DNA of 64,000 nucleotides from Lachnospiraceae bacterium AC2031 (lineage in GTDB: Bacteria; Bacillota; Clostridia; Lachnospirales; Lachnospiraceae). Where the stretch lies: NCBI GenBank assembly GCA_000687975.1, contig JIAB01000001.1, positions 2,332,001 to 2,396,000 on the forward strand, read 5' to 3'. Shown here piece after piece: positions 1 to 64,000 of the stretch (position 1 is the stretch's first letter; each line of letters begins with the position of its first letter). A program made the position numbers and the translations under genes. The notes under the pieces were generated by a model that had not been told where the DNA came from, did not search any database, and saw only the letters and a program-made list of their open reading frames with translations.

Positions 1-129
1 ATAAACTTTGGTAAGATGATGGACTTCATCAAGGCTGGTGACGATGCTAACACAGCTATCGAGAAGGCAGCTGGACAGTATGGTCGTGTTGCTGACGCAG
101 TTAGATGTATAGATCCAAGAAAGCAGTAA
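1..129 (+). CDS. C-terminal end of a probable NifU-like Fe-S scaffold protein (5' truncated)
   Basis: Frame 1 is open from the window edge to a TAA at 127-129 and encodes the last 42 residues of a protein, ending IDPRKQ. The next gene starts 16 bases later behind an AAGGAGGG ribosome site, so the two are probably co-transcribed. GGGtGRT proteins commonly sit directly after a NifU-like iron-sulfur scaffold gene, and that neighbour rule is the main reason for the call. The visible tail carries one cysteine (AVRCIDP) but no diagnostic motif. Coding of this stretch is fairly sure; the product name is inference from context. Confidence 0.5.
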   Translation: MNFGKMMDFIKAGDDANTAIEKAAGQYGRVADAVRCIDPRKQ

Positions 130-145
130 GAAGGAGGGAAATAAA

Positions 146-1165
146 ATGGCATTATTTGAATCATATGAAAGAAGAGAGCCTCAGATCCTTGCTGCACTTA
201 AGGAGTATGGCATCTCATCAATTGAAGAGTGTAAAGAAATCACAGATGCAGCTGGTATCGATGTATATAACCTCATCGAAGGTATCCAGCCAATCTGTTT
301 TGAAAACGCTAAGTGGGCTTACACTGTAGGTGCTGCTATAGCTATTAAGAAGGGCTGCAGAAAGGCTGCTGACGCTGCTGCAGCAATCGGTATCGGACTT
401 CAGGCATTCTGTATTCCTGGATCTGTTGCTGATAGACGTAAGGTTGGTCTTGGCCATGGTAACCTTGGTAAGATGCTCCTCGAAGAGGATACAGAGTGCT
501 TCGCATTCCTTGCAGGTCACGAGTCATTTGCTGCTGCAGAGGGTGCTATCGGTATCGCTGAGAAGGCTAACAAGGTTCGCCAGAAGCCACTTAGAGTTAT
601 CCTTAACGGTCTTGGTAAGGATGCTGCTCAGATCATCTCACGTATCAATGGTTTCACATATGTAGAGACAAAGTACAACTACTTCACAGGTGAAGTTGAG
701 GAAGTATTCAGAAAGTGCTACTCAAAGGATCCTGAGTCACCAAGAGCAAAGGTTAACTGCTACGGCGCTAACGATGTTCAGGAAGGTGTTGCAATCATGT
801 GGAAGGAGAACGTTGACGTATCTATCACAGGTAACTCAACAAACCCTACAAGATTCCAGCATCCAGTTGCAGGTACATACAAGAAGGAGCGTACAGAGGC
901 TGGTAAGAAGTACTTCTCAGTAGCTTCAGGTGGTGGTACAGGACGTACACTTCACCCAGATAACATGGCTGCAGGTCCTGCTTCATATGGTATGACAGAT
1001 ACTATGGGACGTATGCACAGTGATGCACAGTTCGCTGGTTCTTCATCAGTTCCTGCTCACGTTGAGATGATGGGTCTCATCGGTGCTGGTAACAACCCAA
1101 TGGTTGGTATGACAGTTTCAACTGCTGTATCAATCGAAGAGGCTGCTAAGGCTGGTAAGTTCTAA
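146..1165 (+). CDS. GGGtGRT protein (family of unknown function)
   Basis: This 339-residue protein contains the family-defining glycine-rich motif GGGTGRTLHPDNMAAGP near residue 255, followed by a glycine/methionine-rich C-terminus. No membrane segment or signal peptide is seen. A strong ribosome site (AGGAGGG) lies 9 bases before the ATG. Codon use is markedly restricted (GGT, GCT, AAG, CTT dominate), as in highly expressed genes. The family is found in anaerobic bacteria and archaea, usually next to a NifU-like Fe-S scaffold, and has no settled biochemical role. A good terminator follows at 1193, so this closes the upstream transcript. Confidence 0.9.
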   Translation: MALFESYERREPQILAALKEYGISSIEECKEITDAAGIDVYNLIEGIQPICFENAKWAYTVGAAIAIKKGCRKAADAAAAIGIGLQAFCIPGSVADRRKVGLGHGNLGKMLLEEDTECFAFLAGHESFAAAEGAIGIAEKANKVRQKPLRVILNGLGKDAAQIISRINGFTYVETKYNYFTGEVEEVFRKCYSKDPESPRAKVNCYGANDVQEGVAIMWKENVDVSITGNSTNPTRFQHPVAGTYKKERTEAGKKYFSVASGGGTGRTLHPDNMAAGPASYGMTDTMGRMHSDAQFAGSSSVPAHVEMMGLIGAGNNPMVGMTVSTAVSIEEAAKAGKF

Positions 1166-1192
1166 GCTTTCTGCTTCAGTAATGAATTTCAG

Positions 1193-1223
1193 GTCCGTCG
1201 GGATATCCCGGCGGACTTTTTTT
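1193..1223 (+). terminator. Rho-independent terminator after the GGGtGRT gene
   Basis: GTCCGTCGGGA pairs with the downstream TCCCGGCGGAC (one G-T wobble), followed by seven T residues. It lies 28 bases after the stop codon. Confidence 0.9.
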
Positions 1224-1243
1224 GATTTTATACTGAAAGTATA

Positions 1244-1272
1244 TTGCATATATTTTCTTGTTATGATATTAT
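1244..1272 (+). promoter_or_regulatory. Candidate sigma-A promoter for the TIGR02452 gene
   Basis: TTGCAT at 1244 and TATTAT at 1267 are separated by 17 bases, directly after the terminator and 56 bases before the next start codon. A second AT-rich box (TATAAT near 1302) is an alternative -10. This is consensus matching only. Confidence 0.45.
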
Positions 1273-1327
1273 CAAAATGATAAAAAGAGAAATTGCATGT
1301 TATAATATAAATATAGGAGATAGTATT

Positions 1328-2194
1328 ATGGGAAGAGAAGATAATGTTATAGTATTTCAGGATACTAAGAAGCTATGTAAGAATAATCCAAGACTCATAG
1401 AGAGTCAGAAAAAGAGTAGAGACAGACAGAAGCTTATCCTTGAGGAGACAGATCTTTCAGAGATTTATCCGGATATGTTTGGTAATGAATCGACTGGCAA
1501 TCTGAAGAAGTATGATTCCAAGGCAAATGTAGTTGTATCTCATAAGAGAACTTATGAGGCAGCATCTGCTTATAAGGGAAAGAAGGTTGCGGTTCTTAAC
1601 TTCGCTTCTGCATCTAATCCGGGTGGTGGTGTAGTAACAGGTGCGTCTGCTCAGGAGGAATGTCTTTGCAGATGTTCTACCCTTTACTTTAATCTGGATG
1701 TAAAGGAGATGTGGGATGGGTTCTATACACCACATAGAAATGCACATGACTCCCTTCATAACGACGATATCATATATACACCGGAAGTAACTGTCTTCAA
1801 AACAGATACTTATTATCCAAAACTGATGCCAGAGCAGGATTGGTACGATGTTGATGTAATAACATGTGCGGCTCCAAACCTAAGAGAGAAGCCAGCCAAC
1901 ATGTTTAATCCATTTGAAGGCGACAGAGTTACAATCGATGATGAGTCTCTTCAAGAGCTTCATGAAAAGAGACTGCGCAGAATACTTGATGTCGCGGCGG
2001 CAGAAGGATGTGAAGTTGTGATTCTGGGAGCTTTTGGTTGCGGAGCATTTAGAAATGATCCAGAGGTTGTGGCAAAGGCGGCCAAAGCTGTTCTTTCTGA
2101 TTATTTATATGCATTTGAAACTATAGAGTTTGCAGTTTATACTAGACGTGACGATACTAGAAATTATGATGCATTTAAAGATGGCGTGGGGTGA
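1328..2194 (+). CDS. TIGR02452 family protein (microbial-type PARG / DUF2263 macrodomain-like)
   Basis: A 288-residue cytosolic protein. The family is related to poly(ADP-ribose) glycohydrolases, which remove ADP-ribose from targets. The visible signature is NPGGGVVTGASAQEE, matching the PARG-type GGG-X(6-8)-QEE catalytic loop, followed by CLCRCSTLY. The C-terminal part has GAFGCGAFRNDP, also typical of the family. I chose the ATG at 1328 because AGGAGA lies just upstream; an in-frame ATG at 1244 would start inside the promoter region. It is separated by one base from the following lipoprotein gene, suggesting co-transcription. A 271-residue paralog sits in the hyp operon at 61273. The substrate is unknown. 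Confidence 0.85.
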   Translation: MGREDNVIVFQDTKKLCKNNPRLIESQKKSRDRQKLILEETDLSEIYPDMFGNESTGNLKKYDSKANVVVSHKRTYEAASAYKGKKVAVLNFASASNPGGGVVTGASAQEECLCRCSTLYFNLDVKEMWDGFYTPHRNAHDSLHNDDIIYTPEVTVFKTDTYYPKLMPEQDWYDVDVITCAAPNLREKPANMFNPFEGDRVTIDDESLQELHEKRLRRILDVAAAEGCEVVILGAFGCGAFRNDPEVVAKAAKAVLSDYLYAFETIEFAVYTRRDDTRNYDAFKDGVG

Positions 2195-2195
2195 C

Positions 2196-3176
2196 ATGAA
2201 AGAAAAAAGAAGGTATAAGTATAGGGGCTTTGTACTGGTTCTTGTGCTGGGGTTATTTCTATCTGCTTGTGGGGATTCGAAATATAGCGGAGATAATGAC
2301 CTACTGAAAGATTACCGTAAAGCAGTTGATTCGTCAGACTATATTATTCATGCCCTTGGAGGAGAGGATAACCACAGCTATATTAATTCCCTGGATGTGC
2401 TGGATAAGGCTTATCAGGCGGGCTTCAGAGTTTTTGAGGCAGATGTGTCATTTACCAGTGATGAAGTTCTGGTGTGTGCTCACAGCGGTGAGGATAACGT
2501 GTGGTCCAAGAATGACTGGGAGCAGAGACTGGGACAGCCGTATCCTTTTATGTGGCTTGATAGTTTTAGTGGGATTACAACCGGTGAGTCTTTGGAAGCT
2601 GAACAGAAACTAAGAGACGAAGGCTATGATGTTGAAAAAAGAACCTGTTCGTATGATACTTTCAACTCCTTTAAGATTCAGGGTAAGTATTCAGCTACAA
2701 GCTTTGATGAGCTCCTTGACTATATGGAAACTCATACTGACATGTATCTGATGCTGGATGCTGGGAAAAGATCCTACGAGGATACCAAGAAGTATTATGA
2801 GGGAGTGGTTGTTGCAGCTGGAGATAGGACAGAAGTACTGGACAGAATTATAGCTGGGGGACAGACCACTGAGATGGTTAAAGCTGCACGTGAGGCTTAT
2901 GATTTTCCTTTGATCAATCTCTATTTCGATGAGGATGAAAAAAGAGAAACAGAGATATATGAACCAGAAGATTTTGTTAAATACTGTGAAAAAGAGGGGA
3001 TAACAAGTCTTAGCTGTGACAAGGGTGTTTTCACAGGAGATGCAGCGAAGATACTTTCGGATAGTGATCTTATTATCTATGTTTTTACCATAAATGAAGA
3101 AGGGGAAGCAGAGGGGGTTTTATCCCAGGGAGCGGATATGGTTGGTACCGATTTTCTCTGGTATAAATCCAACTGA
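2196..3176 (+). CDS. GDPD-like phosphodiesterase domain lipoprotein
   Basis: This 326-residue protein starts with a basic N-terminus, a hydrophobic core and a lipobox LSAC with the acylated cysteine at residue 25, so it should be anchored outside the membrane. The mature part looks like a glycerophosphodiester phosphodiesterase/PLC-like TIM barrel: HALGG in place of the usual HRG, then FEADVSFTSDEVLVCAHSG, matching the family's ExD and HD/HS positions, and a C-terminal stretch ending GADMVGTDFLW. The usual EIK motif is replaced by LDAGK, so the substrate may differ from glycerophosphodiesters. I chose the ATG at 2196, one base after the upstream stop, because it gives a clean signal peptide; earlier in-frame starts would add non-signal residues. 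Confidence 0.7.
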   Translation: MKEKRRYKYRGFVLVLVLGLFLSACGDSKYSGDNDLLKDYRKAVDSSDYIIHALGGEDNHSYINSLDVLDKAYQAGFRVFEADVSFTSDEVLVCAHSGEDNVWSKNDWEQRLGQPYPFMWLDSFSGITTGESLEAEQKLRDEGYDVEKRTCSYDTFNSFKIQGKYSATSFDELLDYMETHTDMYLMLDAGKRSYEDTKKYYEGVVVAAGDRTEVLDRIIAGGQTTEMVKAAREAYDFPLINLYFDEDEKRETEIYEPEDFVKYCEKEGITSLSCDKGVFTGDAAKILSDSDLIIYVFTINEEGEAEGVLSQGADMVGTDFLWYKSN

Positions 3177-3196
3177 TTTTGTGGTATATTTGGGGT

Positions 3197-4222
3197 ATGG
3201 TACTAAGTAATCTAAAAAAATTAGCTTTGATAGTTAACACAGCGATACTTCTTATGGTTTTCGGGCTGATGGCATTTTTCTATGTCATTAAAGCTATTTT
3301 TTTAGTGTACTTTAGTATTCCTACAGCGCTTGTTTATGTTATCGGTTATATTCTGATCTCAAAGAATCGTCTTTATGGCTACGTGGTCATGGTTTATTGC
3401 TGGCTGACGCTCTATATGGGTGTTACGACTGTCTGCCTTGGATACAGTTATGGATTCCATCTCTACTGTATGTCCATGATTCCGATCATTTTCTATTCGG
3501 GCTATATGGGTCGCGGACTTAATGGGAGACATATTAATAATGCGCTTTATGTCAGCCTTGGTATAGTTGCATTTTATCTGGTTACAACTCTGATTCCGGT
3601 GTATAGAGGCCCGATTTATACTTCTGATACTGGTGCAGATACTCTGTTCTGGATCGTTAATTCTCTTATCGTTTTTTCATTCCTGATCTTCTATACAAAT
3701 CTTATGATCAAAGGCATCGTTTATTCTGAGGACCGTCTTAAGAAGATTGCATTGGAAGATAATCTAACGGGGCTTTACAACCGTCATTACATGCTGACTC
3801 AGCTGGAGGCACCATCGGACAAGTCCAGTGACTTCTTTGTTGCCATGGTTGATATTGATGATTTTAAGAAGATAAATGATATATACGGCCATAACGCTGG
3901 CGACTACATACTGAAGTCGGTGGCTGAGACTATGAAGTCTGTGTGCGAGAATTCTCTGGTTTCAAGATGGGGCGGCGAGGAATTCCTCGTATTAGGCTAT
4001 GACAAGGCTAAGGCTATGAGTCAAATGGAATCAGTAAGGCGTGCAATCAACGAAGCAGACTTATCATTTGAATCTCAAAAGATCAAGGTTTCCGTTACCA
4101 TAGGTATTGCGGGAAGAGAAGAGGCAGAGTCCATAGATAAATGGATTCAGATTGCAGATGACAGGCTTTATGACGGCAAGAATTCTGGCAAGAATAAAGT
4201 AGTGTATAATTTAGAAAATTAA
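3197..4222 (+). CDS. Membrane-anchored diguanylate cyclase (GGDEF)
   Basis: The N-terminal half contains about five or six hydrophobic segments. The C-terminal half is a GGDEF domain with DNLTGLYNRHYM, VDIDDFKKIND and the active-site variant GGEEF near residue 259, then VSVTIGIA. GGEEF is a catalytically accepted version, so synthesis of cyclic di-GMP is expected. No RxxD inhibitory site is seen five residues before the motif. Start is uncertain: a TTG at 3179 lies two bases after the preceding stop and would add six residues, while the ATG at 3197 has a G-rich stretch placed unusually close. What the membrane part senses is unknown. Confidence 0.85.
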   Translation: MVLSNLKKLALIVNTAILLMVFGLMAFFYVIKAIFLVYFSIPTALVYVIGYILISKNRLYGYVVMVYCWLTLYMGVTTVCLGYSYGFHLYCMSMIPIIFYSGYMGRGLNGRHINNALYVSLGIVAFYLVTTLIPVYRGPIYTSDTGADTLFWIVNSLIVFSFLIFYTNLMIKGIVYSEDRLKKIALEDNLTGLYNRHYMLTQLEAPSDKSSDFFVAMVDIDDFKKINDIYGHNAGDYILKSVAETMKSVCENSLVSRWGGEEFLVLGYDKAKAMSQMESVRRAINEADLSFESQKIKVSVTIGIAGREEAESIDKWIQIADDRLYDGKNSGKNKVVYNLEN

Positions 4223-4274
4223 AACTAGAGAAAAAAGCTAGTATTAAAATATCAAGTAACATAGAGGACAGAAA

Positions 4275-4673
4275 ATGGGAACATTTAGTAGTTTAGAAGA
4301 GGCACAGGCACATTTTAAGAAGGACAAATTCGCAAGCTTTAGCGGAATGGTCCTGGATGAACTCGGAGATGATTTTGCAGTATGCAGCGTACCTATCAGT
4401 GAGGTGCATCAGAATGCATATGGAGGGATTATGGGAGGTGCCATATTTACTTTGGCAGATCTTGCATTTGCGGCGCTCTCAAATAACATACATCAGCCAA
4501 CAGTTGCACAGCAAGTAAGTATCAATTATCTTTCATCAGTTAAGGGGGACAAGCTTATTGCTCGCGCAAGTATGAAGAAAGATGGCAAGAGAACCTGCAC
4601 GATAAATGTGGATATAACAGATAATACAGGTCGAGATATTGCCCAGTTTGTGGGCCTTGGTTTTAAACTGTGA
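4275..4673 (+). CDS. PaaI-family hotdog thioesterase
   Basis: A 132-residue protein with the hotdog-fold signature HQNAYGGIMGGAIFTLADLAFAALSN, followed by a VSINYLSSVKGDKLIARA strand pattern. Family members hydrolyse acyl-CoA or aryl-CoA thioesters as homotetramers in the cytosol. An AGAGGAC ribosome site precedes the ATG. The stop is seven bases before the small Nif11-like gene, so the two are almost certainly translated from one message. The physiological acyl group cannot be told. Confidence 0.85.
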   Translation: MGTFSSLEEAQAHFKKDKFASFSGMVLDELGDDFAVCSVPISEVHQNAYGGIMGGAIFTLADLAFAALSNNIHQPTVAQQVSINYLSSVKGDKLIARASMKKDGKRTCTINVDITDNTGRDIAQFVGLGFKL

Positions 4674-4680
4674 GGGTAAC

Positions 4681-4971
4681 ATGGATACAGGTGAACTTTT
4701 AGAACGGTTAAGAGAAAAGGCGAAGAGAGATAGCGGACTCAGAGAGAAGCTTCTTGCTACCAGAAATTCGGATAAACCTTTATCGGAATTTTGCAGGATT
4801 AGCAGAGAAGTAGGAGTCTACCTGTCGGAAATGGATATGATAGAGTTTGGTGAATCGTCCTATGCAGCAATGCGCCGAAGTACCAATGGTGGTGGAGAAA
4901 ATGCTCCACTCCTTCAGTGGGAGGATGATGCCTACGAAATGTTCCTTATGGAACTTGAACTCCTGAAATGA
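4681..4971 (+). CDS. Small Nif11-like protein of unknown function
   Basis: A 96-residue, charged, soluble protein. Its first half (LLERLREKAKRDSGLREKLL, then FCRISREVGVYLSEMDMIEFG) resembles the helical Nif11/leader-peptide fold, in which a short helix-turn-helix follows a DP/DSxLREKL repeat. After it comes a conspicuous STNGGGEN segment and an acidic tail. I chose the ATG at 4681 because GAGGGTAAC sits just before it; an earlier in-frame ATG at 4639 would overlap the thioesterase gene. Nif11-type peptides can be leaders for ribosomally made modified peptides, but no modification enzyme is nearby, so a small regulatory or adaptor role with the thioesterase is as likely. The stop codon lies inside a 37-bp palindromic repeat. 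Confidence 0.6.
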   Translation: MDTGELLERLREKAKRDSGLREKLLATRNSDKPLSEFCRISREVGVYLSEMDMIEFGESSYAAMRRSTNGGGENAPLLQWEDDAYEMFLMELELLK

Positions 4972-5003
4972 GTCAAAATGGCTCAAAGCCAAATCGACTC
5001 ATT
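4967..5003 (+). repeat. 37-bp stop-overlapping palindromic repeat, copy 1
   Basis: The element begins AATGAGTC and ends GACTCATT, with inner TGGC/GCCA arms. The TGA stop of the small gene upstream lies within its first five bases. A second 37-bp copy with the same outer arms and the same stop-codon placement lies at 25427-25463. It could act as a transcription or RNA-stability hairpin; there is no U-run directly after it. Confidence 0.75.
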
Positions 5004-5030
5004 AAATTGCTCCATTTTGAAAAATTGGGG

Positions 5031-5059
5031 TTGACATATAGAAATATGTTTGTTACTCT
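5031..5059 (+). promoter_or_regulatory. Sigma-A promoter driving the riboswitch leader
   Basis: A perfect -35 box TTGACA (5031-5036) is followed after 17 bases by TACTCT (5054-5059). The predicted transcript starts just before the riboswitch-like element. Confidence 0.75.
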
Positions 5060-5095
5060 GTACAGGAATTAAAACATATGAATAACTGCTCATGC

Positions 5096-5210
5096 GAATG
5101 AGGGAGTAGCTGGCAGAGAGTTTTATCTCTGTTCATTATATCGTCATCTCAATTGTTAGGACATTTGTCGATAACAATTCGGTATATGAATAATCGGCGA
5201 GACTTATTTG
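5096..5210 (+). promoter_or_regulatory. Probable yybP-ykoY (Mn2+) riboswitch aptamer
   Basis: The segment carries the two family hallmarks at the right spacing: GGGAGTAGC at 5102-5110 and GGCGAGACTT at 5196-5205. P1 can form between AATGAG (5097-5102) and CTTATT (5204-5209). Between them lie a GCAGAGAG/CTCTGT-type hairpin and an internal hairpin. yybP-ykoY RNAs bind Mn2+ and usually turn expression on by preventing a terminator. Here the 3' side of P1 overlaps the 5' arm of the terminator, consistent with an ON switch. The call rests on motif reading, not a covariance-model search. Confidence 0.72.
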
Positions 5211-5272
5211 TAGCTTATACAATTATTCCAGGTGGGATAGTTGTGTGGCTACAAATGATGTCTCGCTTTTTT
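5197..5272 (+). terminator. Terminator of the riboswitch expression platform
   Basis: CGAGACTTATTTGTAGC (5198-5214) pairs imperfectly with GCTACAAATGATGTCTCG (5248-5265), followed by a run of six T after a C. Its 5' arm overlaps the 3' strand of aptamer helix P1, so aptamer folding and termination are mutually exclusive. Confidence 0.8.
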
Positions 5273-5319
5273 GTTGTTTTAATCCAAAATTCATTGTCGA
5301 TAAAATCATAAATTTATGA

Positions 5320-5348
5320 TTGACATACAGCGCTGTGTGTGATATAAA
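5320..5348 (+). promoter_or_regulatory. Promoter with an embedded palindromic operator
   Basis: TTGACA (5320-5325) and TATAAA (5343-5348) are separated by 17 bases. The spacer contains the perfect palindrome ACAGCGCTGT (5327-5336), placed where a bound repressor would block RNA polymerase. This second promoter would express the ABC genes independently of the riboswitch leader. Confidence 0.75.
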
Positions 5349-5359
5349 TGCAAATGTGA

Positions 5360-5383
5360 ATATATGAATGAATGTTCATATAT
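5360..5383 (+). promoter_or_regulatory. Inverted-repeat operator before the ABC transporter
   Basis: ATATATGAA and TTCATATAT form perfect 9-bp arms around a 6-bp spacer, between the -10 box at 5343 and the ribosome site AAGGAGG. The position fits a binding site for a dimeric repressor (TetR, GntR or PadR-like; inference). No such regulator gene is adjacent. Confidence 0.55.
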
Positions 5384-5404
5384 CAAAAAGAAGGAGGTAG
5401 AGTA

Positions 5405-6121
5405 ATGTCAGAAGAGGAAAGAAAGTTTCTTGAAATCGTAGACCTGATGAAGGGATTTGGCTCTGGTGAGTCGAGACAGGAGGTTCTTAGAGGTATGAAC
5501 TTCACTGTAGCAAAAGGTGAGTTCTGTGTACTCCTTGGTCCTTCTGGTTCTGGTAAATCAACACTACTAAATATCATCGGAGGAATCGATAGTCCAGATT
5601 CAGGATATATATCAATTAATGGAGATAAGCTTGAGGATATGGGTGAGAAAGGACTTACCCAGTATCGCCGTAAGCATCTTGGATATGTTTTCCAGATGTA
5701 CAATCTTATCCCAAATCTAAATGTTAAGGAGAACATCGAGGTTGGTGCTTACCTTTCAGACAAGCCTCTTGATATAGATGATCTTCTTGAGACACTTGGT
5801 CTATATAAACACCGTCATAAATTACCTAATCAGCTGTCTGGTGGACAGCAGCAGCGTGTATCCATCGGACGTGCCATCATAAAGAATCCTGATATACTTC
5901 TTTGCGATGAGCCAACTGGTGCGCTGGATTACAACACATCAAAAGAAATTCTTAAACTTATCGAAGATGTAAATCAGAAGTATGGAAATACAATCATAAT
6001 GGTTACTCATAACGAGGCAATAAAGAATATGGCTGATCATGTAATAAAGCTTCGTGATGGCGTAGTAAGACATAACAACATCAACGAAAACAAAGTATCA
6101 GCTGTAGATCTAGACTGGTAA
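5405..6121 (+). CDS. ABC transporter ATP-binding protein (LolD/MacB type)
   Basis: A 238-residue ATPase with Walker A GPSGSGKST, Q-loop in VFQMYNLIPNLNV, signature LSGGQQQRVSIGRA, Walker B ILLCDEPTGALD and switch histidine in MVTHN. This subfamily pairs with FtsX-type permeases, and such a permease follows. I chose the ATG at 5405 because AAGGAGGTAG lies immediately before it; an in-frame ATG at 5372 falls inside the operator palindrome. It is expressed from the riboswitch leader and/or the operator-bearing promoter upstream. The substrate is unknown; lipoproteins, peptides or envelope-active drugs are typical. Confidence 0.92.
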   Translation: MSEEERKFLEIVDLMKGFGSGESRQEVLRGMNFTVAKGEFCVLLGPSGSGKSTLLNIIGGIDSPDSGYISINGDKLEDMGEKGLTQYRRKHLGYVFQMYNLIPNLNVKENIEVGAYLSDKPLDIDDLLETLGLYKHRHKLPNQLSGGQQQRVSIGRAIIKNPDILLCDEPTGALDYNTSKEILKLIEDVNQKYGNTIIMVTHNEAIKNMADHVIKLRDGVVRHNNINENKVSAVDLDW

Positions 6122-6124
6122 AAA

Positions 6125-6174
6125 GGTGCAGAGAGGGACAGACCTAGGTGCAGCGGGGACGGACCCCACTGCAC
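6125..6174 (+). repeat. Double-hairpin interspersed repeat, copy A
   Basis: About 50 bp between the ATPase and permease genes. It consists of GTGCAG..GGGACAGACCT followed by the hairpin GTGCAGCGGGG / CCCCACTGCAC. Three further copies occur at 26673, 38219 and 58860 (the last inverted). Lying inside an operon, it may tune the message level of the permease. Confidence 0.85.
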
Positions 6175-6195
6175 ATTATAGAGGGGAGAGAAAAA

Positions 6196-8964
6196 ATGAG
6201 TAAGATAAAGAGTCCATTAAAGAAGAGGGTTCTTAGAGAACTTCTTGGTGAGTGGCGTAAATATCTGGTTATAGCGCTTTTTCTTGTAGTGATGATAGGA
6301 TTCATCTCAGGAATGTACGTTGCAAACAACAGTATGCTTACAACTGCTGAGAATAAAGTGACTGAAAATATTCTTGAAGATGGCTCATTTGAACTTAGTG
6401 ATAAAGCTTCGGACGAAATGATAGAAGCCATTGAAAAAGGAGAGAAGGCAGATGTTAAGCAGTGCTTTCTTGATAAGGGATACGAAGAGGCTGATAAAGA
6501 AGTAAAGAAAGCGGTTGATGAAGCCATTCCTGAGGAAATAGAAAAGGCGGTCAAGGAAGGAATCGAAGATCAGGTCAGAGCACAGGCTACTGAGGGAGTG
6601 GAGGCTCAGATTAAGCAGTATGCAGATATGGGAGCCAAGATTTCTGACGAAGATAAAGAGAAGATGATCCAGGATATCGTGGATGAAAATCTTCAGGCTG
6701 CTCTTGATGAATACTATGACGATGCCTATGAAGAAGCCTACGATGAGTTCATGGAAAATGAATACGATGATACTCTTGAGGATGCGAAAAAAGAGGCTTA
6801 TGAAGAGGTAGAAAAGACAGTTGATGAAGAGTATGAGAAGGCCGCTGATAAGTACGATCTGGAGGATCCTGACTACAAGCCAGTAGCTATAAAGATATAT
6901 GAAAACTTTTATAAGGATGCCGAGGAAGATAGAGACGGAGATAGTAAAAAAGACGGCAATATCCGAATTTTTAAAGATAGAGATAACATAGATTTATATG
7001 ATATTCATAAGGGCGAGCTTCCTGTAAGTGAAAATGAAATTGCCATTGACAGAATGCACGCAGATAACGTGGGTATCAAGATTGGCGATACAATAAGTGT
7101 AGGTGGTGAGGACTTCAAGGTTACGGGCCTTATCGCCATGGTTAACTATAGTACTCTGTTTGAAAAGTCCACAGATTCAATGTTCGATGCGATATACTTT
7201 GATGTTGCTATCGTTACAGATAAAGGCTTTGATAGAGTAAACAAGAATGTCCATTACAACTATTCATGGCTATATGAGAATAAGCCAGAAGATGAGATAG
7301 AAGAAAAGGCTCTATCGGAAAATGTTATGGCTTCACTTGTTTCACAGACAGTAGTTGAGTCTTGTGATAACGAGGACTTCAAGATAGAAGGTTTCCTTCC
7401 AAATTATTCCAACCAGGCGATCCATTTTGCTACAAATGATATGGGCGGAGATAAGACTATTTGCGGTATCATGCTTTATATATTAGTGGCAGTGCTTGCA
7501 TTTGTCTTTGCGATTACGATCAGTAATACGATCACGAAAGAGTCGTCAGTAATTGGAACTCTTAGAGCTTCCGGTTATACAAAGGGTGAGCTTATTCGCC
7601 ATTATATGACAATGCCTGTTTTGGTAACACTGATAGCAGCACTTATTGGTAATGTTTTGGGATACACATTGCTTAAAGAAGTGGTTTTCAGCATGTACTA
7701 TGGTTCGTACAGCCTTCCGGTTGCTGAGACCTTCTGGACACCGGATGCATTTGTAAAGACAACAGTTGTTCCAGTAATAATCATGTTCGTTATTAACCTT
7801 TTTGTTATCGTAAGGATGATGAGATTTTCACCTCTTAAGTTCCTGCGTCACGATCTTAAGGCTAAGACGAGAAAGAAAGCGATAAGACTTCCAAAGTGGA
7901 GTTTCCTGACACGCTTCAGAACAAGAATTCTGCTGCAGAACATTCCAAATTATCTGGTTCTTCTTATCGGTATAAGCTTTGTTATGGTCATGCTTGCTAT
8001 GGCAGTTGGATTTCCTGATTCTGTGGATGCATATAAGGCAAATGTAACTGACATGATGTTCGCAAAATATCAGACAATTCTTAAATCAACAGAGGATGAA
8101 GACGAAAAACCGATAGAAACAACAACGAAATCAGCAGAAAAGTTTGCTATGAACTCACTTCAGTATGAAATGAATGATCATAAAGAGAGCATATCCGTAT
8201 ATGGAATTGAAGATGGAAGTGGCTACATCAATATTCCGAGTGATCTTGCTGAAAAAGATGTATACATTTCAAAGTCATTTTCAGAAAAATACGACCTTGA
8301 AGTAGGCGATAATTTTACACTTGATGCAAGGTTTGATCATGATTCATATTCTATGAAGGTTGCGGGAATCTATGATTATTCAGGCGGACTTACAGTATTC
8401 ATGCCTATAGAAAATTATAGAGAAATGTTCGATGAGGAGGATGACTATTTCACAGGATTTATGTCCAACGATCCAATTGAGGGTATAAATGATGAGTATA
8501 TAGCGACAACTATTACTGAGGATGATGTATTGAAGATATCAAGACAGCTGGATCATTCGATGGGTTCAATTATGACCTACTTCCAGTATGTATGTGTCAT
8601 TCTTTCAGCTGTACTTATTTACCTGCTTACAAAGATCATCATAGAGAAGAATGAAAATGCAATCTCCATGGTAAAGATTCTAGGATATGAAAATAAGGAG
8701 ATCAGCGGTTTGTATCTGACATCTACAACGGTTGTCGTATTCATATCATGTATAGTGGGAATTATATCAAGTTTCTATCTTATGGAAATTGTGTTTAAGA
8801 TATATCTTATGAGTATGGAAGGATGGTTCGATTTTATCATCACACCATTTGGTTTTGTAAAGATGTTCCTGTTTGTATTCATTGCCTACCTGATTGTAAT
8901 GTGCATAGACTATAGACGAATCAAGAAAATCCCTATGGATGAAGCCCTTAAGCACGTTGATTAA
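6196..8964 (+). CDS. FtsX-family ABC permease with a large acidic extracellular domain
   Basis: A 922-residue permease. A membrane segment near residues 20-40 is followed by roughly 400 extracellular residues. The first part of that region is a very acidic, Glu/Asp/Lys-rich helical stretch, probably coiled coil. Then come three membrane segments of the first FtsX domain (from about residue 420), a second extracytoplasmic region and a final FtsX triplet near the C-terminus. The layout fits two-domain MacB/FtsX-like permeases in Firmicutes. I chose the ATG at 6196 because GAGGGGAGAG lies upstream; an earlier in-frame ATG would start inside the repeat. With the preceding ATPase it should form one transporter. 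Confidence 0.88.
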   Translation: MSKIKSPLKKRVLRELLGEWRKYLVIALFLVVMIGFISGMYVANNSMLTTAENKVTENILEDGSFELSDKASDEMIEAIEKGEKADVKQCFLDKGYEEADKEVKKAVDEAIPEEIEKAVKEGIEDQVRAQATEGVEAQIKQYADMGAKISDEDKEKMIQDIVDENLQAALDEYYDDAYEEAYDEFMENEYDDTLEDAKKEAYEEVEKTVDEEYEKAADKYDLEDPDYKPVAIKIYENFYKDAEEDRDGDSKKDGNIRIFKDRDNIDLYDIHKGELPVSENEIAIDRMHADNVGIKIGDTISVGGEDFKVTGLIAMVNYSTLFEKSTDSMFDAIYFDVAIVTDKGFDRVNKNVHYNYSWLYENKPEDEIEEKALSENVMASLVSQTVVESCDNEDFKIEGFLPNYSNQAIHFATNDMGGDKTICGIMLYILVAVLAFVFAITISNTITKESSVIGTLRASGYTKGELIRHYMTMPVLVTLIAALIGNVLGYTLLKEVVFSMYYGSYSLPVAETFWTPDAFVKTTVVPVIIMFVINLFVIVRMMRFSPLKFLRHDLKAKTRKKAIRLPKWSFLTRFRTRILLQNIPNYLVLLIGISFVMVMLAMAVGFPDSVDAYKANVTDMMFAKYQTILKSTEDEDEKPIETTTKSAEKFAMNSLQYEMNDHKESISVYGIEDGSGYINIPSDLAEKDVYISKSFSEKYDLEVGDNFTLDARFDHDSYSMKVAGIYDYSGGLTVFMPIENYREMFDEEDDYFTGFMSNDPIEGINDEYIATTITEDDVLKISRQLDHSMGSIMTYFQYVCVILSAVLIYLLTKIIIEKNENAISMVKILGYENKEISGLYLTSTTVVVFISCIVGIISSFYLMEIVFKIYLMSMEGWFDFIITPFGFVKMFLFVFIAYLIVMCIDYRRIKKIPMDEALKHVD

Positions 8965-8970
8965 GGGCCA

Positions 8971-10029
8971 CTACACAAGGGAATCGATTATAGAGGTTAT
9001 GCTGGTTATTGAGTCTGCAAGCTCACTAGTCTGCATGGCCTCTATATATTTTTCTCTGTTTTCATATACTTCTTTTATACCACTTAGTAGCGTTTCGTTA
9101 CTAACTGCCTCTTCTTCGATTACATAGCTGTAACCACTTTTTTCGAAGGACTGTGCGTTGAGGATCTGGTCTCCACGGCTGGCAGCCTTTGAAAGTGGGA
9201 TGAGAAGATTTGGTTTTCTTATAGCAAGTAGTTCGCAGATTGCATTTGCCCCTGCTCGGGATATAACAACATCTGCAAGAGCGAACATATCAGCTAACTG
9301 TTCTTTGATGAATTCATACTGGACATATCCAGCTTTATCTTTGATATCAGGATTGGTCTTTCCCTTTCCTGTGAGATGTATCACGTTGAAGGTTTCAAGA
9401 AGCTCGTCCAGACATCCCCAGATAGCTTTATTTACAGCGACACTTCCTGTACTTCCACCAACTACCATAACAACTGGTTTATCATCAGTGAACCCGCAGA
9501 ATTCACGAGCTTTTTCTTTATTTCCGTTAAACAGTTCCTGTCTGATAGGAGTACCAGTAACAGTTGCTCTGTCACTGAAAAGTGCCTTGGTCTCAGGGAA
9601 GTTACAGCATATCTTTGTAGCCTTTGGAAGTGCTATCTTGTTAGCAAGTCCAGGGGTCATATCTGATTCATGAATTACTACAGGAATCTTCAGATGCGCT
9701 GCCATAAGCACAACAGGGACTGTAACAAATCCACCCTTTGAGAAAACAACATCTGGCTTAATCTGTTTCAGTATCTTCTTTGCGTCACCGAAGCCCTTGT
9801 TAACTCTGAAAGGATCTGTAAAGTTCTTAAGATCAAAATATCTTCTCAACTTTCCTGAAGATATTCCATAGTAAGGAATACCTATTTCTTCGATAAGCTT
9901 CTTTTCTATTCCATTGTATGTTCCAATATAGCTGATCTCATAGCCCATCTCCTTGAGGCGAGGGATCATTGCAATATTTGGAGTTACGTGTCCGGCAGTA
10001 CCACCGCCGGTAAGAATTATCTTTTTCAT
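8971..10029 (-). CDS. murG: UDP-GlcNAc:lipid I N-acetylglucosaminyltransferase MurG
   Basis: A 352-residue GT-B glycosyltransferase that adds GlcNAc to lipid I on the inner face of the membrane to make lipid II. It starts MKKIILTGGGTAGHVTPN, the MurG nucleotide-sugar G loop. It continues with SKGGFVTVPVVLMA and HESDMTPGLANKIA, ends with a GGSTGS loop and the SRAGANAICELLA donor-binding segment. A good ribosome site (AAGGTGG) and a near-perfect promoter lie upstream on the minus strand. It is monocistronic, convergent with the permease and outside any dcw cluster, so it could be a second copy or a relocated single copy. Confidence 0.92.
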   Translation of the reverse strand: MKKIILTGGGTAGHVTPNIAMIPRLKEMGYEISYIGTYNGIEKKLIEEIGIPYYGISSGKLRRYFDLKNFTDPFRVNKGFGDAKKILKQIKPDVVFSKGGFVTVPVVLMAAHLKIPVVIHESDMTPGLANKIALPKATKICCNFPETKALFSDRATVTGTPIRQELFNGNKEKAREFCGFTDDKPVVMVVGGSTGSVAVNKAIWGCLDELLETFNVIHLTGKGKTNPDIKDKAGYVQYEFIKEQLADMFALADVVISRAGANAICELLAIRKPNLLIPLSKAASRGDQILNAQSFEKSGYSYVIEEEAVSNETLLSGIKEVYENREKYIEAMQTSELADSITSITSIIDSLV

Positions 10030-10100
10030 ATTTCCACCTTATACTCAAATTGCGCCACTGAGAATCGTTCCCGTTGGCGCACCATTTGCGTCCGTGGGTG

Positions 10101-10129
10101 ATTATAGCATTCTGACAAAAATCGGTCAA
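10101..10129 (-). promoter_or_regulatory. murG promoter
   Basis: On the minus strand TTGACC (complement of 10124-10129) and TATAAT (complement of 10101-10106) are separated by exactly 17 bases, about 70 bases before the murG start. Confidence 0.85.
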
Positions 10130-10241
10130 TTTATAATAATTATTTCCTATTATTTGAACTGAGATTCCATTAAAGTAAATGTGTACTCTGGCGTATCTAC
10201 AGATACGGTGAATAGAGGGATAGGATATTAAGGAGGTACAT

Positions 10242-11372
10242 ATGGGAATAGATTTAGCAAAAATGCCAAAGCTTGGATTTGGTCTTATGAGACTTCCGGA
10301 GAAGGACGGTGCTGTAGATATTGAGCGAGTTTCTTCTATGGTAGATATGTATATGAAGATGGATAAGAGGTACTTCGATACTGCCTATGTATATCATGGC
10401 GGAAACAGCGAGGTAGCTGCAAGGGAAGCCCTTGTAAAGCGTTATCCTAGAGATCAGTTTATGATCGCAACTAAGCTTCCTGCATGGGAGATCAAGCAGG
10501 AAAGTGATGTGGAAAGAATCTTTGAAGAACAGCTGGAGAGAGCTGGAGTTGATTATTTTGATTTCTATCTTCTTCACTCGATTGAGGAAGGAAATAACTA
10601 CGATACATATGTTAAGTATGACTGCTTCAAATGGGGCGTTAAGAAAAAGGAAGAAGAAAAGATAAAGCATTTTGGTTTTTCATTCCATGGAAGTCCTGAA
10701 CTTCTGGAGGAAATCCTCGATGCGCATCCTGAGGTAGAGTTTGTTCAGATTCAGCTTAATTATCTGGACCGTACTAATCCGGTTGTGAGATCTGAGGAGC
10801 TTTACAATATTCTTCATGAAAGAAATATACCTATTATAGTTATGGAACCAATTCGTGGCGGAATGCTTGCAAACCTTTCTCCAGAGCAGGAGGCAAAGTA
10901 TAAGGCTGAGCGTCCGGATGACTCTGTGGCATCCTGGGCCCTTAGATATGTTGCTTCTCTTCCTGGAGTTATGACAGTTCTTTCAGGAATGTCTGACGAA
11001 GAACAAATGAAGGATAACATAGAAACCTTTACAAACTTTGAGCCAGTTAATGACAGGGAAATGGAACTCATCGACGAGGTTACCGAAGAAATCCTTGGCA
11101 TCCCTCAGATTGGCTGTACAGCTTGTAAGTACTGTACACCAGGATGTCCAATGCAGATCAGCATTCCTGATGTATTCAGAACAATAAATACACTTCGAAG
11201 ATATCCTGATGATTGGAGATCTAAGAACTTCTATCGTGGTCTCGTTGGAAGATCAGGTAAGGCAGGAGATTGTATAGCATGCGGACAGTGCGAGGGTGTA
11301 TGTCCTCAGCATCTGCATATCATAGATCTTCTTAAGGAAGCATCAGAGATACTCGATACAGAAGAAGCATAG
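10242..11372 (+). CDS. Aldo/keto reductase with C-terminal ferredoxin-type cysteines
   Basis: A 376-residue protein whose first 270 residues are an AKR TIM barrel. The catalytic tetrad is visible as Asp and Tyr in YFDTAYVYHGG, Lys in ATKLP and His in LLHS. The C-terminus carries CTACKYCTPGCP and CIACGQCEGVCP, two ferredoxin-like Cys clusters that should hold [4Fe-4S] centres. Such fused reductases are common in anaerobic Firmicutes and probably reduce carbonyl compounds with NAD(P)H and/or ferredoxin. AAGGAGG sits before the ATG. It is followed after 30 bases by an alcohol dehydrogenase, suggesting a joint role in aldehyde or ketone reduction. Confidence 0.9.
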   Translation: MGIDLAKMPKLGFGLMRLPEKDGAVDIERVSSMVDMYMKMDKRYFDTAYVYHGGNSEVAAREALVKRYPRDQFMIATKLPAWEIKQESDVERIFEEQLERAGVDYFDFYLLHSIEEGNNYDTYVKYDCFKWGVKKKEEEKIKHFGFSFHGSPELLEEILDAHPEVEFVQIQLNYLDRTNPVVRSEELYNILHERNIPIIVMEPIRGGMLANLSPEQEAKYKAERPDDSVASWALRYVASLPGVMTVLSGMSDEEQMKDNIETFTNFEPVNDREMELIDEVTEEILGIPQIGCTACKYCTPGCPMQISIPDVFRTINTLRRYPDDWRSKNFYRGLVGRSGKAGDCIACGQCEGVCPQHLHIIDLLKEASEILDTEEA

Positions 11373-11402
11373 ATAACATTTGACTAAAGAGAAGGAGAAA
11401 AT

Positions 11403-12581
11403 ATGGAAAACTTTACATTTTATTCACCAACATTTTTTGCTTTTGGAAAAGATACAGAGAATCAGGCTGGAGAGCTTGTTAAAAGATTTGGCGGTACAAA
11501 GGTGCTGATCCACTATGGCGGAAACAGCGCAAAGAAGTCAGGACTGCTCGATAGAGTAGAAGCATCTCTTAAGAATGTAGGTCTTTCGTATGTGATGCTG
11601 GGTGGTGTTAAGCCGAACCCAAGAAGTGGACTGGTTTACGAAGGCATCGAGCTCTGCAAAAAGGAAGGCGTGGATTTCGTTCTTGCAGTTGGCGGTGGAA
11701 GTACCATAGATTCATCTAAGGCTATAGCTGCAGGTGTGGTATATGATGGAGATTTCTGGGATTATTACAATACTGGAAAGCCTATCGAGGAGGCACTTCC
11801 AGTTGGTACGATTCTTACTATCGCAGCTGCCGGTAGTGAGGGAAGCCCTGACTCAGTTATCACAAAGGAAGAGGGAATGTTTAAGCGTGGAGCATCGGGA
11901 AATGCTATTCGCCCTAAGTTCAGTATTCTAAATCCAGCTCTGACACAGACACTGCCTCCATATCAGACTGCCGCTGGCGTCACTGATATCATGGCTCATC
12001 TCTATGAGAGATATCTTACAAATACAAAGGATGTTGAAGTTACAGACAGACTTATTGAGGGACTTCTTCTTACTATGAAGCATGAAGGACCTAGAGTAAT
12101 TGCTGATCCTAACAACTATGAAGCAAGAGCTAATATCATGTGGGCAGGAATGGTAGCTCACAATCATATCTGTGGTGTTGGACGTAGTCAGGATTGGAAC
12201 AGTCACTGCATCGAGCATGAGCTTTCTGCTCTTTATGACTGTGCTCATGGCGCTGGTCTTGCTGTTACTATGCCAGCGGTATTTAAGTATGTAATGAATC
12301 ATGACATTATGAGATTCGCCAGAGTGGCTACTCGTGTATGGGGATGCCAGATGGATTTTGATCATCCTGAGGTTACAGCTCTTGAGGGAATCAATGCATT
12401 CCAGAACTTCCTTGTATCTCTTGGAATGCCTAAGAATTTCGAAGAACTTGGTGCAAAAGAAGAGGATATTCCAAAGCTTGTTGAAGTACTTTGCCGCGGT
12501 GATGGCCGTGATGGAACTATCTCAGGTTTCGTAACACTTAACGAAGAGGACTGCACAAATATCTATCGTATGATGGTATAA
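11403..12581 (+). CDS. Iron-containing alcohol dehydrogenase (YqhD/BDH type)
   Basis: A 392-residue group III alcohol dehydrogenase. The NAD(P)-binding GGGSTIDSSKAIA motif is near residue 98. Metal ligands are visible as Asp and His in AAGVTDIMAHLYE, and His residues in HCIEHELSALYDCAHGAG. Family members use Fe2+ (or Zn2+) to reduce aldehydes such as butyraldehyde. It lies between the aldo/keto reductase and an SDR gene with short gaps, so the three likely form one operon. Confidence 0.92.
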   Translation: MENFTFYSPTFFAFGKDTENQAGELVKRFGGTKVLIHYGGNSAKKSGLLDRVEASLKNVGLSYVMLGGVKPNPRSGLVYEGIELCKKEGVDFVLAVGGGSTIDSSKAIAAGVVYDGDFWDYYNTGKPIEEALPVGTILTIAAAGSEGSPDSVITKEEGMFKRGASGNAIRPKFSILNPALTQTLPPYQTAAGVTDIMAHLYERYLTNTKDVEVTDRLIEGLLLTMKHEGPRVIADPNNYEARANIMWAGMVAHNHICGVGRSQDWNSHCIEHELSALYDCAHGAGLAVTMPAVFKYVMNHDIMRFARVATRVWGCQMDFDHPEVTALEGINAFQNFLVSLGMPKNFEELGAKEEDIPKLVEVLCRGDGRDGTISGFVTLNEEDCTNIYRMMV

Positions 12582-12590
12582 GGAGGGTAT

Positions 12591-13619
12591 ATGAAGGCGT
12601 TATTTATTGGTGGTACAGGAACTATTAGTACCGCAATAGTCAAGAGACTTGCTGAGGAACTGGGCTGGGAGGTCTGGCTCCTGAACCGAGGCAACAGATC
12701 TGAGGTTGTGCCTGAGGAGGTTCACCAGATCGTATGTGATATATCAGATGAGGTGGCTGCCGAAAAGGCACTGGACGGAATGACATTTGACGTTGTCAGT
12801 GAGTTTATTGGATTCACTGTAGATCAGGTTGAAAGAGATTATAGACTTTTCAAAGATAAGACAAAGCAGTATATGTATATCAGTTCTGCGTCGGCATATA
12901 ATAAGCCGGCAGCAAACTATATCATAACTGAGGGAACTACACTTGCTAATCCACATTGGGAGTACTCCCGCAACAAAATCGCGTGCGAGGAATTCCTGAT
13001 GAAGAAGTATCGTGAGGAAGGGTTTCCGGTAACGATTGTAAGACCGAGCCATACCTATGACGAGAGACATGTGCCTCTCGGCGTTCATGGAAAGAAGGGC
13101 TTTTATCAGGTCATAAAGCGAATGATGGATGGCAGGCCGGTTATTATTCAGGGCGATGGAACATCCCTTTGGACGGTAACCTTCAATAAGGATTTTGCCA
13201 TAGGTTATACAGGTCTTATGGGCAACAGACATGCTATAGGCGAGGCATTCCAGATTACAGGTGATGAAACTCTTACCTGGAATCAGATATATCAGACCAT
13301 CGCAGATGCGCTGGGAGTAAAACTGAAGCCTTATCATGTATCTTCGGATTATCTGAGCGCGGTTGGGGATAAGTATGGATTTGATTTTGAAGGCAGCCTT
13401 ACAGGTGATAAGTCTGTTTCGGTTGTTTTCGATAACAGTAAGCTTAAGAGAGTTGTTCCAGATATGAGAACAACGGTTAGATTTGATCAGGGTGTCAGAA
13501 TAGCATTGGATTATGTGCTTTCTCATCCGGAATGTCAGGTGGTGGATCCTGAGTTTGATAAGTGGTGTGACAAGGTTATTGCTACACTTGAGGAGTCAAA
13601 ACAGGGATTTTCCTTCTAG
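12591..13619 (+). CDS. NAD-dependent epimerase/dehydratase (extended SDR)
   Basis: A 342-residue Rossmann protein with GGTGTIS at residues 7-13, DIS(D) near residue 52, SSASAYNKP and the catalytic YSRNK (Tyr-xxx-Lys). SDRs of this type act on nucleotide sugars or related sugars; the substrate is not clear. The ATG lies 9 bases after the alcohol dehydrogenase stop, behind AGGAGGG. A stable hairpin follows the gene. Confidence 0.87.
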   Translation: MKALFIGGTGTISTAIVKRLAEELGWEVWLLNRGNRSEVVPEEVHQIVCDISDEVAAEKALDGMTFDVVSEFIGFTVDQVERDYRLFKDKTKQYMYISSASAYNKPAANYIITEGTTLANPHWEYSRNKIACEEFLMKKYREEGFPVTIVRPSHTYDERHVPLGVHGKKGFYQVIKRMMDGRPVIIQGDGTSLWTVTFNKDFAIGYTGLMGNRHAIGEAFQITGDETLTWNQIYQTIADALGVKLKPYHVSSDYLSAVGDKYGFDFEGSLTGDKSVSVVFDNSKLKRVVPDMRTTVRFDQGVRIALDYVLSHPECQVVDPEFDKWCDKVIATLEESKQGFSF

Positions 13620-13649
13620 TAGTGAATGTAGTGGGGGTATTTACATAGA

Positions 13650-13684
13650 CAGGGGGCGGTTCATGTCATATTGAACCGTCCCTT
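13650..13684 (+). repeat. Stable hairpin (GGGGGCGGTTCA / TGAACCGTCCC)
   Basis: Thirteen nearly contiguous base pairs around an 8-base loop, 30 bases after the SDR gene. There is no T-run right after it, so it is either a weak terminator or a palindromic repeat. It shares a GGGG-C-GG flavour with the 50-bp repeats but not their sequence. Confidence 0.6.
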
Positions 13685-13744
13685 GTACTGTTCGGATATT
13701 TGTTATAGATGATAGAAAAAAGATAGCATTTTAGGCTCAAAGAA

Positions 13745-13753
13745 TGGTATAAT
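13745..13753 (+). promoter_or_regulatory. Extended -10 promoter of the phosphoglucomutase gene
   Basis: TGGTATAAT is an extended -10 box 37 bases before the ATG. No clear -35 hexamer is seen 17 bases upstream, which is common for extended -10 promoters. Confidence 0.6.
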
Positions 13754-13790
13754 ACGGATATCTATGATTTATACACAGGAGGACAGTTAA

Positions 13791-15515
13791 ATGAGTGATT
13801 TTATGACGAATTTTAAGAGCTGGCTCGATAATCCATATTTTGATGAGGAGACTAGAGCAGAGCTTGAATCTATCAAGAATGACGAGAAGGAAATTGAGGA
13901 TAGATTTTATCGCAGTCTTGAGTTTGGAACTGGTGGTCTCAGAGGTGTAAGAGGCGCTGGTACTAACAGAATGAATATATATACAGTTCGCCAGGCAACA
14001 CAGGGCCTTGCAAACTATATCGTAGCTCATAACGGACAGGAGAAGGGCGTTGCTATCGCACATGATTCACGTATCATGTCTCCAGAGTTTGCACGTGAGG
14101 CAGCTAAGTGTCTCAATGCTAACGGAATTAAGACTTATCTTTTCGAGTCACTCCGTCCAACACCAGAGCTTTCTTATGCAGTTAGAACATTTGGATGTAT
14201 CGCTGGTATCGTTGTAACAGCCAGTCACAACCCAAGAGAGTATAACGGCTATAAGGTTTACTGGGAGGATGGTGCTCAGGTAACTCCTCCTCATGATACA
14301 GGTATTATGGCAGAGGTTGCCAAGGTTACAGATTTTGCTCAGGTTAAAACGATGGATGAAGATGATGCCAGAGCACTTGGCCTCTTCAATATTATTGGAA
14401 CAGATTTTGATGACAAGTATATCGCTGAGGTTAAGGCTCAGAGTATTCACCCTGAGATCATTCCTGAGATGGCAAAGGATATCAAGATTGTTTATACACC
14501 ACTTCATGGTACAGGAAATGTACCTGTTCGTCGAGTTCTTAAGGATCTTGGATTTACACAGGTGTTTGTTGAGCCACAGCAGAAGATTCCTGATGGATCA
14601 TTCCCAACTGTTGCTTATCCTAACCCAGAGTCAGCACCAGCATGGGAGCTTGCTCTTAAGCTTGCAAAGGATGTAGATGCAGATATCGTTCTCGCAACTG
14701 ATCCAGATGCAGATCGACTTGGTGTATATGCAAAGGATACAAAGACTGGCGAATATATGAGCTTTACAGGAAATATGTCAGGTATGCTCATTGCTGAATA
14801 CATCTTTAGTGAGAGACTTGCTACAGGTACTATGCCAGCAAATCCAGCGCTTGTTACAACAATCGTTACTACAGATCTTGCTAAGGCTATCGCAGCTAAC
14901 TACAATGCTCGCTGCGTAGAGGTTCTTACAGGATTTAAGTATATCGGTGAGCAGATTAAAATATTCGAGCAGACAGGATGCAACAACTATGTATTCGGTC
15001 TTGAGGAGTCTTATGGATGTCTTGCTGGTACATATGCAAGAGATAAGGATTCTATCGTAGCAGTTATGATGCTCTGTGAGGTTGCTGCATTCTACAAGAA
15101 GCAGGGTAAGACTCTTTGCGATGCTATGCAGGATCTTTATGAGAAGTATGGATATTATAGAGAAGGTCTTGCAACACTTGAGCTTAAGGGTGTTGATGGT
15201 GCTGCAGAGATCCAGAAGAAGATGGAGAACTTCCGTACAAATCCTCCTAAGGTGCTTGGTGGATTTAAGGTTCTTGCTTCAAGAGATTACAAGGCTGACG
15301 AGAGAGTTGATCTTGTAACTGGTGAGAAGACATCAACAGGTCTTCCTTCATCAAACGTTCTTTATTACGAGCTTGAGGATAACGCATGGTGTTGCGTACG
15401 TCCATCAGGTACAGAGCCAAAGATCAAGTTCTATTATGGGGTAAAGGGAACTAGTGTGGCTGATTCAGAGAAGAAATTAGAAGCTATCAAGGCGGACATG
15501 CTTAACGGTCAGTAG
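13791..15515 (+). CDS. Phospho-sugar mutase (phosphoglucomutase/phosphomannomutase type)
   Basis: A 574-residue alpha-D-phosphohexomutase interconverting glucose-1-phosphate and glucose-6-phosphate or similar sugars. Visible motifs in order are the RGVRGAGTNRMN substrate loop, the phosphoserine loop TASHNPREYNGYK, the Mg2+ site DPDADRLG, the sugar-binding loop EESYG and the phosphate-binding RPSGTEPK near the C-terminus. Length matches PgcA-type enzymes. AGGAGGAC precedes the ATG. Codon use is strongly biased, suggesting high expression. Confidence 0.93.
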   Translation: MSDFMTNFKSWLDNPYFDEETRAELESIKNDEKEIEDRFYRSLEFGTGGLRGVRGAGTNRMNIYTVRQATQGLANYIVAHNGQEKGVAIAHDSRIMSPEFAREAAKCLNANGIKTYLFESLRPTPELSYAVRTFGCIAGIVVTASHNPREYNGYKVYWEDGAQVTPPHDTGIMAEVAKVTDFAQVKTMDEDDARALGLFNIIGTDFDDKYIAEVKAQSIHPEIIPEMAKDIKIVYTPLHGTGNVPVRRVLKDLGFTQVFVEPQQKIPDGSFPTVAYPNPESAPAWELALKLAKDVDADIVLATDPDADRLGVYAKDTKTGEYMSFTGNMSGMLIAEYIFSERLATGTMPANPALVTTIVTTDLAKAIAANYNARCVEVLTGFKYIGEQIKIFEQTGCNNYVFGLEESYGCLAGTYARDKDSIVAVMMLCEVAAFYKKQGKTLCDAMQDLYEKYGYYREGLATLELKGVDGAAEIQKKMENFRTNPPKVLGGFKVLASRDYKADERVDLVTGEKTSTGLPSSNVLYYELEDNAWCCVRPSGTEPKIKFYYGVKGTSVADSEKKLEAIKADMLNGQ

Positions 15516-15550
15516 AGTTTTATTATAAAAACAAACTAAAGGCAGAAGGT

Positions 15551-17911
15551 ATGAGTTTTTTTAAGAGGCTTAGTATCAGAAGATACTATATGTATAAAGA
15601 TGAGGTGATTAAGCGAAATGTGATCGCGAGCCAAACCTTTATCATGGTAGGCGCGGTTATAGCAACAGTGAGTTTGCTTGCAAATATGCTGATCACTAAA
15701 ACAAATTCCTACTGGGGGAATATTATTCTTCTAGCGTATTTTGTTTTTGCACATTTTCTCAGGAAGGTCGTATTAAAAGATCATCCTGAGAGAAGTACCT
15801 GGTTCCTGTATGCTGTACAGGTTCCAATTATGATCCTTGGAATTCTGATGGGTACAGTTTTTGATAAGAAAACTGCATCAGTTACATTTTTCCTGCTCCT
15901 TATATGTCTTCCACCATTTATTCTTGATAATCCGCTTAGACATTTAGGGTATCTTATAGGATCTATGTGTGTATACCTTTCAATGGGTTACATGTTTAAG
16001 AATATTGATGTATTTAACATCGATCTTGTTCATTCAGTTGGATTTTTTATGGGAGCTTTTTTCCTGGACATGTTTGTTCTTGCAGAGAGATTTGATAATC
16101 TGGAGAACTATATTATTTCAGAGAAACGAGCCCAACATGATGAGATGTCCAGTTTGAAAAACCGGTACGCTCTCAGATTGGATACTGCTTCTTATGTGGA
16201 TAAACAGGTATTTGCAGCTATAATCAACATAGATTACTTTAAGTTCTTCAATGATATGTTTGGTCATGACTTTGGTGAGGAACTTGTAACATATCTTGGT
16301 AAGGTTGCAAAGAAAGAATTTGGTGAGAAAAACTGTTACAGATTCGAGAGTGATGAGATTCTTGTTTTGGATGAGAAGTCAAGTGAATCTGAGTTTAAGC
16401 AGAAGCTTGGTAGACTAAAAGAAAACTTTGCAGAAGTTACGATACGCGATAAGACATTTCATCCTTCCTGTACAGCAGCGTATGTTTATGGCACACCAGT
16501 AACAGATGATGATATGAACGAGCTTATCAGACATGCGGATGTAAGACTTCTGGAAGCAATGGATGGTGGAAAGGGTACTGTTGTAGGATATCCATACGAC
16601 AGAAGCCAGAAGAGACAGACAGATATTCTATCTGAGGTAGCTAGGACCAGTGATATCAATACTATAGATGAAATAACCGGCGTTCCTAATATGCAGTTCT
16701 TCCGTATTAGAGCTGATGAGATGCTGGGAAATATTTTGAATATTGAAAAACATCCATCAGTACTTTATTTCAATCTTGGAAACTTTAAACTCTTTAACGA
16801 GGAAAATGGATTCAGAAAGGGCGATAAGCTTCTTCGTGATATTGCAGATATTCTGAAGGAAGTGTTCGATAATCGACTGATAGCCAGATTTTCTGAAGAT
16901 CACTTTGTTGTTCTTTGTTATGAGGCTGATGTTGAAGATGGATTTAAAAGAGTTGTAAAGAAGGTCAGACCGCTTTTTGGTAATATCCATATGACGATCA
17001 AGGCGGGAGTGGCAGTATATACTAAGGGTGAAAATGTAGGTATCACCTGTGACAAGGCGAAGCTTGCATGTGATAGTATAAAGCATGATTCAAAGAAGTA
17101 TCTGGAATTCTACAGTGAAAATCTGGAGAATAAGAATAAACTTCAGAGATATGTAATATCTCATATAGATGAGGCTGTTGAGAAGGGGTATCTCAGAGTT
17201 TATTATCAGCCTATCATTGATCTGTCAACTGGACAGGTTGTGGAGCTTGAGGCACTTGCGAGATGGATCGATCCTATTCATGGATTCCTTGCTCCAAGCG
17301 ACTTTATTCCACCACTTGAGGAATCAAAGCTTATTCATAAGATAGATGCCTTTATGGCAGGGCAGGTTTGCAAGGATCAGGTTGAACTTAAGAGGATGGC
17401 AGGAAGAGATGTTCCTGTATCTATAAATCTTTCAAGACTGGACTTTATGATCACTGATATGGTGGACAACATAAAGGATATAGTTTCATCTAATAATGTA
17501 AATGTTAATAACATTCGTATCGAGGTTACAGAGAGTGCACTTGAAAACGATAGTGATGAGCTGAGAAATAAGCTGCATGAGCTTAAGGACTATGGTTTTG
17601 AGATATGGCTGGATGACTTTGGAAGCGGCTACTCATCTCTTAACTCATTACAGGATTTCAACTTCGACGTGATCAAGGTAGATATGAAGTTTATGAGAAC
17701 TCTTGAAACGAGTCCTCAGACCAAGATAATTGTTAAATCTATTATAGAGATGACAAAGAATCTTAAGCTGAGAACACTCATGGAGGGAGTTGAGACAGAA
17801 AACCAGGCTAAGTTTATTAAAGCTATCGGCGTGGATATGTCTCAGGGTTATCTCTTCAGCAGACCGGTTCCTATTGACGAGCTGAAGTTTGACCAGAAAA
17901 AAATAGGATAA
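15551..17911 (+). CDS. Membrane protein with two degenerate GGDEF domains and an intact EAL domain
   Basis: A 786-residue protein. About five N-terminal membrane segments (to residue 185) are followed by two GGDEF-like domains. The first has FESDEI near residue 264 and the second FSEDHF near residue 446 where GGDEF would be, so neither should make c-di-GMP. The EAL domain has ELEALARW near residue 562, NLSRLDF, EVTESALE, DDFGSGYSSL, a VDMKFM lysine and EGVETENQ, all expected of an active c-di-GMP phosphodiesterase. Tandem degenerate GGDEF domains may serve as GTP sensors. It starts 35 bases after the mutase gene. Confidence 0.88.
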   Translation: MSFFKRLSIRRYYMYKDEVIKRNVIASQTFIMVGAVIATVSLLANMLITKTNSYWGNIILLAYFVFAHFLRKVVLKDHPERSTWFLYAVQVPIMILGILMGTVFDKKTASVTFFLLLICLPPFILDNPLRHLGYLIGSMCVYLSMGYMFKNIDVFNIDLVHSVGFFMGAFFLDMFVLAERFDNLENYIISEKRAQHDEMSSLKNRYALRLDTASYVDKQVFAAIINIDYFKFFNDMFGHDFGEELVTYLGKVAKKEFGEKNCYRFESDEILVLDEKSSESEFKQKLGRLKENFAEVTIRDKTFHPSCTAAYVYGTPVTDDDMNELIRHADVRLLEAMDGGKGTVVGYPYDRSQKRQTDILSEVARTSDINTIDEITGVPNMQFFRIRADEMLGNILNIEKHPSVLYFNLGNFKLFNEENGFRKGDKLLRDIADILKEVFDNRLIARFSEDHFVVLCYEADVEDGFKRVVKKVRPLFGNIHMTIKAGVAVYTKGENVGITCDKAKLACDSIKHDSKKYLEFYSENLENKNKLQRYVISHIDEAVEKGYLRVYYQPIIDLSTGQVVELEALARWIDPIHGFLAPSDFIPPLEESKLIHKIDAFMAGQVCKDQVELKRMAGRDVPVSINLSRLDFMITDMVDNIKDIVSSNNVNVNNIRIEVTESALENDSDELRNKLHELKDYGFEIWLDDFGSGYSSLNSLQDFNFDVIKVDMKFMRTLETSPQTKIIVKSIIEMTKNLKLRTLMEGVETENQAKFIKAIGVDMSQGYLFSRPVPIDELKFDQKKIG

Positions 17912-17945
17912 GATGGTGATGTGCAGGCAGCCTGTATGTCATATG

Positions 17946-18184
17946 CCTGGTAAAAACCAGGTGTCATTCTGAACAGACGAAGAATCTGGTGCAGTATTTA
18001 GGATCCTTCTCTTGCGGCTCGGTGACAGCCGAGCTCAAGGTTCAGAATGATTTTTTATATAATAGGAAACATGGTTTCCTATTATATAAAAAACGCTCCG
18101 CTAAGGATGTGTTTCGGCGCTCAAGGAAGATAGCTGCCTTTGGCAGCACGCGCCTCACACAGAAAGTGTCGCTAGCGACACTTT
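17946..18184 (+). repeat. Palindrome mosaic before the RND transporter gene
   Basis: This 240-bp stretch has no convincing gene. It contains several consecutive hairpins: CCTGGT/ACCAGG (17946-17961); 11-bp arms TCATTCTGAAC / GTTCAGAATGA at 17964 and 18040; a perfect 20-bp-arm hairpin at 18051-18070 and 18074-18093 with an ATG loop; GCTGCC/GGCAGC (18133-18147); and a 22-bp perfect palindrome centred on GCTAGC at 18163-18184. The outer TCATTCTGA arms resemble MITE/REP-type elements. It may be one nested element or a decayed one. Confidence 0.75.
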
Positions 18185-18208
18185 TAATTATGTAGGAAAG
18201 GGAAAATT

Positions 18209-21200
18209 ATGATTTCAAAGTTTAGTGTAAAGAGACCTTATACGGTATTCGTGGTAGTAATAGCGATTATTGTTATTGGAGTGGTGGCTCTGATGCGAAT
18301 GACTGCTGATCTACTGCCGGACATGAATCTTCCATATGTTGTTGTAATTACAACTGACATGGGCGCAAGCCCTGAGACAGTAGAGAAGGAGGTAACAGCC
18401 CCTATAGAAGCCTCCCTTGCAACAACGTCTAATCTGAAGAATATTCAGTCTATGTCTTACAACAGCTACTCCACAGTAATTCTGGAGTACGAGCAGAGCT
18501 CCAACATGGATGCGACCATGATCGAGATTCAACAGAGTCTAGATCAGATAGAAGGAATGCTGGGTGATGATGTTGGAACGCCTATCGTAATGCAGCTGAA
18601 TCCAGATATGCTTCCAGTTATGGTTGCGGCAGCAAATGTATCAGATATGGATTCGATAGAGCTTACGGATTATGTTGAATCTGAAATACTTCCTCAGCTT
18701 GAAAGTATTGAGGGCGTTGCATCTGTAAGTGCAACTGGTGGAGTAACTGAAACAGTTCAGGTTACCATGAACCAGGATAAGATCGACAAACTCAACGATA
18801 AGATCATGGCTGAGATTGAAGATCAGTTCCAGGATGCAAAGGATGAACTTCAAACTAATAAGGAAGATATTGAGAGTGGTCAGTCTCAGGTTTCTGCTGG
18901 AAAGAAAACTCTTGCAAACTCTGTTGGAGAGAATATGGCTACACTTGAGAGTACTCAGATAGAGCTCTACCAGACAGCTGATGAGCTGGAGACATCCAAG
19001 GATACTTATCAGGATACCTATGATACTTTAGGTACAACTATAGATACACTTAATACGACCTATGAAAGTGCAAGCGCTCTTGCATCTGGTCTGGAAAGTC
19101 TGAATTCAGTTATATCTCTCTATGATCAGGGACTTCTGGACGATACCACATTTGCTGCTTCAGCAGGAATGGATATCAATACAGCTAGAGCTTCTCAGGC
19201 AGCATATTCTGCACAGCTTGATGCAGTAAACGCTCAGATTAAGGAGAATACATCGGCTCTTTCTGATTATGGAATTACAGTTAATACATATGAGGATCTT
19301 CCTACTGCTGTTTCAGAACTTGAAGCAAAGCGAGTTGAGATAAATACAGGTATCGAGACTATCGATGCTGCTATAGAAGAGGTTGAGGCTGGTAAGACTA
19401 CAACCAGTGAGGCTATCGAGGCTCTTAACAAGACTGGTATCGAGCAGTCTATCTCACTGGCAGAAACCTCTGCCACACTTTCTCAGGGCCTTTCAGCGAT
19501 TGAGAGTGCTGAGGATACACTTGATGATACTCTTGAAACTACAAAGGATTCTGCTGATCTAAATACAATCCTTTCAATAGATGTTTTAAACAATCTTCTT
19601 AAGGCGCAGAACTTTGAGATGCCTGCTGGCTATGCTGCTGGTAAAGATAAAGCAGATGGTCAGTATCTTGTTAAGATCGGTGAGGATGTTGCAGATGCAG
19701 ATGAACTCGCAAAGCTTGTTCTTATTGATCTGAATATGGACAGCGTTGGCGTTATCCGTCTTGAGGATGTAGCTGATGTTGAACAGGTAGATGACTCTGC
19801 AGAAGTATATGCAAAGTTAAATGGAAGCCCAGGTATGCTGGTTTCTTTCGAAAAACAGACAGGTTACTCAACAGGAGATGTTACAGATACCATCCTTGAG
19901 AAGTTTGAAAGCCTCGAAAGAACAGAAGACGAGGACTTACATTTTGCTGTTCTTATGAATCAGGGTGTTTATATCGATATGATCGTGAAGTCAATTCTTC
20001 AGAACATGCTTCTTGGAGCGGGTCTTGCTATCCTTGTTCTGATCATATTCCTTCGTGATATCAGACCTACAATTATTATTGCATGTGCAATTCCACTTTC
20101 AGTTATTTTCGCTGTTGTACTGATGTACTTTACCAGCATTTCACTGAACATTATCTCTATGTCGGGTCTTACTCTGGGTATCGGTATGTTGGTGGATAAC
20201 TCCATAGTTGTTATCGAAAACATTTACCGACTTCGTAAAGAGGGTGAGACGATCAAGAAGGCTGCTGTATATGGAGCGAGTCAGGTTGCTGGAGCTATTA
20301 CATCTTCAACACTTACAACTATGTGCGTATTCCTTCCTATAGTATTTACTGAGGGACTTACAAGACAGCTCTTCGTAGATATGGGACTTACGATCGCATT
20401 TACCCTTACAGCTTCACTGCTTGTAGCGCTTACACTTGTTCCTGCTATGGCACAGGGGCTGCTGAAAAATGTTAAAGAAAAGGAAGAGGGTACCGAAGGC
20501 TCCTTCATGCGTGGATATGAAAAGTTCCTTCGAGTTATGCTTCGTTTTAAGCCGCTTGTATTTGTAGTAATGTTACTTATGCTTGGTGCATCTGTTGCAC
20601 TGGCTCTTTCACGAGGTACAGAGTTTATGCCTGAGATGCAGAGTGATCAGGTAACTATCACTATGTCTGCACCAAAGGGTGAAGAACGTACATTTGAGGA
20701 AATGACAGGCTACGCTGATGAGCTTGTTGAAAAGCTTCAGGAGATTCCTGAGATTGAAACCATCGGTGCCATGGTAGGTAACGGAACTACAATGGGTGCT
20801 CTGAACATGTCCAGTGGCGATGATGTATCGATCTATGTACTTCTCAGTGAGGATTCTAAGCTTACTAATTCTGAGATCATAGCTAAGATAGATAAGGCTG
20901 CTGAAGGTCTTGACTGCGAGACAGTTGCCAGCGCTGAGATTATGGATATGAGTCTGCTGACAGGTAGTGGAGTTTCTGTAATGATCAAAGGACGTGATAT
21001 GCAGGTTCTTCAGAAACTGGCACAGGAGTCAGCTGATGCTCTGGCAGCAACAGATGGTATTATAGATATAGACAACGGTCTTGATAACATGACTAAGACC
21101 TTCGTTATCACTGTTGATAAGAAGAAGGCTGCTGAGTATGGAATGACTGTTGCTCAGGTATTTACAACTGTATCCTCGAAGCTTGCTTCTACATCTTCAA

Positions 21201-22066
21201 CAACATCTATTGAGACAGACCTTAAGGATTATGATGTTTATGTTGCAACCGATGAGCAGTCTGAAATTGATATAAATGATATAAAGAATCTTAAGTTTGA
21301 ATATACAGATAAAGAAGAGGGAGAAACAAAAGAGATTCCTCTTTCAAAGATTGTAACCTTCTCAGAAGAAGAGGAGCTGTCACAGGTTCTTCGTGATAAC
21401 CAGAATCGTTATATCAACGTAACTGGTTCTCTTGCAGATGGATACAATATCGGTCTTGTTGGTAATCAGGCACAGGCAAATCTTGATAAGATCGGAATTC
21501 CTGAGGGTTATTCAATAACTCTTGAGGGCGAGAATCAGACTATAAATGATGCGATGCATCAGGTTATGCTTATGATGCTTCTGGCGGTAATTCTCATTTA
21601 CCTTATCATGGTTGCACAGTTCCAGAGCCTTAAGTCACCATTTATCATCATGTTCACAATCCCACTTGCATTTACAGGTGGATTCCTGGCTCTGTTCCTT
21701 GGTGGTAAGGCTGTATCAGTTATCGCCATGATCGGATTCGTTATGCTGGCAGGTATCATCGTTAATAACGGTATCGTACTTGTTGACTATGTAAATCAGC
21801 TGAGACGTGAGGGCAAACAGAAGAAGGATGCCATAGTTGAGTCTGCTAAGACAAGACTTCGTCCTGTTCTTATGACTGCGCTTACAACTATCATTTCCAT
21901 GTCAACTATGGCTGTGGGAATGGGTAAGGGTACTGAGCTGTCACAGCCTATGGCTATCGTTGTTGTAGGTGGTATGATTTACGGTACTATTCTGACTCTT
22001 GTTCTTGTTCCTTGTCTGTATGATGCATTTAATAAGGAAAAGGATATGACAGAGGAAGAACTATAA
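18209..22066 (+). CDS. RND-family efflux transporter with a coiled-coil insertion
   Basis: A 1285-residue protein of the AcrB/SwrC (ACR_tran) type. The N-terminus VKRPYTVFVVVIAIIVIGVVALMR is the first membrane helix, cut here from a longer hydrophobic run. There are two repeats of porter region plus six membrane segments, with TLGIGMLVDNSIVVIENIYR in the first and MLAGIIVNNGIVLVDYVN in the second. Ordinary members have about 1030 residues. The extra 250 or so lie at roughly residues 205-450 in the first porter region and are Glu/Thr/Ser/Ala-rich and helical, probably a long coiled coil reaching towards the wall. No membrane-fusion or outer-membrane partner is adjacent, as expected in a Gram-positive. 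Confidence 0.9.
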   Translation: MISKFSVKRPYTVFVVVIAIIVIGVVALMRMTADLLPDMNLPYVVVITTDMGASPETVEKEVTAPIEASLATTSNLKNIQSMSYNSYSTVILEYEQSSNMDATMIEIQQSLDQIEGMLGDDVGTPIVMQLNPDMLPVMVAAANVSDMDSIELTDYVESEILPQLESIEGVASVSATGGVTETVQVTMNQDKIDKLNDKIMAEIEDQFQDAKDELQTNKEDIESGQSQVSAGKKTLANSVGENMATLESTQIELYQTADELETSKDTYQDTYDTLGTTIDTLNTTYESASALASGLESLNSVISLYDQGLLDDTTFAASAGMDINTARASQAAYSAQLDAVNAQIKENTSALSDYGITVNTYEDLPTAVSELEAKRVEINTGIETIDAAIEEVEAGKTTTSEAIEALNKTGIEQSISLAETSATLSQGLSAIESAEDTLDDTLETTKDSADLNTILSIDVLNNLLKAQNFEMPAGYAAGKDKADGQYLVKIGEDVADADELAKLVLIDLNMDSVGVIRLEDVADVEQVDDSAEVYAKLNGSPGMLVSFEKQTGYSTGDVTDTILEKFESLERTEDEDLHFAVLMNQGVYIDMIVKSILQNMLLGAGLAILVLIIFLRDIRPTIIIACAIPLSVIFAVVLMYFTSISLNIISMSGLTLGIGMLVDNSIVVIENIYRLRKEGETIKKAAVYGASQVAGAITSSTLTTMCVFLPIVFTEGLTRQLFVDMGLTIAFTLTASLLVALTLVPAMAQGLLKNVKEKEEGTEGSFMRGYEKFLRVMLRFKPLVFVVMLLMLGASVALALSRGTEFMPEMQSDQVTITMSAPKGEERTFEEMTGYADELVEKLQEIPEIETIGAMVGNGTTMGALNMSSGDDVSIYVLLSEDSKLTNSEIIAKIDKAAEGLDCETVASAEIMDMSLLTGSGVSVMIKGRDMQVLQKLAQESADALAATDGIIDIDNGLDNMTKTFVITVDKKKAAEYGMTVAQVFTTVSSKLASTSSTTSIETDLKDYDVYVATDEQSEIDINDIKNLKFEYTDKEEGETKEIPLSKIVTFSEEEELSQVLRDNQNRYINVTGSLADGYNIGLVGNQAQANLDKIGIPEGYSITLEGENQTINDAMHQVMLMMLLAVILIYLIMVAQFQSLKSPFIIMFTIPLAFTGGFLALFLGGKAVSVIAMIGFVMLAGIIVNNGIVLVDYVNQLRREGKQKKDAIVESAKTRLRPVLMTALTTIISMSTMAVGMGKGTELSQPMAIVVVGGMIYGTILTLVLVPCLYDAFNKEKDMTEEEL

Positions 22067-22096
22067 TAAATGAAGTAATAATGTGGCTTTTTGATA

Positions 22097-22125
22097 TTGA
22101 CAAGAAAAGTCGTGTATTTTACACT
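22097..22125 (+). promoter_or_regulatory. Promoter of the methionine aminopeptidase gene
   Basis: TTGACA (22097-22102) and TACACT (22120-22125) are 17 bases apart, about 64 bases before the GTG start. Confidence 0.65.
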
Positions 22126-22188
22126 TACTAATTGTTTACGTTTTAGTATCAGGGGAGTTTAAATCTATAGAAAACAGAGGATAAGAAA

Positions 22189-23064
22189 GTGGCTAAAAAG
22201 ATTGGTAGAAATGATCCATGTTGGTGCGGCAGTGGCAAGAAGTATAAGGTTTGTCACGAGGCGTTTGATCGTAAGATCGAGATGATCAGAAATCAGGGAC
22301 ATATTGTTCCAACACACAAGATGATTAAAACTCCAGAACAGATTGCTCTTATTAAGGAGAGCGCAAAGGTTAATGTTGAATGCCTTGATGTAGTTGCGGA
22401 TAAGATATGTGTTGGTATGAGTACAGAGGATATCAATCGTATCGTAAATGAGGTATGTGAAAAGCATGGAGCGATTCCTGCACCTTTTAATTATGAAGGA
22501 TTTCCAAAGAGTGTTTGTACATCTATAAACGATGCAGTTTGTCACGGTATTCCTAGTGAGGATGAGATCCTGCAGGATGGCGATATAATCAACGTTGACT
22601 GCTCAACTATTCTGAATGGATATTTCTCAGATTCATCCCGTATGTTCATGCTGGGAAATGTATCTGAAGAGAGCAAGAAGCTTGTTGAGACTGTACGTGA
22701 AAGTATTTACCTTGGTCTTGAAGAGGTTAAGCCATGGGGCTTTCTTGGAGATATGGGTCAGGCTGTGCATGATCACTGCAAGGCAGCAGGATATAGCGTG
22801 GTTCGTGAGATCGGTGGACACGGAGTTGGTATTGAGTTCCATGAGGATCCATGGGTAAGCTATATTACTAAGCGTGGTACAGATATGCTTATGGTACCAG
22901 GAATGATGTTCACTATTGAGCCAATGGTTAACATGGGTCAGCCTGAGGTGTTTGTTGATTCAGAAAACGATTGGACAGTTTATACTGAGGACGGATCACT
23001 GTCAGCTCAGTGGGAGATTCAGGTTCTTGTAACAGAGGACGGTCACGAGATCATCTCCTACTAA
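22189..23064 (+). CDS. map: Type I methionine aminopeptidase with N-terminal SEC-C zinc motif
   Basis: A 291-residue enzyme removing the initiator methionine from nascent proteins. Residues 7-24 hold the SEC-C motif NDPCWCGSGKKYKVCH, a zinc-binding ribosome/SecB-interaction motif also seen in some other bacterial MetAPs. The peptidase has its metal ligands in NVDCSTILNGYFSDSS (two Asp), GGHGVGIEFHEDPW (His), FTIEPMVN (Glu) and WEIQVLVTEDG (Glu). The start is GTG, supported by AGAGG eight bases upstream and by the position of the SEC-C motif. Confidence 0.93.
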   Translation: MAKKIGRNDPCWCGSGKKYKVCHEAFDRKIEMIRNQGHIVPTHKMIKTPEQIALIKESAKVNVECLDVVADKICVGMSTEDINRIVNEVCEKHGAIPAPFNYEGFPKSVCTSINDAVCHGIPSEDEILQDGDIINVDCSTILNGYFSDSSRMFMLGNVSEESKKLVETVRESIYLGLEEVKPWGFLGDMGQAVHDHCKAAGYSVVREIGGHGVGIEFHEDPWVSYITKRGTDMLMVPGMMFTIEPMVNMGQPEVFVDSENDWTVYTEDGSLSAQWEIQVLVTEDGHEIISY

Positions 23065-23091
23065 TATATAGATTCAAAAGAGGAAAAAAGA

Positions 23092-24369
23092 ATGAAGACA
23101 CCATTTGTAACTAAGGAATTAGTTGAGGATATTGTAAAGACATATCCGACCCCATTTCACATCTATGATGAAAAAGGAATTAGAGAGAATGCTCGCAGAA
23201 TGAATGCAGCATTTTCCTGGAATAAAGGATTCAAGGAGTACTTTGCAGTAAAGGCAACTCCAAATCCTACTATACTTAAGATACTTCATGAGGAAGGCTG
23301 CGGAACAGACTGTTCATCTATGGCTGAGCTTATTCTTTCTGAAAGAGCAGGAATCACAGGTTATGATGTAATGTTCTCGTCAAATGAGACTCCAGCTGAA
23401 GAGTTTGTAAAGTGCGCTGAGATCGGCGGAATCATCAACCTTGATGATATAACACATATTGATTTCGTTCTCAATGCATTAGGCGGTAAGCTTCCAAAGC
23501 GTATGTCATGTAGATTCAATCCAGGCGGAATATTTAAGGTTGGTGAGAGTACTGAGGCAGTTCAGGTAATGGATAATCCTGGAGATGCTAAGTATGGTAT
23601 GACAAAGGATCAGATCATTGAGGCATACAAGAGACTTAAGAGTCTTGGCGTTGAGGAATTTGGTATTCACAGTTTCCTTGCTAGTAACACACTTTCAAAT
23701 GAATATTACCCAGCTCTTGCAAAGATTCTTTTCGAGCTTGCAGTTGAGATAAAGGAAAAGGCAGGCGTTCAGCTTTCATTCGTTAACCTTTCAGGTGGTG
23801 TTGGTATAGCTTATACACCTGATGGAGTTGCTAACGATATTGCTGTTATCGGTGAAGGAGTTCATAAGGTATTTGATGAGGTTCTTGTTCCTGCTGGAAT
23901 GGGAGATGTTTCAATCTTCACAGAGCTTGGAAGATTTATGCTTGCTCCATATGGACACCTTGTTACAAAGGCTATACATGAGAAGCATACATATAAGGAA
24001 TATATTGGTGTAGATGCCTGTGCAGCAAATCTTATGAGACCTGCAATGTACGGTTCATATCATCATTTGACTGTACTTGGTAAGGAGGATGCTCCTGAGA
24101 CAGAAACTTATGATGTTGTTGGTGCGCTTTGTGAGAACAACGACAAGTTTGCAATAGACAGAAAGCTTCCAAAGATTGACATTGGAGATTACATTTGCAT
24201 TCATGATACTGGAGCTCACGGATTCGCTATGGGTTATAACTACAATGGACGTCTCTGGTCATCAGAGCTTCTGCTCCGCGAGGATAATTCAGTAGTATGC
24301 ATCAGACGTGCTGAGACACTGGATGATTACTTTGCAACCCTGGATAACTTCTGGGATATCGAACTTTAA
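23092..24369 (+). CDS. lysA: PLP-dependent decarboxylase, probable diaminopimelate decarboxylase
   Basis: A 425-residue fold-type III PLP enzyme. The PLP lysine sits in YFAVKATPNP near residue 50, the phosphate-binding glycines are in LSGGVGIAYTPDG, and the active-site cysteine is in GALCENND. VDACAANLMRPAMYGSYHH also matches the family. The likely reaction is decarboxylation of meso-diaminopimelate to lysine in the cytosol. Carboxynorspermidine or arginine decarboxylases share the fold, but the motif set favours LysA. A strong terminator follows at 24379. Confidence 0.82.
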   Translation: MKTPFVTKELVEDIVKTYPTPFHIYDEKGIRENARRMNAAFSWNKGFKEYFAVKATPNPTILKILHEEGCGTDCSSMAELILSERAGITGYDVMFSSNETPAEEFVKCAEIGGIINLDDITHIDFVLNALGGKLPKRMSCRFNPGGIFKVGESTEAVQVMDNPGDAKYGMTKDQIIEAYKRLKSLGVEEFGIHSFLASNTLSNEYYPALAKILFELAVEIKEKAGVQLSFVNLSGGVGIAYTPDGVANDIAVIGEGVHKVFDEVLVPAGMGDVSIFTELGRFMLAPYGHLVTKAIHEKHTYKEYIGVDACAANLMRPAMYGSYHHLTVLGKEDAPETETYDVVGALCENNDKFAIDRKLPKIDIGDYICIHDTGAHGFAMGYNYNGRLWSSELLLREDNSVVCIRRAETLDDYFATLDNFWDIEL

Positions 24370-24378
24370 AGAATGCTG

Positions 24379-24413
24379 ATCACCCTTTGGGGATACTCAA
24401 AGGGTGATTTTTT
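24379..24413 (+). terminator. Terminator after lysA
   Basis: ATCACCCTTTG pairs perfectly with CAAAGGGTGAT (11 bp), followed by a T-run. Confidence 0.92.
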
Positions 24414-24441
24414 CATATATAAAGAAATTTCAGGTAGAAAT

Positions 24442-25431
24442 ATGAAGATATTACTTGTTTTAACTGGCGGAACTATATGCTCTGCAAAAAATGCAAATGG
24501 ACTCAATGCGTTAAGTACTGAGTCGGCATCTCTTGAACTGGTGACAACTTATAGACAGCAGGTGGCACTAAAAGCAAATGCAGCAGAGGAGGTAGAGTTT
24601 GAGTCCATATCTCCGATAAATACTCTTAGTGAGAATATGACCATCGCCAAATGGAATATCCTGCTGGATGCTCTTTCGAAGGTGGACTTAACTCAGTATG
24701 CGGGAGTGATGATCCTTCACGGTACTGATACGTTGCATCTTACGGCGGCTCTTATGGGAGTTGTTTTTAGAGATGCAGGCTGTCCTGTAATGATGGTCAG
24801 TGCGCACCGAATACTTAGTGATCCGGAGAGTAACGGTCCGGATAATTTTGCTAAGTCAGTTAGTTTCATATCAGAACTAAGTGCCAGAGGGATGGGCGGC
24901 GTCTTTGTGATATACCGAAATGTAGATGGTACATCCTTCGTTCATCATGCTACACATCTTGAAGAGTGCGCAGATTATTCTGAGGATTTCTTTAGCCGTG
25001 ACATGATAGAATATGATAAACTGACTTCTGACTGGTCAGATGAATGGTTTGCCAGAGCGAATGCTGATAAACAGATGCTTGATCGTGGCAATATTGATTT
25101 GAGTAAGGGTATTCCTGAACTAAAGGATGATGTGCTATACATCAGACCATATGTTGGAATAAACTATGATAGAATAAATCTGGAAGGGGTACGCGCGGTC
25201 CTTCATGGAATGTACCACTCCAGCACACTAAATACAGAAGGGGATGGAGCAAGCTCTGCTATGAGTCTGCTTCGAAGATGTAATGAGGCTGGGATAGTAT
25301 TTTACATCTTCCCATGTAAGGACGGCGACTACAGGTACAGTACAACAAAGCCTCTCATTGATGAGGGTGCAAGATGCATCTATGGCATGACCTGGGAAGA
25401 AGCATACATCCGCCTTTTGATTCAAAAATGA
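24442..25431 (+). CDS. Asparaginase family amidohydrolase (AnsA type)
   Basis: A 329-residue protein with the catalytic motifs of L-asparaginases: LTGGTICS at residues 6-13 with the first Thr nucleophile, and LHGTDTLHLTA with the second Thr-Asp pair. There is no signal peptide, so it should be the cytosolic low-affinity type releasing ammonia from asparagine. The ATG at 24442 was chosen because it begins directly at the conserved MKILLVLTGGT strand and lies beyond the lysA terminator. Its TGA stop is embedded in the second 37-bp palindromic repeat. Confidence 0.85.
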   Translation: MKILLVLTGGTICSAKNANGLNALSTESASLELVTTYRQQVALKANAAEEVEFESISPINTLSENMTIAKWNILLDALSKVDLTQYAGVMILHGTDTLHLTAALMGVVFRDAGCPVMMVSAHRILSDPESNGPDNFAKSVSFISELSARGMGGVFVIYRNVDGTSFVHHATHLEECADYSEDFFSRDMIEYDKLTSDWSDEWFARANADKQMLDRGNIDLSKGIPELKDDVLYIRPYVGINYDRINLEGVRAVLHGMYHSSTLNTEGDGASSAMSLLRRCNEAGIVFYIFPCKDGDYRYSTTKPLIDEGARCIYGMTWEEAYIRLLIQK

Positions 25432-25463
25432 GTCGATTGGCGAGAGAGCCGAAGTGACTCATT
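25427..25463 (+). repeat. 37-bp stop-overlapping palindromic repeat, copy 2
   Basis: The same length, outer arms (AATGAGTC / GACTCATT) and stop-codon placement as the copy at 4967-5003. The inner arms are TTGGC and GCCGA. The interior differs, so pairing rather than sequence seems conserved. Confidence 0.75.
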
Positions 25464-25479
25464 CGTATAGGAGAATTTT

Positions 25480-26076
25480 ATGAACGCTGCAGTAATAACA
25501 CTTTGCGTCGCTATTGCGACATTTATACTTCAGGAAGGACTTTCCAATATTATCCATGGCTTCATTTTCCGCTTTTTATCTCATGTGAAAAAGGGGGACA
25601 GAGTACAGCTGCTTATAGATGGAAATACGTATACTGGTTATCTGGAGAAAATCACACTTCGTCATACCATCATCAAGGAGTTTTCTACAAATGCTCTGAT
25701 CACAGTTCCAAATGCAAAGATAGACTGTTCGCTCCTTAAGAATGAGGCTTTAGGATACGAACAGCTTAATCGTTATATTGTTGAGCTTCCTGTAAGCTAT
25801 AGAGATGCTGAAGATCCTGAAACTGCAGAGATAATCAAACAGGAGATTAAGGGGGCAATAAGAGATTGTCCGCTCACAACAGACAATGAGTTTAAGGTAT
25901 ATATTAACTTTAAGGAGTCCTTTGTCAGTTACTCCTTCTTTATAAGAACCCAGACTGTAGAAGAGAACTTTGAGGCATGCTCATGGGTAAGAGAGAAGAC
26001 CATGCAGCGACTGGCTAAGAGAGATATCCACGTTCCATATAGCGTACTTGATGTAAAGCTAAATGAAATGCCATAG
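25480..26076 (+). CDS. Short MscS-like mechanosensitive channel protein
   Basis: This 198-residue protein starts with a single hydrophobic helix (residues 3-15) running into QEGLSNIIHGFIFRF, matching the pore-lining helix of MscS. It then has the beta-domain (KKGDRVQLLIDG, ITLRHTIIKEF, ITVPNAKI) and the alpha/beta C-terminal domain. The two peripheral membrane helices of ordinary MscS are missing. The ATG has a TAGGAG ribosome site, so the short form looks intended rather than a broken gene. Whether it forms a channel alone is uncertain. Confidence 0.75.
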   Translation: MNAAVITLCVAIATFILQEGLSNIIHGFIFRFLSHVKKGDRVQLLIDGNTYTGYLEKITLRHTIIKEFSTNALITVPNAKIDCSLLKNEALGYEQLNRYIVELPVSYRDAEDPETAEIIKQEIKGAIRDCPLTTDNEFKVYINFKESFVSYSFFIRTQTVEENFEACSWVREKTMQRLAKRDIHVPYSVLDVKLNEMP

Positions 26077-26120
26077 CATTTTCTCGAAATACATCAAATG
26101 ATACAGAGGTGAAATTAAGT

Positions 26121-26672
26121 ATGAAAAAGATATGCGTACTTTTCCCTGGCATGGGATATACAAACCTAAAACCACTGCTTTACTACAGTGGAAAGCTTAC
26201 TCTTAGTAAGGGTTACGAACTTCGCCAGATAACCTACACGGATATGCCGGCGAAAGTGTTCGGGGATCCTGAACAGATGAAAATTGCCTATGATACAGCA
26301 CTTGCTCAGGCAATAGAGCAGCTGGCTGACGTGGAATGGAAAGAGTATGATGAGATAGTTCTTGTTGGAAAGAGCGTTGGTACTGCAGTAGCTGCAAGCT
26401 ATGCACAGCAGTATTTAACCTCGAAGGTAAAGATTATTCTTCTGACACCACTGGCTGAGACATATAAATTCGTTAAAGAGTCGGTGGGGATCGCATTTCA
26501 TGGTAATTCAGATCCGTGGGCAGAGACTGATAAGATAATAGAACTGAGTAGTCGGTTTAATATACCGCTTCATATCTATGAGGGAGGTAATCATTCCCTG
26601 GAGACGGGGGATGTGGCCACCGACATTAAAACCCTTCAGGATGTGATGACAAAACTTGAAGAATATATATAA
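26121..26672 (+). CDS. Alpha/beta hydrolase
   Basis: A 184-residue small hydrolase. The nucleophile elbow reads LVGKSVGT with Ser in the GxSxG position. The late GNSDPWAE loop could supply the acid and GGNHSLE the catalytic His, completing a triad. It has no signal peptide. The ATG at 26121 was chosen with AGAGGTG nine bases upstream; a GTG at 26109 would add four residues. Its substrate is unknown. A repeat that can also act as terminator follows immediately. Confidence 0.78.
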   Translation: MKKICVLFPGMGYTNLKPLLYYSGKLTLSKGYELRQITYTDMPAKVFGDPEQMKIAYDTALAQAIEQLADVEWKEYDEIVLVGKSVGTAVAASYAQQYLTSKVKIILLTPLAETYKFVKESVGIAFHGNSDPWAETDKIIELSSRFNIPLHIYEGGNHSLETGDVATDIKTLQDVMTKLEEYI

Positions 26673-26727
26673 AGTGCAGTTGGGGACAGACCTTGGTGCA
26701 GTGGGGTCCGTCCCCGCTGCACTTTTT
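26673..26727 (+). repeat. Double-hairpin interspersed repeat, copy B (terminator-like)
   Basis: AGTGCAG...GGGGACAGACCT is followed by GTGCAGTGGGG / CCCCGCTGCAC. The outer AAAGTGCAG and CTGCACTTT also pair, and a run of seven T follows, so this copy probably terminates transcription of the hydrolase gene. The central loop reads TCCGT where copies A and C read ACGGA, meaning the inner hairpin is inverted relative to them. Confidence 0.85.
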
Positions 26728-26884
26728 TTGGATGCCGGTTGGATGCTTTGGCGATGCTGAAGATATGCCGAAGTTATGCTCGTGAGATGACTTGTTCCTC
26801 TAAAATGAACCCATGCTAGGAAAAAAAGAAACATAGTTCTTTTGAACTAACGAAGAGTTGGTGTTTATTAAAAGGGGAAATATC

Positions 26885-27694
26885 ATGGGAAAGGAAAACA
26901 ATAAGAATAAAATAAATAAAAAATCTACATTAAGCGCTATTTTAAGAGTTTTATTAGCTGGAGTTGGTGGAGTTCTTTTTGGACTCTTCTGTAATCCATA
27001 TTTCGGAGGAATCATCAATATCGGAAACATCACAGGAATGATACTTTCGGTTATTGTGATCCTTTACGCAGTATTCTATGAGCCAATAAATAGCTGGATA
27101 AAGAGTCAGACTGAAAAAAAGGTTGGACGTGCAATCCTGACAGGATGTTTTTTGACAGGATGCACCGCACTGGTAGTCGGAGTAGTGATTTCGATTCTGA
27201 TGTTCTCAGCGACAATGAAGAGCAGTCAGGGAGATGATGTACTTATAGTTCTTGGATGCAAGGTAAATGGCGAGGAACCAAGCAGAATGCTTGAAGAAAG
27301 ACTTTTGGTTGCTCAGGAGTATCTTGAGGCACACGAGGATGCTGTATGTATAGTATCTGGTGGACAGGGCTCCGATGAAGGAATCTCTGAAGCTGATTGT
27401 ATGTATAACTGGCTTGTATCACATGGAATCGATGCAGACAGAATCTATAAGGAAGACAAATCTACATCGACTCTTGAAAATATAAAACTTTCAACTGAAA
27501 TATTAGAGCGTGAGAATCTTGGTACAAATGTTGCAATCGCAACAAATGAGTTCCACATCTTCCGTGCTGGACAGGTTGCAGAAAAAAATGGCCTCTCCTA
27601 TAGCGCAGTACCAGCGAAGACCGATTGGTGGCTCTATCCAACATATTCTGTACGTGAAATATATGGTGTTCTTGCAACTACTCTCTTTGCATAA
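26885..27694 (+). CDS. DUF218 / YdcF-SanA family membrane protein
   Basis: A 270-residue protein with three to four hydrophobic segments in the first 110 residues, then the DUF218 domain: DDVLIVLGCKVNGEEPS, CIVSGGQGSDEGISEA, STSTLENIKLS and ATNEFHIFRA. The family (ElyC/SanA/YdcF) is linked to envelope and peptidoglycan-precursor functions, with the enzymatic role unclear. The ATG at 26885 follows AAGGGGAAA; an earlier in-frame start at 26858 lacks a good ribosome site. Confidence 0.85.
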   Translation: MGKENNKNKINKKSTLSAILRVLLAGVGGVLFGLFCNPYFGGIINIGNITGMILSVIVILYAVFYEPINSWIKSQTEKKVGRAILTGCFLTGCTALVVGVVISILMFSATMKSSQGDDVLIVLGCKVNGEEPSRMLEERLLVAQEYLEAHEDAVCIVSGGQGSDEGISEADCMYNWLVSHGIDADRIYKEDKSTSTLENIKLSTEILERENLGTNVAIATNEFHIFRAGQVAEKNGLSYSAVPAKTDWWLYPTYSVREIYGVLATTLFA

Positions 27695-27720
27695 ATTAAA
27701 AGCCCTCCTTCAAAAAGCCC

Positions 27721-27749
27721 TTGACTTTACCCGACTGAGTTACTATAAT
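27721..27749 (+). promoter_or_regulatory. Promoter of the pheST T-box transcript
   Basis: TTGACT (27721-27726) and a perfect TATAAT (27744-27749) are separated by 17 bases. Transcription should start near 27756, just before stem I of the T-box. Confidence 0.85.
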
Positions 27750-27755
27750 CCAAGG

Positions 27756-28016
27756 GTATTAATGAACAGAATACCGAATTAGAAGACTATGATGGTGCTT
27801 AAAGCTTCTATAATCACTTACAGAGAGATGAGGTCATCGGCTGAAAGCCTTGTTAAGAATGATATAGCAGTTATCTTCACACTGGAGTCTTATTTATTGA
27901 GAGTTATTTCCGACTTAGTAGTTTTATGCTGCTATGTAGAGTCGGTTATAGAAGTCGGGTGGTACCGCGGTTAAAGAATCGTCCCGGGTGTAAGCGAAAA
28001 GCTTGCACCCGGTTTT
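27756..28016 (+). promoter_or_regulatory. T-box riboswitch, tRNA-Phe specific
   Basis: The leader shows the T-box consensus TGGTACCGCG at 27960-27969, an AGAGAG-type stem I element near 27824, and a likely specifier TTC (27876-27878) for phenylalanine in the context TTATCTTCACACTGG. A terminator follows at 27984. Uncharged tRNA-Phe would stabilise the antiterminator through its 3' end pairing with the TGGT bulge, letting transcription run into pheST. The gap between 27695 and 28095 is fully explained by promoter, leader, terminator and ribosome site. Confidence 0.95.
27984..28016 (+). terminator. T-box terminator
   Basis: CCGGGTGTAAGC and GCTTGCACCCGG form a 12-bp stem around GAAAA, followed by TTTTC. 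Confidence 0.92.
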
Positions 28017-28095
28017 CTTGTGTTAATGAGTTTACGAAGTAAACGAGTTTGATGATTGCATGAATGAATAGATGATTATTAGGAGGATAAGAAGA

Positions 28096-29271
28096 ATGAA
28101 GGAAATGCTTGAGAAAATCAAAGAGCAGACCGAGAAGCAGATCGCTGCTGCAACTTCTCCTGAAGCACTTGATGAGATAAAAGTCGCAGTGCTTGGTAAG
28201 AAGGGAGAACTTACACAGATCCTTAAAGGTATGAAGGATGTTGCTCCAGAAGAAAGACCAAAGGTTGGTCAGATGGTGAACTCTGTACGTGATGTACTTG
28301 AGGAAGCTTTAGCTGAGCAGAAGAAAGCTCTTAAGTCTAAGGTTATCGAGAAGAAGATGGAGACAGAGTGGCTGGATGTAACACGTCCAGGTACTAGAAC
28401 TCTTAGAGGTCATAAGCATCCTAACCAGATAGCTCTCGAGGATCTTGAGAAAGTATTTATCGGAATGGGTTATGAAGTTGTTGAAGGCCCAGAGGTTGAG
28501 TATGACCGCATGAACTTCAAGCTCCTCAACATTCCAGAGGATCATCCTGCAAAGGACGAGCAGGATACCTTCTATATAAAGAGACATGATGCTGATAAGG
28601 GCGAGACAACAGAAGATGATATCGTTCTTCGTACTCAGACTTCATCAGTACAGGCAAGAGTAATGCTTGCAGCCGGAAAGCTTAAGGAGACATCAAAGGG
28701 CTTCCCAGAGAGATCACTTCCTATCAAGCTTATCTCCCCTGGACGAGTATTCCGTTCAGATGAGGTGGATGCAACACACAGCCCATCCTTCCATCAGGTA
28801 GAAGGACTTGTAATCGGCGAAAATGTTACAATGGCAGACCTTAAGGGAACACTGGATCAGTTCGCAAAAGAATTCTTCGGTCCAGATACAAAGACAAAGC
28901 TTCGTCCACATCACTTCCCATTCACTGAGCCATCAGCTGAGGTAGATGTAACCTGCTTCAAATGTCACGGCACCGGTCGTGTAAAGAAGATAGAAGAGGT
29001 AAAGGAAGACGGCAAGTTAGTTCGTAAAGAAGTAGACTGTGCTTGTACATCCTGCAAGAGTTCAGGATGGATTGAGATCCTTGGATGCGGTATGGTACAT
29101 CCAGACGTTTTGGAAATGTGCGGAATCAATGACAGCAGCAATCCAGATGCGCCAGTATACACAGGATTCGCCTTCGGTATCGGCCTCGAGCGTGTAGCGC
29201 TCCTCAAGTATGAGATTGCAGACATGCGTCTCCTCTATGAGAATGACATTCGTTTCTTAGAGCAGTTCTAA
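28096..29271 (+). CDS. pheS: Phenylalanine--tRNA ligase alpha subunit
   Basis: A 391-residue class II synthetase subunit that forms an alpha2-beta2 enzyme with PheT. There is an N-terminal coiled coil, motif 2-like FRSDEVDATHSPSFHQVEG, FPFTEPSAEVDV and the C-terminal GFAFGIGLERVALLKY (motif 3). It is about 40-50 residues longer than usual. Part of the excess is a Cys-rich insertion (CFKCHGTG...CACTSCKSSGW) that likely binds zinc. The ATG at 28096 follows AGGAGG. The upstream T-box controls it. Confidence 0.95.
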   Translation: MKEMLEKIKEQTEKQIAAATSPEALDEIKVAVLGKKGELTQILKGMKDVAPEERPKVGQMVNSVRDVLEEALAEQKKALKSKVIEKKMETEWLDVTRPGTRTLRGHKHPNQIALEDLEKVFIGMGYEVVEGPEVEYDRMNFKLLNIPEDHPAKDEQDTFYIKRHDADKGETTEDDIVLRTQTSSVQARVMLAAGKLKETSKGFPERSLPIKLISPGRVFRSDEVDATHSPSFHQVEGLVIGENVTMADLKGTLDQFAKEFFGPDTKTKLRPHHFPFTEPSAEVDVTCFKCHGTGRVKKIEEVKEDGKLVRKEVDCACTSCKSSGWIEILGCGMVHPDVLEMCGINDSSNPDAPVYTGFAFGIGLERVALLKYEIADMRLLYENDIRFLEQF

Positions 29272-29296
29272 TTGATATATAAAAAGGAGAAAAGAT

Positions 29297-32002
29297 ATGG
29301 ATACACCAGTAATGTGGTTAAAGCAGATAGTTCCGGATCTTCCATTTCCGGAAGTAGATATAGATGAATCAGGCAAGACAACTCTTGAGTATGAGGGTCT
29401 CGATAAGGCAGTAGATGAGTTCGCTGACAGAATCACCCTTTCAGGTTCACACGTAGAGCGTGTAACAAAGTACTTCAAGAAGCCAACTGGCGCAAGACTC
29501 AGCCGTGTAGTTGTAGGCCAGGTTATGGAAGTAGCAAAGCATCCAGATGCTGATAGACTTGTAGTATGCCAGGTAAATGTAGGACATACAGTTGAGGCAG
29601 GTCAGGATGAGAACGGCATCGTTCAGATCGTAACAGGAGCACCAAATATTATTAAGCTCTGCCCATATACATATACTGAGGGGGATGCAAAGGTTCTCAC
29701 TCCTACAGTACTTGACGGCGGCACAGCAGTGTTCAATGTACATACAGGTGAAGACCTTAGTCCAAAGGAAGGTAAGATCAAGAAGGGTAAGCTCCGTGGA
29801 GTTCCTTCATCAGGTATGATGAGCGCCATCGAAGAGATTGGTGGTGATCCAGACCTTTACCCTGGAGATAAGGACGGAGTATACATCTTCACAGAAGACG
29901 AGATCGCTATGATGGATCTTAAGGCTGGAGATGATGCTACAGATAAACTGGGTCTTAACGATGCAAATATCGAGTATGAGATCACTTCTAACAGAGTTGA
30001 CTGCTTCTCGGTTCTTGGTATGGCTCGCGAGGCAGCTGCAACTTATGGAGTTCCATTTGACCCAAAAGGTGATTTCAATCTTGATAAAATGAAAGCTTCA
30101 GTGGAAGCAAATGAAGTTCACGATGAGAAGTCTTCTGACAAGATCACTGTAGAGATCGAAGCTCCAGAGCTTTGTAAGAGATATATCGGCCGTGTTGTTC
30201 GTAATGTTAAGATCGGCCCATCACCACTTTGGCTTCAGAAGAGACTTCGCAGCCGTGGTATAAATGCAATCAACAATATAGTAGATATAACAAACTATGT
30301 AATGGAGGAGCTGGGCGAGCCTATGCATGCTTTCGACCTTTCTACTCTTGAGGGTAGCAAGATCGTAGTTAGACGTGCAAAGGATGGCGAGAAGTTCACA
30401 ACTCTTCATGATGAGGAACTGAACCTTGATACAGATACACTGATGATCTGTGACGCTGTTAAGCCAGTAGCTCTTGCTGGTATCAAGGGTGGTAAGAATT
30501 CTATGATCCCTCTTGAGACAAAGGAGCTTCCTTACATCCTCTTCGAGGCTGCATGCTTCGAGGGTAACAACATCCGTAAGTCAGAGCGTCGTCACGGCGT
30601 ATCAACCGAGTCATCAGCTAAGTTCAACAAGGGACTTGATCCAGAACTTGCAGAGCTTGCTATCACTCGTGCAGTACAGCTGATTCAGGAGTTCGGATGT
30701 GGTGAAGTACTTGAGGGTGCTGTGGATGTTTATCCTTCACCAGTTACAGCTAAGCAGCTTCCATTTGAACCAGATAAGATGACATCCCTCCTGGGTGTTG
30801 ATATAAGCGTAGAAGAGCAGCTTGAGATCTTCGAAAGACTTGGTCTTACATATGATAAGGCTAGCAACATGCTGACAATTCCTACATTTAGACAGGATCT
30901 TAACTGCATGGCTGATCTTGCTGAGGAGATTGCCCGTATCCATGGATATGACAACATCCCATCAACTGTTCCAACAACAAATGGTGGTATAGGCGGTATT
31001 TCTTACGAGGAATCAATCAGCAGAATCGCACGTGGAATCGTAGAAGAAAATGGATTCTCACAGGGTATGACATACAGCTTCGAAAGTGCGAAGGCATTTG
31101 ACAAGCTCCTTATCCCAGAGGGTAATCCACTTAGACGTACTATAGAAATAATCAATCCTCTTGGTGAGGACTTCAAGGTGATGAGAACACAGCTTCTTAA
31201 CGGACTTCTCACATCACTTGGAACAAACTCAAGCAGACGTAACAAGAACGTTCGTCTTTATGAGCTTGGAACAGTTTATCTTCCTCATGAGACATGGCCA
31301 GCAAAGCCAACAGAAGCGGGCAAGACCAGTGACCTTCCTCTTGATGAGGTAAGAAGACTTACACTTGGTATGTATGGCGAGGGCGACTTCTTCGTAATGA
31401 AGGGCGTTATCGAGGAGCTTCTTGATAAGCTTAACATGAGTGGAAACAAGGGCTATGGTACAAACAAGAATGCAGTAGAGTTTATTTCAACTGCTGAGTA
31501 TGATCATACAGATTATCCATTCCTTCATACACTTAGACAGGCTCGTATAGTTAAGGCTAAGGACCACAGTGTAGAGGTTGGTTATATCGGTCAGCTTCAT
31601 CCTATGGTTGCTGAGAACTATGGAATCAAGGGTGACTGCTACGTTGCAGTTATCAACATGGATAAGGTTGTGGAGATGGCAGACTTCGACATCAAGTTTA
31701 CAGAGATTGCCAAGTATCCTGCATCAACACGTGACCTTGCACTTGTATCAGATAGAAATGTATATGTTGGCGATATCGAGAAGACAATCAGAAAGAATGC
31801 TGGAGCATATCTTGAGAATCTGACACTCTTCGATGTATTCGAGGATCCAACAGGTGAGAAGTTGGATGCTGCTAAGAAGAGCGTTGCTTATTCGCTGACA
31901 TTTAGAGCTAGTGATCATAGCCTTTCAGGTGATGAGGTAAATGAGGCTGTTGATGCTGTACTTAAAGCACTTTCAGAGGACGGAATCGTTCTTCGTGCAT
32001 AA
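29297..32002 (+). CDS. pheT: Phenylalanine--tRNA ligase beta subunit
   Basis: A 901-residue beta subunit, longer than the usual 800 or so. Domains in order are the N-terminal strand region, an EMAP/OB tRNA-binding domain (VVVGQVMEVAKHPDADRLVV), the B3/B4 editing domain (VDITNYVMEELGEPMHAFD), B5 (near residues 480-560), the synthetase-like core (MRTQLLNGLLTSL) and the C-terminal anticodon-binding FDX-ACB domain (YPASTRDLALVSD). It lies 25 bases after pheS under T-box control. Confidence 0.95.
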   Translation: MDTPVMWLKQIVPDLPFPEVDIDESGKTTLEYEGLDKAVDEFADRITLSGSHVERVTKYFKKPTGARLSRVVVGQVMEVAKHPDADRLVVCQVNVGHTVEAGQDENGIVQIVTGAPNIIKLCPYTYTEGDAKVLTPTVLDGGTAVFNVHTGEDLSPKEGKIKKGKLRGVPSSGMMSAIEEIGGDPDLYPGDKDGVYIFTEDEIAMMDLKAGDDATDKLGLNDANIEYEITSNRVDCFSVLGMAREAAATYGVPFDPKGDFNLDKMKASVEANEVHDEKSSDKITVEIEAPELCKRYIGRVVRNVKIGPSPLWLQKRLRSRGINAINNIVDITNYVMEELGEPMHAFDLSTLEGSKIVVRRAKDGEKFTTLHDEELNLDTDTLMICDAVKPVALAGIKGGKNSMIPLETKELPYILFEAACFEGNNIRKSERRHGVSTESSAKFNKGLDPELAELAITRAVQLIQEFGCGEVLEGAVDVYPSPVTAKQLPFEPDKMTSLLGVDISVEEQLEIFERLGLTYDKASNMLTIPTFRQDLNCMADLAEEIARIHGYDNIPSTVPTTNGGIGGISYEESISRIARGIVEENGFSQGMTYSFESAKAFDKLLIPEGNPLRRTIEIINPLGEDFKVMRTQLLNGLLTSLGTNSSRRNKNVRLYELGTVYLPHETWPAKPTEAGKTSDLPLDEVRRLTLGMYGEGDFFVMKGVIEELLDKLNMSGNKGYGTNKNAVEFISTAEYDHTDYPFLHTLRQARIVKAKDHSVEVGYIGQLHPMVAENYGIKGDCYVAVINMDKVVEMADFDIKFTEIAKYPASTRDLALVSDRNVYVGDIEKTIRKNAGAYLENLTLFDVFEDPTGEKLDAAKKSVAYSLTFRASDHSLSGDEVNEAVDAVLKALSEDGIVLRA

Positions 32003-32020
32003 ATACTAGAGAGATATATT

Positions 32021-33121
32021 ATGGAAGTTAAAGATTTTTATTACGATCTTCCTGAGGAGCTTATCGCTCAGGATCCGCTGGAAAAACGTGATGAATCAAG
32101 GTTTATGGTGATTCATCGCGAAACTGGCGAGATTGAACACAGGAAGTTTCATGATGTAATTGAATATTTAAATCCTGGGGACTGCCTTGTTATCAATGAT
32201 ACCAAGGTTATCCCTGCTCGACTTCTGGGTGAAAAGGAAGAGACGGGAGCGGCTATAGAGGTTCTGCTTCTTAAGGATGCTTCTGAGAAGTATGCGGATG
32301 CGGCTGGAGAAAAATCTGACAAGAATACTCGTATCTGGGAATGTCTTGTTAAACCAGGAAAGAAAATGAAGCCTGGCGCAAGAGTAGTATTCGGCAAAAA
32401 TGAGGAAACAGGCGAAGCTCTTCTAAGTGCTGAGGTGCTTGATACAGTAGAAGAGGGTAACCGAATCATCCGCTTTGAGTATGATGGAATCTGGGAAGAG
32501 GTTCTGGATAAGCTGGGAGAAATGCCACTCCCGCCATACATAACTCATAAGCTCCAGGATAAAACCCGCTACCAGACAGTATATGCAAGGAATGAGGGCA
32601 GCGCTGCTGCACCTACGGCGGGACTCCATTTTACTGAGGAACTGCTGAAGGAGATTGAAGAGAAGGGTGTAAAGATCGCGAGACTCACTCTTCATGTAGG
32701 TCTCGGAACCTTCAGACCTGTAAAGGTGGAGAAGATTGAAGATCATCATATGCATACTGAGTACTACGAACTGTCTCAGGAAGCAGCTGATATAATAAAT
32801 GAAACAAGAAAGAATGGCGGCAGAGTCATCTCTGTTGGTACTACAAGTACCAGAACTTTGGAAACTGTGGGAACTCTGCAGAATCTTACCAGAGAGGATG
32901 ACATCAAGCCGGCTTCAGGATGGACAAATATCTTTATCTATCCTGGATATGAATTTAAAGTGGTAGATTCTTTAATTACCAACTTCCATTTGCCAGAGTC
33001 AACGCTTATAATGTTAGTGTCGGCATTCTATAACAGGGGGGCTGTTATGGCGGCATATGAGGAAGCAGTGAAGGAGAGATACAGATTCTTCTCCTTTGGT
33101 GATGCCATGATGCTACTATAA
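32021..33121 (+). CDS. queA: S-adenosylmethionine:tRNA ribosyltransferase-isomerase
   Basis: A 366-residue QueA that transfers the ribosyl part of SAM to preQ1 in tRNA, making epoxyqueuosine. It has [22 protein letters not shown] at the N-terminus (shown as the family's start motif; cut here), [37 protein letters not shown], and [18 protein letters not shown] 20-25 residue Lys/Ala-rich insertion follows the first domain. It is close behind pheT and probably shares its transcript. Confidence 0.93.
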
Positions 33122-33140
33122 TGATTTATCAAAGAGAACT

Positions 33141-34958
33141 ATGAAGGATATAAAAGCCAGCATAAAACTTTTTAAATATAACTTAGTAAATGTGATACTG
33201 TTTGAGCTGATTCTCAAGACAGTATCTTTTGCTGTGCTTATTCCACTTTATTATACATTTGTAAACTATGCAGTTAAGATTTCGGGAATTTCCTACTTGT
33301 CCAAGGAGACGGTAAGGAAATTTTTTAAATCCCCATCTACATATGCATTTCTTTTCATAATGTTCCTTTTCATATCCATGTGTATCATGGTGGAGGTGTC
33401 AGGTGTAAGTTATTCTTATCATAGAGCTCATTATCTGCAGAAAACTTCACCATTCAGATTGCTGGTTCATGGTATGAAATCTTCAGCAAGAGTGCTAAGA
33501 CCAAGGAACCTTCCAATTTTTGGTACAACTCTATGTTATCTTCCAATAATATCAAATGTGCTCTTAGAGTTTGACCTTTTGAACATAAGGGCTCCATACA
33601 TAATCGATATTGTTTCAATTAATAAGGTTATCACCATTGCGGTTGCTATATTATATAGCTTCTGTGTGATCTATTCCCTGAGGTATACATTTATTATTCA
33701 CGTTTTTAATGTAGAGGGTGTAAGCTTCAGAAAGGCTGTGGATAGAACAAAGGAGCTTCTTAAGGGAAGACGAGTAAAGGTAATTGGCGGACTTATTGCG
33801 TGGGTTCTTCTTACGGTAGGTGTTCCTGCTGTGCTGAATTATTTCTATTCGGGACCGATTCTGTCTTTAGTTCTGACATCAAAGACTGCGGTAAAGGCTG
33901 CAACTCTTGCTTATGAAAGCGTAAAGGTTTCGCTTTCATTTGTATACGTTGTTATCGGCCTTCCTGTTGTTTATTCTTATATATGTAATGAGTATTATGG
34001 TCTCATTCCTGAGAAGGAAGATGAGAAGAATATTAAGAACACTAAGGAAGAGTCTAAAAAAAGTGTTTATCGAGGCAGTACCGTTGTAGTGATGATCACA
34101 TGTATCGCTATAATATTAAATGTTGGCTTCTATATGCTAAAGCGTTATAATATTATCTCGGTCAATGCAGAGTATCTGGATAAGGTTACTATCACCGCTC
34201 ATCGAGGCGATTCATCTGCTGCTCCTGAAAATACACTGGCTGCCTTTAGTAAGGCGTTGGAAAATGGAGCCGACATCATCGAGCTTGATGTAAGACAGAC
34301 TAAAGACGGCGTCATCGTTGTTATGCACGATGAGAGTCTGAAGCGTACATGCGGAGTTAATAAGAAGGTTGGTAACCTGACCTATGAAGAACTTCTGGAG
34401 TATCATCCTACTGCTAAGTATAAAGGGGCTGATAAGGACCTCTATGCTGACGAGAAGATTCCTACTCTTCAGGAGGTAATAGACCTGGTAGGAGATAAGG
34501 CTGTCATTAACATCGAGCTGAAGCCTGCCAAGACTGATAAGAAGTTTGTTCAGTCTGTTGTAAATATAATAGAAGAAAATGATTACTATGATCATTGCTT
34601 TGTTACTTCTCTTAACTATGGATCTATAAAGAAGATTAAGATGAAGGATTCAAGGATTAAGACTATTTATACCATGGCGGTTGCTATGGGTGATTTCTAT
34701 TCTCTTGAATATGCTGATGGATTCAGCATCAAGGCAAGATATATCAATAATGACGTGGTTAAGCAGGCTCATAGTCTTGGTAAAGAGGTTCACGCCTGGA
34801 CTATTGATGATACTGAAACACTTGAAAGCATGATGCTTATGAATGTGGACTCTATCATAACTAATAAGCCTGCAGAGATGCGTAAGGCCATGTACGAGAA
34901 CTACTATAGTGATACGCTGATTCAGAGACTTAACGAGTTCCTTTCGAATCAGTTGTAG
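33141..34958 (+). CDS. Membrane glycerophosphodiester phosphodiesterase
   Basis: A 605-residue protein. The first 325 residues contain about eight hydrophobic segments of the type that precedes GDPD in Firmicutes (glycerophosphoryl diester phosphodiesterase membrane domain). The C-terminal GDPD domain has the intact motif set: AHRGDSSAAPENTLAAF, ELDVRQTKDGVIVVMHD and INIELKP. Expected activity is hydrolysis of glycerophosphodiesters, perhaps from lipoteichoic acid, to glycerol-3-phosphate. In contrast to the lipoprotein at 2196, its active-site residues look complete. Confidence 0.9.
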   Translation: MKDIKASIKLFKYNLVNVILFELILKTVSFAVLIPLYYTFVNYAVKISGISYLSKETVRKFFKSPSTYAFLFIMFLFISMCIMVEVSGVSYSYHRAHYLQKTSPFRLLVHGMKSSARVLRPRNLPIFGTTLCYLPIISNVLLEFDLLNIRAPYIIDIVSINKVITIAVAILYSFCVIYSLRYTFIIHVFNVEGVSFRKAVDRTKELLKGRRVKVIGGLIAWVLLTVGVPAVLNYFYSGPILSLVLTSKTAVKAATLAYESVKVSLSFVYVVIGLPVVYSYICNEYYGLIPEKEDEKNIKNTKEESKKSVYRGSTVVVMITCIAIILNVGFYMLKRYNIISVNAEYLDKVTITAHRGDSSAAPENTLAAFSKALENGADIIELDVRQTKDGVIVVMHDESLKRTCGVNKKVGNLTYEELLEYHPTAKYKGADKDLYADEKIPTLQEVIDLVGDKAVINIELKPAKTDKKFVQSVVNIIEENDYYDHCFVTSLNYGSIKKIKMKDSRIKTIYTMAVAMGDFYSLEYADGFSIKARYINNDVVKQAHSLGKEVHAWTIDDTETLESMMLMNVDSIITNKPAEMRKAMYENYYSDTLIQRLNEFLSNQL

Positions 34959-34962
34959 GGAG

Positions 34963-34987
34963 ATATCATTTTTCTTTAAAATGATAT
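34963..34987 (+). terminator. AT-rich hairpin after the GDPD gene
   Basis: ATATCATTTT and AAAATGATAT pair perfectly (10 bp) around a 5-base loop. There is no T-run on the + side, so termination is uncertain. Confidence 0.45.
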
Positions 34988-35062
34988 TGGATGATTAATA
35001 GATAACAAAAGTGATTATAATAAAGACTATGTTTTTGTAGTCTTAATATAAAGAGGAAAAGT

Positions 35063-35554
35063 ATGATAAACTATCTGATTGTTTTTTTGATTTCTATGGC
35101 GCCGCTTCTTGAATTGAGAATTGCCATTCCTTTTGCTATAGGTCGTGGGCTGAATATTCCCCTTTCTTATGCTATAGCAATAATTGGTAATATGATTCCA
35201 GTACCTATTATATTCTTTTTTGCGAGAAAGGTGCTTGAATGGGGCGCAGTATTTAACTGGCCAAAGGGACTTAAATGGATTGGTAAGTTCTTTAACTTCT
35301 GTCTTGAAAGAGGAGAGAAGGGCGGAAAGAAGCTTACCGAGAAGGTAGGAAGAAGTTCATATATCGCACTGTTCCTTTTTGTAGGAATTCCTTGTCCTGG
35401 AACTGGGGCATGGGTTGGAACTCTGGCAGCGAGTCTTCTGGATCTTGATTTTAAGAAGAGTGTAATAGCTGTAGTGTGCGGAGTTATATGTGCTGGCGTT
35501 ATTATGGGACTTACAAGTGCAGGACTATTCACTGCTCTTAGAAGTCTGTTTTAA
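35063..35554 (+). CDS. Small multidrug export-type membrane protein (COG2426)
   Basis: A 163-residue hydrophobic protein with about four membrane segments, the opening MAPLLELRIAIPFAIGRGL and the conserved stretch FLFVGIPCPGTGAWVGTLAASLL. This matches the Sm_multidrug_ex family, named from a putative export role that is poorly tested. It starts behind AGAGGAAAAG, after a short intergenic hairpin. Confidence 0.8.
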   Translation: MINYLIVFLISMAPLLELRIAIPFAIGRGLNIPLSYAIAIIGNMIPVPIIFFFARKVLEWGAVFNWPKGLKWIGKFFNFCLERGEKGGKKLTEKVGRSSYIALFLFVGIPCPGTGAWVGTLAASLLDLDFKKSVIAVVCGVICAGVIMGLTSAGLFTALRSLF

Positions 35555-35575
35555 TAAATACATATGGGATGTAAA

Positions 35576-36634
35576 ATGAGAAAAAAACTTGCTTTATTAT
35601 TAATACTTGCATTTATCATGGTGGCTGGAGGCTGCGGTACGGTTGAGACAGATAAACCAACTGAGACTACTGCAGAGGACGATAATCTTCTGGATTCCGA
35701 TGGATTCAGAGCTGTAAAGGACTATGTTGTTACTTTGCAGAATGATGTTAATGTCAGAAAAACTCCAGAAACATCAGGCGAGATTTATATTACTCTGGAT
35801 GCCGGAGTCAATCTTAACAGAACTGGAGTTAAGGATGGCTGGGCAAGAGTACTGATAAATGGTGGCATCTACTACGTTGAGTCACGCTTCGTTGAGGAAA
35901 CTACCATCAAATGGGCCACCGAGACGGACGTTGAAAAGGTCAGCCATATAGTCTTCATTGATCCGGCAAAACAGATTACGGAGGATCTTAATTACGAGCC
36001 TATGAGCCCAGAGGTGGATGCTCCTGAACTTACTGACTCAGGTGAATATGCTACTGCGACCAGCGCACAGATGCCTGGTATGAAGAAAAAGATGACTGCT
36101 GGTGCCATAGGAGTTAACACAGGTAACTTCGAGTATGATGTAACCATGTCAGTTGCAAATTATCTAAACGCTGAGTTGGTAAAGAGAGGTTACACAGTTT
36201 TCCTTTCACGTTCTACCAACAATGTAAATATCAGTAATGCAAAGCGTGCACAGATGGCAAATGCATCCAGTGCTGAAATCTATATAAAGCTGGAAGCACC
36301 GAAGTCTAACGATCCATCGGCTTCAGGTATCCTGGGATTTATAGCTACATCAACTAACTCCCACACAGGAGCGATGTATCAGAAGAATTACGAGTTATGC
36401 TATGACGTGCTTCAGACGACCTGTGAACAGACGGGAGCTACAAGAATGGGTATTTATGAGACAGATAATCTTACGTCTCTAAACTACTGTAACATGCCAG
36501 CTACAGTGCTGAGCGTAGGCTTCCTTTCTAACAACAATGATGATATAGCACTTAGCATGGATGACTACAAGAAAAAGATTGCCATTGGAATAGCCAACGG
36601 AATCGACGAATACTTTGAATCAATAGATAATTAA
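35576..36634 (+). CDS. Lipoprotein with SH3b and degenerate amidase_3 domain
   Basis: A 352-residue protein with a signal peptide and lipobox VAGGC (Cys at residue 20), an acidic Thr-rich spacer, a bacterial SH3 domain (NDVNVRKTPETSGEIYITLD) and an N-acetylmuramoyl-L-alanine amidase-like domain. The zinc ligands and catalytic Glu appear lost: the usual D-AGH reads DPAKQ, the usual SIHAN position reads YIKLEAP, and the usual E-x-GFLSN reads SVGFLSN. The Glu in NFEYD remains. It therefore probably binds wall or regulates another amidase. The ATG at 35576 gives the signal peptide; the ATG at 35564 would add four residues. Confidence 0.8.
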   Translation: MRKKLALLLILAFIMVAGGCGTVETDKPTETTAEDDNLLDSDGFRAVKDYVVTLQNDVNVRKTPETSGEIYITLDAGVNLNRTGVKDGWARVLINGGIYYVESRFVEETTIKWATETDVEKVSHIVFIDPAKQITEDLNYEPMSPEVDAPELTDSGEYATATSAQMPGMKKKMTAGAIGVNTGNFEYDVTMSVANYLNAELVKRGYTVFLSRSTNNVNISNAKRAQMANASSAEIYIKLEAPKSNDPSASGILGFIATSTNSHTGAMYQKNYELCYDVLQTTCEQTGATRMGIYETDNLTSLNYCNMPATVLSVGFLSNNNDDIALSMDDYKKKIAIGIANGIDEYFESIDN

Positions 36635-36638
36635 ATGG

Positions 36639-36689
36639 AATATCACGGGGGACTATCCAATGAGGATGGTCCCCCTTAATTGTGATATT
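36639..36689 (+). terminator. Long terminator-like hairpin after the pseudo-amidase gene
   Basis: GGGGGACTATCC pairs with GGATGGTCCCCC around AATGA, and outer arms AATATCAC/GTGATATT extend the stem. Only a short TTAATT lies in the 3' arm, so it may be a bidirectional or RNA-processing structure. Confidence 0.6.
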
Positions 36690-36691
36690 AC

Positions 36692-36720
36692 TTGACAGAA
36701 ATGTTACAAAGTGGTAGTAT
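36692..36720 (+). promoter_or_regulatory. Promoter of the SleB-type hydrolase gene
   Basis: TTGACA (36692-36697) and TAGTAT (36715-36720) are separated by 17 bases. The spacer holds ATGTTACAAA, the exact reverse complement of TTTGTAACAT at 36755. Confidence 0.75.
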
Positions 36721-36784
36721 AGCAACGTAACAAATTCGTAACAAATTAACATAATTTGTAACATTTGTTTACATAATATGTAAC
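36703..36784 (+). promoter_or_regulatory. Cluster of GTAAC operator-like elements
   Basis: GTAAC or its complement occurs at 36703, 36727, 36738, 36758 and 36780. CGTAACAAATT is perfectly tandem at 36726-36747 with an 11-bp period. The pattern resembles WalR (YycF) boxes, TGTWAH-N5-TGTWAH, which control cell-wall hydrolases in Firmicutes. That link is inference. Confidence 0.5.
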
Positions 36785-36830
36785 AAACCATACGGAATGT
36801 TAATAAATCAGTTAATAAATTGAGGTTTTT

Positions 36831-38078
36831 ATGAATCGTAGACAGCAGATAAAACTTGAAAATGCTAAAGTTTTTGCTAGAAAGTACATATTCTCAGGAA
36901 GATATATAGTAAGAAACACACTTGCAGTTATGGGACTCGCTACAGTAGTTGGCGGTGCATACCTTACAGTACAGGTTGCTGGTACAAATGCTGCTTCAAG
37001 TGTTGCGGTTGAAACTGAAACAACTGAACAGGTTGCTGAGGTTGAGACAGAGCCTGAGACATATGCAATTAATATAAGTGATTCAAGTCTTGTAAAGGCT
37101 GATTCAGTTGATTCTCTCTATGTTCGTTTAGAGGATGACAGTGTACTTACAGCTTCAAATGATATCGACAAGCTTACAAAGTCTGAGTATGACATGACAA
37201 ACAAGTTCATCGTTACAACAGAGGGACTTAACGTAAGAGCTTCAGCTTCTGAAGATGGAAATATCCTTAAAGTTCTGAACACTGGTGATTACGGTGATAT
37301 AGTTGGAACAGAGGGCGATTGGACAATCATCGCTCATCTTGATACAGAAGGATATGTTAAGACAGAATATATAATCACTGGCGATGAGGCTACTGCGGTT
37401 GCTGAGAAGGCTGCTGCAGATGGAGTTAGCTACAGAGCAGCACTCGGAGTTAAAGATGTACTTGTAGCAGATGCAAACAGCCAGGAAGATACAAAGACTG
37501 ATGTAGCATCAGTTGATAGAAAGGTAGAAATCTCTACAGAGACTGCTAAGGCAGAAACTACTACAGCTCAGACAACAGAGGCGCCTACACAGACAACAAC
37601 ACAGGCTCCTACAACTGAAGCAACTACTGAGGCAACAACACAGGCTCCTACTACAGAAGCTCCAACTGAGGCACCTACAGAAGCCCCAACAGAAGCTGCT
37701 ACAGAGGCAGCGCCAGTTGAGTCATCAGATCTTTACCTCCTTGCAGCAATCGTTTATGCTGAGTCAGGTGGTGAGTCTTACGAAGGACAGCTTGCAGTTG
37801 CAAGTGTAGTAATGAACAGATTATACAGCGGCAAATGGGGCAGCTCACTTTCAAGTGTTATCTATGCACCAAGCCAGTTCTCAGGAGCATATACAGGAGC
37901 TTTCTCAACAGCACTTTCAACAGGTGGTTCATCAACATCACTTCAGGCTGCACAGGATGCTCTTAACGGTGCTAACAACGTTGGAGGCTACATGAGCTTC
38001 AGACCTACATGGAACACACCACAGTCAGTATATGACAGCGGTAACTACATTCAGATAGGAAACCATGTATTTTACTAA
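36831..38078 (+). CDS. SleB/CwlJ-type cell wall hydrolase with SH3 domain
   Basis: A 415-residue secreted or membrane-anchored protein. A basic N-terminus and a hydrophobic segment (residues 34-52) are followed by an SH3b domain (TTEGLNVRASASEDGNILKV), then a Thr/Glu/Ala/Pro-rich low-complexity linker with repeated TEAPT units (about residues 240-295). The C-terminal Hydrolase_2 domain has LYLLAAIVYAESGGESYEGQ with the likely catalytic Glu. Family members are lytic transglycosylase-like enzymes that cut peptidoglycan, in spore cortex or vegetative wall. The upstream region carries a good promoter and a GTAAC repeat cluster. Confidence 0.88.
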   Translation: MNRRQQIKLENAKVFARKYIFSGRYIVRNTLAVMGLATVVGGAYLTVQVAGTNAASSVAVETETTEQVAEVETEPETYAINISDSSLVKADSVDSLYVRLEDDSVLTASNDIDKLTKSEYDMTNKFIVTTEGLNVRASASEDGNILKVLNTGDYGDIVGTEGDWTIIAHLDTEGYVKTEYIITGDEATAVAEKAAADGVSYRAALGVKDVLVADANSQEDTKTDVASVDRKVEISTETAKAETTTAQTTEAPTQTTTQAPTTEATTEATTQAPTTEAPTEAPTEAPTEAATEAAPVESSDLYLLAAIVYAESGGESYEGQLAVASVVMNRLYSGKWGSSLSSVIYAPSQFSGAYTGAFSTALSTGGSSTSLQAAQDALNGANNVGGYMSFRPTWNTPQSVYDSGNYIQIGNHVFY

Positions 38079-38108
38079 GTTAAACTTTTTCACAAGAAAT
38101 CTTTTTTT

Positions 38109-38148
38109 AGAAGTTAGTGAGTTATCTCGCTAACTTCTTTCTTTTTTT
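38109..38148 (+). terminator. Terminator after the SleB-type gene
   Basis: AGAAGTTAGTGAG and CTCGCTAACTTCT form a 13-bp stem with one wobble, followed by TTCTTTTTTT. Confidence 0.93.
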
Positions 38149-38218
38149 GATGCTTTACTTCCTTATAGTATTTTAAGTGTGTCTTAAAGATTTCTTAACA
38201 TTTTTATGTATATAATAT

Positions 38219-38270
38219 GGTGCAGAAGGGGACAGACCTCAGTGCAGTGGGGACGGACCCCACTGCACCA
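38219..38270 (+). repeat. Double-hairpin interspersed repeat, copy C
   Basis: GGTGCAGAAGGGGACAGACC is followed by the hairpin GTGCAGTGGGG / CCCCACTGCAC, in the same orientation as copy A. It lies in the leader just before the TraX-family gene. Confidence 0.87.
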
Positions 38271-38293
38271 AATTCAAGATAAGGGGAAATAGA

Positions 38294-39007
38294 ATGAAAG
38301 GGATTTTAAACAGGAATCATATTAAGTACATCGCAATAATAGCGATGGTGATTGACCACATAGCGTGGGCGTTTGTACCTACCGCTTCGCTGCTTGGACA
38401 GATAATGCATACGATTGGCCGACTTACAGGACCTACTATGGCATTTATGATCGCAGAGGGCTATATACATACCAGAGATGTAAAGAAGTATGCTACACGT
38501 TTAGGTATCTTTGCACTTATTTCATGGCCGCCATTCTGTCTCTTCGAAACGGGAAGCTGGCCGGGAATTTCATTTCCAGTTATATATTCACTGTTCTTAG
38601 GACTTTTGGCCATCTGCATATGGGATAAGTCAGAGGCTAAGAAGGGAGCAAAGATTGCAGCGATAGTTGTACTATGTGTTTTCTCTGTAATAGGCGACTG
38701 GGCATTCTTCGATGTCCTTTGGGCACTGTTCTTCTTTATCTATCGTGACAGACCAGTGGCTAAATGGGTTGCCTTTTCAGCAGTAGCACTGTTCGAATCA
38801 CTGGCAAGTAATTTGATGGCATTTACTACAGATTATCCAACTGCACAGCTTTTCCAGTTCGGAGTATTCTTGGTAATCCCTATACTTGCATACCTGTATA
38901 GTGGAAAATCAGGAAGCAAGAAGGCCTTTCATAAATGGTTCTTCTATATATTCTATCCAGCGCATCTGCTGATACTTTTCTTTATAAAGCTTATTGTTTA
39001 TAAATAG
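38294..39007 (+). CDS. TraX family membrane protein
   Basis: A 237-residue protein with about seven hydrophobic segments and the family's opening HIKYIAIIAMVIDHIAWAF, then RLTGPTMAFMIAEGYIHT. TraX proteins were named from conjugative pilin acetylation, but chromosomal copies in Firmicutes are stand-alone acyltransferase-like membrane proteins of unknown target. No conjugation genes are nearby. AAGGGGAAA precedes the ATG. Confidence 0.87.
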   Translation: MKGILNRNHIKYIAIIAMVIDHIAWAFVPTASLLGQIMHTIGRLTGPTMAFMIAEGYIHTRDVKKYATRLGIFALISWPPFCLFETGSWPGISFPVIYSLFLGLLAICIWDKSEAKKGAKIAAIVVLCVFSVIGDWAFFDVLWALFFFIYRDRPVAKWVAFSAVALFESLASNLMAFTTDYPTAQLFQFGVFLVIPILAYLYSGKSGSKKAFHKWFFYIFYPAHLLILFFIKLIVYK

Positions 39008-39019
39008 AGTTTTGAAAAG

Positions 39020-39062
39020 TAGCACCAAATAGTGTAAAATTACTATTTGGTGCTATATTTTT
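39020..39062 (+). terminator. Terminator after the TraX gene
   Basis: TAGCACCAAATAGT and ACTATTTGGTGCTA form a perfect 14-bp stem, followed by TATTTTT. Confidence 0.9.
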
Positions 39063-39114
39063 GGAGTTAATTCTCCGTGTTAGGAGTTTTTTAGAAAGTA
39101 AGAGGGGATGTATT

Positions 39115-39825
39115 ATGAGAATTGCTGTTTGTGATGATGAAGAAAAGTTCCGTACTCAGGCAAGAGAGATGATCGATAAGCTTGCTGGTAGTATCGATGT
39201 GGTTGTTGATGCTTATGAGGATGGCAGGAAGCTGCTTCAGGCCTTCGATACAAATCCATACGACGTGCTATTTCTCGATATAGAGATGCCTGCTATGGAT
39301 GGAATCACTCTGGCTAAGAAGCTGAGAGAGCGTAGTGATAAGATATATATTGTATTCCTTACAGGACATGTGGAATATGCGCTGGAGGGGTATGAGGTAA
39401 ATGCTCTCAGATATCTTACTAAGCCTGTTCAGGAGGATAAGCTCCGTGAGGTGCTTCGCTTCGTTATGGATCAGTCTACAAGTAAGAAACAGCTTATGAT
39501 CAAGGAAGATGGTGAGGAACTGCTTCTGAATGTGTCAGATATCATATATATGGAGGCACAGAATCAGTATGTAATGATCTATGCTACAGATGGAGAGCAT
39601 TTGGTCCGCTATAATATTGGTGACTTTGAGGAACAGCTTAAGGGTGATGGCTTCTTCAGAGTTCATAGAGGTTACTTAGTATCTCTTGCGAAGGTTAAGA
39701 AGCTTGTTAAGAGTGATGTGCTGATGGAAACTCCTGATGGAGAGATAGATATTCCTGTCAGCCGTTCAAATGTGAAACCTCTTAAAGAAGCACTTTATGC
39801 TTACGTAGAAAATTCAGCATTCTAA
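39115..39825 (+). CDS. LytTR family response regulator
   Basis: A 236-residue regulator. The receiver domain has the acidic pocket CDDEE at residues 6-10, the phospho-acceptor Asp in LFLDIEMPAMDG, Thr in FLTGHVEYA and Lys in YLTKPV. The C-terminal LytTR DNA-binding domain has IIYMEAQNQYVMIY and FFRVHRGYLVSLAKVKKL. I chose the ATG at 39115 because GAGGGGATG lies upstream and it starts at the first beta strand. It pairs with the GHKL kinase that follows, in the manner of AgrA/AgrC or VirR/VirS, so it may respond to a peptide signal. Confidence 0.92.
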   Translation: MRIAVCDDEEKFRTQAREMIDKLAGSIDVVVDAYEDGRKLLQAFDTNPYDVLFLDIEMPAMDGITLAKKLRERSDKIYIVFLTGHVEYALEGYEVNALRYLTKPVQEDKLREVLRFVMDQSTSKKQLMIKEDGEELLLNVSDIIYMEAQNQYVMIYATDGEHLVRYNIGDFEEQLKGDGFFRVHRGYLVSLAKVKKLVKSDVLMETPDGEIDIPVSRSNVKPLKEALYAYVENSAF

Positions 39826-39877
39826 TATAGTTTTAAAGATAATACTAACATAAGAGTAATATACTAGTGAGATAATT

Positions 39878-41347
39878 ATGGAATCAGTTTTAGAATATGG
39901 AATGACAATACTGTCCGATTTTAATTTTATGCTTGCAATGCTTGTTATTGTTTTGGTTGCAGCGTGTTTCCTTGGACGTTATATAGTAATAACAAGAAAG
40001 ATGGTTATTGCTACTCTTGGAGTGGCTGCTTTTCGAATTGTATTTATTGTAGTTGCCCATTTTGTTATAAAGGCGGTCGACCCAGGACTATATGAGTTCA
40101 TGCAAAATATGTCAATGCTCGAGGGGGTTTCACCTGATAATCAGTATTATGATGCACTGATGATGTATTCATTAATAGGTAATCTAATTGTAAATGTATT
40201 TGTTTTTTTATATGCATTTGTATTTTATCTAATTGCTTATAAAGAGAAACGTCTCCTACGTGCGATAGAATCTACGGTAGCTCTTTACCTGTTATATTAT
40301 TACATAAATACCATGGTTCAGTATTCATATATTTACTTTAATGGAGCGACTATGGAAGTGCTGCAGGCGGCACTTATGACGACTTATGGTAAAGATGCAG
40401 CATTTTATACTATGTCAGCTGTTATAACTGATTTTGTTGTATATTTAATACTTCTAATAATTTTATATTTTAGATATTTTAAGAAAAAGAAATTCTATGT
40501 TGTACGAATGAGAAGTCGTATTCTTTTCATTGTCTGGCTTGTTTTCTTCAGTATATTTCCTGCAATGCCATTTGGACTGGAAAGAATAAGTGAAAAATAT
40601 AAGATGCTATGTCTTCTTTTTGGAAGCTTGATTCCTGTTCTTGGTATGATTGCTCCAATCCTTCTGGTAATGAGTGTGGCCGAGAAGAATCTAAGAGAGA
40701 AGAACGAATATCAGGAATCCTATCTTGCTGCCGAGCTTGAATATATTGAACGTTACAAGCGTAAGCAGGAGGAGACCAGAGCTTTCCGCCATGATATTAT
40801 CAACAATCTGTCTCTGACCAATATGATGCTGGAAGAAGGTAAGACTGAAGAGGCGAGTGAACATCTTAAGCAGCTGCTGGGAAATGTAAGAGCTCTTTCT
40901 CCATCTATCATAACTGGTGATGAGATGCTTGACTGTATTGTTGCCATGAAGGCTGACAAGATGAAGGAAAAAGGAATTGGTTTCTCAATGGACGGCGTTG
41001 CAGATGGTGGATTAAATCTGAAACCTATGGACGTCTGCAGTATTTTTGCAAATGCACTTGATAATGCTATCGAAGCTTCGTCCAAGATGCCAACTGGTGC
41101 CTGGGTTGATATGAATATCAAGCGTACCGAGAAATTCTTTGTTATAAAGATTGCTAATGCTGCGGAACAGCAGGTGGATGTGGAGAAGCTTTTCATGTCT
41201 TCAGGTTATACATCTAAGCAGGATAAGGAACATCACGGCTTTGGCCTTAGAAATATAAGAATGGCAGTGGAGGATTATGATGGTCTTGTAAAGGCTGAGT
41301 CAGATGATTCATCCTTCGCTTTATCAATTATGATTCCACGTAAATAG
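39878..41347 (+). CDS. GHKL-type sensor histidine kinase (AgrC-like)
   Basis: A 489-residue kinase. About six or seven hydrophobic segments occupy residues 10-275. A coiled linker leads to the phospho-acceptor His in RAFRHDIINNLSLTNMML and the GHKL ATPase boxes NALDNAIEAS and GFGLRNIRMAV. It starts 52 bases after the LytTR regulator gene and should phosphorylate it. No propeptide or AgrB-like gene is seen nearby, so the signal is unknown. Confidence 0.9.
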   Translation: MESVLEYGMTILSDFNFMLAMLVIVLVAACFLGRYIVITRKMVIATLGVAAFRIVFIVVAHFVIKAVDPGLYEFMQNMSMLEGVSPDNQYYDALMMYSLIGNLIVNVFVFLYAFVFYLIAYKEKRLLRAIESTVALYLLYYYINTMVQYSYIYFNGATMEVLQAALMTTYGKDAAFYTMSAVITDFVVYLILLIILYFRYFKKKKFYVVRMRSRILFIVWLVFFSIFPAMPFGLERISEKYKMLCLLFGSLIPVLGMIAPILLVMSVAEKNLREKNEYQESYLAAELEYIERYKRKQEETRAFRHDIINNLSLTNMMLEEGKTEEASEHLKQLLGNVRALSPSIITGDEMLDCIVAMKADKMKEKGIGFSMDGVADGGLNLKPMDVCSIFANALDNAIEASSKMPTGAWVDMNIKRTEKFFVIKIANAAEQQVDVEKLFMSSGYTSKQDKEHHGFGLRNIRMAVEDYDGLVKAESDDSSFALSIMIPRK

Positions 41348-41386
41348 TTTTCCTGAATGATTCAGGACCTTAAAAGGGGGAGAAAA

Positions 41387-44116
41387 ATGAAATATTATCT
41401 GGAAACCGTCGAAAGTGTTTTGAAGGAGAAGAATACCTCCGAAACAGGCCTTAAAAAGGCAGAGGTAGAGAAACGCCTTGCTGAGGTTGGACCGAATAAG
41501 CTGGTGGAGAAGGAAAAAGAGAGCATTGTAAAGAAGTTCATTAAAGAAATCTGCGAGCCAATGACCATCGTTCTTATTATCGCAGCGATCATCTCCGCAG
41601 TAACAGCCGTATTCTCTCATGAAGGATTTGCAGATGTATTCATTATCCTTACTGTAGTAATAGTAAATGCTATCCTCGGCGTTTATCAGGAGTCGAAGGC
41701 CGAATCAGCCATCGCAGCCCTGCAGGAGATTGCCGCAGCTCAGTCTAAGGTAATCCGTGACGGCGAGGTTATGGTTATTCCTTCGGCAGAACTGGTGCCT
41801 GGCGATATCATTTCTCTTGAAGCAGGTGACGCGGTACCAGCAGACTCCCGTATACTAGAGGCGGCTTCCCTTAAGGTAGAAGAGGCGGCCCTCACTGGTG
41901 AGTCGGTTCCATCTGAGAAGACAGAGGATGTTCTGGATCTTGGTGGTGGAACTGATATTCCTCTTGGCGACAGAGCCAACATGATCTATATGGGTTCTTC
42001 AGTTCAGTACGGACGCTGCAAGGCAGTGGTTGTTGAGACTGGTATGGGAACTGAAATGGGAAAGATCGCGGATCAGCTATCACAAGCAGCTGATGACGAG
42101 ACTCCGCTTCAGATCAAACTGACAGAACTGTCTAAGATCCTTTCTATTATGGTACTGGTTATCTGTGCCGTAATCTTTGCAATAAATATCGTGAGAAATC
42201 TTGTGACAGGCGCCGGCCTATCAGGTGATTTCTTCGTAAATACTTTCATGATCGCTATATCTCTTGCAGTTGCTGCAATTCCTGAGGGACTTGCTGCGGT
42301 TGTAACAGTGCTTCTTTCAATCGGCGTTACACATATGTCAAAGAATCACGCCATCATCAGACGTCTTACTGCTGTTGAGACTCTGGGATGTACACAGATC
42401 ATCTGTTCTGATAAGACTGGTACACTGACACAGAACAAGATGACAGTTGTTGAGCATGTAACTATTACTGATGGGGAAGTTGAAGTTGATAAGGATGAGG
42501 CAGGAAAGCTTCTTCCTGACGACAATCTTTCTGATGACGGCAAGAAGCTGATCCTTGGCATGGCTCTTTGTTCAGATGCTGAGTGGGAGACTGATAAGGC
42601 TGTAGGAGAGGCTACAGAGTGTGCTCTGGTTACAGATGCAGCGAAAAATGGTATGCCAAAGGCCCAGCTTAAAGAGAAGTACCCTAGAGTTGGTGAGGCT
42701 CCATTTGACTCCCTCCGTAAAATGATGACAACAATCCATAAGGATCCGGAAGGTAACTATATTCAGTTTACTAAGGGTGCGCCAGACTGTGTGCTGGATG
42801 CCTGCACCAAGTACCTTATGGATGGAGAAATACATGATCTGACACCTGAGGTTCTGAAGAAGATTCAGCTTTCCAACAAGGGAATGGCTGACAGAGCCCT
42901 TCGTGTACTTGCCCTTGGTTTTAAGACTATGGACAAGGTTCCGTCAGATCTTTCACCAAAGCAGATTGAAAACGAACTTATATATGTTGGTCTCTGCGGT
43001 ATGATAGACCCAATACGTCCTGAGGTAAAGGTTGCTATTGGTGAATGCCGTAAGGCTGGTATCCGTCCGGTAATGATCACAGGTGACCACCGTGATACAG
43101 CTGTTGCCATAGCTAAAGAGCTGGGCATCCTGGATGGTGTTGATGAAGAAGGAAATGCAGTAACCTACGAAGCAATCACTGGTTCTGAGCTTGAGGAGCT
43201 TTCAGAAGACTACTTCATGGAACATGTTGGGGACTATTCAGTATATGCCCGTGTTCAGCCAGAACATAAGGTTCGTATCGTAAATGCATGGAAGGCTAAA
43301 GAACGTGTTACTGCCATGACAGGAGATGGTGTAAATGATGCGCCTTCGATCAAGTCTGCTGATATCGGTGTTGGTATGGGTATTACTGGTACTGACGTTA
43401 CAAAGAACGTGGCAGATATGATCCTTACTGATGACAACTTTGCCACAATCGTTGCTGCAGTTGCAGAGGGACGTAGAATCTATGACAATATCCGTAAGGC
43501 TATACAGTTCCTGCTTTCTTCGAACCTTGCTGAGGTTATTGCCATTTTCATAGCAACAATAATGAACTTTACAATACTTAAGCCTGCACATCTTCTGTGG
43601 ATCAACCTGATCACAGACTGTTTCCCAGCAATCGGACTGGGAATGGAAGAGGCAGAGGCAGACACTATGACACAGCCACCACGTAAGAAGACCGATGGTA
43701 TCTTCTCAGGCGGACTTGGTGTTGATGTAGTGCTTCAGGGTGCGGTTATCGCGATCCTTACAGTTGTATCCTACGCTGTGGGCCATTATCTGGAGAGTGG
43801 CAGCTGGGCTATCGAAACATCAGCTGATGGAATGACTATGGCTTTCCTTACACTTTCACTTATGGAAATCTTCCATAGCTTCAATATGCGTTCAAGACGT
43901 GCATCACTGTTCAGTCTTAAGAAGCAGAATAAGACACTTTGGGCAACACTGGTATTTTCATTGGTACTTACAGTTACAATCCTTTATGTTCCAGCCCTTA
44001 GAAGCCTGTTCTCCTTCAGTTATATTGACGCTAAGGAGTTTGGTATTGCGGCAGGTATCGCTATTCTGATAATTCCAATCGTTGAGATATCAAAACTGAT
44101 ACAAAGACATCGTTAA
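41387..44116 (+). CDS. Calcium-type P-type ATPase (P2 class)
   Basis: A 909-residue cation pump. Visible motifs are LTGESVPSEK (actuator), IPEGLAAVV in membrane helix 4 (Ca2+ site), the phosphorylated CSDKTGTLTQNKM, KGAPD (nucleotide binding), and MTGDGVNDAPSIKSADIGVG (hinge). NLITDCFPAIGLG matches the helix 6 N..TD Ca2+ ligands. It likely exports Ca2+ from the cytosol. The ATG at 41387 has AAAAGGGGGAGA upstream. The last bases and the stop are partly duplicated just downstream (44133-44148). The next gene carries an EF-hand-like loop. Confidence 0.94.
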   Translation: MKYYLETVESVLKEKNTSETGLKKAEVEKRLAEVGPNKLVEKEKESIVKKFIKEICEPMTIVLIIAAIISAVTAVFSHEGFADVFIILTVVIVNAILGVYQESKAESAIAALQEIAAAQSKVIRDGEVMVIPSAELVPGDIISLEAGDAVPADSRILEAASLKVEEAALTGESVPSEKTEDVLDLGGGTDIPLGDRANMIYMGSSVQYGRCKAVVVETGMGTEMGKIADQLSQAADDETPLQIKLTELSKILSIMVLVICAVIFAINIVRNLVTGAGLSGDFFVNTFMIAISLAVAAIPEGLAAVVTVLLSIGVTHMSKNHAIIRRLTAVETLGCTQIICSDKTGTLTQNKMTVVEHVTITDGEVEVDKDEAGKLLPDDNLSDDGKKLILGMALCSDAEWETDKAVGEATECALVTDAAKNGMPKAQLKEKYPRVGEAPFDSLRKMMTTIHKDPEGNYIQFTKGAPDCVLDACTKYLMDGEIHDLTPEVLKKIQLSNKGMADRALRVLALGFKTMDKVPSDLSPKQIENELIYVGLCGMIDPIRPEVKVAIGECRKAGIRPVMITGDHRDTAVAIAKELGILDGVDEEGNAVTYEAITGSELEELSEDYFMEHVGDYSVYARVQPEHKVRIVNAWKAKERVTAMTGDGVNDAPSIKSADIGVGMGITGTDVTKNVADMILTDDNFATIVAAVAEGRRIYDNIRKAIQFLLSSNLAEVIAIFIATIMNFTILKPAHLLWINLITDCFPAIGLGMEEAEADTMTQPPRKKTDGIFSGGLGVDVVLQGAVIAILTVVSYAVGHYLESGSWAIETSADGMTMAFLTLSLMEIFHSFNMRSRRASLFSLKKQNKTLWATLVFSLVLTVTILYVPALRSLFSFSYIDAKEFGIAAGIAILIIPIVEISKLIQRHR

Positions 44117-44148
44117 GATAGATAATCTGTTTCAAAGACATCGTTAAG
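44102..44148 (+). repeat. 16-bp direct repeat duplicating the ATPase gene end
   Basis: CAAAGACATCGTTAAG occurs at 44102-44117 (including the TAA stop) and again at 44133-44148, with a 31-bp period. It looks like a recent short tandem duplication. Confidence 0.85.
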
Positions 44149-44276
44149 GGAAGGTTAAGGTTGAGAGATTTTTATGATAAGGTTAGTTTGTTAAGATGTG
44201 CACATAACAAAGAGAGATCACTTGAAGGGAAGTGAGTGATCAGGCCTTAGATAAATGAAAGGAAGGATGAAAGGTT

Positions 44277-45140
44277 ATGTGGACAAGAAAACAATTAAAG
44301 GAAAGAGGTAAGGCGGCATTTAAAAAAGCATACTGGAAATGTGTGCTGGCTGCAGTGATCCTGGCATTCATTGCAGGAGGAAGCAGCGGGGTTTCGAGTA
44401 TGGGAAGTTCATATTCTCAGAATATGGCTATGACTGGTCATGGAGTTTATGAAGTAGACGATGACCAAGAAGATGGTAGTGCAGTAGTTGATGAAGAAAA
44501 TTCATCAGCAACATTTGATGAATCTTTAGATACAAATGGTGACGGTATCATTGAAAATTCAGATGGTTCATTCACTATTCAGGGTTCTACTGATATGAGT
44601 GAAGAAGATGCGGTTGCTATTGGCGCTGCAATCGTAGTTGTAGTAATGATAATTTGTGGAGTGATCATCGCGTTTGCATTTGTATTCGATGCATTTATCA
44701 TCAATCCTCTTGAGCTTGGATGCAACAGATTTTTCTACAAGAATCTTGACGAGCCAGCAAGTCTTTCAAATATAGTTTATGGTTTTGAACATAACTATAA
44801 GTCAATCGTTAAGGGTATGTTTATGAGAGATTTATTCATTTTCCTTTGGACACTTCTCTTCATCATCCCTGGTGTTATCAAAACATATGAGTACAGACTT
44901 GTACCTTATATCTTAGCTGAGAATCCAGAAATGGATTATAAGACAGTTCTTGCAAAGAGTAAGGAACTTATGAAGGGTCAGAAGTGGAGAACATTTGTTC
45001 TTGATCTTAGCTTCATCGGTTGGGAGATTCTTTCAGCATTTACATGTGGAATACTTGGTATCTTCTATGTAACACCTTACAGATGCTCAACAAATGCAGC
45101 ACTTTATGAAGCAATTCGTTACGGTGCAGCAGAAGAATAA
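44277..45140 (+). CDS. DUF975 membrane protein with EF-hand-like loop
   Basis: A 287-residue protein with the DUF975 start MWTRKQLKERGKAAFKKAYW and about four to five membrane segments (residues 22-38, 120-145, 180-200 and others). It ends GIFYVTPYRCSTNAALYEAI. Between the first two helices lies an acidic extracytoplasmic insertion with DTNGDGIIENSD at residues 85-96, which fits the 12-residue EF-hand/dockerin calcium loop (ligands at 1, 3, 5, 9, 12). Its position after a calcium-type ATPase suggests a link to calcium, but this is inference. DUF975 itself has no known function. Confidence 0.85.
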   Translation: MWTRKQLKERGKAAFKKAYWKCVLAAVILAFIAGGSSGVSSMGSSYSQNMAMTGHGVYEVDDDQEDGSAVVDEENSSATFDESLDTNGDGIIENSDGSFTIQGSTDMSEEDAVAIGAAIVVVVMIICGVIIAFAFVFDAFIINPLELGCNRFFYKNLDEPASLSNIVYGFEHNYKSIVKGMFMRDLFIFLWTLLFIIPGVIKTYEYRLVPYILAENPEMDYKTVLAKSKELMKGQKWRTFVLDLSFIGWEILSAFTCGILGIFYVTPYRCSTNAALYEAIRYGAAEE

Positions 45141-45158
45141 AGAATTAGAAATAGCAGT

Positions 45159-45194
45159 AATGTGCAAGTGGGGAATACTCCACTCGCACATTTT
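45159..45194 (+). terminator. Terminator after the DUF975 gene
   Basis: AATGTGCAAGTGG and CCACTCGCACATT pair with one mismatch, followed by TTTT. Confidence 0.88.
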
Positions 45195-45224
45195 CTGCGT
45201 AAAATATAGATAAAGAGGGATAAA

Positions 45225-45923
45225 ATGGGATATAAAATATTGATTGCAGATGATGAGGCGGAGATCAGAAGCCTCCTTGGCCTTTACCTTGAAAATGAAG
45301 GCTATACAGTTATTGAAGCAAAGGACGGCGCAGAAGCTGTCGTTAAGTTTAAAGAAGAAGAACCAGACATGTGTGTTCTGGATATCATGATGCCGGAGAT
45401 GGATGGATATCAGGCTCTGAAGAAGATAAGAGAAGGCAGCAATGTACCTATAGTATTTCTTTCGGCAAAGGATGCGGATTCAGAGAAAATCCTGGGTCTC
45501 AATCTTGGAGCAGATGATTATATTGCGAAGCCATTTAACCCACTTGAGGCTGTGGCAAGAATAAAATCTAATCTTAGAAGATTCTATGCTCTTGGTACCA
45601 GTGGTTCACAGCAGATGGAAGTAAAGCAGGACAAGATAACTGTTCGTGATCTTGTGCTGGATCCTGAATCATGTACTCTGGAGAAAGACGGAGAAACTAT
45701 AGAGCTTACATCTATTGAGTACAGAATCATGGAGCTCTTTATGACACATCCTGGTAAGGTTTTCACAAAGCAGCAGATTTATGAGTATGGCTGGGGAGAG
45801 GATTTCTTCATTGCTGACAACAATATCATGGTCTGCATCAGTAAGCTCCGTGCTAAGCTTTCTGAGGATCCTTCAGCTTATATTAAGACACTCCGCGGAC
45901 TTGGCTATCGCTTAGATAAATAG
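45225..45923 (+). CDS. OmpR/PhoB family response regulator
   Basis: A 232-residue regulator. The receiver has DDEAE, phospho-acceptor Asp in CVLDIMMPEMDG and Lys in YIAKPFNP. The winged-helix domain has ELTSIEYRIMELFMTHPGKVFT and a C-terminal IKTLRGLGYRLDK. It is followed after 37 bases by its likely cognate kinase. Its targets are unknown; the Na/Pi transporter downstream is one candidate. Confidence 0.93.
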   Translation: MGYKILIADDEAEIRSLLGLYLENEGYTVIEAKDGAEAVVKFKEEEPDMCVLDIMMPEMDGYQALKKIREGSNVPIVFLSAKDADSEKILGLNLGADDYIAKPFNPLEAVARIKSNLRRFYALGTSGSQQMEVKQDKITVRDLVLDPESCTLEKDGETIELTSIEYRIMELFMTHPGKVFTKQQIYEYGWGEDFFIADNNIMVCISKLRAKLSEDPSAYIKTLRGLGYRLDK

Positions 45924-45960
45924 TGGGACTATGATTTCATTTGGGTTTAATGTTAAATAA

Positions 45961-47163
45961 ATGAGTAGATATAGAGAATTACAAATCTTCCTGATCAGAA
46001 GATTCATATTGATAATTATGCTTGTGGGTCTGGTTGAGTACTTTGTTGGGAAGGTGCTCAAAGCCACTATGGTACCATTTATCCTGGTTGCTTATTTTGA
46101 TGGCGCAGACCTGGAGTCGGTAAGCACGGTTGGAGTAACTGCTATTGTTTTCGGTATTATCGGAACTCTGATCCTTGCTTTCTTAAAGTTTATTTTGCCA
46201 GAAAGTGTGGGGATTCCTATCAGTTCTGCAGCAAATCGACTTCTTAGCGGAATTGAAACAAAGGGCGGAAAGACAAATGTAGCTGAGACAATACTCCAGG
46301 AGATGGGTGGGAAAGAACGTGCTCAGCTTCTTTTCCTTGTTACGGTTATGGCCATTTGTCTTATAATTCCTTACGTGCTTGGAGCCCTTCTTTATGCAAG
46401 CATGGTTGTGAGAGAAGTAAAGATAATTGAGGCGGCGGAACTTGCTAAAGAGAGAGAGTATGAACAGCGCCGTAACATGATGCTATCTGATATCGCCCAC
46501 GATCTCAGGACGCCTATGACCACAGTTTCGGGATATTCTAAAGCTATTGCAGATGGAATGGTGCCTGAGGCGAAGATGAAGGAATATCTGGAAGCTATCC
46601 AGACCAAGTCGAAACGTGTAAATGACCTGATCACTCTGCTGTTCGACTATGTGAAGCTGGATACTGACGGCTTTAAGCTGATGAAGCAGGATACAGATAT
46701 TGCTGAGCTGACAAGAGAGGCAGGCGCCTTTGTTTATCAGGACGTGGAAGATGCAGGAATGGGATTCGATGTTGATATTCCTGAGGAGGTTATCACAGTT
46801 CCGATGGACCGCCTTCAGATGTCCCGCGTTATCACGAATTTACTGACAAATGCTATTAAACATAATAAGAAGGGCACGGATATAGGTCTCTACCTTTACC
46901 GCGAGGATGATTACGTGCGAGTTCTTGTAGCTGATACAGGAGACAAGATTGATAAAGAAAACGCGGAGCACATCTTCGAGCCATTTGTTATGGGGGATGA
47001 ATCCAGAAGCTCTAAGGGCGGAACTGGTCTTGGTCTTTCTATAGCAAAGAAGGTTGTGGAAATGCACGGATTTAATATAAAGCTGGTTCAGGGCTCCCAC
47101 CTTGAAAAATATCAGATTCCAGGTGGGTATGAAAAGGCCTTCATTATTGGTATAAAACTATAA
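45961..47163 (+). CDS. Sensor histidine kinase
   Basis: A 400-residue kinase with three hydrophobic segments (residues 12-40, 55-80 and 120-145), the H-box SDIAHDLRTPMTTVSGY, and ATPase boxes TNLLTNAIKHN, VADTGDKI and GGTGLGLSIAKKV. The ATG at 45961 has only a weak ribosome site, so expression may depend on coupling to the regulator. The ligand is unknown. Confidence 0.92.
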   Translation: MSRYRELQIFLIRRFILIIMLVGLVEYFVGKVLKATMVPFILVAYFDGADLESVSTVGVTAIVFGIIGTLILAFLKFILPESVGIPISSAANRLLSGIETKGGKTNVAETILQEMGGKERAQLLFLVTVMAICLIIPYVLGALLYASMVVREVKIIEAAELAKEREYEQRRNMMLSDIAHDLRTPMTTVSGYSKAIADGMVPEAKMKEYLEAIQTKSKRVNDLITLLFDYVKLDTDGFKLMKQDTDIAELTREAGAFVYQDVEDAGMGFDVDIPEEVITVPMDRLQMSRVITNLLTNAIKHNKKGTDIGLYLYREDDYVRVLVADTGDKIDKENAEHIFEPFVMGDESRSSKGGTGLGLSIAKKVVEMHGFNIKLVQGSHLEKYQIPGGYEKAFIIGIKL

Positions 47164-47262
47164 AAAAATGCTATAAAATGTAAAAAATTTCTTATATCTT
47201 ATTTAAATGATAAATGATAAAATGTGACTTGAGGAATAAAGAGGAAAGATGAGATAAAAGAA

Positions 47263-49281
47263 TTGATAAACGTACTAGAATTGTTCGGAGGAGTTGGTCT
47301 CTTTCTTTTCGGAATGAATCTCATGGGTTCATCGCTTAAGAAGCTGGCTGGCTCAGGTTTGGAAAAGATACTGGCAACGCTTACAACAAGTAAGCATAAA
47401 GGAGTCGGAGCCCTGAAGGGCTGGGGACTCGGTCTTGGTGTTACCGGAATTATTCAGAGTTCCGCAGCCACGACTATAATGTTAATTGGTTTTGTTAATG
47501 CAGGTATTATGACACTGGCTCAGGCGATACCTGTTGTTTATGGTTCGAATGTTGGTAGTACAGTTACTGCTCAGATATTAAGGCTGGGAGATCTTGGATC
47601 AGGCAATCTGTTCCTTCAGCTCCTCAAGCCTTCTTCTTTTGCTCCGATGCTTCTTTCAGTCGGAACATTTATCTATCTATTCACAAGAAAGCAGAAGCTT
47701 AAAGATATTTCAGGTATCCTTGTAGGACTTGGAACACTTTTCTATGGAATGACAATGATGGAGGAGGTATTCGCCCCTCTTAAGGAGTCAGAAAGCTTCC
47801 AGAGCTTCTTCCTGTCATTCAGCAATCCATTTATCGGTATAATGACTGGCCTGATCCTAACAGCAGTTATTCAGAGCTCCAGTGCATCAGTAGGTATCCT
47901 GCAGGCTCTTTCAGCAACAGGAAGCGTTACCTATGGTATAGCAATCCCTATGATAATCGGTCAGAACATCGGAAAATGTATGACCATCATCATCGGTAGT
48001 ATCGGTGCTAACAAGAAGGCAAAGCGTGTTGCCCTTAGCTACCTTCTCTTCAATATCTTTGGAGCTATAGCAATATCCCTTATAATTTATGGCTTATATT
48101 ACACTATCGGCCTTCCATTCTTCGATAAGGTGGTAAACCGTGGTAATATTGCAAACCTTCATCTTGGTTTCAACCTCATAATCAGTGTGGTTCTGCTTCC
48201 ATTTTCAAAGCAGATGGCAAATGTTACTGGCAAGGTCCTTAAGGACTCTGATGAGGTATACGGCGATGAAGAGCTTAAGCATCTTGATGATATGCTTCTC
48301 AAGACTCCAGGAATCGCGCTTATGCAGTGTAAGAACCTTATGAAGGTTATGGCTGAAAAGATCAACGAGAACTATTCTCTTGCAATTGGTCTTTTTGAGA
48401 ACTACGACAAGACTGTTTTCAATACTCTGACAGAAAATGAAAGCTTTATCGATAGATGCGAGACAGCTTTGTCTTCATACATCGTAAAAATTGACCGTAA
48501 ACGACTCACTATAGATAACCGCAGCATGCTTATAGCTATGCTGAACACTATCGGTGATTACGAGCGTATCGGCGACTATTCAATGAGGATTGCCTATACA
48601 GCCGAAGAGTGCAATGAGGAGAAGATTCAGTTCTCTGAGAAAGGAAAGCAGGAACTGAGGATTATAGCGGATGCCGTAAGAAGTATGTTGGAAATGACAT
48701 TTGACGCGGCAGATGGCGAGGATATGAGCAAGGCTATGAAGATTCAGCCTCTTGCCAAGACGGTAAATGACCTGAAGAGAATTCTGGAGTCCCATCATAT
48801 AGTGCGTCTTCAGGATGGTGACTGCGGAGTTAGCGGCGGAACCAAGCTTTACGATATAGCAAACAGCTTCCAGAAGATTTCAAATCATGCTAAGAGTATC
48901 TCGCGTCAGATAATTAAGCGACTTACAAGAGATGAGAGCCTGGATGCTAAGCACGGCGTGCTGATGGACAAGAGCAGTGAAGAGTACTTGTCGCTGGAAA
49001 GCTATTACCGAACAAAGTACATCGCACCAATGCTGGCAAATGAGACCATAGAGGTTGAGGATTCTTCAGCAGAGACTGAGAAGAAGTCCAAGAAGGACAA
49101 AGAGAAAGAGTCTAAGAAGGAAGCCAAGAAGGTGGAAAAAGAGTCCAAGAAGGCTGATAAAGAAAAAGAGAAGGCTGAAAAGAAATCCACGAAGGATAAA
49201 GCTAAGAAGGACAAAGAAGCTAAGAAGGAAGCAATCAAGAAGGAATCAAGTAAAAAAGAATCAAAGAAGGATAAAAAATAA
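47263..49281 (+). CDS. Na/Pi cotransporter family protein with PhoU-like domain and lysine-rich tail
   Basis: A 672-residue protein. The membrane half holds two inverted Na/Pi repeats, each with the QSS signature (GIIQSSAATTIMLIGF and AVIQSSSASVGILQAL). A PhoU-like helical domain covers about residues 345-560. The last 65 residues are a Lys/Glu low-complexity tail dominated by KKESKK-like repeats. The start is TTG at 47263 with GAGGAAAG upstream. It likely imports phosphate with Na+. Its stop overlaps by one base the start of the TM1266-type regulator, so the two are translationally coupled. Confidence 0.88.
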   Translation: MINVLELFGGVGLFLFGMNLMGSSLKKLAGSGLEKILATLTTSKHKGVGALKGWGLGLGVTGIIQSSAATTIMLIGFVNAGIMTLAQAIPVVYGSNVGSTVTAQILRLGDLGSGNLFLQLLKPSSFAPMLLSVGTFIYLFTRKQKLKDISGILVGLGTLFYGMTMMEEVFAPLKESESFQSFFLSFSNPFIGIMTGLILTAVIQSSSASVGILQALSATGSVTYGIAIPMIIGQNIGKCMTIIIGSIGANKKAKRVALSYLLFNIFGAIAISLIIYGLYYTIGLPFFDKVVNRGNIANLHLGFNLIISVVLLPFSKQMANVTGKVLKDSDEVYGDEELKHLDDMLLKTPGIALMQCKNLMKVMAEKINENYSLAIGLFENYDKTVFNTLTENESFIDRCETALSSYIVKIDRKRLTIDNRSMLIAMLNTIGDYERIGDYSMRIAYTAEECNEEKIQFSEKGKQELRIIADAVRSMLEMTFDAADGEDMSKAMKIQPLAKTVNDLKRILESHHIVRLQDGDCGVSGGTKLYDIANSFQKISNHAKSISRQIIKRLTRDESLDAKHGVLMDKSSEEYLSLESYYRTKYIAPMLANETIEVEDSSAETEKKSKKDKEKESKKEAKKVEKESKKADKEKEKAEKKSTKDKAKKDKEAKKEAIKKESSKKESKKDKK

Positions 49282-49529
49282 TGAGTGAAACAAGACCGGC
49301 AGTTATTTCAATAATCGTTGAGAAGGGTGAATCAGTTGAAGCGCTGAATGCACTGCTTCATGAGTATGCAGAATACATTATAGGACGTATGGGTGTCCCT
49401 TATCGTAAGAAGGGCATAAGTATGATAAGTATTGCTATGGATGCTGAGCAGGATGTGATCAATACCCTTGCAGGAAAAATTGGACGAATTGAGGGAGTCA
49501 CAGCCAAGGCGGTTTATTCCAATCACTAA
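49281..49529 (+). CDS. Iron-only hydrogenase system regulator (TM1266 family)
   Basis: An 82-residue protein with an ACT/NikR-like ferredoxin fold pattern: VISIIVEKGESVEALNALL, YIIGRMGVPYRKKGISMISI and GRIEGVTAKAVYS. This matches the small putative regulators found with [FeFe]-hydrogenase maturation genes. It overlaps the Na/Pi transporter by one base, yet its logical partners (hydF, hydE) begin 345 bases downstream. What it binds is not known. Confidence 0.85.
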   Translation: MSETRPAVISIIVEKGESVEALNALLHEYAEYIIGRMGVPYRKKGISMISIAMDAEQDVINTLAGKIGRIEGVTAKAVYSNH

Positions 49530-49633
49530 TTTTGACTTTCTTTTGTCTGATTAAAACTAGTTAATATTATAAAAGTACAGAAACTTCATACATTTGGCGA
49601 AATATTTGTAGTGTATTTTTTAACACTTTCGAG

Positions 49634-49815
49634 TATAATAGACGTTGACCAACCTGACATCGAAACCGGAATTTTTAAGAGTTTTGTAAGACTTGTTCTG
49701 GAAGCTTAAGAATTCTGCTTGAGATAGAAGCACGTGGAAAACTTGTATGAATGCCTGTAGTGGCGTTAATTTGTTTTTTCGCGCTCTTTCCGATGTGGGA
49801 GGGGCGCTTTTATTT
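49634..49815 (+). ncRNA. Candidate structured leader or small RNA before hydF
   Basis: The 345-base gap between the regulator and hydF contains a -10 box TATAAT (49634-49639) with no convincing -35. It is followed by about 130 bases without a good reading frame, then a terminator (GCGCTCTTTCC at 49781-49791 pairing with GGGAGGGGCGC at 49797-49807, then TTTTATTT). A possible closing helix is GACGTTG (49641-49647) with TGGCGTT (49760-49766), followed by a T-rich run. The layout fits a terminating leader (attenuator or riboswitch) or a free small RNA. I recognise no known class. Confidence 0.4.
49781..49815 (+). terminator. Terminator upstream of hydF
   Basis: An 11-bp stem (with G-T wobbles) around GATGT is followed by a T-rich run. 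It lies 60 bases before the hydF start, so hydF expression needs read-through or a promoter within 49816-49860. Confidence 0.75.
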
Positions 49816-49874
49816 ATATATTCGCGTTATTATCGATTCATTATTGAATGTATTGTTCATTAGGAGGTTTTATT

Positions 49875-51101
49875 ATGAGTTTGAATGATACACCATCAGG
49901 TGAACGCCTGAGAATCAGTTTTTTTGGAAAGAGAAATGCTGGAAAGTCCAGCCTTGTGAATGCAGTGACTAATCAGCAGCTGGCTGTGGTTTCTGACACT
50001 CTTGGAACTACAACAGATCCAGTGTCAAAGGCTATGGAACTGCTTCCGCTGGGGCCGGTTGTTATAACAGATACGCCGGGCTTTGATGATACAGGCGCTC
50101 TTGGCGAGCTGAGAGTAAAGCGTACAAAGCAGGTGCTCAATAAGACGGATATAGCAATCCTTGTTACAGATGCCACCAGAGACATGGATGAATCTGAGCA
50201 GGAGCTGCTTCGAATATTTGAGGAAAAGTCGATTCCATTTATTGTTGCGAAGAATAAATCAGATCTGCTAGAAAGTAGCCCAAATGGTACTTTTGAGCCG
50301 GATGCTTCGAGGAAAACGACTGATAAAAGTGAAATTCTGGTGAGTGCAACTGAGAAGACTGGAATTGAGGAACTGAAGGAGCTGATTGGCCACATTGTTC
50401 CAAGCGGGGATAATGGCATAAAGCTGGTGGGTGATGTGATAGAGCCGGGCCAGACTATCGTTCTGGTTATTCCAATTGATAAGGCGGCACCTAAGGGAAG
50501 GCTGATCCTTCCTCAGCAGCAGGCAATCAGAGATATTCTTGATTCCGGAGCGTATTCGGTTACTACAAGGGAGACGGAGCTTGCGGAGCTGCTTGATAAG
50601 ATGATCAGCGCTGGCATGAAGCCAGATCTTGTAATTACTGACAGTCAGGCTTTTGAAAAGGTAAATAAGATAGTGCCTCAGGATATAGCGCTTACTTCAT
50701 TCTCAATTCTTATGGCCAGATATAAGGGCTTCCTTGATACAGCTGTTAAGGGAGCGAGAGCCATAGATGAATTGCAGGATGGGGACAAGGTTCTGATCAG
50801 CGAGGGCTGTACTCATCATAGACAGTGCGGAGATATCGGAACTGTGAAGATGCCTAACTGGCTGGCTGAGAGAACTGGAAAGCAGCTGGTGATCGAAACT
50901 TCTTCGGGAGCAGATTTCCCAGAGAATCTTGAGGAATATAAGCTGATAATTCATTGTGGCGGATGCATGCTCAGTTTCCGTGAAATGGTATACCGCATGA
51001 AGTGTGCTGAGGATCTGGGGGTTCCTTTTACAAACTATGGAATAGCTATAGCATACATGAAGGGAATCTTGGACCGTACAATTGCACCTATATATGGTTA
51101 G
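49875..51101 (+). CDS. hydF: [FeFe]-hydrogenase H-cluster maturation GTPase HydF
   Basis: A 408-residue protein. The N-terminal GTPase domain has GKRNAGKSS (residues 18-26), the TTT switch, DTPGFDD and NKSD. The C-terminal domain carries Fe-S ligands CTHHRQCGD and IIHCGGC. HydF is the scaffold on which the two-iron subcluster is assembled before transfer to the hydrogenase. The ATG at 49875 follows a TAGGAGG site; an in-frame start at 49848 is less likely. HydE follows; HydG is not in the window. Confidence 0.94.
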   Translation: MSLNDTPSGERLRISFFGKRNAGKSSLVNAVTNQQLAVVSDTLGTTTDPVSKAMELLPLGPVVITDTPGFDDTGALGELRVKRTKQVLNKTDIAILVTDATRDMDESEQELLRIFEEKSIPFIVAKNKSDLLESSPNGTFEPDASRKTTDKSEILVSATEKTGIEELKELIGHIVPSGDNGIKLVGDVIEPGQTIVLVIPIDKAAPKGRLILPQQQAIRDILDSGAYSVTTRETELAELLDKMISAGMKPDLVITDSQAFEKVNKIVPQDIALTSFSILMARYKGFLDTAVKGARAIDELQDGDKVLISEGCTHHRQCGDIGTVKMPNWLAERTGKQLVIETSSGADFPENLEEYKLIIHCGGCMLSFREMVYRMKCAEDLGVPFTNYGIAIAYMKGILDRTIAPIYG

Positions 51102-51182
51102 ATGAGTAAATTGAGATACTTCTATAAGTATTGATTTATTGATGAATAATACTGCTTCGATGGAGTTTTAGGAGTTTATTTG

Positions 51183-52241
51183 ATGAGTAACAAGAAGTTT
51201 AGTTTAATTGATAAGTTAGAGGTGGAGCACAAGTTGTCCCGAGAGGAGTGGAGAACTCTTCTTGGTGGAAAAGCGTTTGAGGATGGAGAAGTGCTTCAGT
51301 ATGCGGCGAAGAAGGCTCGTAAAGTAGGTGATGAAATCTACGGCAAGGATGTGTTTATCCGAGGCATTGTGGAATTCAGCAATACATGCAACAAGAACTG
51401 CTACTACTGCGGACTTCGTGCAGGAAATGCGAATCTGGAGAGATATCGTCTGAGTGAGGAGGATATACTTCAGTGCTGTGAGGATGGCTACAAGTATGGC
51501 TTTAGAACCTTTGTGCTTCAGAGTGGGGAGGATCCTTACTACACAACTGAGATGATCTGTGACATAGTAAATCGTCTTAAGACAGATTACCCAGAATGTG
51601 CCGTAACACTTTCAATCGGTGAGAAGACATTTGACGAGTATAAGGCTTACCGTGAGGCGGGAGCGGATAGATTCTTGCTTAGACATGAGACTGCAAACCC
51701 AGAGCATTATGGAAAGCTTCATCCGGAGAATATGTCCTGGGAGAATCGAATGAGATGTCTCAGGGATCTCAAGGCGTTGGGATACCAGACGGGCTGCGGA
51801 GTTATGATTGGTTCCCCTGGACAGACAGTGGAGTGTCTGGTGGATGATATGCTGTTCATGCAGGATTTTGAACCAGAGATGATCGGACTTGGTCCATTTC
51901 TGCCGCATTCAGATACACCATTTAGAGATGAGGCAAAGGGCTCCTATGAGATGACGCTCTATCTTATAAGTCTATGTCGACTTATGCTACCACATGCTCT
52001 GATTCCAGCAACTACGGCTTTAGGAACTATTAAACCTAACGGACGTGAGCAGGGAATTCTGGCAGGGGCAAATGTCATCATGCCAAACCTTTCACCGGTG
52101 CAGGTGAGAGATAAGTATATGCTCTATGATAATAAGATTTGTACGGGCGACACGTCCAGTGAATGCAGGGGATGTATTGAAAGACGTGTGGAGTCTGTAG
52201 GCTACAAAGTGGCTATTACCCGTGGCGATTTTAAAGCTTAG
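51183..52241 (+). CDS. hydE: [FeFe]-hydrogenase radical SAM maturase HydE
   Basis: A 352-residue radical SAM enzyme with the cluster motif CNKNCYYC (Cys 69, 73, 76), followed by GLRAGNANLERYRLS typical of HydE, and a second cluster-type motif CTGDTSSECRGC (C-x7-C-x2-C) near the C-terminus. HydE acts on the iron-cysteine precursor made by HydG. Here it is followed not by hydG but by two nitrogenase-like operons, an unusual setting. The ATG at 51183 has TAGGAG upstream. Confidence 0.92.
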   Translation: MSNKKFSLIDKLEVEHKLSREEWRTLLGGKAFEDGEVLQYAAKKARKVGDEIYGKDVFIRGIVEFSNTCNKNCYYCGLRAGNANLERYRLSEEDILQCCEDGYKYGFRTFVLQSGEDPYYTTEMICDIVNRLKTDYPECAVTLSIGEKTFDEYKAYREAGADRFLLRHETANPEHYGKLHPENMSWENRMRCLRDLKALGYQTGCGVMIGSPGQTVECLVDDMLFMQDFEPEMIGLGPFLPHSDTPFRDEAKGSYEMTLYLISLCRLMLPHALIPATTALGTIKPNGREQGILAGANVIMPNLSPVQVRDKYMLYDNKICTGDTSSECRGCIERRVESVGYKVAITRGDFKA

Positions 52242-52280
52242 ATGTGTCGGTGATCAGGACGCGATTAAAAGGTGAAATAA

Positions 52281-53024
52281 ATGATTAAGTTTGCGATATA
52301 TGGAAAAGGTGGAATAGGAAAGTCTACGCTGTCATCGAATCTCTCGGCGGCTCTTGCCAAGAGGGGACTTACGGTTATGCAGATAGGCTGCGATCCAAAG
52401 GCGGATTCGACTTCACTTCTCTGTCCGAAGGAGAAGATCACAACGGTCCTCGACCTTGTAAGGAGTGGGAAGCCATTTGGCCTTGAAGATATGGTTAAGG
52501 AAAGCACTGCAGGGGTTCTATGTGTTGAGGCAGGTGGTCCGGTTCCTGGACTTGGCTGTGCAGGCCGTGGAATCATCAATGCTCTGGAGTCGCTGGAGCA
52601 GAAGGGTGCCTACGAGGTTTATAAGCCGGACGTTGTAATCTATGACGTGCTGGGTGACGTGGTTTGCGGCGGCTTTACCATGCCAATGCGTAAGGGCTAT
52701 GCTGACAAGGTTTATATTGTAACTTCTGGTGAGAAGATGGCAATTTATGCTGCGGCAAATATTGCTATGGCGGTGGAGAACTTCAAGAAGCGTGACTATG
52801 CAAAGCTGGGTGGAATCATTCTCAACTGTCGAGGCGTGGAGAAAGAAATCGAAAATGCTGAGACACTTGCCAAGGATTTTGATACCAGCGTGCTTGAGGT
52901 TATTCCAAGAAGCCCTCTCTTTGAGAAGGCGGAGGCTGCTGGAAAGACTGTGATCGAGATGTTCCCGGACAGCGATGTGGCAGAGAAACTGCTGAAGCTG
53001 GCTGATCGTGTGATGGAGCAGTAG
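52281..53024 (+). CDS. NifH-like Fe protein, first set
   Basis: A 247-residue member of the NifH/BchL/CfbC family. These form a homodimer with one bridging [4Fe-4S] cluster and pass electrons to a partner upon ATP hydrolysis. It has P-loop GKGGIGKST (residues 8-16), the DPKADST switch, cluster Cys 93 in GLGCAGRG (with the Arg that is ADP-ribosylated in some NifH) and Cys 129 in [11 protein letters not shown]. It is shorter than NifH of nitrogen fixers (about 290). The partner D/K-like genes follow with short gaps. Confidence 0.92.
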
Positions 53025-53061
53025 CTAAAGCTGCGATTAAAGATTTAGATTAAGGACGAGT

Positions 53062-54462
53062 ATGATAGAAGCGTTAAGAACGAAGGATAATAGAATACCG
53101 GAGCCAGTTCTGCTTAAAGACGTGGATTTTGAGATGCCATTTTACGAGGGCCTTCAGTATAATCCGCCTGCCAGAGGTGTGTGGAATATTGTGCACACTG
53201 GCATGCTGATCCCTGAGGCTCATCAGGTTTATGTGTGCGCACAGGGGTGCCTTCGAGGCGTTATCCTCACTGCCGCTGAGATGGATCTGATGGAGAGGAT
53301 GTCCTGGGTCTCACTTCGCGAGAAGGACATGTGGAACGGTGAAATGGAGTCTCGCGTGGTCGAGGGTGTGGCTCATATTGTGGAGCAGATGAAGAACAGA
53401 CCTCGCTGCATTCTGGTTTATCTCAGCTGTATGCATATGTTCGAGGGCTGCGACTTTAGAGTGATCGCGGACGAGCTGTCGGAGAGATTTCCGGGAACTA
53501 AATTTGTGGACTGCTACATGACGCCGACTATGAGGAAGAGCATATCTCCTGACGCCATGATGAAGGCAAGTCTCTATGATCCTGTGGAACCTCTTGCAAA
53601 GAATGAGAAGCTTCTAGGACTTGTAGGCTGTGACAGAGAGACTGACAGAACTTCGGATATCTTTGAGATAGCAAAGCTGGCTGGTTTTGATGTGTGGGAG
53701 ATCAACTCCTGCGAGACCTATGATCAGTATCTGGAGTTGGGGGCTGCATCAAAACTGATCTCATATCTGCCGGTGGCAAATGTGGGTGTCAGAAAACTGG
53801 CTGGTCGAATCGGCGCTGAGTGGAGTTACCTGCCTCTTAGTTACGACTTTGACCAGTGCGAAGAAAATATAAAGAAGATGGCAGAGTTCCTATTATCAGA
53901 AGGTGAATCTAAAGAAGACGAAACTGGTTTACATAACTCCAAAACTATAGATGAGTTTATAGCTGAGAAGAAGTCTCAGGCTGATAAGGCGCTGAAGGAA
54001 GCTCAGAAGATTATAAAGGATACACCAATCGCAATCGACTATTCGGCAACACCAAGACCTTTGGGGCTCGCGCTGCTGCTTACAAAGTATGGATTCAGGG
54101 TTGATACCATTTATACTGATGTATTCCAGAAGGAAGAACGTGCTGCATACGAGGAGCTGGTGAAGCTGAGACCGGATATCCAGATTTATCCGACTATGGA
54201 TCCAGCTATGAGATTTGCGGATAATGAATTTGAAGATGGACTTGATTTGGCAGAATCAGGAGAGAAAAAGCTGGCCGTTGGTCAGAAGGCTGCCTACTTC
54301 AATCATACACCTTATTTTGTAAATATCGCTGATGGTGGCGGAATGTACGGACTTGATGGAATCCGCCGTATGGCGGAAGAACTGGTGGATGCATTTAGTA
54401 CACCAAAGGATACAAAGAAGCTTATCAGCCACAAGGGAATTGGCTGTGCCAGCTGTTTGTAA
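53062..54462 (+). CDS. Nitrogenase component 1-like protein, D-type, first set
   Basis: A 466-residue protein of the NifD/BchN/CfbD superfamily. Candidate cluster ligands in the first domain are Cys 59 and 63 (VCAQGCLRG) and Cys 123 and 130 (LSCMHMFEGCD). In the middle, EINSCETYDQYLELG places Cys 217 where NifD has its FeMo-cofactor cysteine (inference from local pattern). The region matching the cofactor His (NifD 442) reads ADGGGMYGLDG and has no His aligned, although an FNHTPYF lies just before. A charged helical insertion occurs near residues 280-315. The protein ends with an unusual CASCL. It should dimerise with the next gene's product; the substrate is unknown. Confidence 0.85.
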   Translation: MIEALRTKDNRIPEPVLLKDVDFEMPFYEGLQYNPPARGVWNIVHTGMLIPEAHQVYVCAQGCLRGVILTAAEMDLMERMSWVSLREKDMWNGEMESRVVEGVAHIVEQMKNRPRCILVYLSCMHMFEGCDFRVIADELSERFPGTKFVDCYMTPTMRKSISPDAMMKASLYDPVEPLAKNEKLLGLVGCDRETDRTSDIFEIAKLAGFDVWEINSCETYDQYLELGAASKLISYLPVANVGVRKLAGRIGAEWSYLPLSYDFDQCEENIKKMAEFLLSEGESKEDETGLHNSKTIDEFIAEKKSQADKALKEAQKIIKDTPIAIDYSATPRPLGLALLLTKYGFRVDTIYTDVFQKEERAAYEELVKLRPDIQIYPTMDPAMRFADNEFEDGLDLAESGEKKLAVGQKAAYFNHTPYFVNIADGGGMYGLDGIRRMAEELVDAFSTPKDTKKLISHKGIGCASCL

Positions 54463-54473
54463 AAGGAAAGAAT

Positions 54474-55634
54474 ATGAATCAGACTGCAAGAATAATTTCA
54501 ATATATGCTGCGGATACATCGGGATTTTGTTCTGCTCTATATGAGTATGGAGGAATGACAGTGATCCACGACGCATCGGGATGTAACTCGACTTACACAA
54601 CCCATGATGAGCCTCGCTGGTACGACAAGGACAGCATGATGTATATATCAGGCTTTACAGAGAAGGACGCTATCATGGGAAATGATGAGCGTTTTGTCCA
54701 TGATCTGGTGTTGGCGGCAAAGGAGCTAAGTCCAAAGTTTGTTGCTATATGTGCGTCTCCGCTTCCTGCTATGACAGGTGTGGATTTAGAGGCTATAGCC
54801 TATGAGGTCGAGTCGGAGACAGGAATCCCAAGCTTCAATGTAAAGACCAACGGAATGCAGAGCTACATTACAGGTGCTGGAAATGCATTTGTAGAGCTGG
54901 CGAAGCATTTTACGAAGCCGGCTGAAAAGGCTGGAGTAGGACTTGTAAATGTACTGGGCCTTACACCACTGGATTTTCCGCTGGAGGGAACTGTGCAGAG
55001 CATGCGTAAGTGGCTGGCAGAGCATGGTTTCCAGGTAAATGCAACTGTGGGTATGGATACTTCGCTTGAACAGATTGAGAGACTTGCTGAGGCGGATATG
55101 AGTCTGGTGGTTGCATCAACAGGACTGCCTCTTGCAAAGTATTTGTTTGAAACCTATGGAATCCCATATGTGATCGGAGCACCATTTGGATGCGAAGATG
55201 CAACAGCGGTTCTTTGTATAAATATGAAAATGGCACTTGCAGAGGGAGCAAAGTTTAAGGGCGTTAAGATGATGGTGCCAGAAGGTGCGCGTATCGCAGT
55301 AATCGGCGAAAGCATCATGTCCCGTTCTCTTGCATATGCAATATATGCTGAATATAAGGTTCCAGCCAGAGTTCTTGAAAGCGTAGGAGATGGATTCGAT
55401 GACTATGATGTTTCCTGCGATGATGAAGATGAGCTGGAAGCAGAGATAGCGAAGTCTGATATAATTATCGGCGATCCGCTGTTTAAACCAATTTGTGGGG
55501 AGAAGCCATTTATCTCTCTTCCACATATGGCCTTTTCAGGAAGATGCTTCGTGAAGGATGAGGTTCAGCTGATTGGAAGACCTCTTAAGGAGACTGCTCT
55601 GGGTGAGGCTTTGTCGAAGTCTCTAGATCAATAG
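54474..55634 (+). CDS. Nitrogenase component 1-like protein, K-type, first set
   Basis: A 386-residue NifK-like protein, starting 12 bases after its D-type partner. Cys 19 (SGFCSAL), Cys 37 (ASGCNSTY) and Cys 93 (AICASPLPAMTG) occupy the spacing of the three NifK P-cluster cysteines, so an interfacial Fe-S cluster with the D-type protein is plausible. It is shorter than true NifK (about 520), resembling tetrapyrrole-reductase-type subunits in size. Confidence 0.85.
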   Translation: MNQTARIISIYAADTSGFCSALYEYGGMTVIHDASGCNSTYTTHDEPRWYDKDSMMYISGFTEKDAIMGNDERFVHDLVLAAKELSPKFVAICASPLPAMTGVDLEAIAYEVESETGIPSFNVKTNGMQSYITGAGNAFVELAKHFTKPAEKAGVGLVNVLGLTPLDFPLEGTVQSMRKWLAEHGFQVNATVGMDTSLEQIERLAEADMSLVVASTGLPLAKYLFETYGIPYVIGAPFGCEDATAVLCINMKMALAEGAKFKGVKMMVPEGARIAVIGESIMSRSLAYAIYAEYKVPARVLESVGDGFDDYDVSCDDEDELEAEIAKSDIIIGDPLFKPICGEKPFISLPHMAFSGRCFVKDEVQLIGRPLKETALGEALSKSLDQ

Positions 55635-55679
55635 ATTCGTGACGGCTAGCATTTAAATATATTATATGAGGAAATAATT

Positions 55680-56435
55680 ATGATAAAGATTGCAATATAT
55701 GGCAAGGGCGGAATCGGAAAGTCCACAGTGACTTCCAATCTTTCTGCGGCTCTTGCAAAGCTTGGAAAAAAGGTAATACAGATCGGCTGCGATCCAAAAG
55801 CAGATTCCACTGCGAACCTGCTGAATGGAGAGCCTGTAACTCCAGTTATGAACTATATGAGAGATACTGGTGAGGAGCCAACATCCCTTGACGAGATAAC
55901 TAAGGAGGGATACGGCGGCGTTGTCTGCATTGAGACAGGCGGACCAACTCCGGGTCTTGGCTGTGCAGGCCGAGGTATCATAACTACATTTTCCCTGCTG
56001 GAGGAGCTGGAGCTCTACAAGAAGTATCAGCCTGATGCAGTGCTTTACGACGTTCTGGGTGACGTTGTATGCGGCGGCTTTGCTGCACCTATCAGAGAGG
56101 GATATGCAGACAAAGTGCTGATCGTTACATCTGGAGAAAAAATGGCACTTTACGCGGCCAACAACATAAACACTGCAGTGAAGAATTTCGAAGATAGAAG
56201 CTACGCCAAGGTGCGTGGAATCGTAATGAACCGCCGAGCTGTTGAGGGAGAAGAGGAGAAGGTTCGTGCCTTCGCTGAGAAGTCAGGACTTGATATTGTG
56301 GCTGACATTCCTAGAACAAACGACATAATCCATTACGAGGATATGGGAAAGACTGTAATTGAAGGAAACCCTGATCTTGAGGTCAGCAAGCGCTTCCTGG
56401 AACTTGCCCAGCTTCTTATCGATGAGGATAAATAA
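55680..56435 (+). CDS. NifH-like Fe protein, second set
   Basis: A 251-residue NifH-family ATPase, clearly paralogous to the one at 52281. It has GKGGIGKST at residues 8-16, Cys 95 in GLGCAGRG and Cys 131 in [12 protein letters not shown] separate H protein for each D/K pair suggests two distinct enzymes or a donor/acceptor pair. Its stop codon overlaps the next start by one base (TAATG), so the second set is tightly coupled. Confidence 0.92.
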
Positions 56436-57760
56436 TGGAAATGAATAAACCATATTGTAAGACAACTAAAGAACTAGCTGAGCTGGGGCTGGCTGGACTT
56501 CCTGGTGAAATGAAATCCAGCGACCATCTTATCTACAGCTCGCCAGCTACCCTCTACTTTAACTCTCCTGGAGCAAAGGGCTTCGGCGTTAAGAGGGCAG
56601 GACTTGCAGTTCCTGAGTCGGTGATGCTGCTTGTATCACCTGGCTGCTGTGGGCGAAATACATCACTTTTTAGATCTGCTCCAGAATATAAGGACAAGTT
56701 TTTCTTCCAGCTTCTGGATGATACAGATATTGTGACAGGACGTCATCTTACCAAGATTCCTAAGGCTTGTGAGGAGCTTCTGGAAGTGTTGGAAAAGCAG
56801 AACAAGAAAAGACCTTCTGCCATAATGATATGTATCACCTGTGTGGACGCCCTTCTGGGAACAGATATGGAGCGTGTATGCCGCAAGGTTACAGAGACGA
56901 CTGGGGTGCCGGCTGTGGCATGCTACATGTATGCCCTCACTCGTGAGAAGCGTCTTCCACCTATGGCTGCAGTAAGAACCAGTGTTTACTCACTTCTTGA
57001 AAAACAGGAAAAGCGTAACTCTGCAGATATAAATATCATGGGATACTTTACTCCGCTTTTTGATTCGTCAGAGATTTATCCTCTTATGAAATCTCTTGGA
57101 GTTAAGAATATTAGGGAGCTTTCACGGTGCGAAAGCTTTGACCAGTATAAAGAAATGTCAAAGGCCAACTTTAATCTGGTGCTGAATCCAGAGGCCAGAG
57201 CGGCTGCGCAGAATATGCAGGAGCGACTTGGGATGCCATTTATCGAGCTCCTTCGTCTTTACAGGATCGATAAGATTCATAATCAGTATAAGTCTCTTGG
57301 AGATGCTCTGGGTGCGAACCTGGATGATTCCCAGTATTATGAGAAGGCTCGAAAGACTATAGATGATTTTAAGAAAAAACATGGAGAGGTAGTATTCTCT
57401 GTTGGAGAGATCACTAACGGAGATCCTATCGAAATGGCACTGATGCTGGTGGAAGAGGGCTTTAAGGTTAAGGAGATTTTTGCTACAGTGGGTGAGCTTA
57501 ATTTCCGTTTCCTGAAGAGACTGGCTGAGCTTAGTCCAGAAACCTTAGTTTATTCCAACCTTTCACCATCAATGATGTATTTTCTGGAGAGTAAAGAGTC
57601 TGATGAAAAGATTGATGTCTGCATCGGTTCTGACGCTATGTATTATCATCCGGATGTACCAAATGTTGAGTGGTGCGACGATGAACAGCCATTTGGATTT
57701 GACGGTGTGATCAAACTATTTGAGCGCCTGGATGCGGCATTAAACGAGGATAAAAAATGA
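56435..57760 (+). CDS. Nitrogenase component 1-like protein, D-type, second set
   Basis: A 441-residue paralog of the D-type protein at 53062 but strongly diverged. Cys 71/72 (VSPGCCGRNT) and Cys 133/136 (MICITCVDALLGTD) are candidate cluster ligands. Cys 232 in ELSRCESFDQYKEM aligns with the CETYDQY cysteine of the first set, so this position is conserved between paralogs. The N-terminus has an extra segment (YCKTTKELAELGLAGLPGE). The ATG overlaps the upstream stop. Confidence 0.83.
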   Translation: MEMNKPYCKTTKELAELGLAGLPGEMKSSDHLIYSSPATLYFNSPGAKGFGVKRAGLAVPESVMLLVSPGCCGRNTSLFRSAPEYKDKFFFQLLDDTDIVTGRHLTKIPKACEELLEVLEKQNKKRPSAIMICITCVDALLGTDMERVCRKVTETTGVPAVACYMYALTREKRLPPMAAVRTSVYSLLEKQEKRNSADINIMGYFTPLFDSSEIYPLMKSLGVKNIRELSRCESFDQYKEMSKANFNLVLNPEARAAAQNMQERLGMPFIELLRLYRIDKIHNQYKSLGDALGANLDDSQYYEKARKTIDDFKKKHGEVVFSVGEITNGDPIEMALMLVEEGFKVKEIFATVGELNFRFLKRLAELSPETLVYSNLSPSMMYFLESKESDEKIDVCIGSDAMYYHPDVPNVEWCDDEQPFGFDGVIKLFERLDAALNEDKK

Positions 57761-58860
57761 AAAAGATGTTGAAATATTTGTCTCCCTTCGCTCCGGATCA
57801 GTCAGGAGCCTGCGGAGTTTTATATGAGCTGGGTGGCCTGATCGTCATTTGTGATGCAGGAGGCTGCGCAGGAAATATATGCGGCTTTGATGAGCCTCGC
57901 TGGTTTACTAAGAAGAGTGCGGTATTCAGTGCTGGACTTCGTGACATGGACGCTATCATGGGCAGGGACGACCGCCTGATCGATAAGCTGTCCAAGGCAT
58001 ACAATCAGCTAGGCGGAGAATTTGCAGCCATAGTTGCAACTCCGGTACCAGCAGTTATAGGTACAGATATGAAAGCTTTGAAGCGTATGGCTGAGAAAAG
58101 GCTGGGAATACCATGTATCACGGCAAATGCCATCGGTACCCGTTACTTTGACGAGGGCGAGGAGGAAGCCTGGCTGAACCTCTTCAAGGAATTCGCTGGT
58201 AAATCTTCGTCAGATGGCGAGAAAGCGGAATCTAAAACTGAATCGACTCATATTGGAGTGCTCGGAGCCACACCGCTGGAAACTGGATACGCCACAGCTG
58301 AGCCTCTTCTTGAGATGGTAAAGGCAGAAGGAGTTGAAAGTCCTGTAATATACGGAATGGGTTCAGATCTAGAGGTTATCAGAAACATTAGTTCCATTAA
58401 AGAAAACTATGTTGTGAGCCCGGCTGGACTTAAAACAGCCAAGTATCTTGAAGAAGAATTTGGAATTCCTTATTCAGTTGGATTTCCATTTATTCCGGAA
58501 GATGTAAAAAGAAATGTAGCAGATAGTATTGATTCACTACTAAGTGTCCTTATAATTCATACTCAGTTTGCTGCAAATGAAATGAGAAATCAGATACGTA
58601 CGAATAAAGATAATGTAAAGGTCGATTGCGCAACCTTCTTTATGCAAAGTAGGGACTATGCAGAAGAGGGAGACTTAAGACTCTCAGGTGAAGATGATCT
58701 TGCAGAGTTAGTAGCAAAGAATAACTATGATCTGATCATAGCAGATAGTGATTTTGAAAGACTTCTTACTGCTAGTGGATATACAGGAAAGTTTGTAGAT
58801 TTCCCACACTTCGCAGTATCAGGCAGAATGAACGATGACTCAGTAATGTTCTTCTCATAG
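57757..58860 (+). CDS. Nitrogenase component 1-like protein, K-type, second set
   Basis: A 367-residue protein paralogous to the K-type protein at 54474 and overlapping its D partner by four bases (ATGA). Cys 19 (SGACGVLY) and Cys 37 (AGGCAGN) are kept, but the third ligand position is Val 93 (AIVATPVPAV) where the first set has Cys. Two additional cysteines (32 and 42) flank the second ligand. The inter-subunit cluster may therefore be ligated differently or be asymmetric. The TAG stop is immediately followed by repeat copy D. Confidence 0.83.
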   Translation: MKKMLKYLSPFAPDQSGACGVLYELGGLIVICDAGGCAGNICGFDEPRWFTKKSAVFSAGLRDMDAIMGRDDRLIDKLSKAYNQLGGEFAAIVATPVPAVIGTDMKALKRMAEKRLGIPCITANAIGTRYFDEGEEEAWLNLFKEFAGKSSSDGEKAESKTESTHIGVLGATPLETGYATAEPLLEMVKAEGVESPVIYGMGSDLEVIRNISSIKENYVVSPAGLKTAKYLEEEFGIPYSVGFPFIPEDVKRNVADSIDSLLSVLIIHTQFAANEMRNQIRTNKDNVKVDCATFFMQSRDYAEEGDLRLSGEDDLAELVAKNNYDLIIADSDFERLLTASGYTGKFVDFPHFAVSGRMNDDSVMFFS

Positions 58861-58910
58861 TGCAGTGGGGTCCGTCCCCACTGCACCGAGGTCTGTCCCC
58901 AATTGCACCA
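58860..58910 (-). repeat. Double-hairpin interspersed repeat, copy D (inverted)
   Basis: On the minus strand it reads TGGTGCAATTGGGGACAGAC, then the GTGCAGTGGGG / CCCCACTGCA hairpin, matching copies A and C in inverted orientation. It separates the nitrogenase-like genes from hypF without a T-run. Confidence 0.87.
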
Positions 58911-58933
58911 AATCAAGGAAAGGAGGAAACCAC

Positions 58934-61276
58934 GTGATAACACATCGAATAAGAGTATATGGCATAGTACAGGGCGTAGGTTTTCGTCCTTTTGTAAGTC
59001 GTACATGCCTGGATAGTAACATTAAGGGAACCGTGGCAAATAAGGGTTCCTATGTAGAGATATTTGCTCAGGGGGATGTAGAGAAACTCACATATGCTTT
59101 AAAGCATAATCCACCAGCGAGATCTGTGATCCTGGAGATCATTGATAAGACTGTGGATCTTCCTGAGTTTGAAACCTTTGATATCATCGAGAGTGAAAAG
59201 GATGAAGGGGCTATCTTTGTTTCTCCTGATATTGCCATCTGCGATGAGTGTAAGAAGGAGCTTTTTGACAAGAATAACCGCAGATACATGCATCCTTTTA
59301 TTAACTGCACAAACTGCGGACCAAGACTTACGATCTTGGATTCCATGCCTTACGACAGAGAACGTACCAGCATGAAGGAATTTGATATGTGTCCTGAATG
59401 TGAGTACGAATATACACATCCGGAAACAAGAAGGTACGACGCGCAGCCAGTTTGCTGCCCGAATTGCGGACCGGTTTGTTATACATTTGACCCGAAGAAT
59501 CCTTCAAAAAGAACTGTAGGAAATACAGCAATCACAGCTGCCAGAAAGGCTATATGTGACGGGAAGATAGTTGCGATTAAAGGAATCGGTGGCTTTCATC
59601 TTTGCTGCGATGCAACAAACGAAGAGGCAGTCAGTCGACTTCGAATGCTGAAGAATCGTCCGATGAAGCCATTTGCCGTTATGATGAAGGATCTGGATAC
59701 GGTGAGACGTGAGTGCAGACTTCCAGAAGGGGAATCTTACTTCACCGAGCTGCTTAATGGACATGAAAAGCCGATTGTCTTACTGGAAAAGAACGAAGAC
59801 ACCAAGGTGGTTGAGTCGGTTTCACCAGATAATCTGAGTATTGGCGTCATGCTTCCATATACACCGATACATCTTCTCATTTTTGACTACGAAGATGAAT
59901 ATAAAGTACCGGACATTCTGGTTATGACCAGTGCCAACGCATCTGGTGCACCGATATGCAGAACCGATGAGGATACGATCAGCGAGATAGCAGGCTTCAC
60001 TGATCTGGTGCTTTCCAATAACAGAACCATCAGGACCAGAGCTGATGATACAGTAATGGATACCCTGGGTGGCAAGCCTTATATGATACGGCGTTCCCGC
60101 GGCTATGCGCCTCTTCCACTTATGCTGGGGCAGGAACAGCGTGGCAGTGTGCTTGGAATTGGTGGCGAGCTGAAGAACAGCTTCTGTATCGCAAAGGACT
60201 CACTCCTTTATCCAAGTGCTTATGTGGGCGATATGGCGGATATCAGAACCGTTCAGGCGCTTACAGAATCGGTTGAGAGAATGGAAACTCTTCTTGAAGC
60301 AAAGCCGGAAATAGTTGTGGCTGACCTTCATCCGAAGTATAATACCACTGCTGTGGCAGAGGAGATTGCGGCTTCAAATGGCATCCCTCTTGTAAAGATT
60401 CAGCATCACTATGCACATATTCTTTCATGCATGGCAGAGAATGACTACCTGGACGAAGTTATCGGAGTATCCTTCGATGGTACAGGCTATGGAACAGACG
60501 GAACCATATGGGGCGGAGAGTATCTCAGGTGTTCAGTGTCAGACTTCGAACGACTAGGACATATAGCACCATTTGTTCAGTGCGGCGGTGATCTCTCGTC
60601 AAAGGAGGGCTGGCGTATAGCTGCCTCTATCCTTGGGGACTTTGCCGGTAGTGAGTCTGAATCAAATTCAGAAAAAAATGCAGGATCCGAACTGGTAAAG
60701 AAACTAAATCTTTGCACAGAGACGGAATATAGCATGCTCCAGAATATGGCAAAGCATGGAATAAATAGTGTAATATCTACAAGTGCTGGAAGACTCTTCG
60801 ATGCAGTTAGTGCAATACTCGGGATCAGGCGTGCGTCTACATTTGAAGGTGAAGCGGCAACCGCACTGATGTATTCAGCCCAGCGATTTTTGAAGCGATT
60901 TGGCTATGGAGATATGCTGGCACATATTGTTACTAACTACATTATGAGAAATACATATGAAGATACAAATCAGCTTGTTAAGGAGATAGCAAAGGCATAC
61001 ATTGAAGACGCAGATCCAGACGAACTGGCTATGGTATTCCATATGAAGCTGGCTGATATGATCTCTGAAAAGGTAGTAAAGTATTCTAAAGAAACTGGAA
61101 TAAAGACAGCGGCTCTTAGTGGTGGAGTGTTCCAGAATACGCTGCTGGTCTTCTTCACAAGAGAGAGACTTGAAAGTCAGGGGATAAAGGTATTGATTCA
61201 TAGTCTTGTTCCACCAAACGATGGCGGTATCGCAGTAGGACAGGCGTTATATGGATTAGCAAGGGTTAAAGAATGA
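58934..61276 (+). CDS. hypF: Carbamoyltransferase HypF
   Basis: A 780-residue [NiFe]-hydrogenase maturation enzyme that activates carbamoyl phosphate and transfers it to HypE, supplying the cyanide ligands of iron. Domains in order are an acylphosphatase (GIVQGVGFRPF), two zinc fingers (CDECKKELF..CTNCGPR and CPECEYEYT..CPNCGP), a YrdC-like domain and a Kae1-like domain (HHYAHILSCMAEN, GVSFDGTGYGTDG, ALSGGVFQNTLL). The GTG at 58934 has AAAGGAGGA upstream; an in-frame start at 58865 would be inside the repeat. Confidence 0.95.
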   Translation: MITHRIRVYGIVQGVGFRPFVSRTCLDSNIKGTVANKGSYVEIFAQGDVEKLTYALKHNPPARSVILEIIDKTVDLPEFETFDIIESEKDEGAIFVSPDIAICDECKKELFDKNNRRYMHPFINCTNCGPRLTILDSMPYDRERTSMKEFDMCPECEYEYTHPETRRYDAQPVCCPNCGPVCYTFDPKNPSKRTVGNTAITAARKAICDGKIVAIKGIGGFHLCCDATNEEAVSRLRMLKNRPMKPFAVMMKDLDTVRRECRLPEGESYFTELLNGHEKPIVLLEKNEDTKVVESVSPDNLSIGVMLPYTPIHLLIFDYEDEYKVPDILVMTSANASGAPICRTDEDTISEIAGFTDLVLSNNRTIRTRADDTVMDTLGGKPYMIRRSRGYAPLPLMLGQEQRGSVLGIGGELKNSFCIAKDSLLYPSAYVGDMADIRTVQALTESVERMETLLEAKPEIVVADLHPKYNTTAVAEEIAASNGIPLVKIQHHYAHILSCMAENDYLDEVIGVSFDGTGYGTDGTIWGGEYLRCSVSDFERLGHIAPFVQCGGDLSSKEGWRIAASILGDFAGSESESNSEKNAGSELVKKLNLCTETEYSMLQNMAKHGINSVISTSAGRLFDAVSAILGIRRASTFEGEAATALMYSAQRFLKRFGYGDMLAHIVTNYIMRNTYEDTNQLVKEIAKAYIEDADPDELAMVFHMKLADMISEKVVKYSKETGIKTAALSGGVFQNTLLVFFTRERLESQGIKVLIHSLVPPNDGGIAVGQALYGLARVKE

Positions 61277-62088
61277 ATAATATTCAGATAGCAAATGAAA
61301 CTCTAAGAATCTGCAAGGAAGGGAAGTACACTCTGGATGGTAAGGAGATTCAACTTCCACAAGTGGACTTTGAGGATGTTATAGTTATTAGTCCAAGGGA
61401 CGGAGAAGAACTTCTTAAGATGGATATTACACCATATAAGAAGGACGCTTACTCCGAGGGGGAAACCTGTAAGCTTACGGTTATTAACTCAGATTCCTAT
61501 GCAGCTGGAAGAAAGTATGAGAATGCACTGGTTATGAACTTTGCCAATGCTCATAACCCTGGAGGCGGCTTCAGGATGGGAGCCAACGCTCAGGAGGAGG
61601 CTCTCTGCAGATGCAGTACACTATATGCTTCCATTACTTCCAAGAAGGCAGGGGAAATGTATAAGTATAATAATACCCACGCCAGTCGTGTGGAGTCAGA
61701 CTATATGCTTATCTCGCCAAATGTAATCGTATTCAGGGATGAACGATTTAATCTGATGGAGAATCCTGTCACCATGGGAGTTGTAACAGTACCAGCTCCT
61801 AATAGATATGGTGCAGCCCTTCTTGCTTCAGGCAAAATGATAGAAGAAACCTTTATAAGAAGGATTCGGATCATGCTGGCTGCAGCTGCGAAGTATGGAT
61901 ATAATACTTTGGTGCTGGGTGCTTGGGGATGCGGTGCATTTGGAAATAAACCGCAGGACGTTGCCGGGTATTTTAAACAGGTAATAGTAGATGAAGGCTA
62001 TGGTAAATGCTTCGATGAGATATGCTTTGCCATATATGGACGAGAGGATGGTAACAATATCACCGAGTTCAGAAAGACCTTTGAATAA
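61273..62088 (+). CDS. TIGR02452 family protein (microbial PARG-like) in the hyp operon
   Basis: A 271-residue paralog of the protein at 1328. It has the loop NPGGGFRMGANAQEE, then ALCRCSTLY, and the late GAWGCGAFGNKP. Start and hypF stop overlap by four bases (ATGA), so it is translated with hypF. No accepted hydrogenase maturation pathway includes an ADP-ribosyl hydrolase. NifH proteins elsewhere are switched by ADP-ribosylation, and two NifH-like proteins are encoded just upstream, so reversal of such a modification is a tempting inference. A separate nucleotide-related role is equally open. Confidence 0.85.
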   Translation: MNNIQIANETLRICKEGKYTLDGKEIQLPQVDFEDVIVISPRDGEELLKMDITPYKKDAYSEGETCKLTVINSDSYAAGRKYENALVMNFANAHNPGGGFRMGANAQEEALCRCSTLYASITSKKAGEMYKYNNTHASRVESDYMLISPNVIVFRDERFNLMENPVTMGVVTVPAPNRYGAALLASGKMIEETFIRRIRIMLAAAAKYGYNTLVLGAWGCGAFGNKPQDVAGYFKQVIVDEGYGKCFDEICFAIYGREDGNNITEFRKTFE

Positions 62089-62133
62089 TAAAAACATAAT
62101 GAAATATAGATATAACATACGGAGGATAAAACT

Positions 62134-62358
62134 ATGTGTGTAGGACTTGCTGCTAAGGTTGTAAGTGTAAAGGACGGAACTGCTGTCATTGATGCCAGCG
62201 GTGCAAAGAGAGATGTAAGTGCAGAGCTTCTTGAGGATCTTGAGCCAGGAGATTACGTAATGGTTCATGCTGGAGTTGCTATTGCAAAGATCACATCAGA
62301 TGATGAGACAGAGTCAGAGGGAGTTATGGCTGGCCTTGCTTCTCATTCACGTGCATAG
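62134..62358 (+). CDS. hypC: Hydrogenase assembly chaperone HypC
   Basis: A 74-residue HypC/HybG-type chaperone starting MCVGLAAKVV, with the essential Cys at residue 2 that holds the iron centre together with HypD. It has a small beta-barrel pattern (VVSVKDGTAVIDASG, LEPGDYVMVHAGVAI). ACGGAGGA precedes the ATG, and hypD follows after 51 bases. Confidence 0.95.
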   Translation: MCVGLAAKVVSVKDGTAVIDASGAKRDVSAELLEDLEPGDYVMVHAGVAIAKITSDDETESEGVMAGLASHSRA

Positions 62359-62409
62359 CGTACTTGCAAAAAGAAAATGTCATATTATCGATAAAAAGAA
62401 GGAAGAAAA

Positions 62410-63468
62410 ATGAGTGATGTTATAAAAAATGCTCGTGAGATAATACAGAGCTACGATGGACCAAAGCTTCGCATCATGGAGGTCTGCGGAACTCATACTC
62501 ACGAGATATTCAAGATGGGAATCAGAAATCTGCTTCCAGAAAATATAGATCTTATATCCGGTCCTGGCTGTCCGGTTTGTGTTACACCTGTAGGCTTTAT
62601 CGATGAGGCAATCTATCTTGCCCTCGAAAAGGGATGCGTGATAACCACATTTGGCGACCTGATCAAGGTGCCTGGAACAAAGAGCAGTCTGGCTGGTGCA
62701 AGAAGTGAAGGCGCAGATGTGCGTCCTGTATATTCACCAGATGACGCGGTGGAACTTGCTAAGGAGAATCCTGATATGCAGGTTGTGTTCCTTGCTGTTG
62801 GTTTTGAGACAACAACACCTTCAGCATGCCTTGCAGTTAAGAAGGCACAGCGTCTCGGACTTAGTAACTTTTCGATACTAACTGCCAATAAGACTATGCC
62901 AAGTGCTTATAAGAAGCTGGCAGGAAGTGCAGATGCATTTCTTTTCCCAGGACATGTAAATGCAATCGCCGGCAACAGTGTTTGTAAGGAACTGACTAGC
63001 CTTGGTGTATCTGGTGTTGTAGCAGGCTTTACTGCAAATGAGCTTATGACAGCTCTGGCTGTTATTATAGAGGAATCCAAGAAGGGCAAGCCTTTCTTTG
63101 TTAACTGTTATCCAAGAGTGGTAAAGGACGAAGGAAACCCAGCTGCCCAGAAGCTTGTGGAAAGCGTTATGGAGTCCTGTGATACAGAGTGGCGCGGTCT
63201 TGGAATGATAGAAAAATCAGGAATGAAGCTGAGAGATGAATATGCAGATTTTGATGCTCGTAAGAAATACTCGGTGCCTGATATTCAGGGTAAGCCAAAT
63301 CCAGCATGCCGTTGTGGTGAGGTTCTTCAGGGTAACTGCAAGCCAACCGATTGTCCACTTTTCGGTAAGGTGTGCGACCCAATACATCCAGTAGGTGCCT
63401 GCATGGTATCTGATGAAGGTGCGTGTGCAGCTTACTATCATTACGGTCCAAGCATTAACCTGAATTAA
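62410..63468 (+). CDS. hypD: Hydrogenase formation protein HypD
   Basis: A 352-residue [4Fe-4S] protein forming, with HypC, the scaffold for Fe(CN)2CO assembly. Motifs include EVCGTHTH, GPGCPVCVTP (with the catalytic Cys pair), FLAVGFETTTPS, FPGHVNAIAG and the C-terminal cluster ligands in CRCGEVLQGNCKPTDCPLFG. AGAAGGAAG precedes the ATG. Confidence 0.95.
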   Translation: MSDVIKNAREIIQSYDGPKLRIMEVCGTHTHEIFKMGIRNLLPENIDLISGPGCPVCVTPVGFIDEAIYLALEKGCVITTFGDLIKVPGTKSSLAGARSEGADVRPVYSPDDAVELAKENPDMQVVFLAVGFETTTPSACLAVKKAQRLGLSNFSILTANKTMPSAYKKLAGSADAFLFPGHVNAIAGNSVCKELTSLGVSGVVAGFTANELMTALAVIIEESKKGKPFFVNCYPRVVKDEGNPAAQKLVESVMESCDTEWRGLGMIEKSGMKLRDEYADFDARKKYSVPDIQGKPNPACRCGEVLQGNCKPTDCPLFGKVCDPIHPVGACMVSDEGACAAYYHYGPSINLN

Positions 63469-63504
63469 TATGAAATTAGATATATAAGGGAGATAAAACA
63501 CTAT

Positions 63505-64000
63505 ATGGAAGATAAGATTACACTGGCTCATGGTTCTGGTGGTGTTCAGACAAATGAGCTTATAAACAGTATTTTTAAGAAGCATTTTGATAACCCATAT
63601 CTTACAGCTGATGACGCTGCTGTACTTGATATTGAGAAGACTGTTAAGGAATCTGACAGCAACCTCAAGCTTACTAACAAAGTGTCCATGTCGACAGATG
63701 GATTCATTGTATCTCCATTTGAATTCCCAGGTGGAAATATTGGTAAGCTCTCAATCTGTGGAACGGTAAATGATATCGCATGTATGGGAGCTAAGCCGGA
63801 GTACCTCACCTGCGCTATGGTAATAGAGGAAGGCTTCCCAGTAGCAAAGCTTGATGAGATCGCTGCTGCTATGGCAAAGACAGCTAAGGAAGCTGGAGTA
63901 TATCTTGTAGCTGGTGATACAAAGGTTGCAGGAAAAGGACAGGTAGATCAGATATTTATAACAACTACAGGCTTCGGTCATATCTTTGAGGGCGTATCCA
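63505..64000 (+). CDS. hypE: Hydrogenase expression/formation protein HypE (3' truncated by window)
   Basis: The first 165 codons of a HypE. It starts MEDKITLAHGSGG, then DDAAVLD (ATP/Mg binding), MSTDGFIVSPFEFPGG, SICGTVNDIACMGAKPEYLTC and VAGDTKV, as in the AIR-synthase-like family. HypE dehydrates the carboxamide on its C-terminal Cys to a cyanide; that Cys lies outside the window. AAGGGAGA precedes the ATG. Confidence 0.93.
   Translation, partial: MEDKITLAHGSGGVQTNELINSIFKKHFDNPYLTADDAAVLDIEKTVKESDSNLKLTNKVSMSTDGFIVSPFEFPGGNIGKLSICGTVNDIACMGAKPEYLTCAMVIEEGFPVAKLDEIAAAMAKTAKEAGVYLVAGDTKVAGKGQVDQIFITTTGFGHIFEGVS

Follow-up and report, generated by a model that had tools for sequence, protein, structure and literature searches.

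A gene cluster with two nitrogenase-like sets between hyd and hyp genes as a likely HydG-independent route of H-cluster assembly

The window, a 64,000-nucleotide stretch of the genome of Lachnospiraceae bacterium AC2031, carries in its last part a gene cluster in the order hydF-hydE-[H1-D1-K1]-[H2-D2-K2]-hypF-hypC-hypD-hypE (Table 1). The hyd, nitrogenase-like and hyp genes are all encoded on the + strand and are near-contiguous, with gaps of -4 to 81 bases when the hydF and hypF starts assumed in Table 1 are used. Two tandem H-D-K sets between hydF/hydE and hypF/C/D/E were what the original prediction had described, and profile scores and coordinates confirmed every gene it named. The assignment of hypE is based on sequence similarity and on the PRIC motif, with which the full-length protein ends. 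Four Oxidored_nitro proteins were each above the Pfam cut-off in the profile search, and the PF00148 search of the genome returned just these four component-1 genes. Thus, the genome contains neither nifDK nor nifEN, in agreement with the predicted lack of nifE/N.

Table 1. Coordinates and profile scores of the cluster genes in the window.
Feature	Coordinates	Strand	Description	Profile score in bits (cut-off)
hydF	49848..51101	+	H-cluster scaffold GTPase; likely start 49878	TIGR03918 553 (325.6)
hydE	51180..52241	+	radical-SAM H-cluster maturase	TIGR03956 547 (254.6)
H1	52281..53024	+	Fe protein, set 1	Fer4_NifH 297
D1	53062..54462	+	component-1 subunit, set 1	Oxidored_nitro 48.9 (28.6)
K1	54474..55634	+	partner subunit, set 1	Oxidored_nitro 110.7
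H2	55680..56435	+	Fe protein, set 2	Fer4_NifH 303
D2	56435..57760	+	component-1 subunit, set 2	Oxidored_nitro 102.9
K2	57757..58860	+	partner subunit, set 2	Oxidored_nitro 69.6
hypF	58865..61276	+	carbamoyltransferase; start taken as 58934	TIGR00143 741 (466)
PARG-like gene	61273-62088		between hypF and hypC; absent from the original list	
hypC	62134..62358	+	L005 15135-15359; Cys2 motif in 46/46 linked HypC	
hypD	62410..63468	+	Fe(CN)2CO scaffold	TIGR00075 409 (192.8)
hypE, 5' part	63505..64000	+	runs beyond the window end; L005 16506-17546	

The predicted structure of D1 has a nitrogenase fold (pLDDT 83.2), and that of D2 (pLDDT 83.4) gave nitrogenase 4wes_B as the top PDB match; the Mar structures 9fmg/9d9u were among the fold matches, but not at the top. 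The two Fe proteins, H1 and H2, share 55% identity, and the relatives of H1 retain Walker A in 77/78 and both cluster-Cys motifs in 78/78 cases. All 74 near-full-length D1 proteins carry the CxxxC[LM]RG motif as well as a C-terminal two-Cys tail, while GCNSTY is found in 74/75 K1 and GGC.GN in 48/48 K2. The accessory proteins are similarly intact: CGTH and GPGCPVC are present in 49/49 linked HypD, PRIC in 42/42 linked HypE, and the cluster motifs in 50/50 linked HydE and 32/32 linked HydF copies.

All listed curated models of the nitrogenase family scored these proteins below their cut-offs. For TIGR01287 (nifH), H1 reached 310 and H2 313 bits (cut-off 394), and the best scores were 39 bits for the nifD model (654) and 73 bits for nifE (K1 and D2; 505). 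The values for bchL were 194 and 211 bits (345), for the bchB models at most 69 (509), and for CfbC 308 (H1) and 296 bits (402); for CfbD (TIGR03282), K2 was the subunit listed, with 23 bits (268). In trees the H, D and K proteins formed a group separate from NifHDK, NifEN and BchLNB, although these were quick trees with SH-aLRT only, in which reference families were few, with CfbC/D and Mar not among them, and the long BchL/BchN branch was flagged. Within this reference set, with CfbCD judged by profile score, the proteins lie outside the characterised clades, and the original prediction stands unrefuted on this point. At the column of the NifD cofactor-ligand cysteine, which we take to be Cys275, no cysteine was found in the rows shown for D1, D2 and the related HDK+ABC sets. 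Cys217 of D1, located 19 residues upstream of this column, was invariant in 38 D1 and absent in three of 13 others (L038, L040, L044). Based on the curated cut-offs and the cofactor-Cys alignment, we rejected a nitrogenase, a NifEN-like pair or an F430-type reductase.

The arrangement is not a chance product, because the same genes are found together in a number of families from three phyla; the carriers include Clostridia, Lentisphaerota and a spirochaete. The survey of the hyd and hyp linkage showed it to be widespread, ruling out that it is peculiar to this genome. In five Clostridium loci (L111, L115, L119, L121, L128), however, hydE and hydF lie away from the sets.

The CO and CN- ligands of the H-cluster are attributed to HydG. 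The window genome has HydE and HydF of the canonical HydEFG maturation above the curated-model cut-offs, and no HydG over the cut-off of 312 bits (best match 178 bits). We compared the occurrence of D1 and HydG in a class survey of 293 genomes (17 HydF+HydG-, 183 HydF+HydG+, 93 HydF-), with presence and absence tallied by eye from tables, in agreement with the automatic totals of 200 HydF and 190 HydG over cut-off. A close D1, defined post hoc as E <= 6e-81 from the gap to the next match (5.6e-59), was found in 13/17 HydF+HydG- genomes, in 0/183 HydF+HydG+ genomes and in 0/93 HydF- genomes; hence, none of the 13 genomes with a close D1 has HydG over cut-off. Fisher's test gave p ~3e-17 for 13/17 versus 0/183, a value that ignores shared ancestry. 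Both states also occur side by side among near relatives: genus g58 holds six D1+HydG- and three HydG+D1- genomes plus one (G223) without D1, HydG and HydF, genus g129 two and one, respectively, and families f1, f37, f39, f56 and f59 are likewise mixed. Beyond the class survey, the search covered 50 further D1 genomes of the 80 GTDB loci, among them C. ljungdahlii, R. albus, members of Lentisphaeria and one spirochaete. HydG was found in 0/50, an absence that weighs less in draft than in finished genomes, and the [FeFe]-hydrogenase HydA in 50/50, as in every genome searched. In the four HydF+HydG- genomes without D1, either HydG lies within assembly gaps or some other route is used. G140 and G288 have hydE and hydF and no component-1 gene above cut-off, G240 carries a different HDK set, and in G243 hypD and hypE adjoin genes resembling, by eye, hypA, hypB and a hydrogenase large subunit.

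A divergent radical-SAM protein might do the job of HydG, the sets sharing a hydrogen-metabolism island and having another function, but we consider this improbable. PMC9431212 assigns a HydG to C. autoethanogenum, which is closely related to C. ljungdahlii, and proposes atypical HydG candidates for the other acetogens; in some D1 genomes, the HydG model gives matches of 170-228 bits, short of its cut-off of 312. However, the best match stays at or below 85 bits in 9/13 close-D1 class genomes and at 68 bits in C. ljungdahlii (G324), and a 421-aa match of like score occurs in G063, which has HydG at 710 bits. The sole strong match in the window genome, located next to a gene that resembles thiG by eye, is most likely ThiH, so we rejected it as a divergent HydG. 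Moreover, it would then be a coincidence that D1 and HydG exclude each other.

The hyp genes at the locus do not appear to serve a [NiFe]-hydrogenase. No [NiFe] large subunit was found in 10/10 two-set class genomes including that of the window, all ten with hyp genes at the locus, and we rejected this role on these grounds. Among 42 other genomes, the large subunit was not found in 34, of which 32 have a visible hyp gene, and eight had a [NiFe]-type match. Most two-set genomes keep Hyp although they have no [NiFe]-hydrogenase; this, together with the conserved PRIC of HypE, would also fit a supply of H-cluster CO and CN- by the Hyp proteins alone, with the nitrogenase-like proteins unrelated to it. 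This is extremely improbable, since set 1 occurs without set 2 in 11 checked HydG-less genomes and none of these has HypD; the common part is set 1 and not Hyp.

At these loci set 2 and Hyp are exchanged for a transporter: a siderophore-type ABC transporter triad is present in 12/12 set-1-only loci versus 0/67 two-set loci. The original prediction had likened the two sets to the catalyst-scaffold relation of NifDK and NifEN. So far this is not supported, because set 2 is dispensable and alternates with the transporter, and thus resembles a supply module and not a scaffold. In the D tree, set 1 has its closest relatives in HDK+ABC sets, which also have the ABC triad in common with the set-1-only loci. 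Such sets occur in the HydG+ genomes G063, G131 and G117 (in part in G231) and on a Treponema plasmid, where no hyd gene was seen within 14 kb, which indicates that the enzyme type can serve another purpose.

We infer from these distributions that the cluster proteins work in H-cluster assembly. The cluster is likely to form a HydG-independent route, in which set 1 probably substitutes for HydG, and set 2 plus Hyp may well feed set 1. HydE and HydF would retain their customary roles. As an ATP-driven Fe protein, H1 would feed electrons of low potential into an Fe-S cluster bound by D1 and K1; the set 1 complex would make or finish an iron-CO/CN unit for HydE. Set 2 with HypF, HypC, HypD and HypE would form the cell's own supply module: cyanide would be derived from carbamoyl phosphate through HypF and HypE, an Fe-CN/CO unit would be carried by HypC and HypD, and CO would most likely come from set 2, for example via CO2 reduction. 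A conversion of CO2 to CO by set 2 is in itself rather doubtful, and a finding in eutropha counts against it, if also valid here. Where set 1 occurs alone, the supply module would be replaced by an ABC transporter of the siderophore/heme type. Both the reaction of each set and the substrate imported by the transporter are speculative.

The product of the Hyp proteins is Fe(CN)2CO, that of HydG Fe(CO)2CN. Such a CN-rich unit would fit an H-cluster with other ligands, and HydA turned up in every genome searched; nevertheless, there is little probability that the sets make such a cluster or the bridging dithiolate instead of replacing HydG's products like for like. HydE and HydF are kept, the HydA of the window genome has ordinary H-cluster ligand motifs, and a source of HydG's products would still be needed. 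For the assembly route outlined above, it is conceivable, though tentative, that CO, probably derived from CO2, is a product of the nitrogenase-like reductases, and that these also convert the Fe(CN)2CO unit supplied by Hyp into Fe(CO)2CN for HydE. The invariant C-terminal cysteines of D1 could carry the unit, as the PRIC cysteine of HypE carries cyanide, and [NiFe] and [FeFe] maturation would be merged. The original prediction, a new reductase or a machine for an iron-CO/CN or dithiolate cofactor, agrees with the proposed assembly route in its iron-CO/CN half and missed the [FeFe]-hydrogenase without HydG.

According to PMC9431212, C. ljungdahlii and related acetogens are missing HydG, a gap which that survey could not account for, and have unexplained HypCDEF, while C. 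ljungdahlii and C. ragsdalei lack HypA and HypB. Among openly licensed PMC papers (without bioRxiv), we found no published link of nitrogenase-like genes with HydG or [FeFe] maturation and no account of HDK+ABC sets. The text of a C. autoethanogenum transposon paper (PMC9004356) does not mention nitrogenase, maturation, HydE or NifH, and PMC3515406 has no bearing on the locus. The origin of the CO ligand under anaerobic conditions is described in a 2025 review as the most pressing open [NiFe] question (PMC12134894). The cluster may bear on it, and set 2 would be a candidate for the anaerobic source if the nitrogenase-like sets do make CO. If the proposed assembly route is right, nitrogenase-like enzymes would gain a role in building an organometallic cofactor, and a single cluster would unite two maturation pathways that are usually taught apart. 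Iron-only hydrogenases without a recognisable HydG are found in many bacteria of the gut and in many gas fermenters; for this group, which includes industrial acetogens and hydrogen metabolisers of rumen and gut, the cluster is a genetically testable candidate.

In comparison with known systems, the sets share with nitrogenase (NifHDK/NifEN) the fold, the Fe-protein motifs and cysteines aligned with what we take to be NifD Cys88 and Cys154, but differ in scores far under the equivalog cut-offs, the missing cofactor cysteine and the separate tree group. BchLNB and CfbCD work on tetrapyrrole cofactors. The conserved Cys pattern suggests that the sets, like these enzymes, combine an ATP-driven Fe protein with a simple Fe-S cluster, whereas their scores fall far below the respective cut-offs and their neighbours differ. 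MarHDK and the HDK+ABC sets have the same HDK layout; the D proteins of the latter, in contrast to D1, have the two-Cys C-terminal tail in 0/6 cases. Mar uses nitrogenase-type metalloclusters, according to the title of PMC12552129, and MarHDK-like genes are described near other clusters in PMC10418091, without bearing on this locus. As in HypCDEF assembly of Fe(CN)2CO, HypF, HypC, HypD and HypE are present with catalytic motifs, but here mostly without a [NiFe] large subunit and clustered with nitrogenase-like genes. Finally, HydE, HydF and HydA are common to the HydE/HydF/HydG maturation and the present system, with curated-model scores, whereas HydG over cut-off is lacking and nitrogenase-like sets stand in its place.

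In the window genome, a single-contig clostridial genome of 3.19 Mb, the two nitrogenase-like sets, each with an Fe protein (H1, H2) and two component-1 subunits (D1 and K1, D2 and K2), lie in a gene cluster with intergenic gaps of -4 to 81 bases. In profile searches, HydF, HydE and HypF exceeded their NCBIfam cut-offs, H1 and H2 were recognized as Fer4_NifH proteins and all four component-1 subunits exceeded the Pfam Oxidored_nitro cut-off; a PF00148 search detected no other component-1 gene in this genome. The PARG-like gene of the cluster has near-full-length matches in only three cases among the best 80 of at least 574 GTDB loci.

Coordinates of the cluster and of features at related loci
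Feature	Position	Strand	Remark
HydF, HydE, H1, D1, K1, H2, D2, K2, HypF, PARG-like, HypC, HypD, start of HypE	window, 49848 to end	+	ORFs
PARG-like gene (TIGR02452)	window, 61273-62088	+	between hypF and hypC
Sodium:solute symporter-like gene	L005 (locus of the window genome), 17610-19253		by eye; after hypE, just beyond the window
H1 and D1 in one open frame	L034 (genome G180), 10712-12805	-	698 aa
HDK+ABC set	L151, 14001-20297		Treponema saccharophilum plasmid pTS1; no linked hyd gene
Different H-D-K set	L140 (genome G240), 7046-10320		transporter-like genes (by eye) just over 1 kb beyond the H gene

Presence and absence of D1, HydF and HydG, the known source of CO and CN in the H-cluster, were counted from the result tables of 293 class genomes. 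HydF was over the cut-off in 200 and HydG in 190; 183 genomes had both, 17 had HydF without HydG and 93 lacked HydF. D1 matches occurred in 18 genomes and split into 13 close ones (E ≤ 6e-81) and five distant ones (E of 5.6e-59 or above). Of the 17 genomes that have HydF but not HydG, 13 carry close D1, compared with 0/183 with both and 0/93 without HydF (Fisher's test for 13/17 versus 0/183: p about 3e-17, the relatedness of the genomes being uncorrected). The distant matches fell in four of the 183 (G063, G131, G117, G231) and one of the 93 (G125). Both states, D1 or HydG, exist inside each of the families f1, f37, f39, f56 and f59. In genus g58, six genomes carry D1 and no HydG (G050, G119, G138, G173, G252, G268), three carry HydG and no D1 (G074, G207, G283) and G223 has none of D1, HydG and HydF, while in genus g129, D1 without HydG in G180 and G275 contrasts with HydG without D1 in G290. 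Seven genomes with HydG had HydF under the cut-off (G011, G083, G093, G114, G146, G219, G261), likely due to gaps or split genes.

The [FeFe]-hydrogenase family PF02906 was over the cut-off in all 13 class genomes with close D1 and in 50/50 GTDB genomes with D1, a replication sample hand-picked for spread from the best 80 of at least 574 loci. Whole-genome searches of these 50 returned no HydG over the cut-off. HydA of the window genome retains TSCSPGW, MPCTAKKFE and MGCPGGCINGGGQP, which we take to be the H-cluster motifs. The single strong match to the HydG model in this genome reached 178 bits against a cut-off of 312; its neighbour is a thiG-like gene, and ThiH is its most likely identity. 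We consider it probable that set 1 substitutes for HydG in a HydG-independent route of H-cluster assembly.

According to the portion of PMC9431212 consulted, HydG was not found in Clostridium ljungdahlii, C. ragsdalei, C. coskatii, C. carboxidivorans and C. sp. AWRP and is listed for C. autoethanogenum, C. drakei and C. scatologenes; an atypical HydG or the uptake of free diatomics are the options its authors offer, and both count here as rival readings. HypCDEF without HypA/B is reported there for several of these acetogens with no straightforward explanation, and in that portion the word "nitrogenase" occurs in a reference title only. Organisms related to D1 carriers have working [FeFe]-hydrogenases, since a multimeric enzyme of Ruminococcus albus has been studied (PMC5626996, in excerpt) and a bifurcating one from C. 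autoethanogenum is cited in a passage of PMC9004356.

Four class genomes run against this reading, having HydF and neither HydG nor D1 (G140, G240, G243, G288; loci L138-L143), which may reflect assembly gaps or yet another route. A gap is possible for G288, because its congener G178 has HydG. In G243, a gene that looks by eye like a large subunit neighbours hyp genes, and G140 shows nothing of the kind.

The two-set layout with hyp genes occurs in the window's own family and in families f37 and f39. Set 1 lacks its own H at the f39 loci (no set-1 Fe protein at L040, L041, L043, L044, L045 and L046), so H2 is presumably common to both D-K pairs there. Scanning GTDB genomes gave at least 574 relatives, of which the 80 best were retained; these include C. 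ljungdahlii, C. ragsdalei, C. carboxidivorans, C. luticellarii, R. albus, R. bicirculans, Lentisphaeria/Victivallales and a Spirochaetaceae genome. A set-2 gene was present in 67 of these 80 loci, together with a hyp gene in 55 of the 67 and with HydE or HydF within the locus in 43. Among the 12 set-2 loci without a hyp gene, the last named gene lies at most 230 bases from the locus end in 11; in the twelfth (L072), 1467 bases are left. The joint H1-D1 frame at L034 may be a fusion or reflect a very short spacer.

A [NiFe] large subunit was absent from 10/10 two-set class genomes and from 34 of 42 further genomes classed as two-set. A hyp gene was visible in 32 of these 34, and the remaining loci (L052, L054) end at contig ends. 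Four of the eight matching genomes are those of C. ljungdahlii, C. ragsdalei, C. carboxidivorans and C. muellerianum; in the other four the match is limited to the first ~70 positions. The linked Hyp proteins look functional by their motifs, as HypE ends in PRIC (42/42), HypD keeps CGTH and GPGCPVC (49/49) and HypC keeps the Cys2 motif (46/46). The PRIC cysteine bears a thiocyanate made from carbamoyl phosphate (PMC12130793, in excerpt). For C. carboxidivorans, two hypCDE sets are described in PMC9431212.

Twelve genomes with only set 1 visible at the D1 locus were examined. HypD was absent in 11 (G195, G061, G126, G325, G326, G327, G330, G335, G336, G337, G340), and the only component-1 proteins over the cut-off in these were the set-1 pair; in the remaining genome, G341 (L131), HypD is present and another component-1 pair lies on a different contig. 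A substrate-binding protein, a FecCD/BtuC-like permease and an ATPase were encoded at 12/12 loci, namely those of the 11 HypD-less genomes and L129, whose genome lay outside the HypD search. This triad was not found at L131 or at the short set-1 contigs L070, L082 and L110. None of its genes reached at least 150 bits at 67/67 two-set GTDB loci (from the best 80 of at least 574) or at 11 two-set class loci, the window's included. As the loci show one or the other, set 1 is accompanied either by set 2 and HypFCDE or by an ABC transporter. Transporter proteins sampled from L037 and L114 are similar to importers of siderophores, heme and B12 and missed every equivalog cut-off. That the set-1 route is fed by set 2 with the Hyp proteins or by import is somewhat favored.

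Related H-D-K sets with an ABC transporter (HDK+ABC) were also seen at L047, L048, L049 and L050, with a siderophore-type transporter and no linked hyd gene. HydG is present in three of four class genomes with such a set (G063, G131, G117), which also counts against the proposal, as it shows that nitrogenase-like enzymes of this type serve a further role. In trees of the H and D proteins, set 1 and set 2 are each split off from all other rows by a single branch (SH-aLRT 99 to 100); both belong, with the HDK+ABC proteins, to a larger group distinct from the Nif and Bch rows. In the D tree, set 1 lies nearest to HDK+ABC rows from G063 and G131. This uncharacterised system may be ancestral to set 1.

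The anaerobic origin of the [NiFe] CO ligand is called the most pressing open question in the section of PMC12134894 consulted, where the reduction step under discussion would need about -530 mV and ATP involvement, and where labelling in R. eutropha ruled out added CO2 as direct CO source. A nitrogenase-type reductase could meet this demand for potential and ATP. Another metal cofactor is activated in an ATP-driven step with nitrogenase-like clusters, which sets a precedent (PMC12176620, in excerpt). Nitrogenases reduce CO2, cyanate and thiocyanate.

Both cluster-cysteine motifs are kept in all H1 and H2, and Walker A in 77/78 H1 and 64/64 H2. D1 and D2 retain cysteines aligned with NifD Cys88 and Cys154, K1 and K2 a conserved cysteine (74/75 and 48/48), and neither D1 nor D2 has a cysteine at the alignment column of the cofactor-holding NifD cysteine; this pattern suggests a simple [4Fe-4S] cluster instead of a P-cluster and cofactor. 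However, Cys217 of D1, 19 residues upstream of that column, counts against this reading: it is invariant in 38 D1, so that a bound cofactor may be possible, and is missing in three of another 13 (L038, L040, L044). D1 further carries CxxxC[LM]RG and at least two cysteines among its last eight residues (74/74), a two-cysteine tail found in 0/6 HDK+ABC D proteins. By analogy with the HypE PRIC cysteine, we would guess that these tail cysteines might carry CN- or an Fe-bound group. The models of D1 (pLDDT 83.2) and D2 (83.4) both match nitrogenase component 1, best 4wes_B. Compared with nitrogenase NifD, D1 and D2 do without the cofactor cysteine but share the fold and the equivalents of Cys88 and Cys154.
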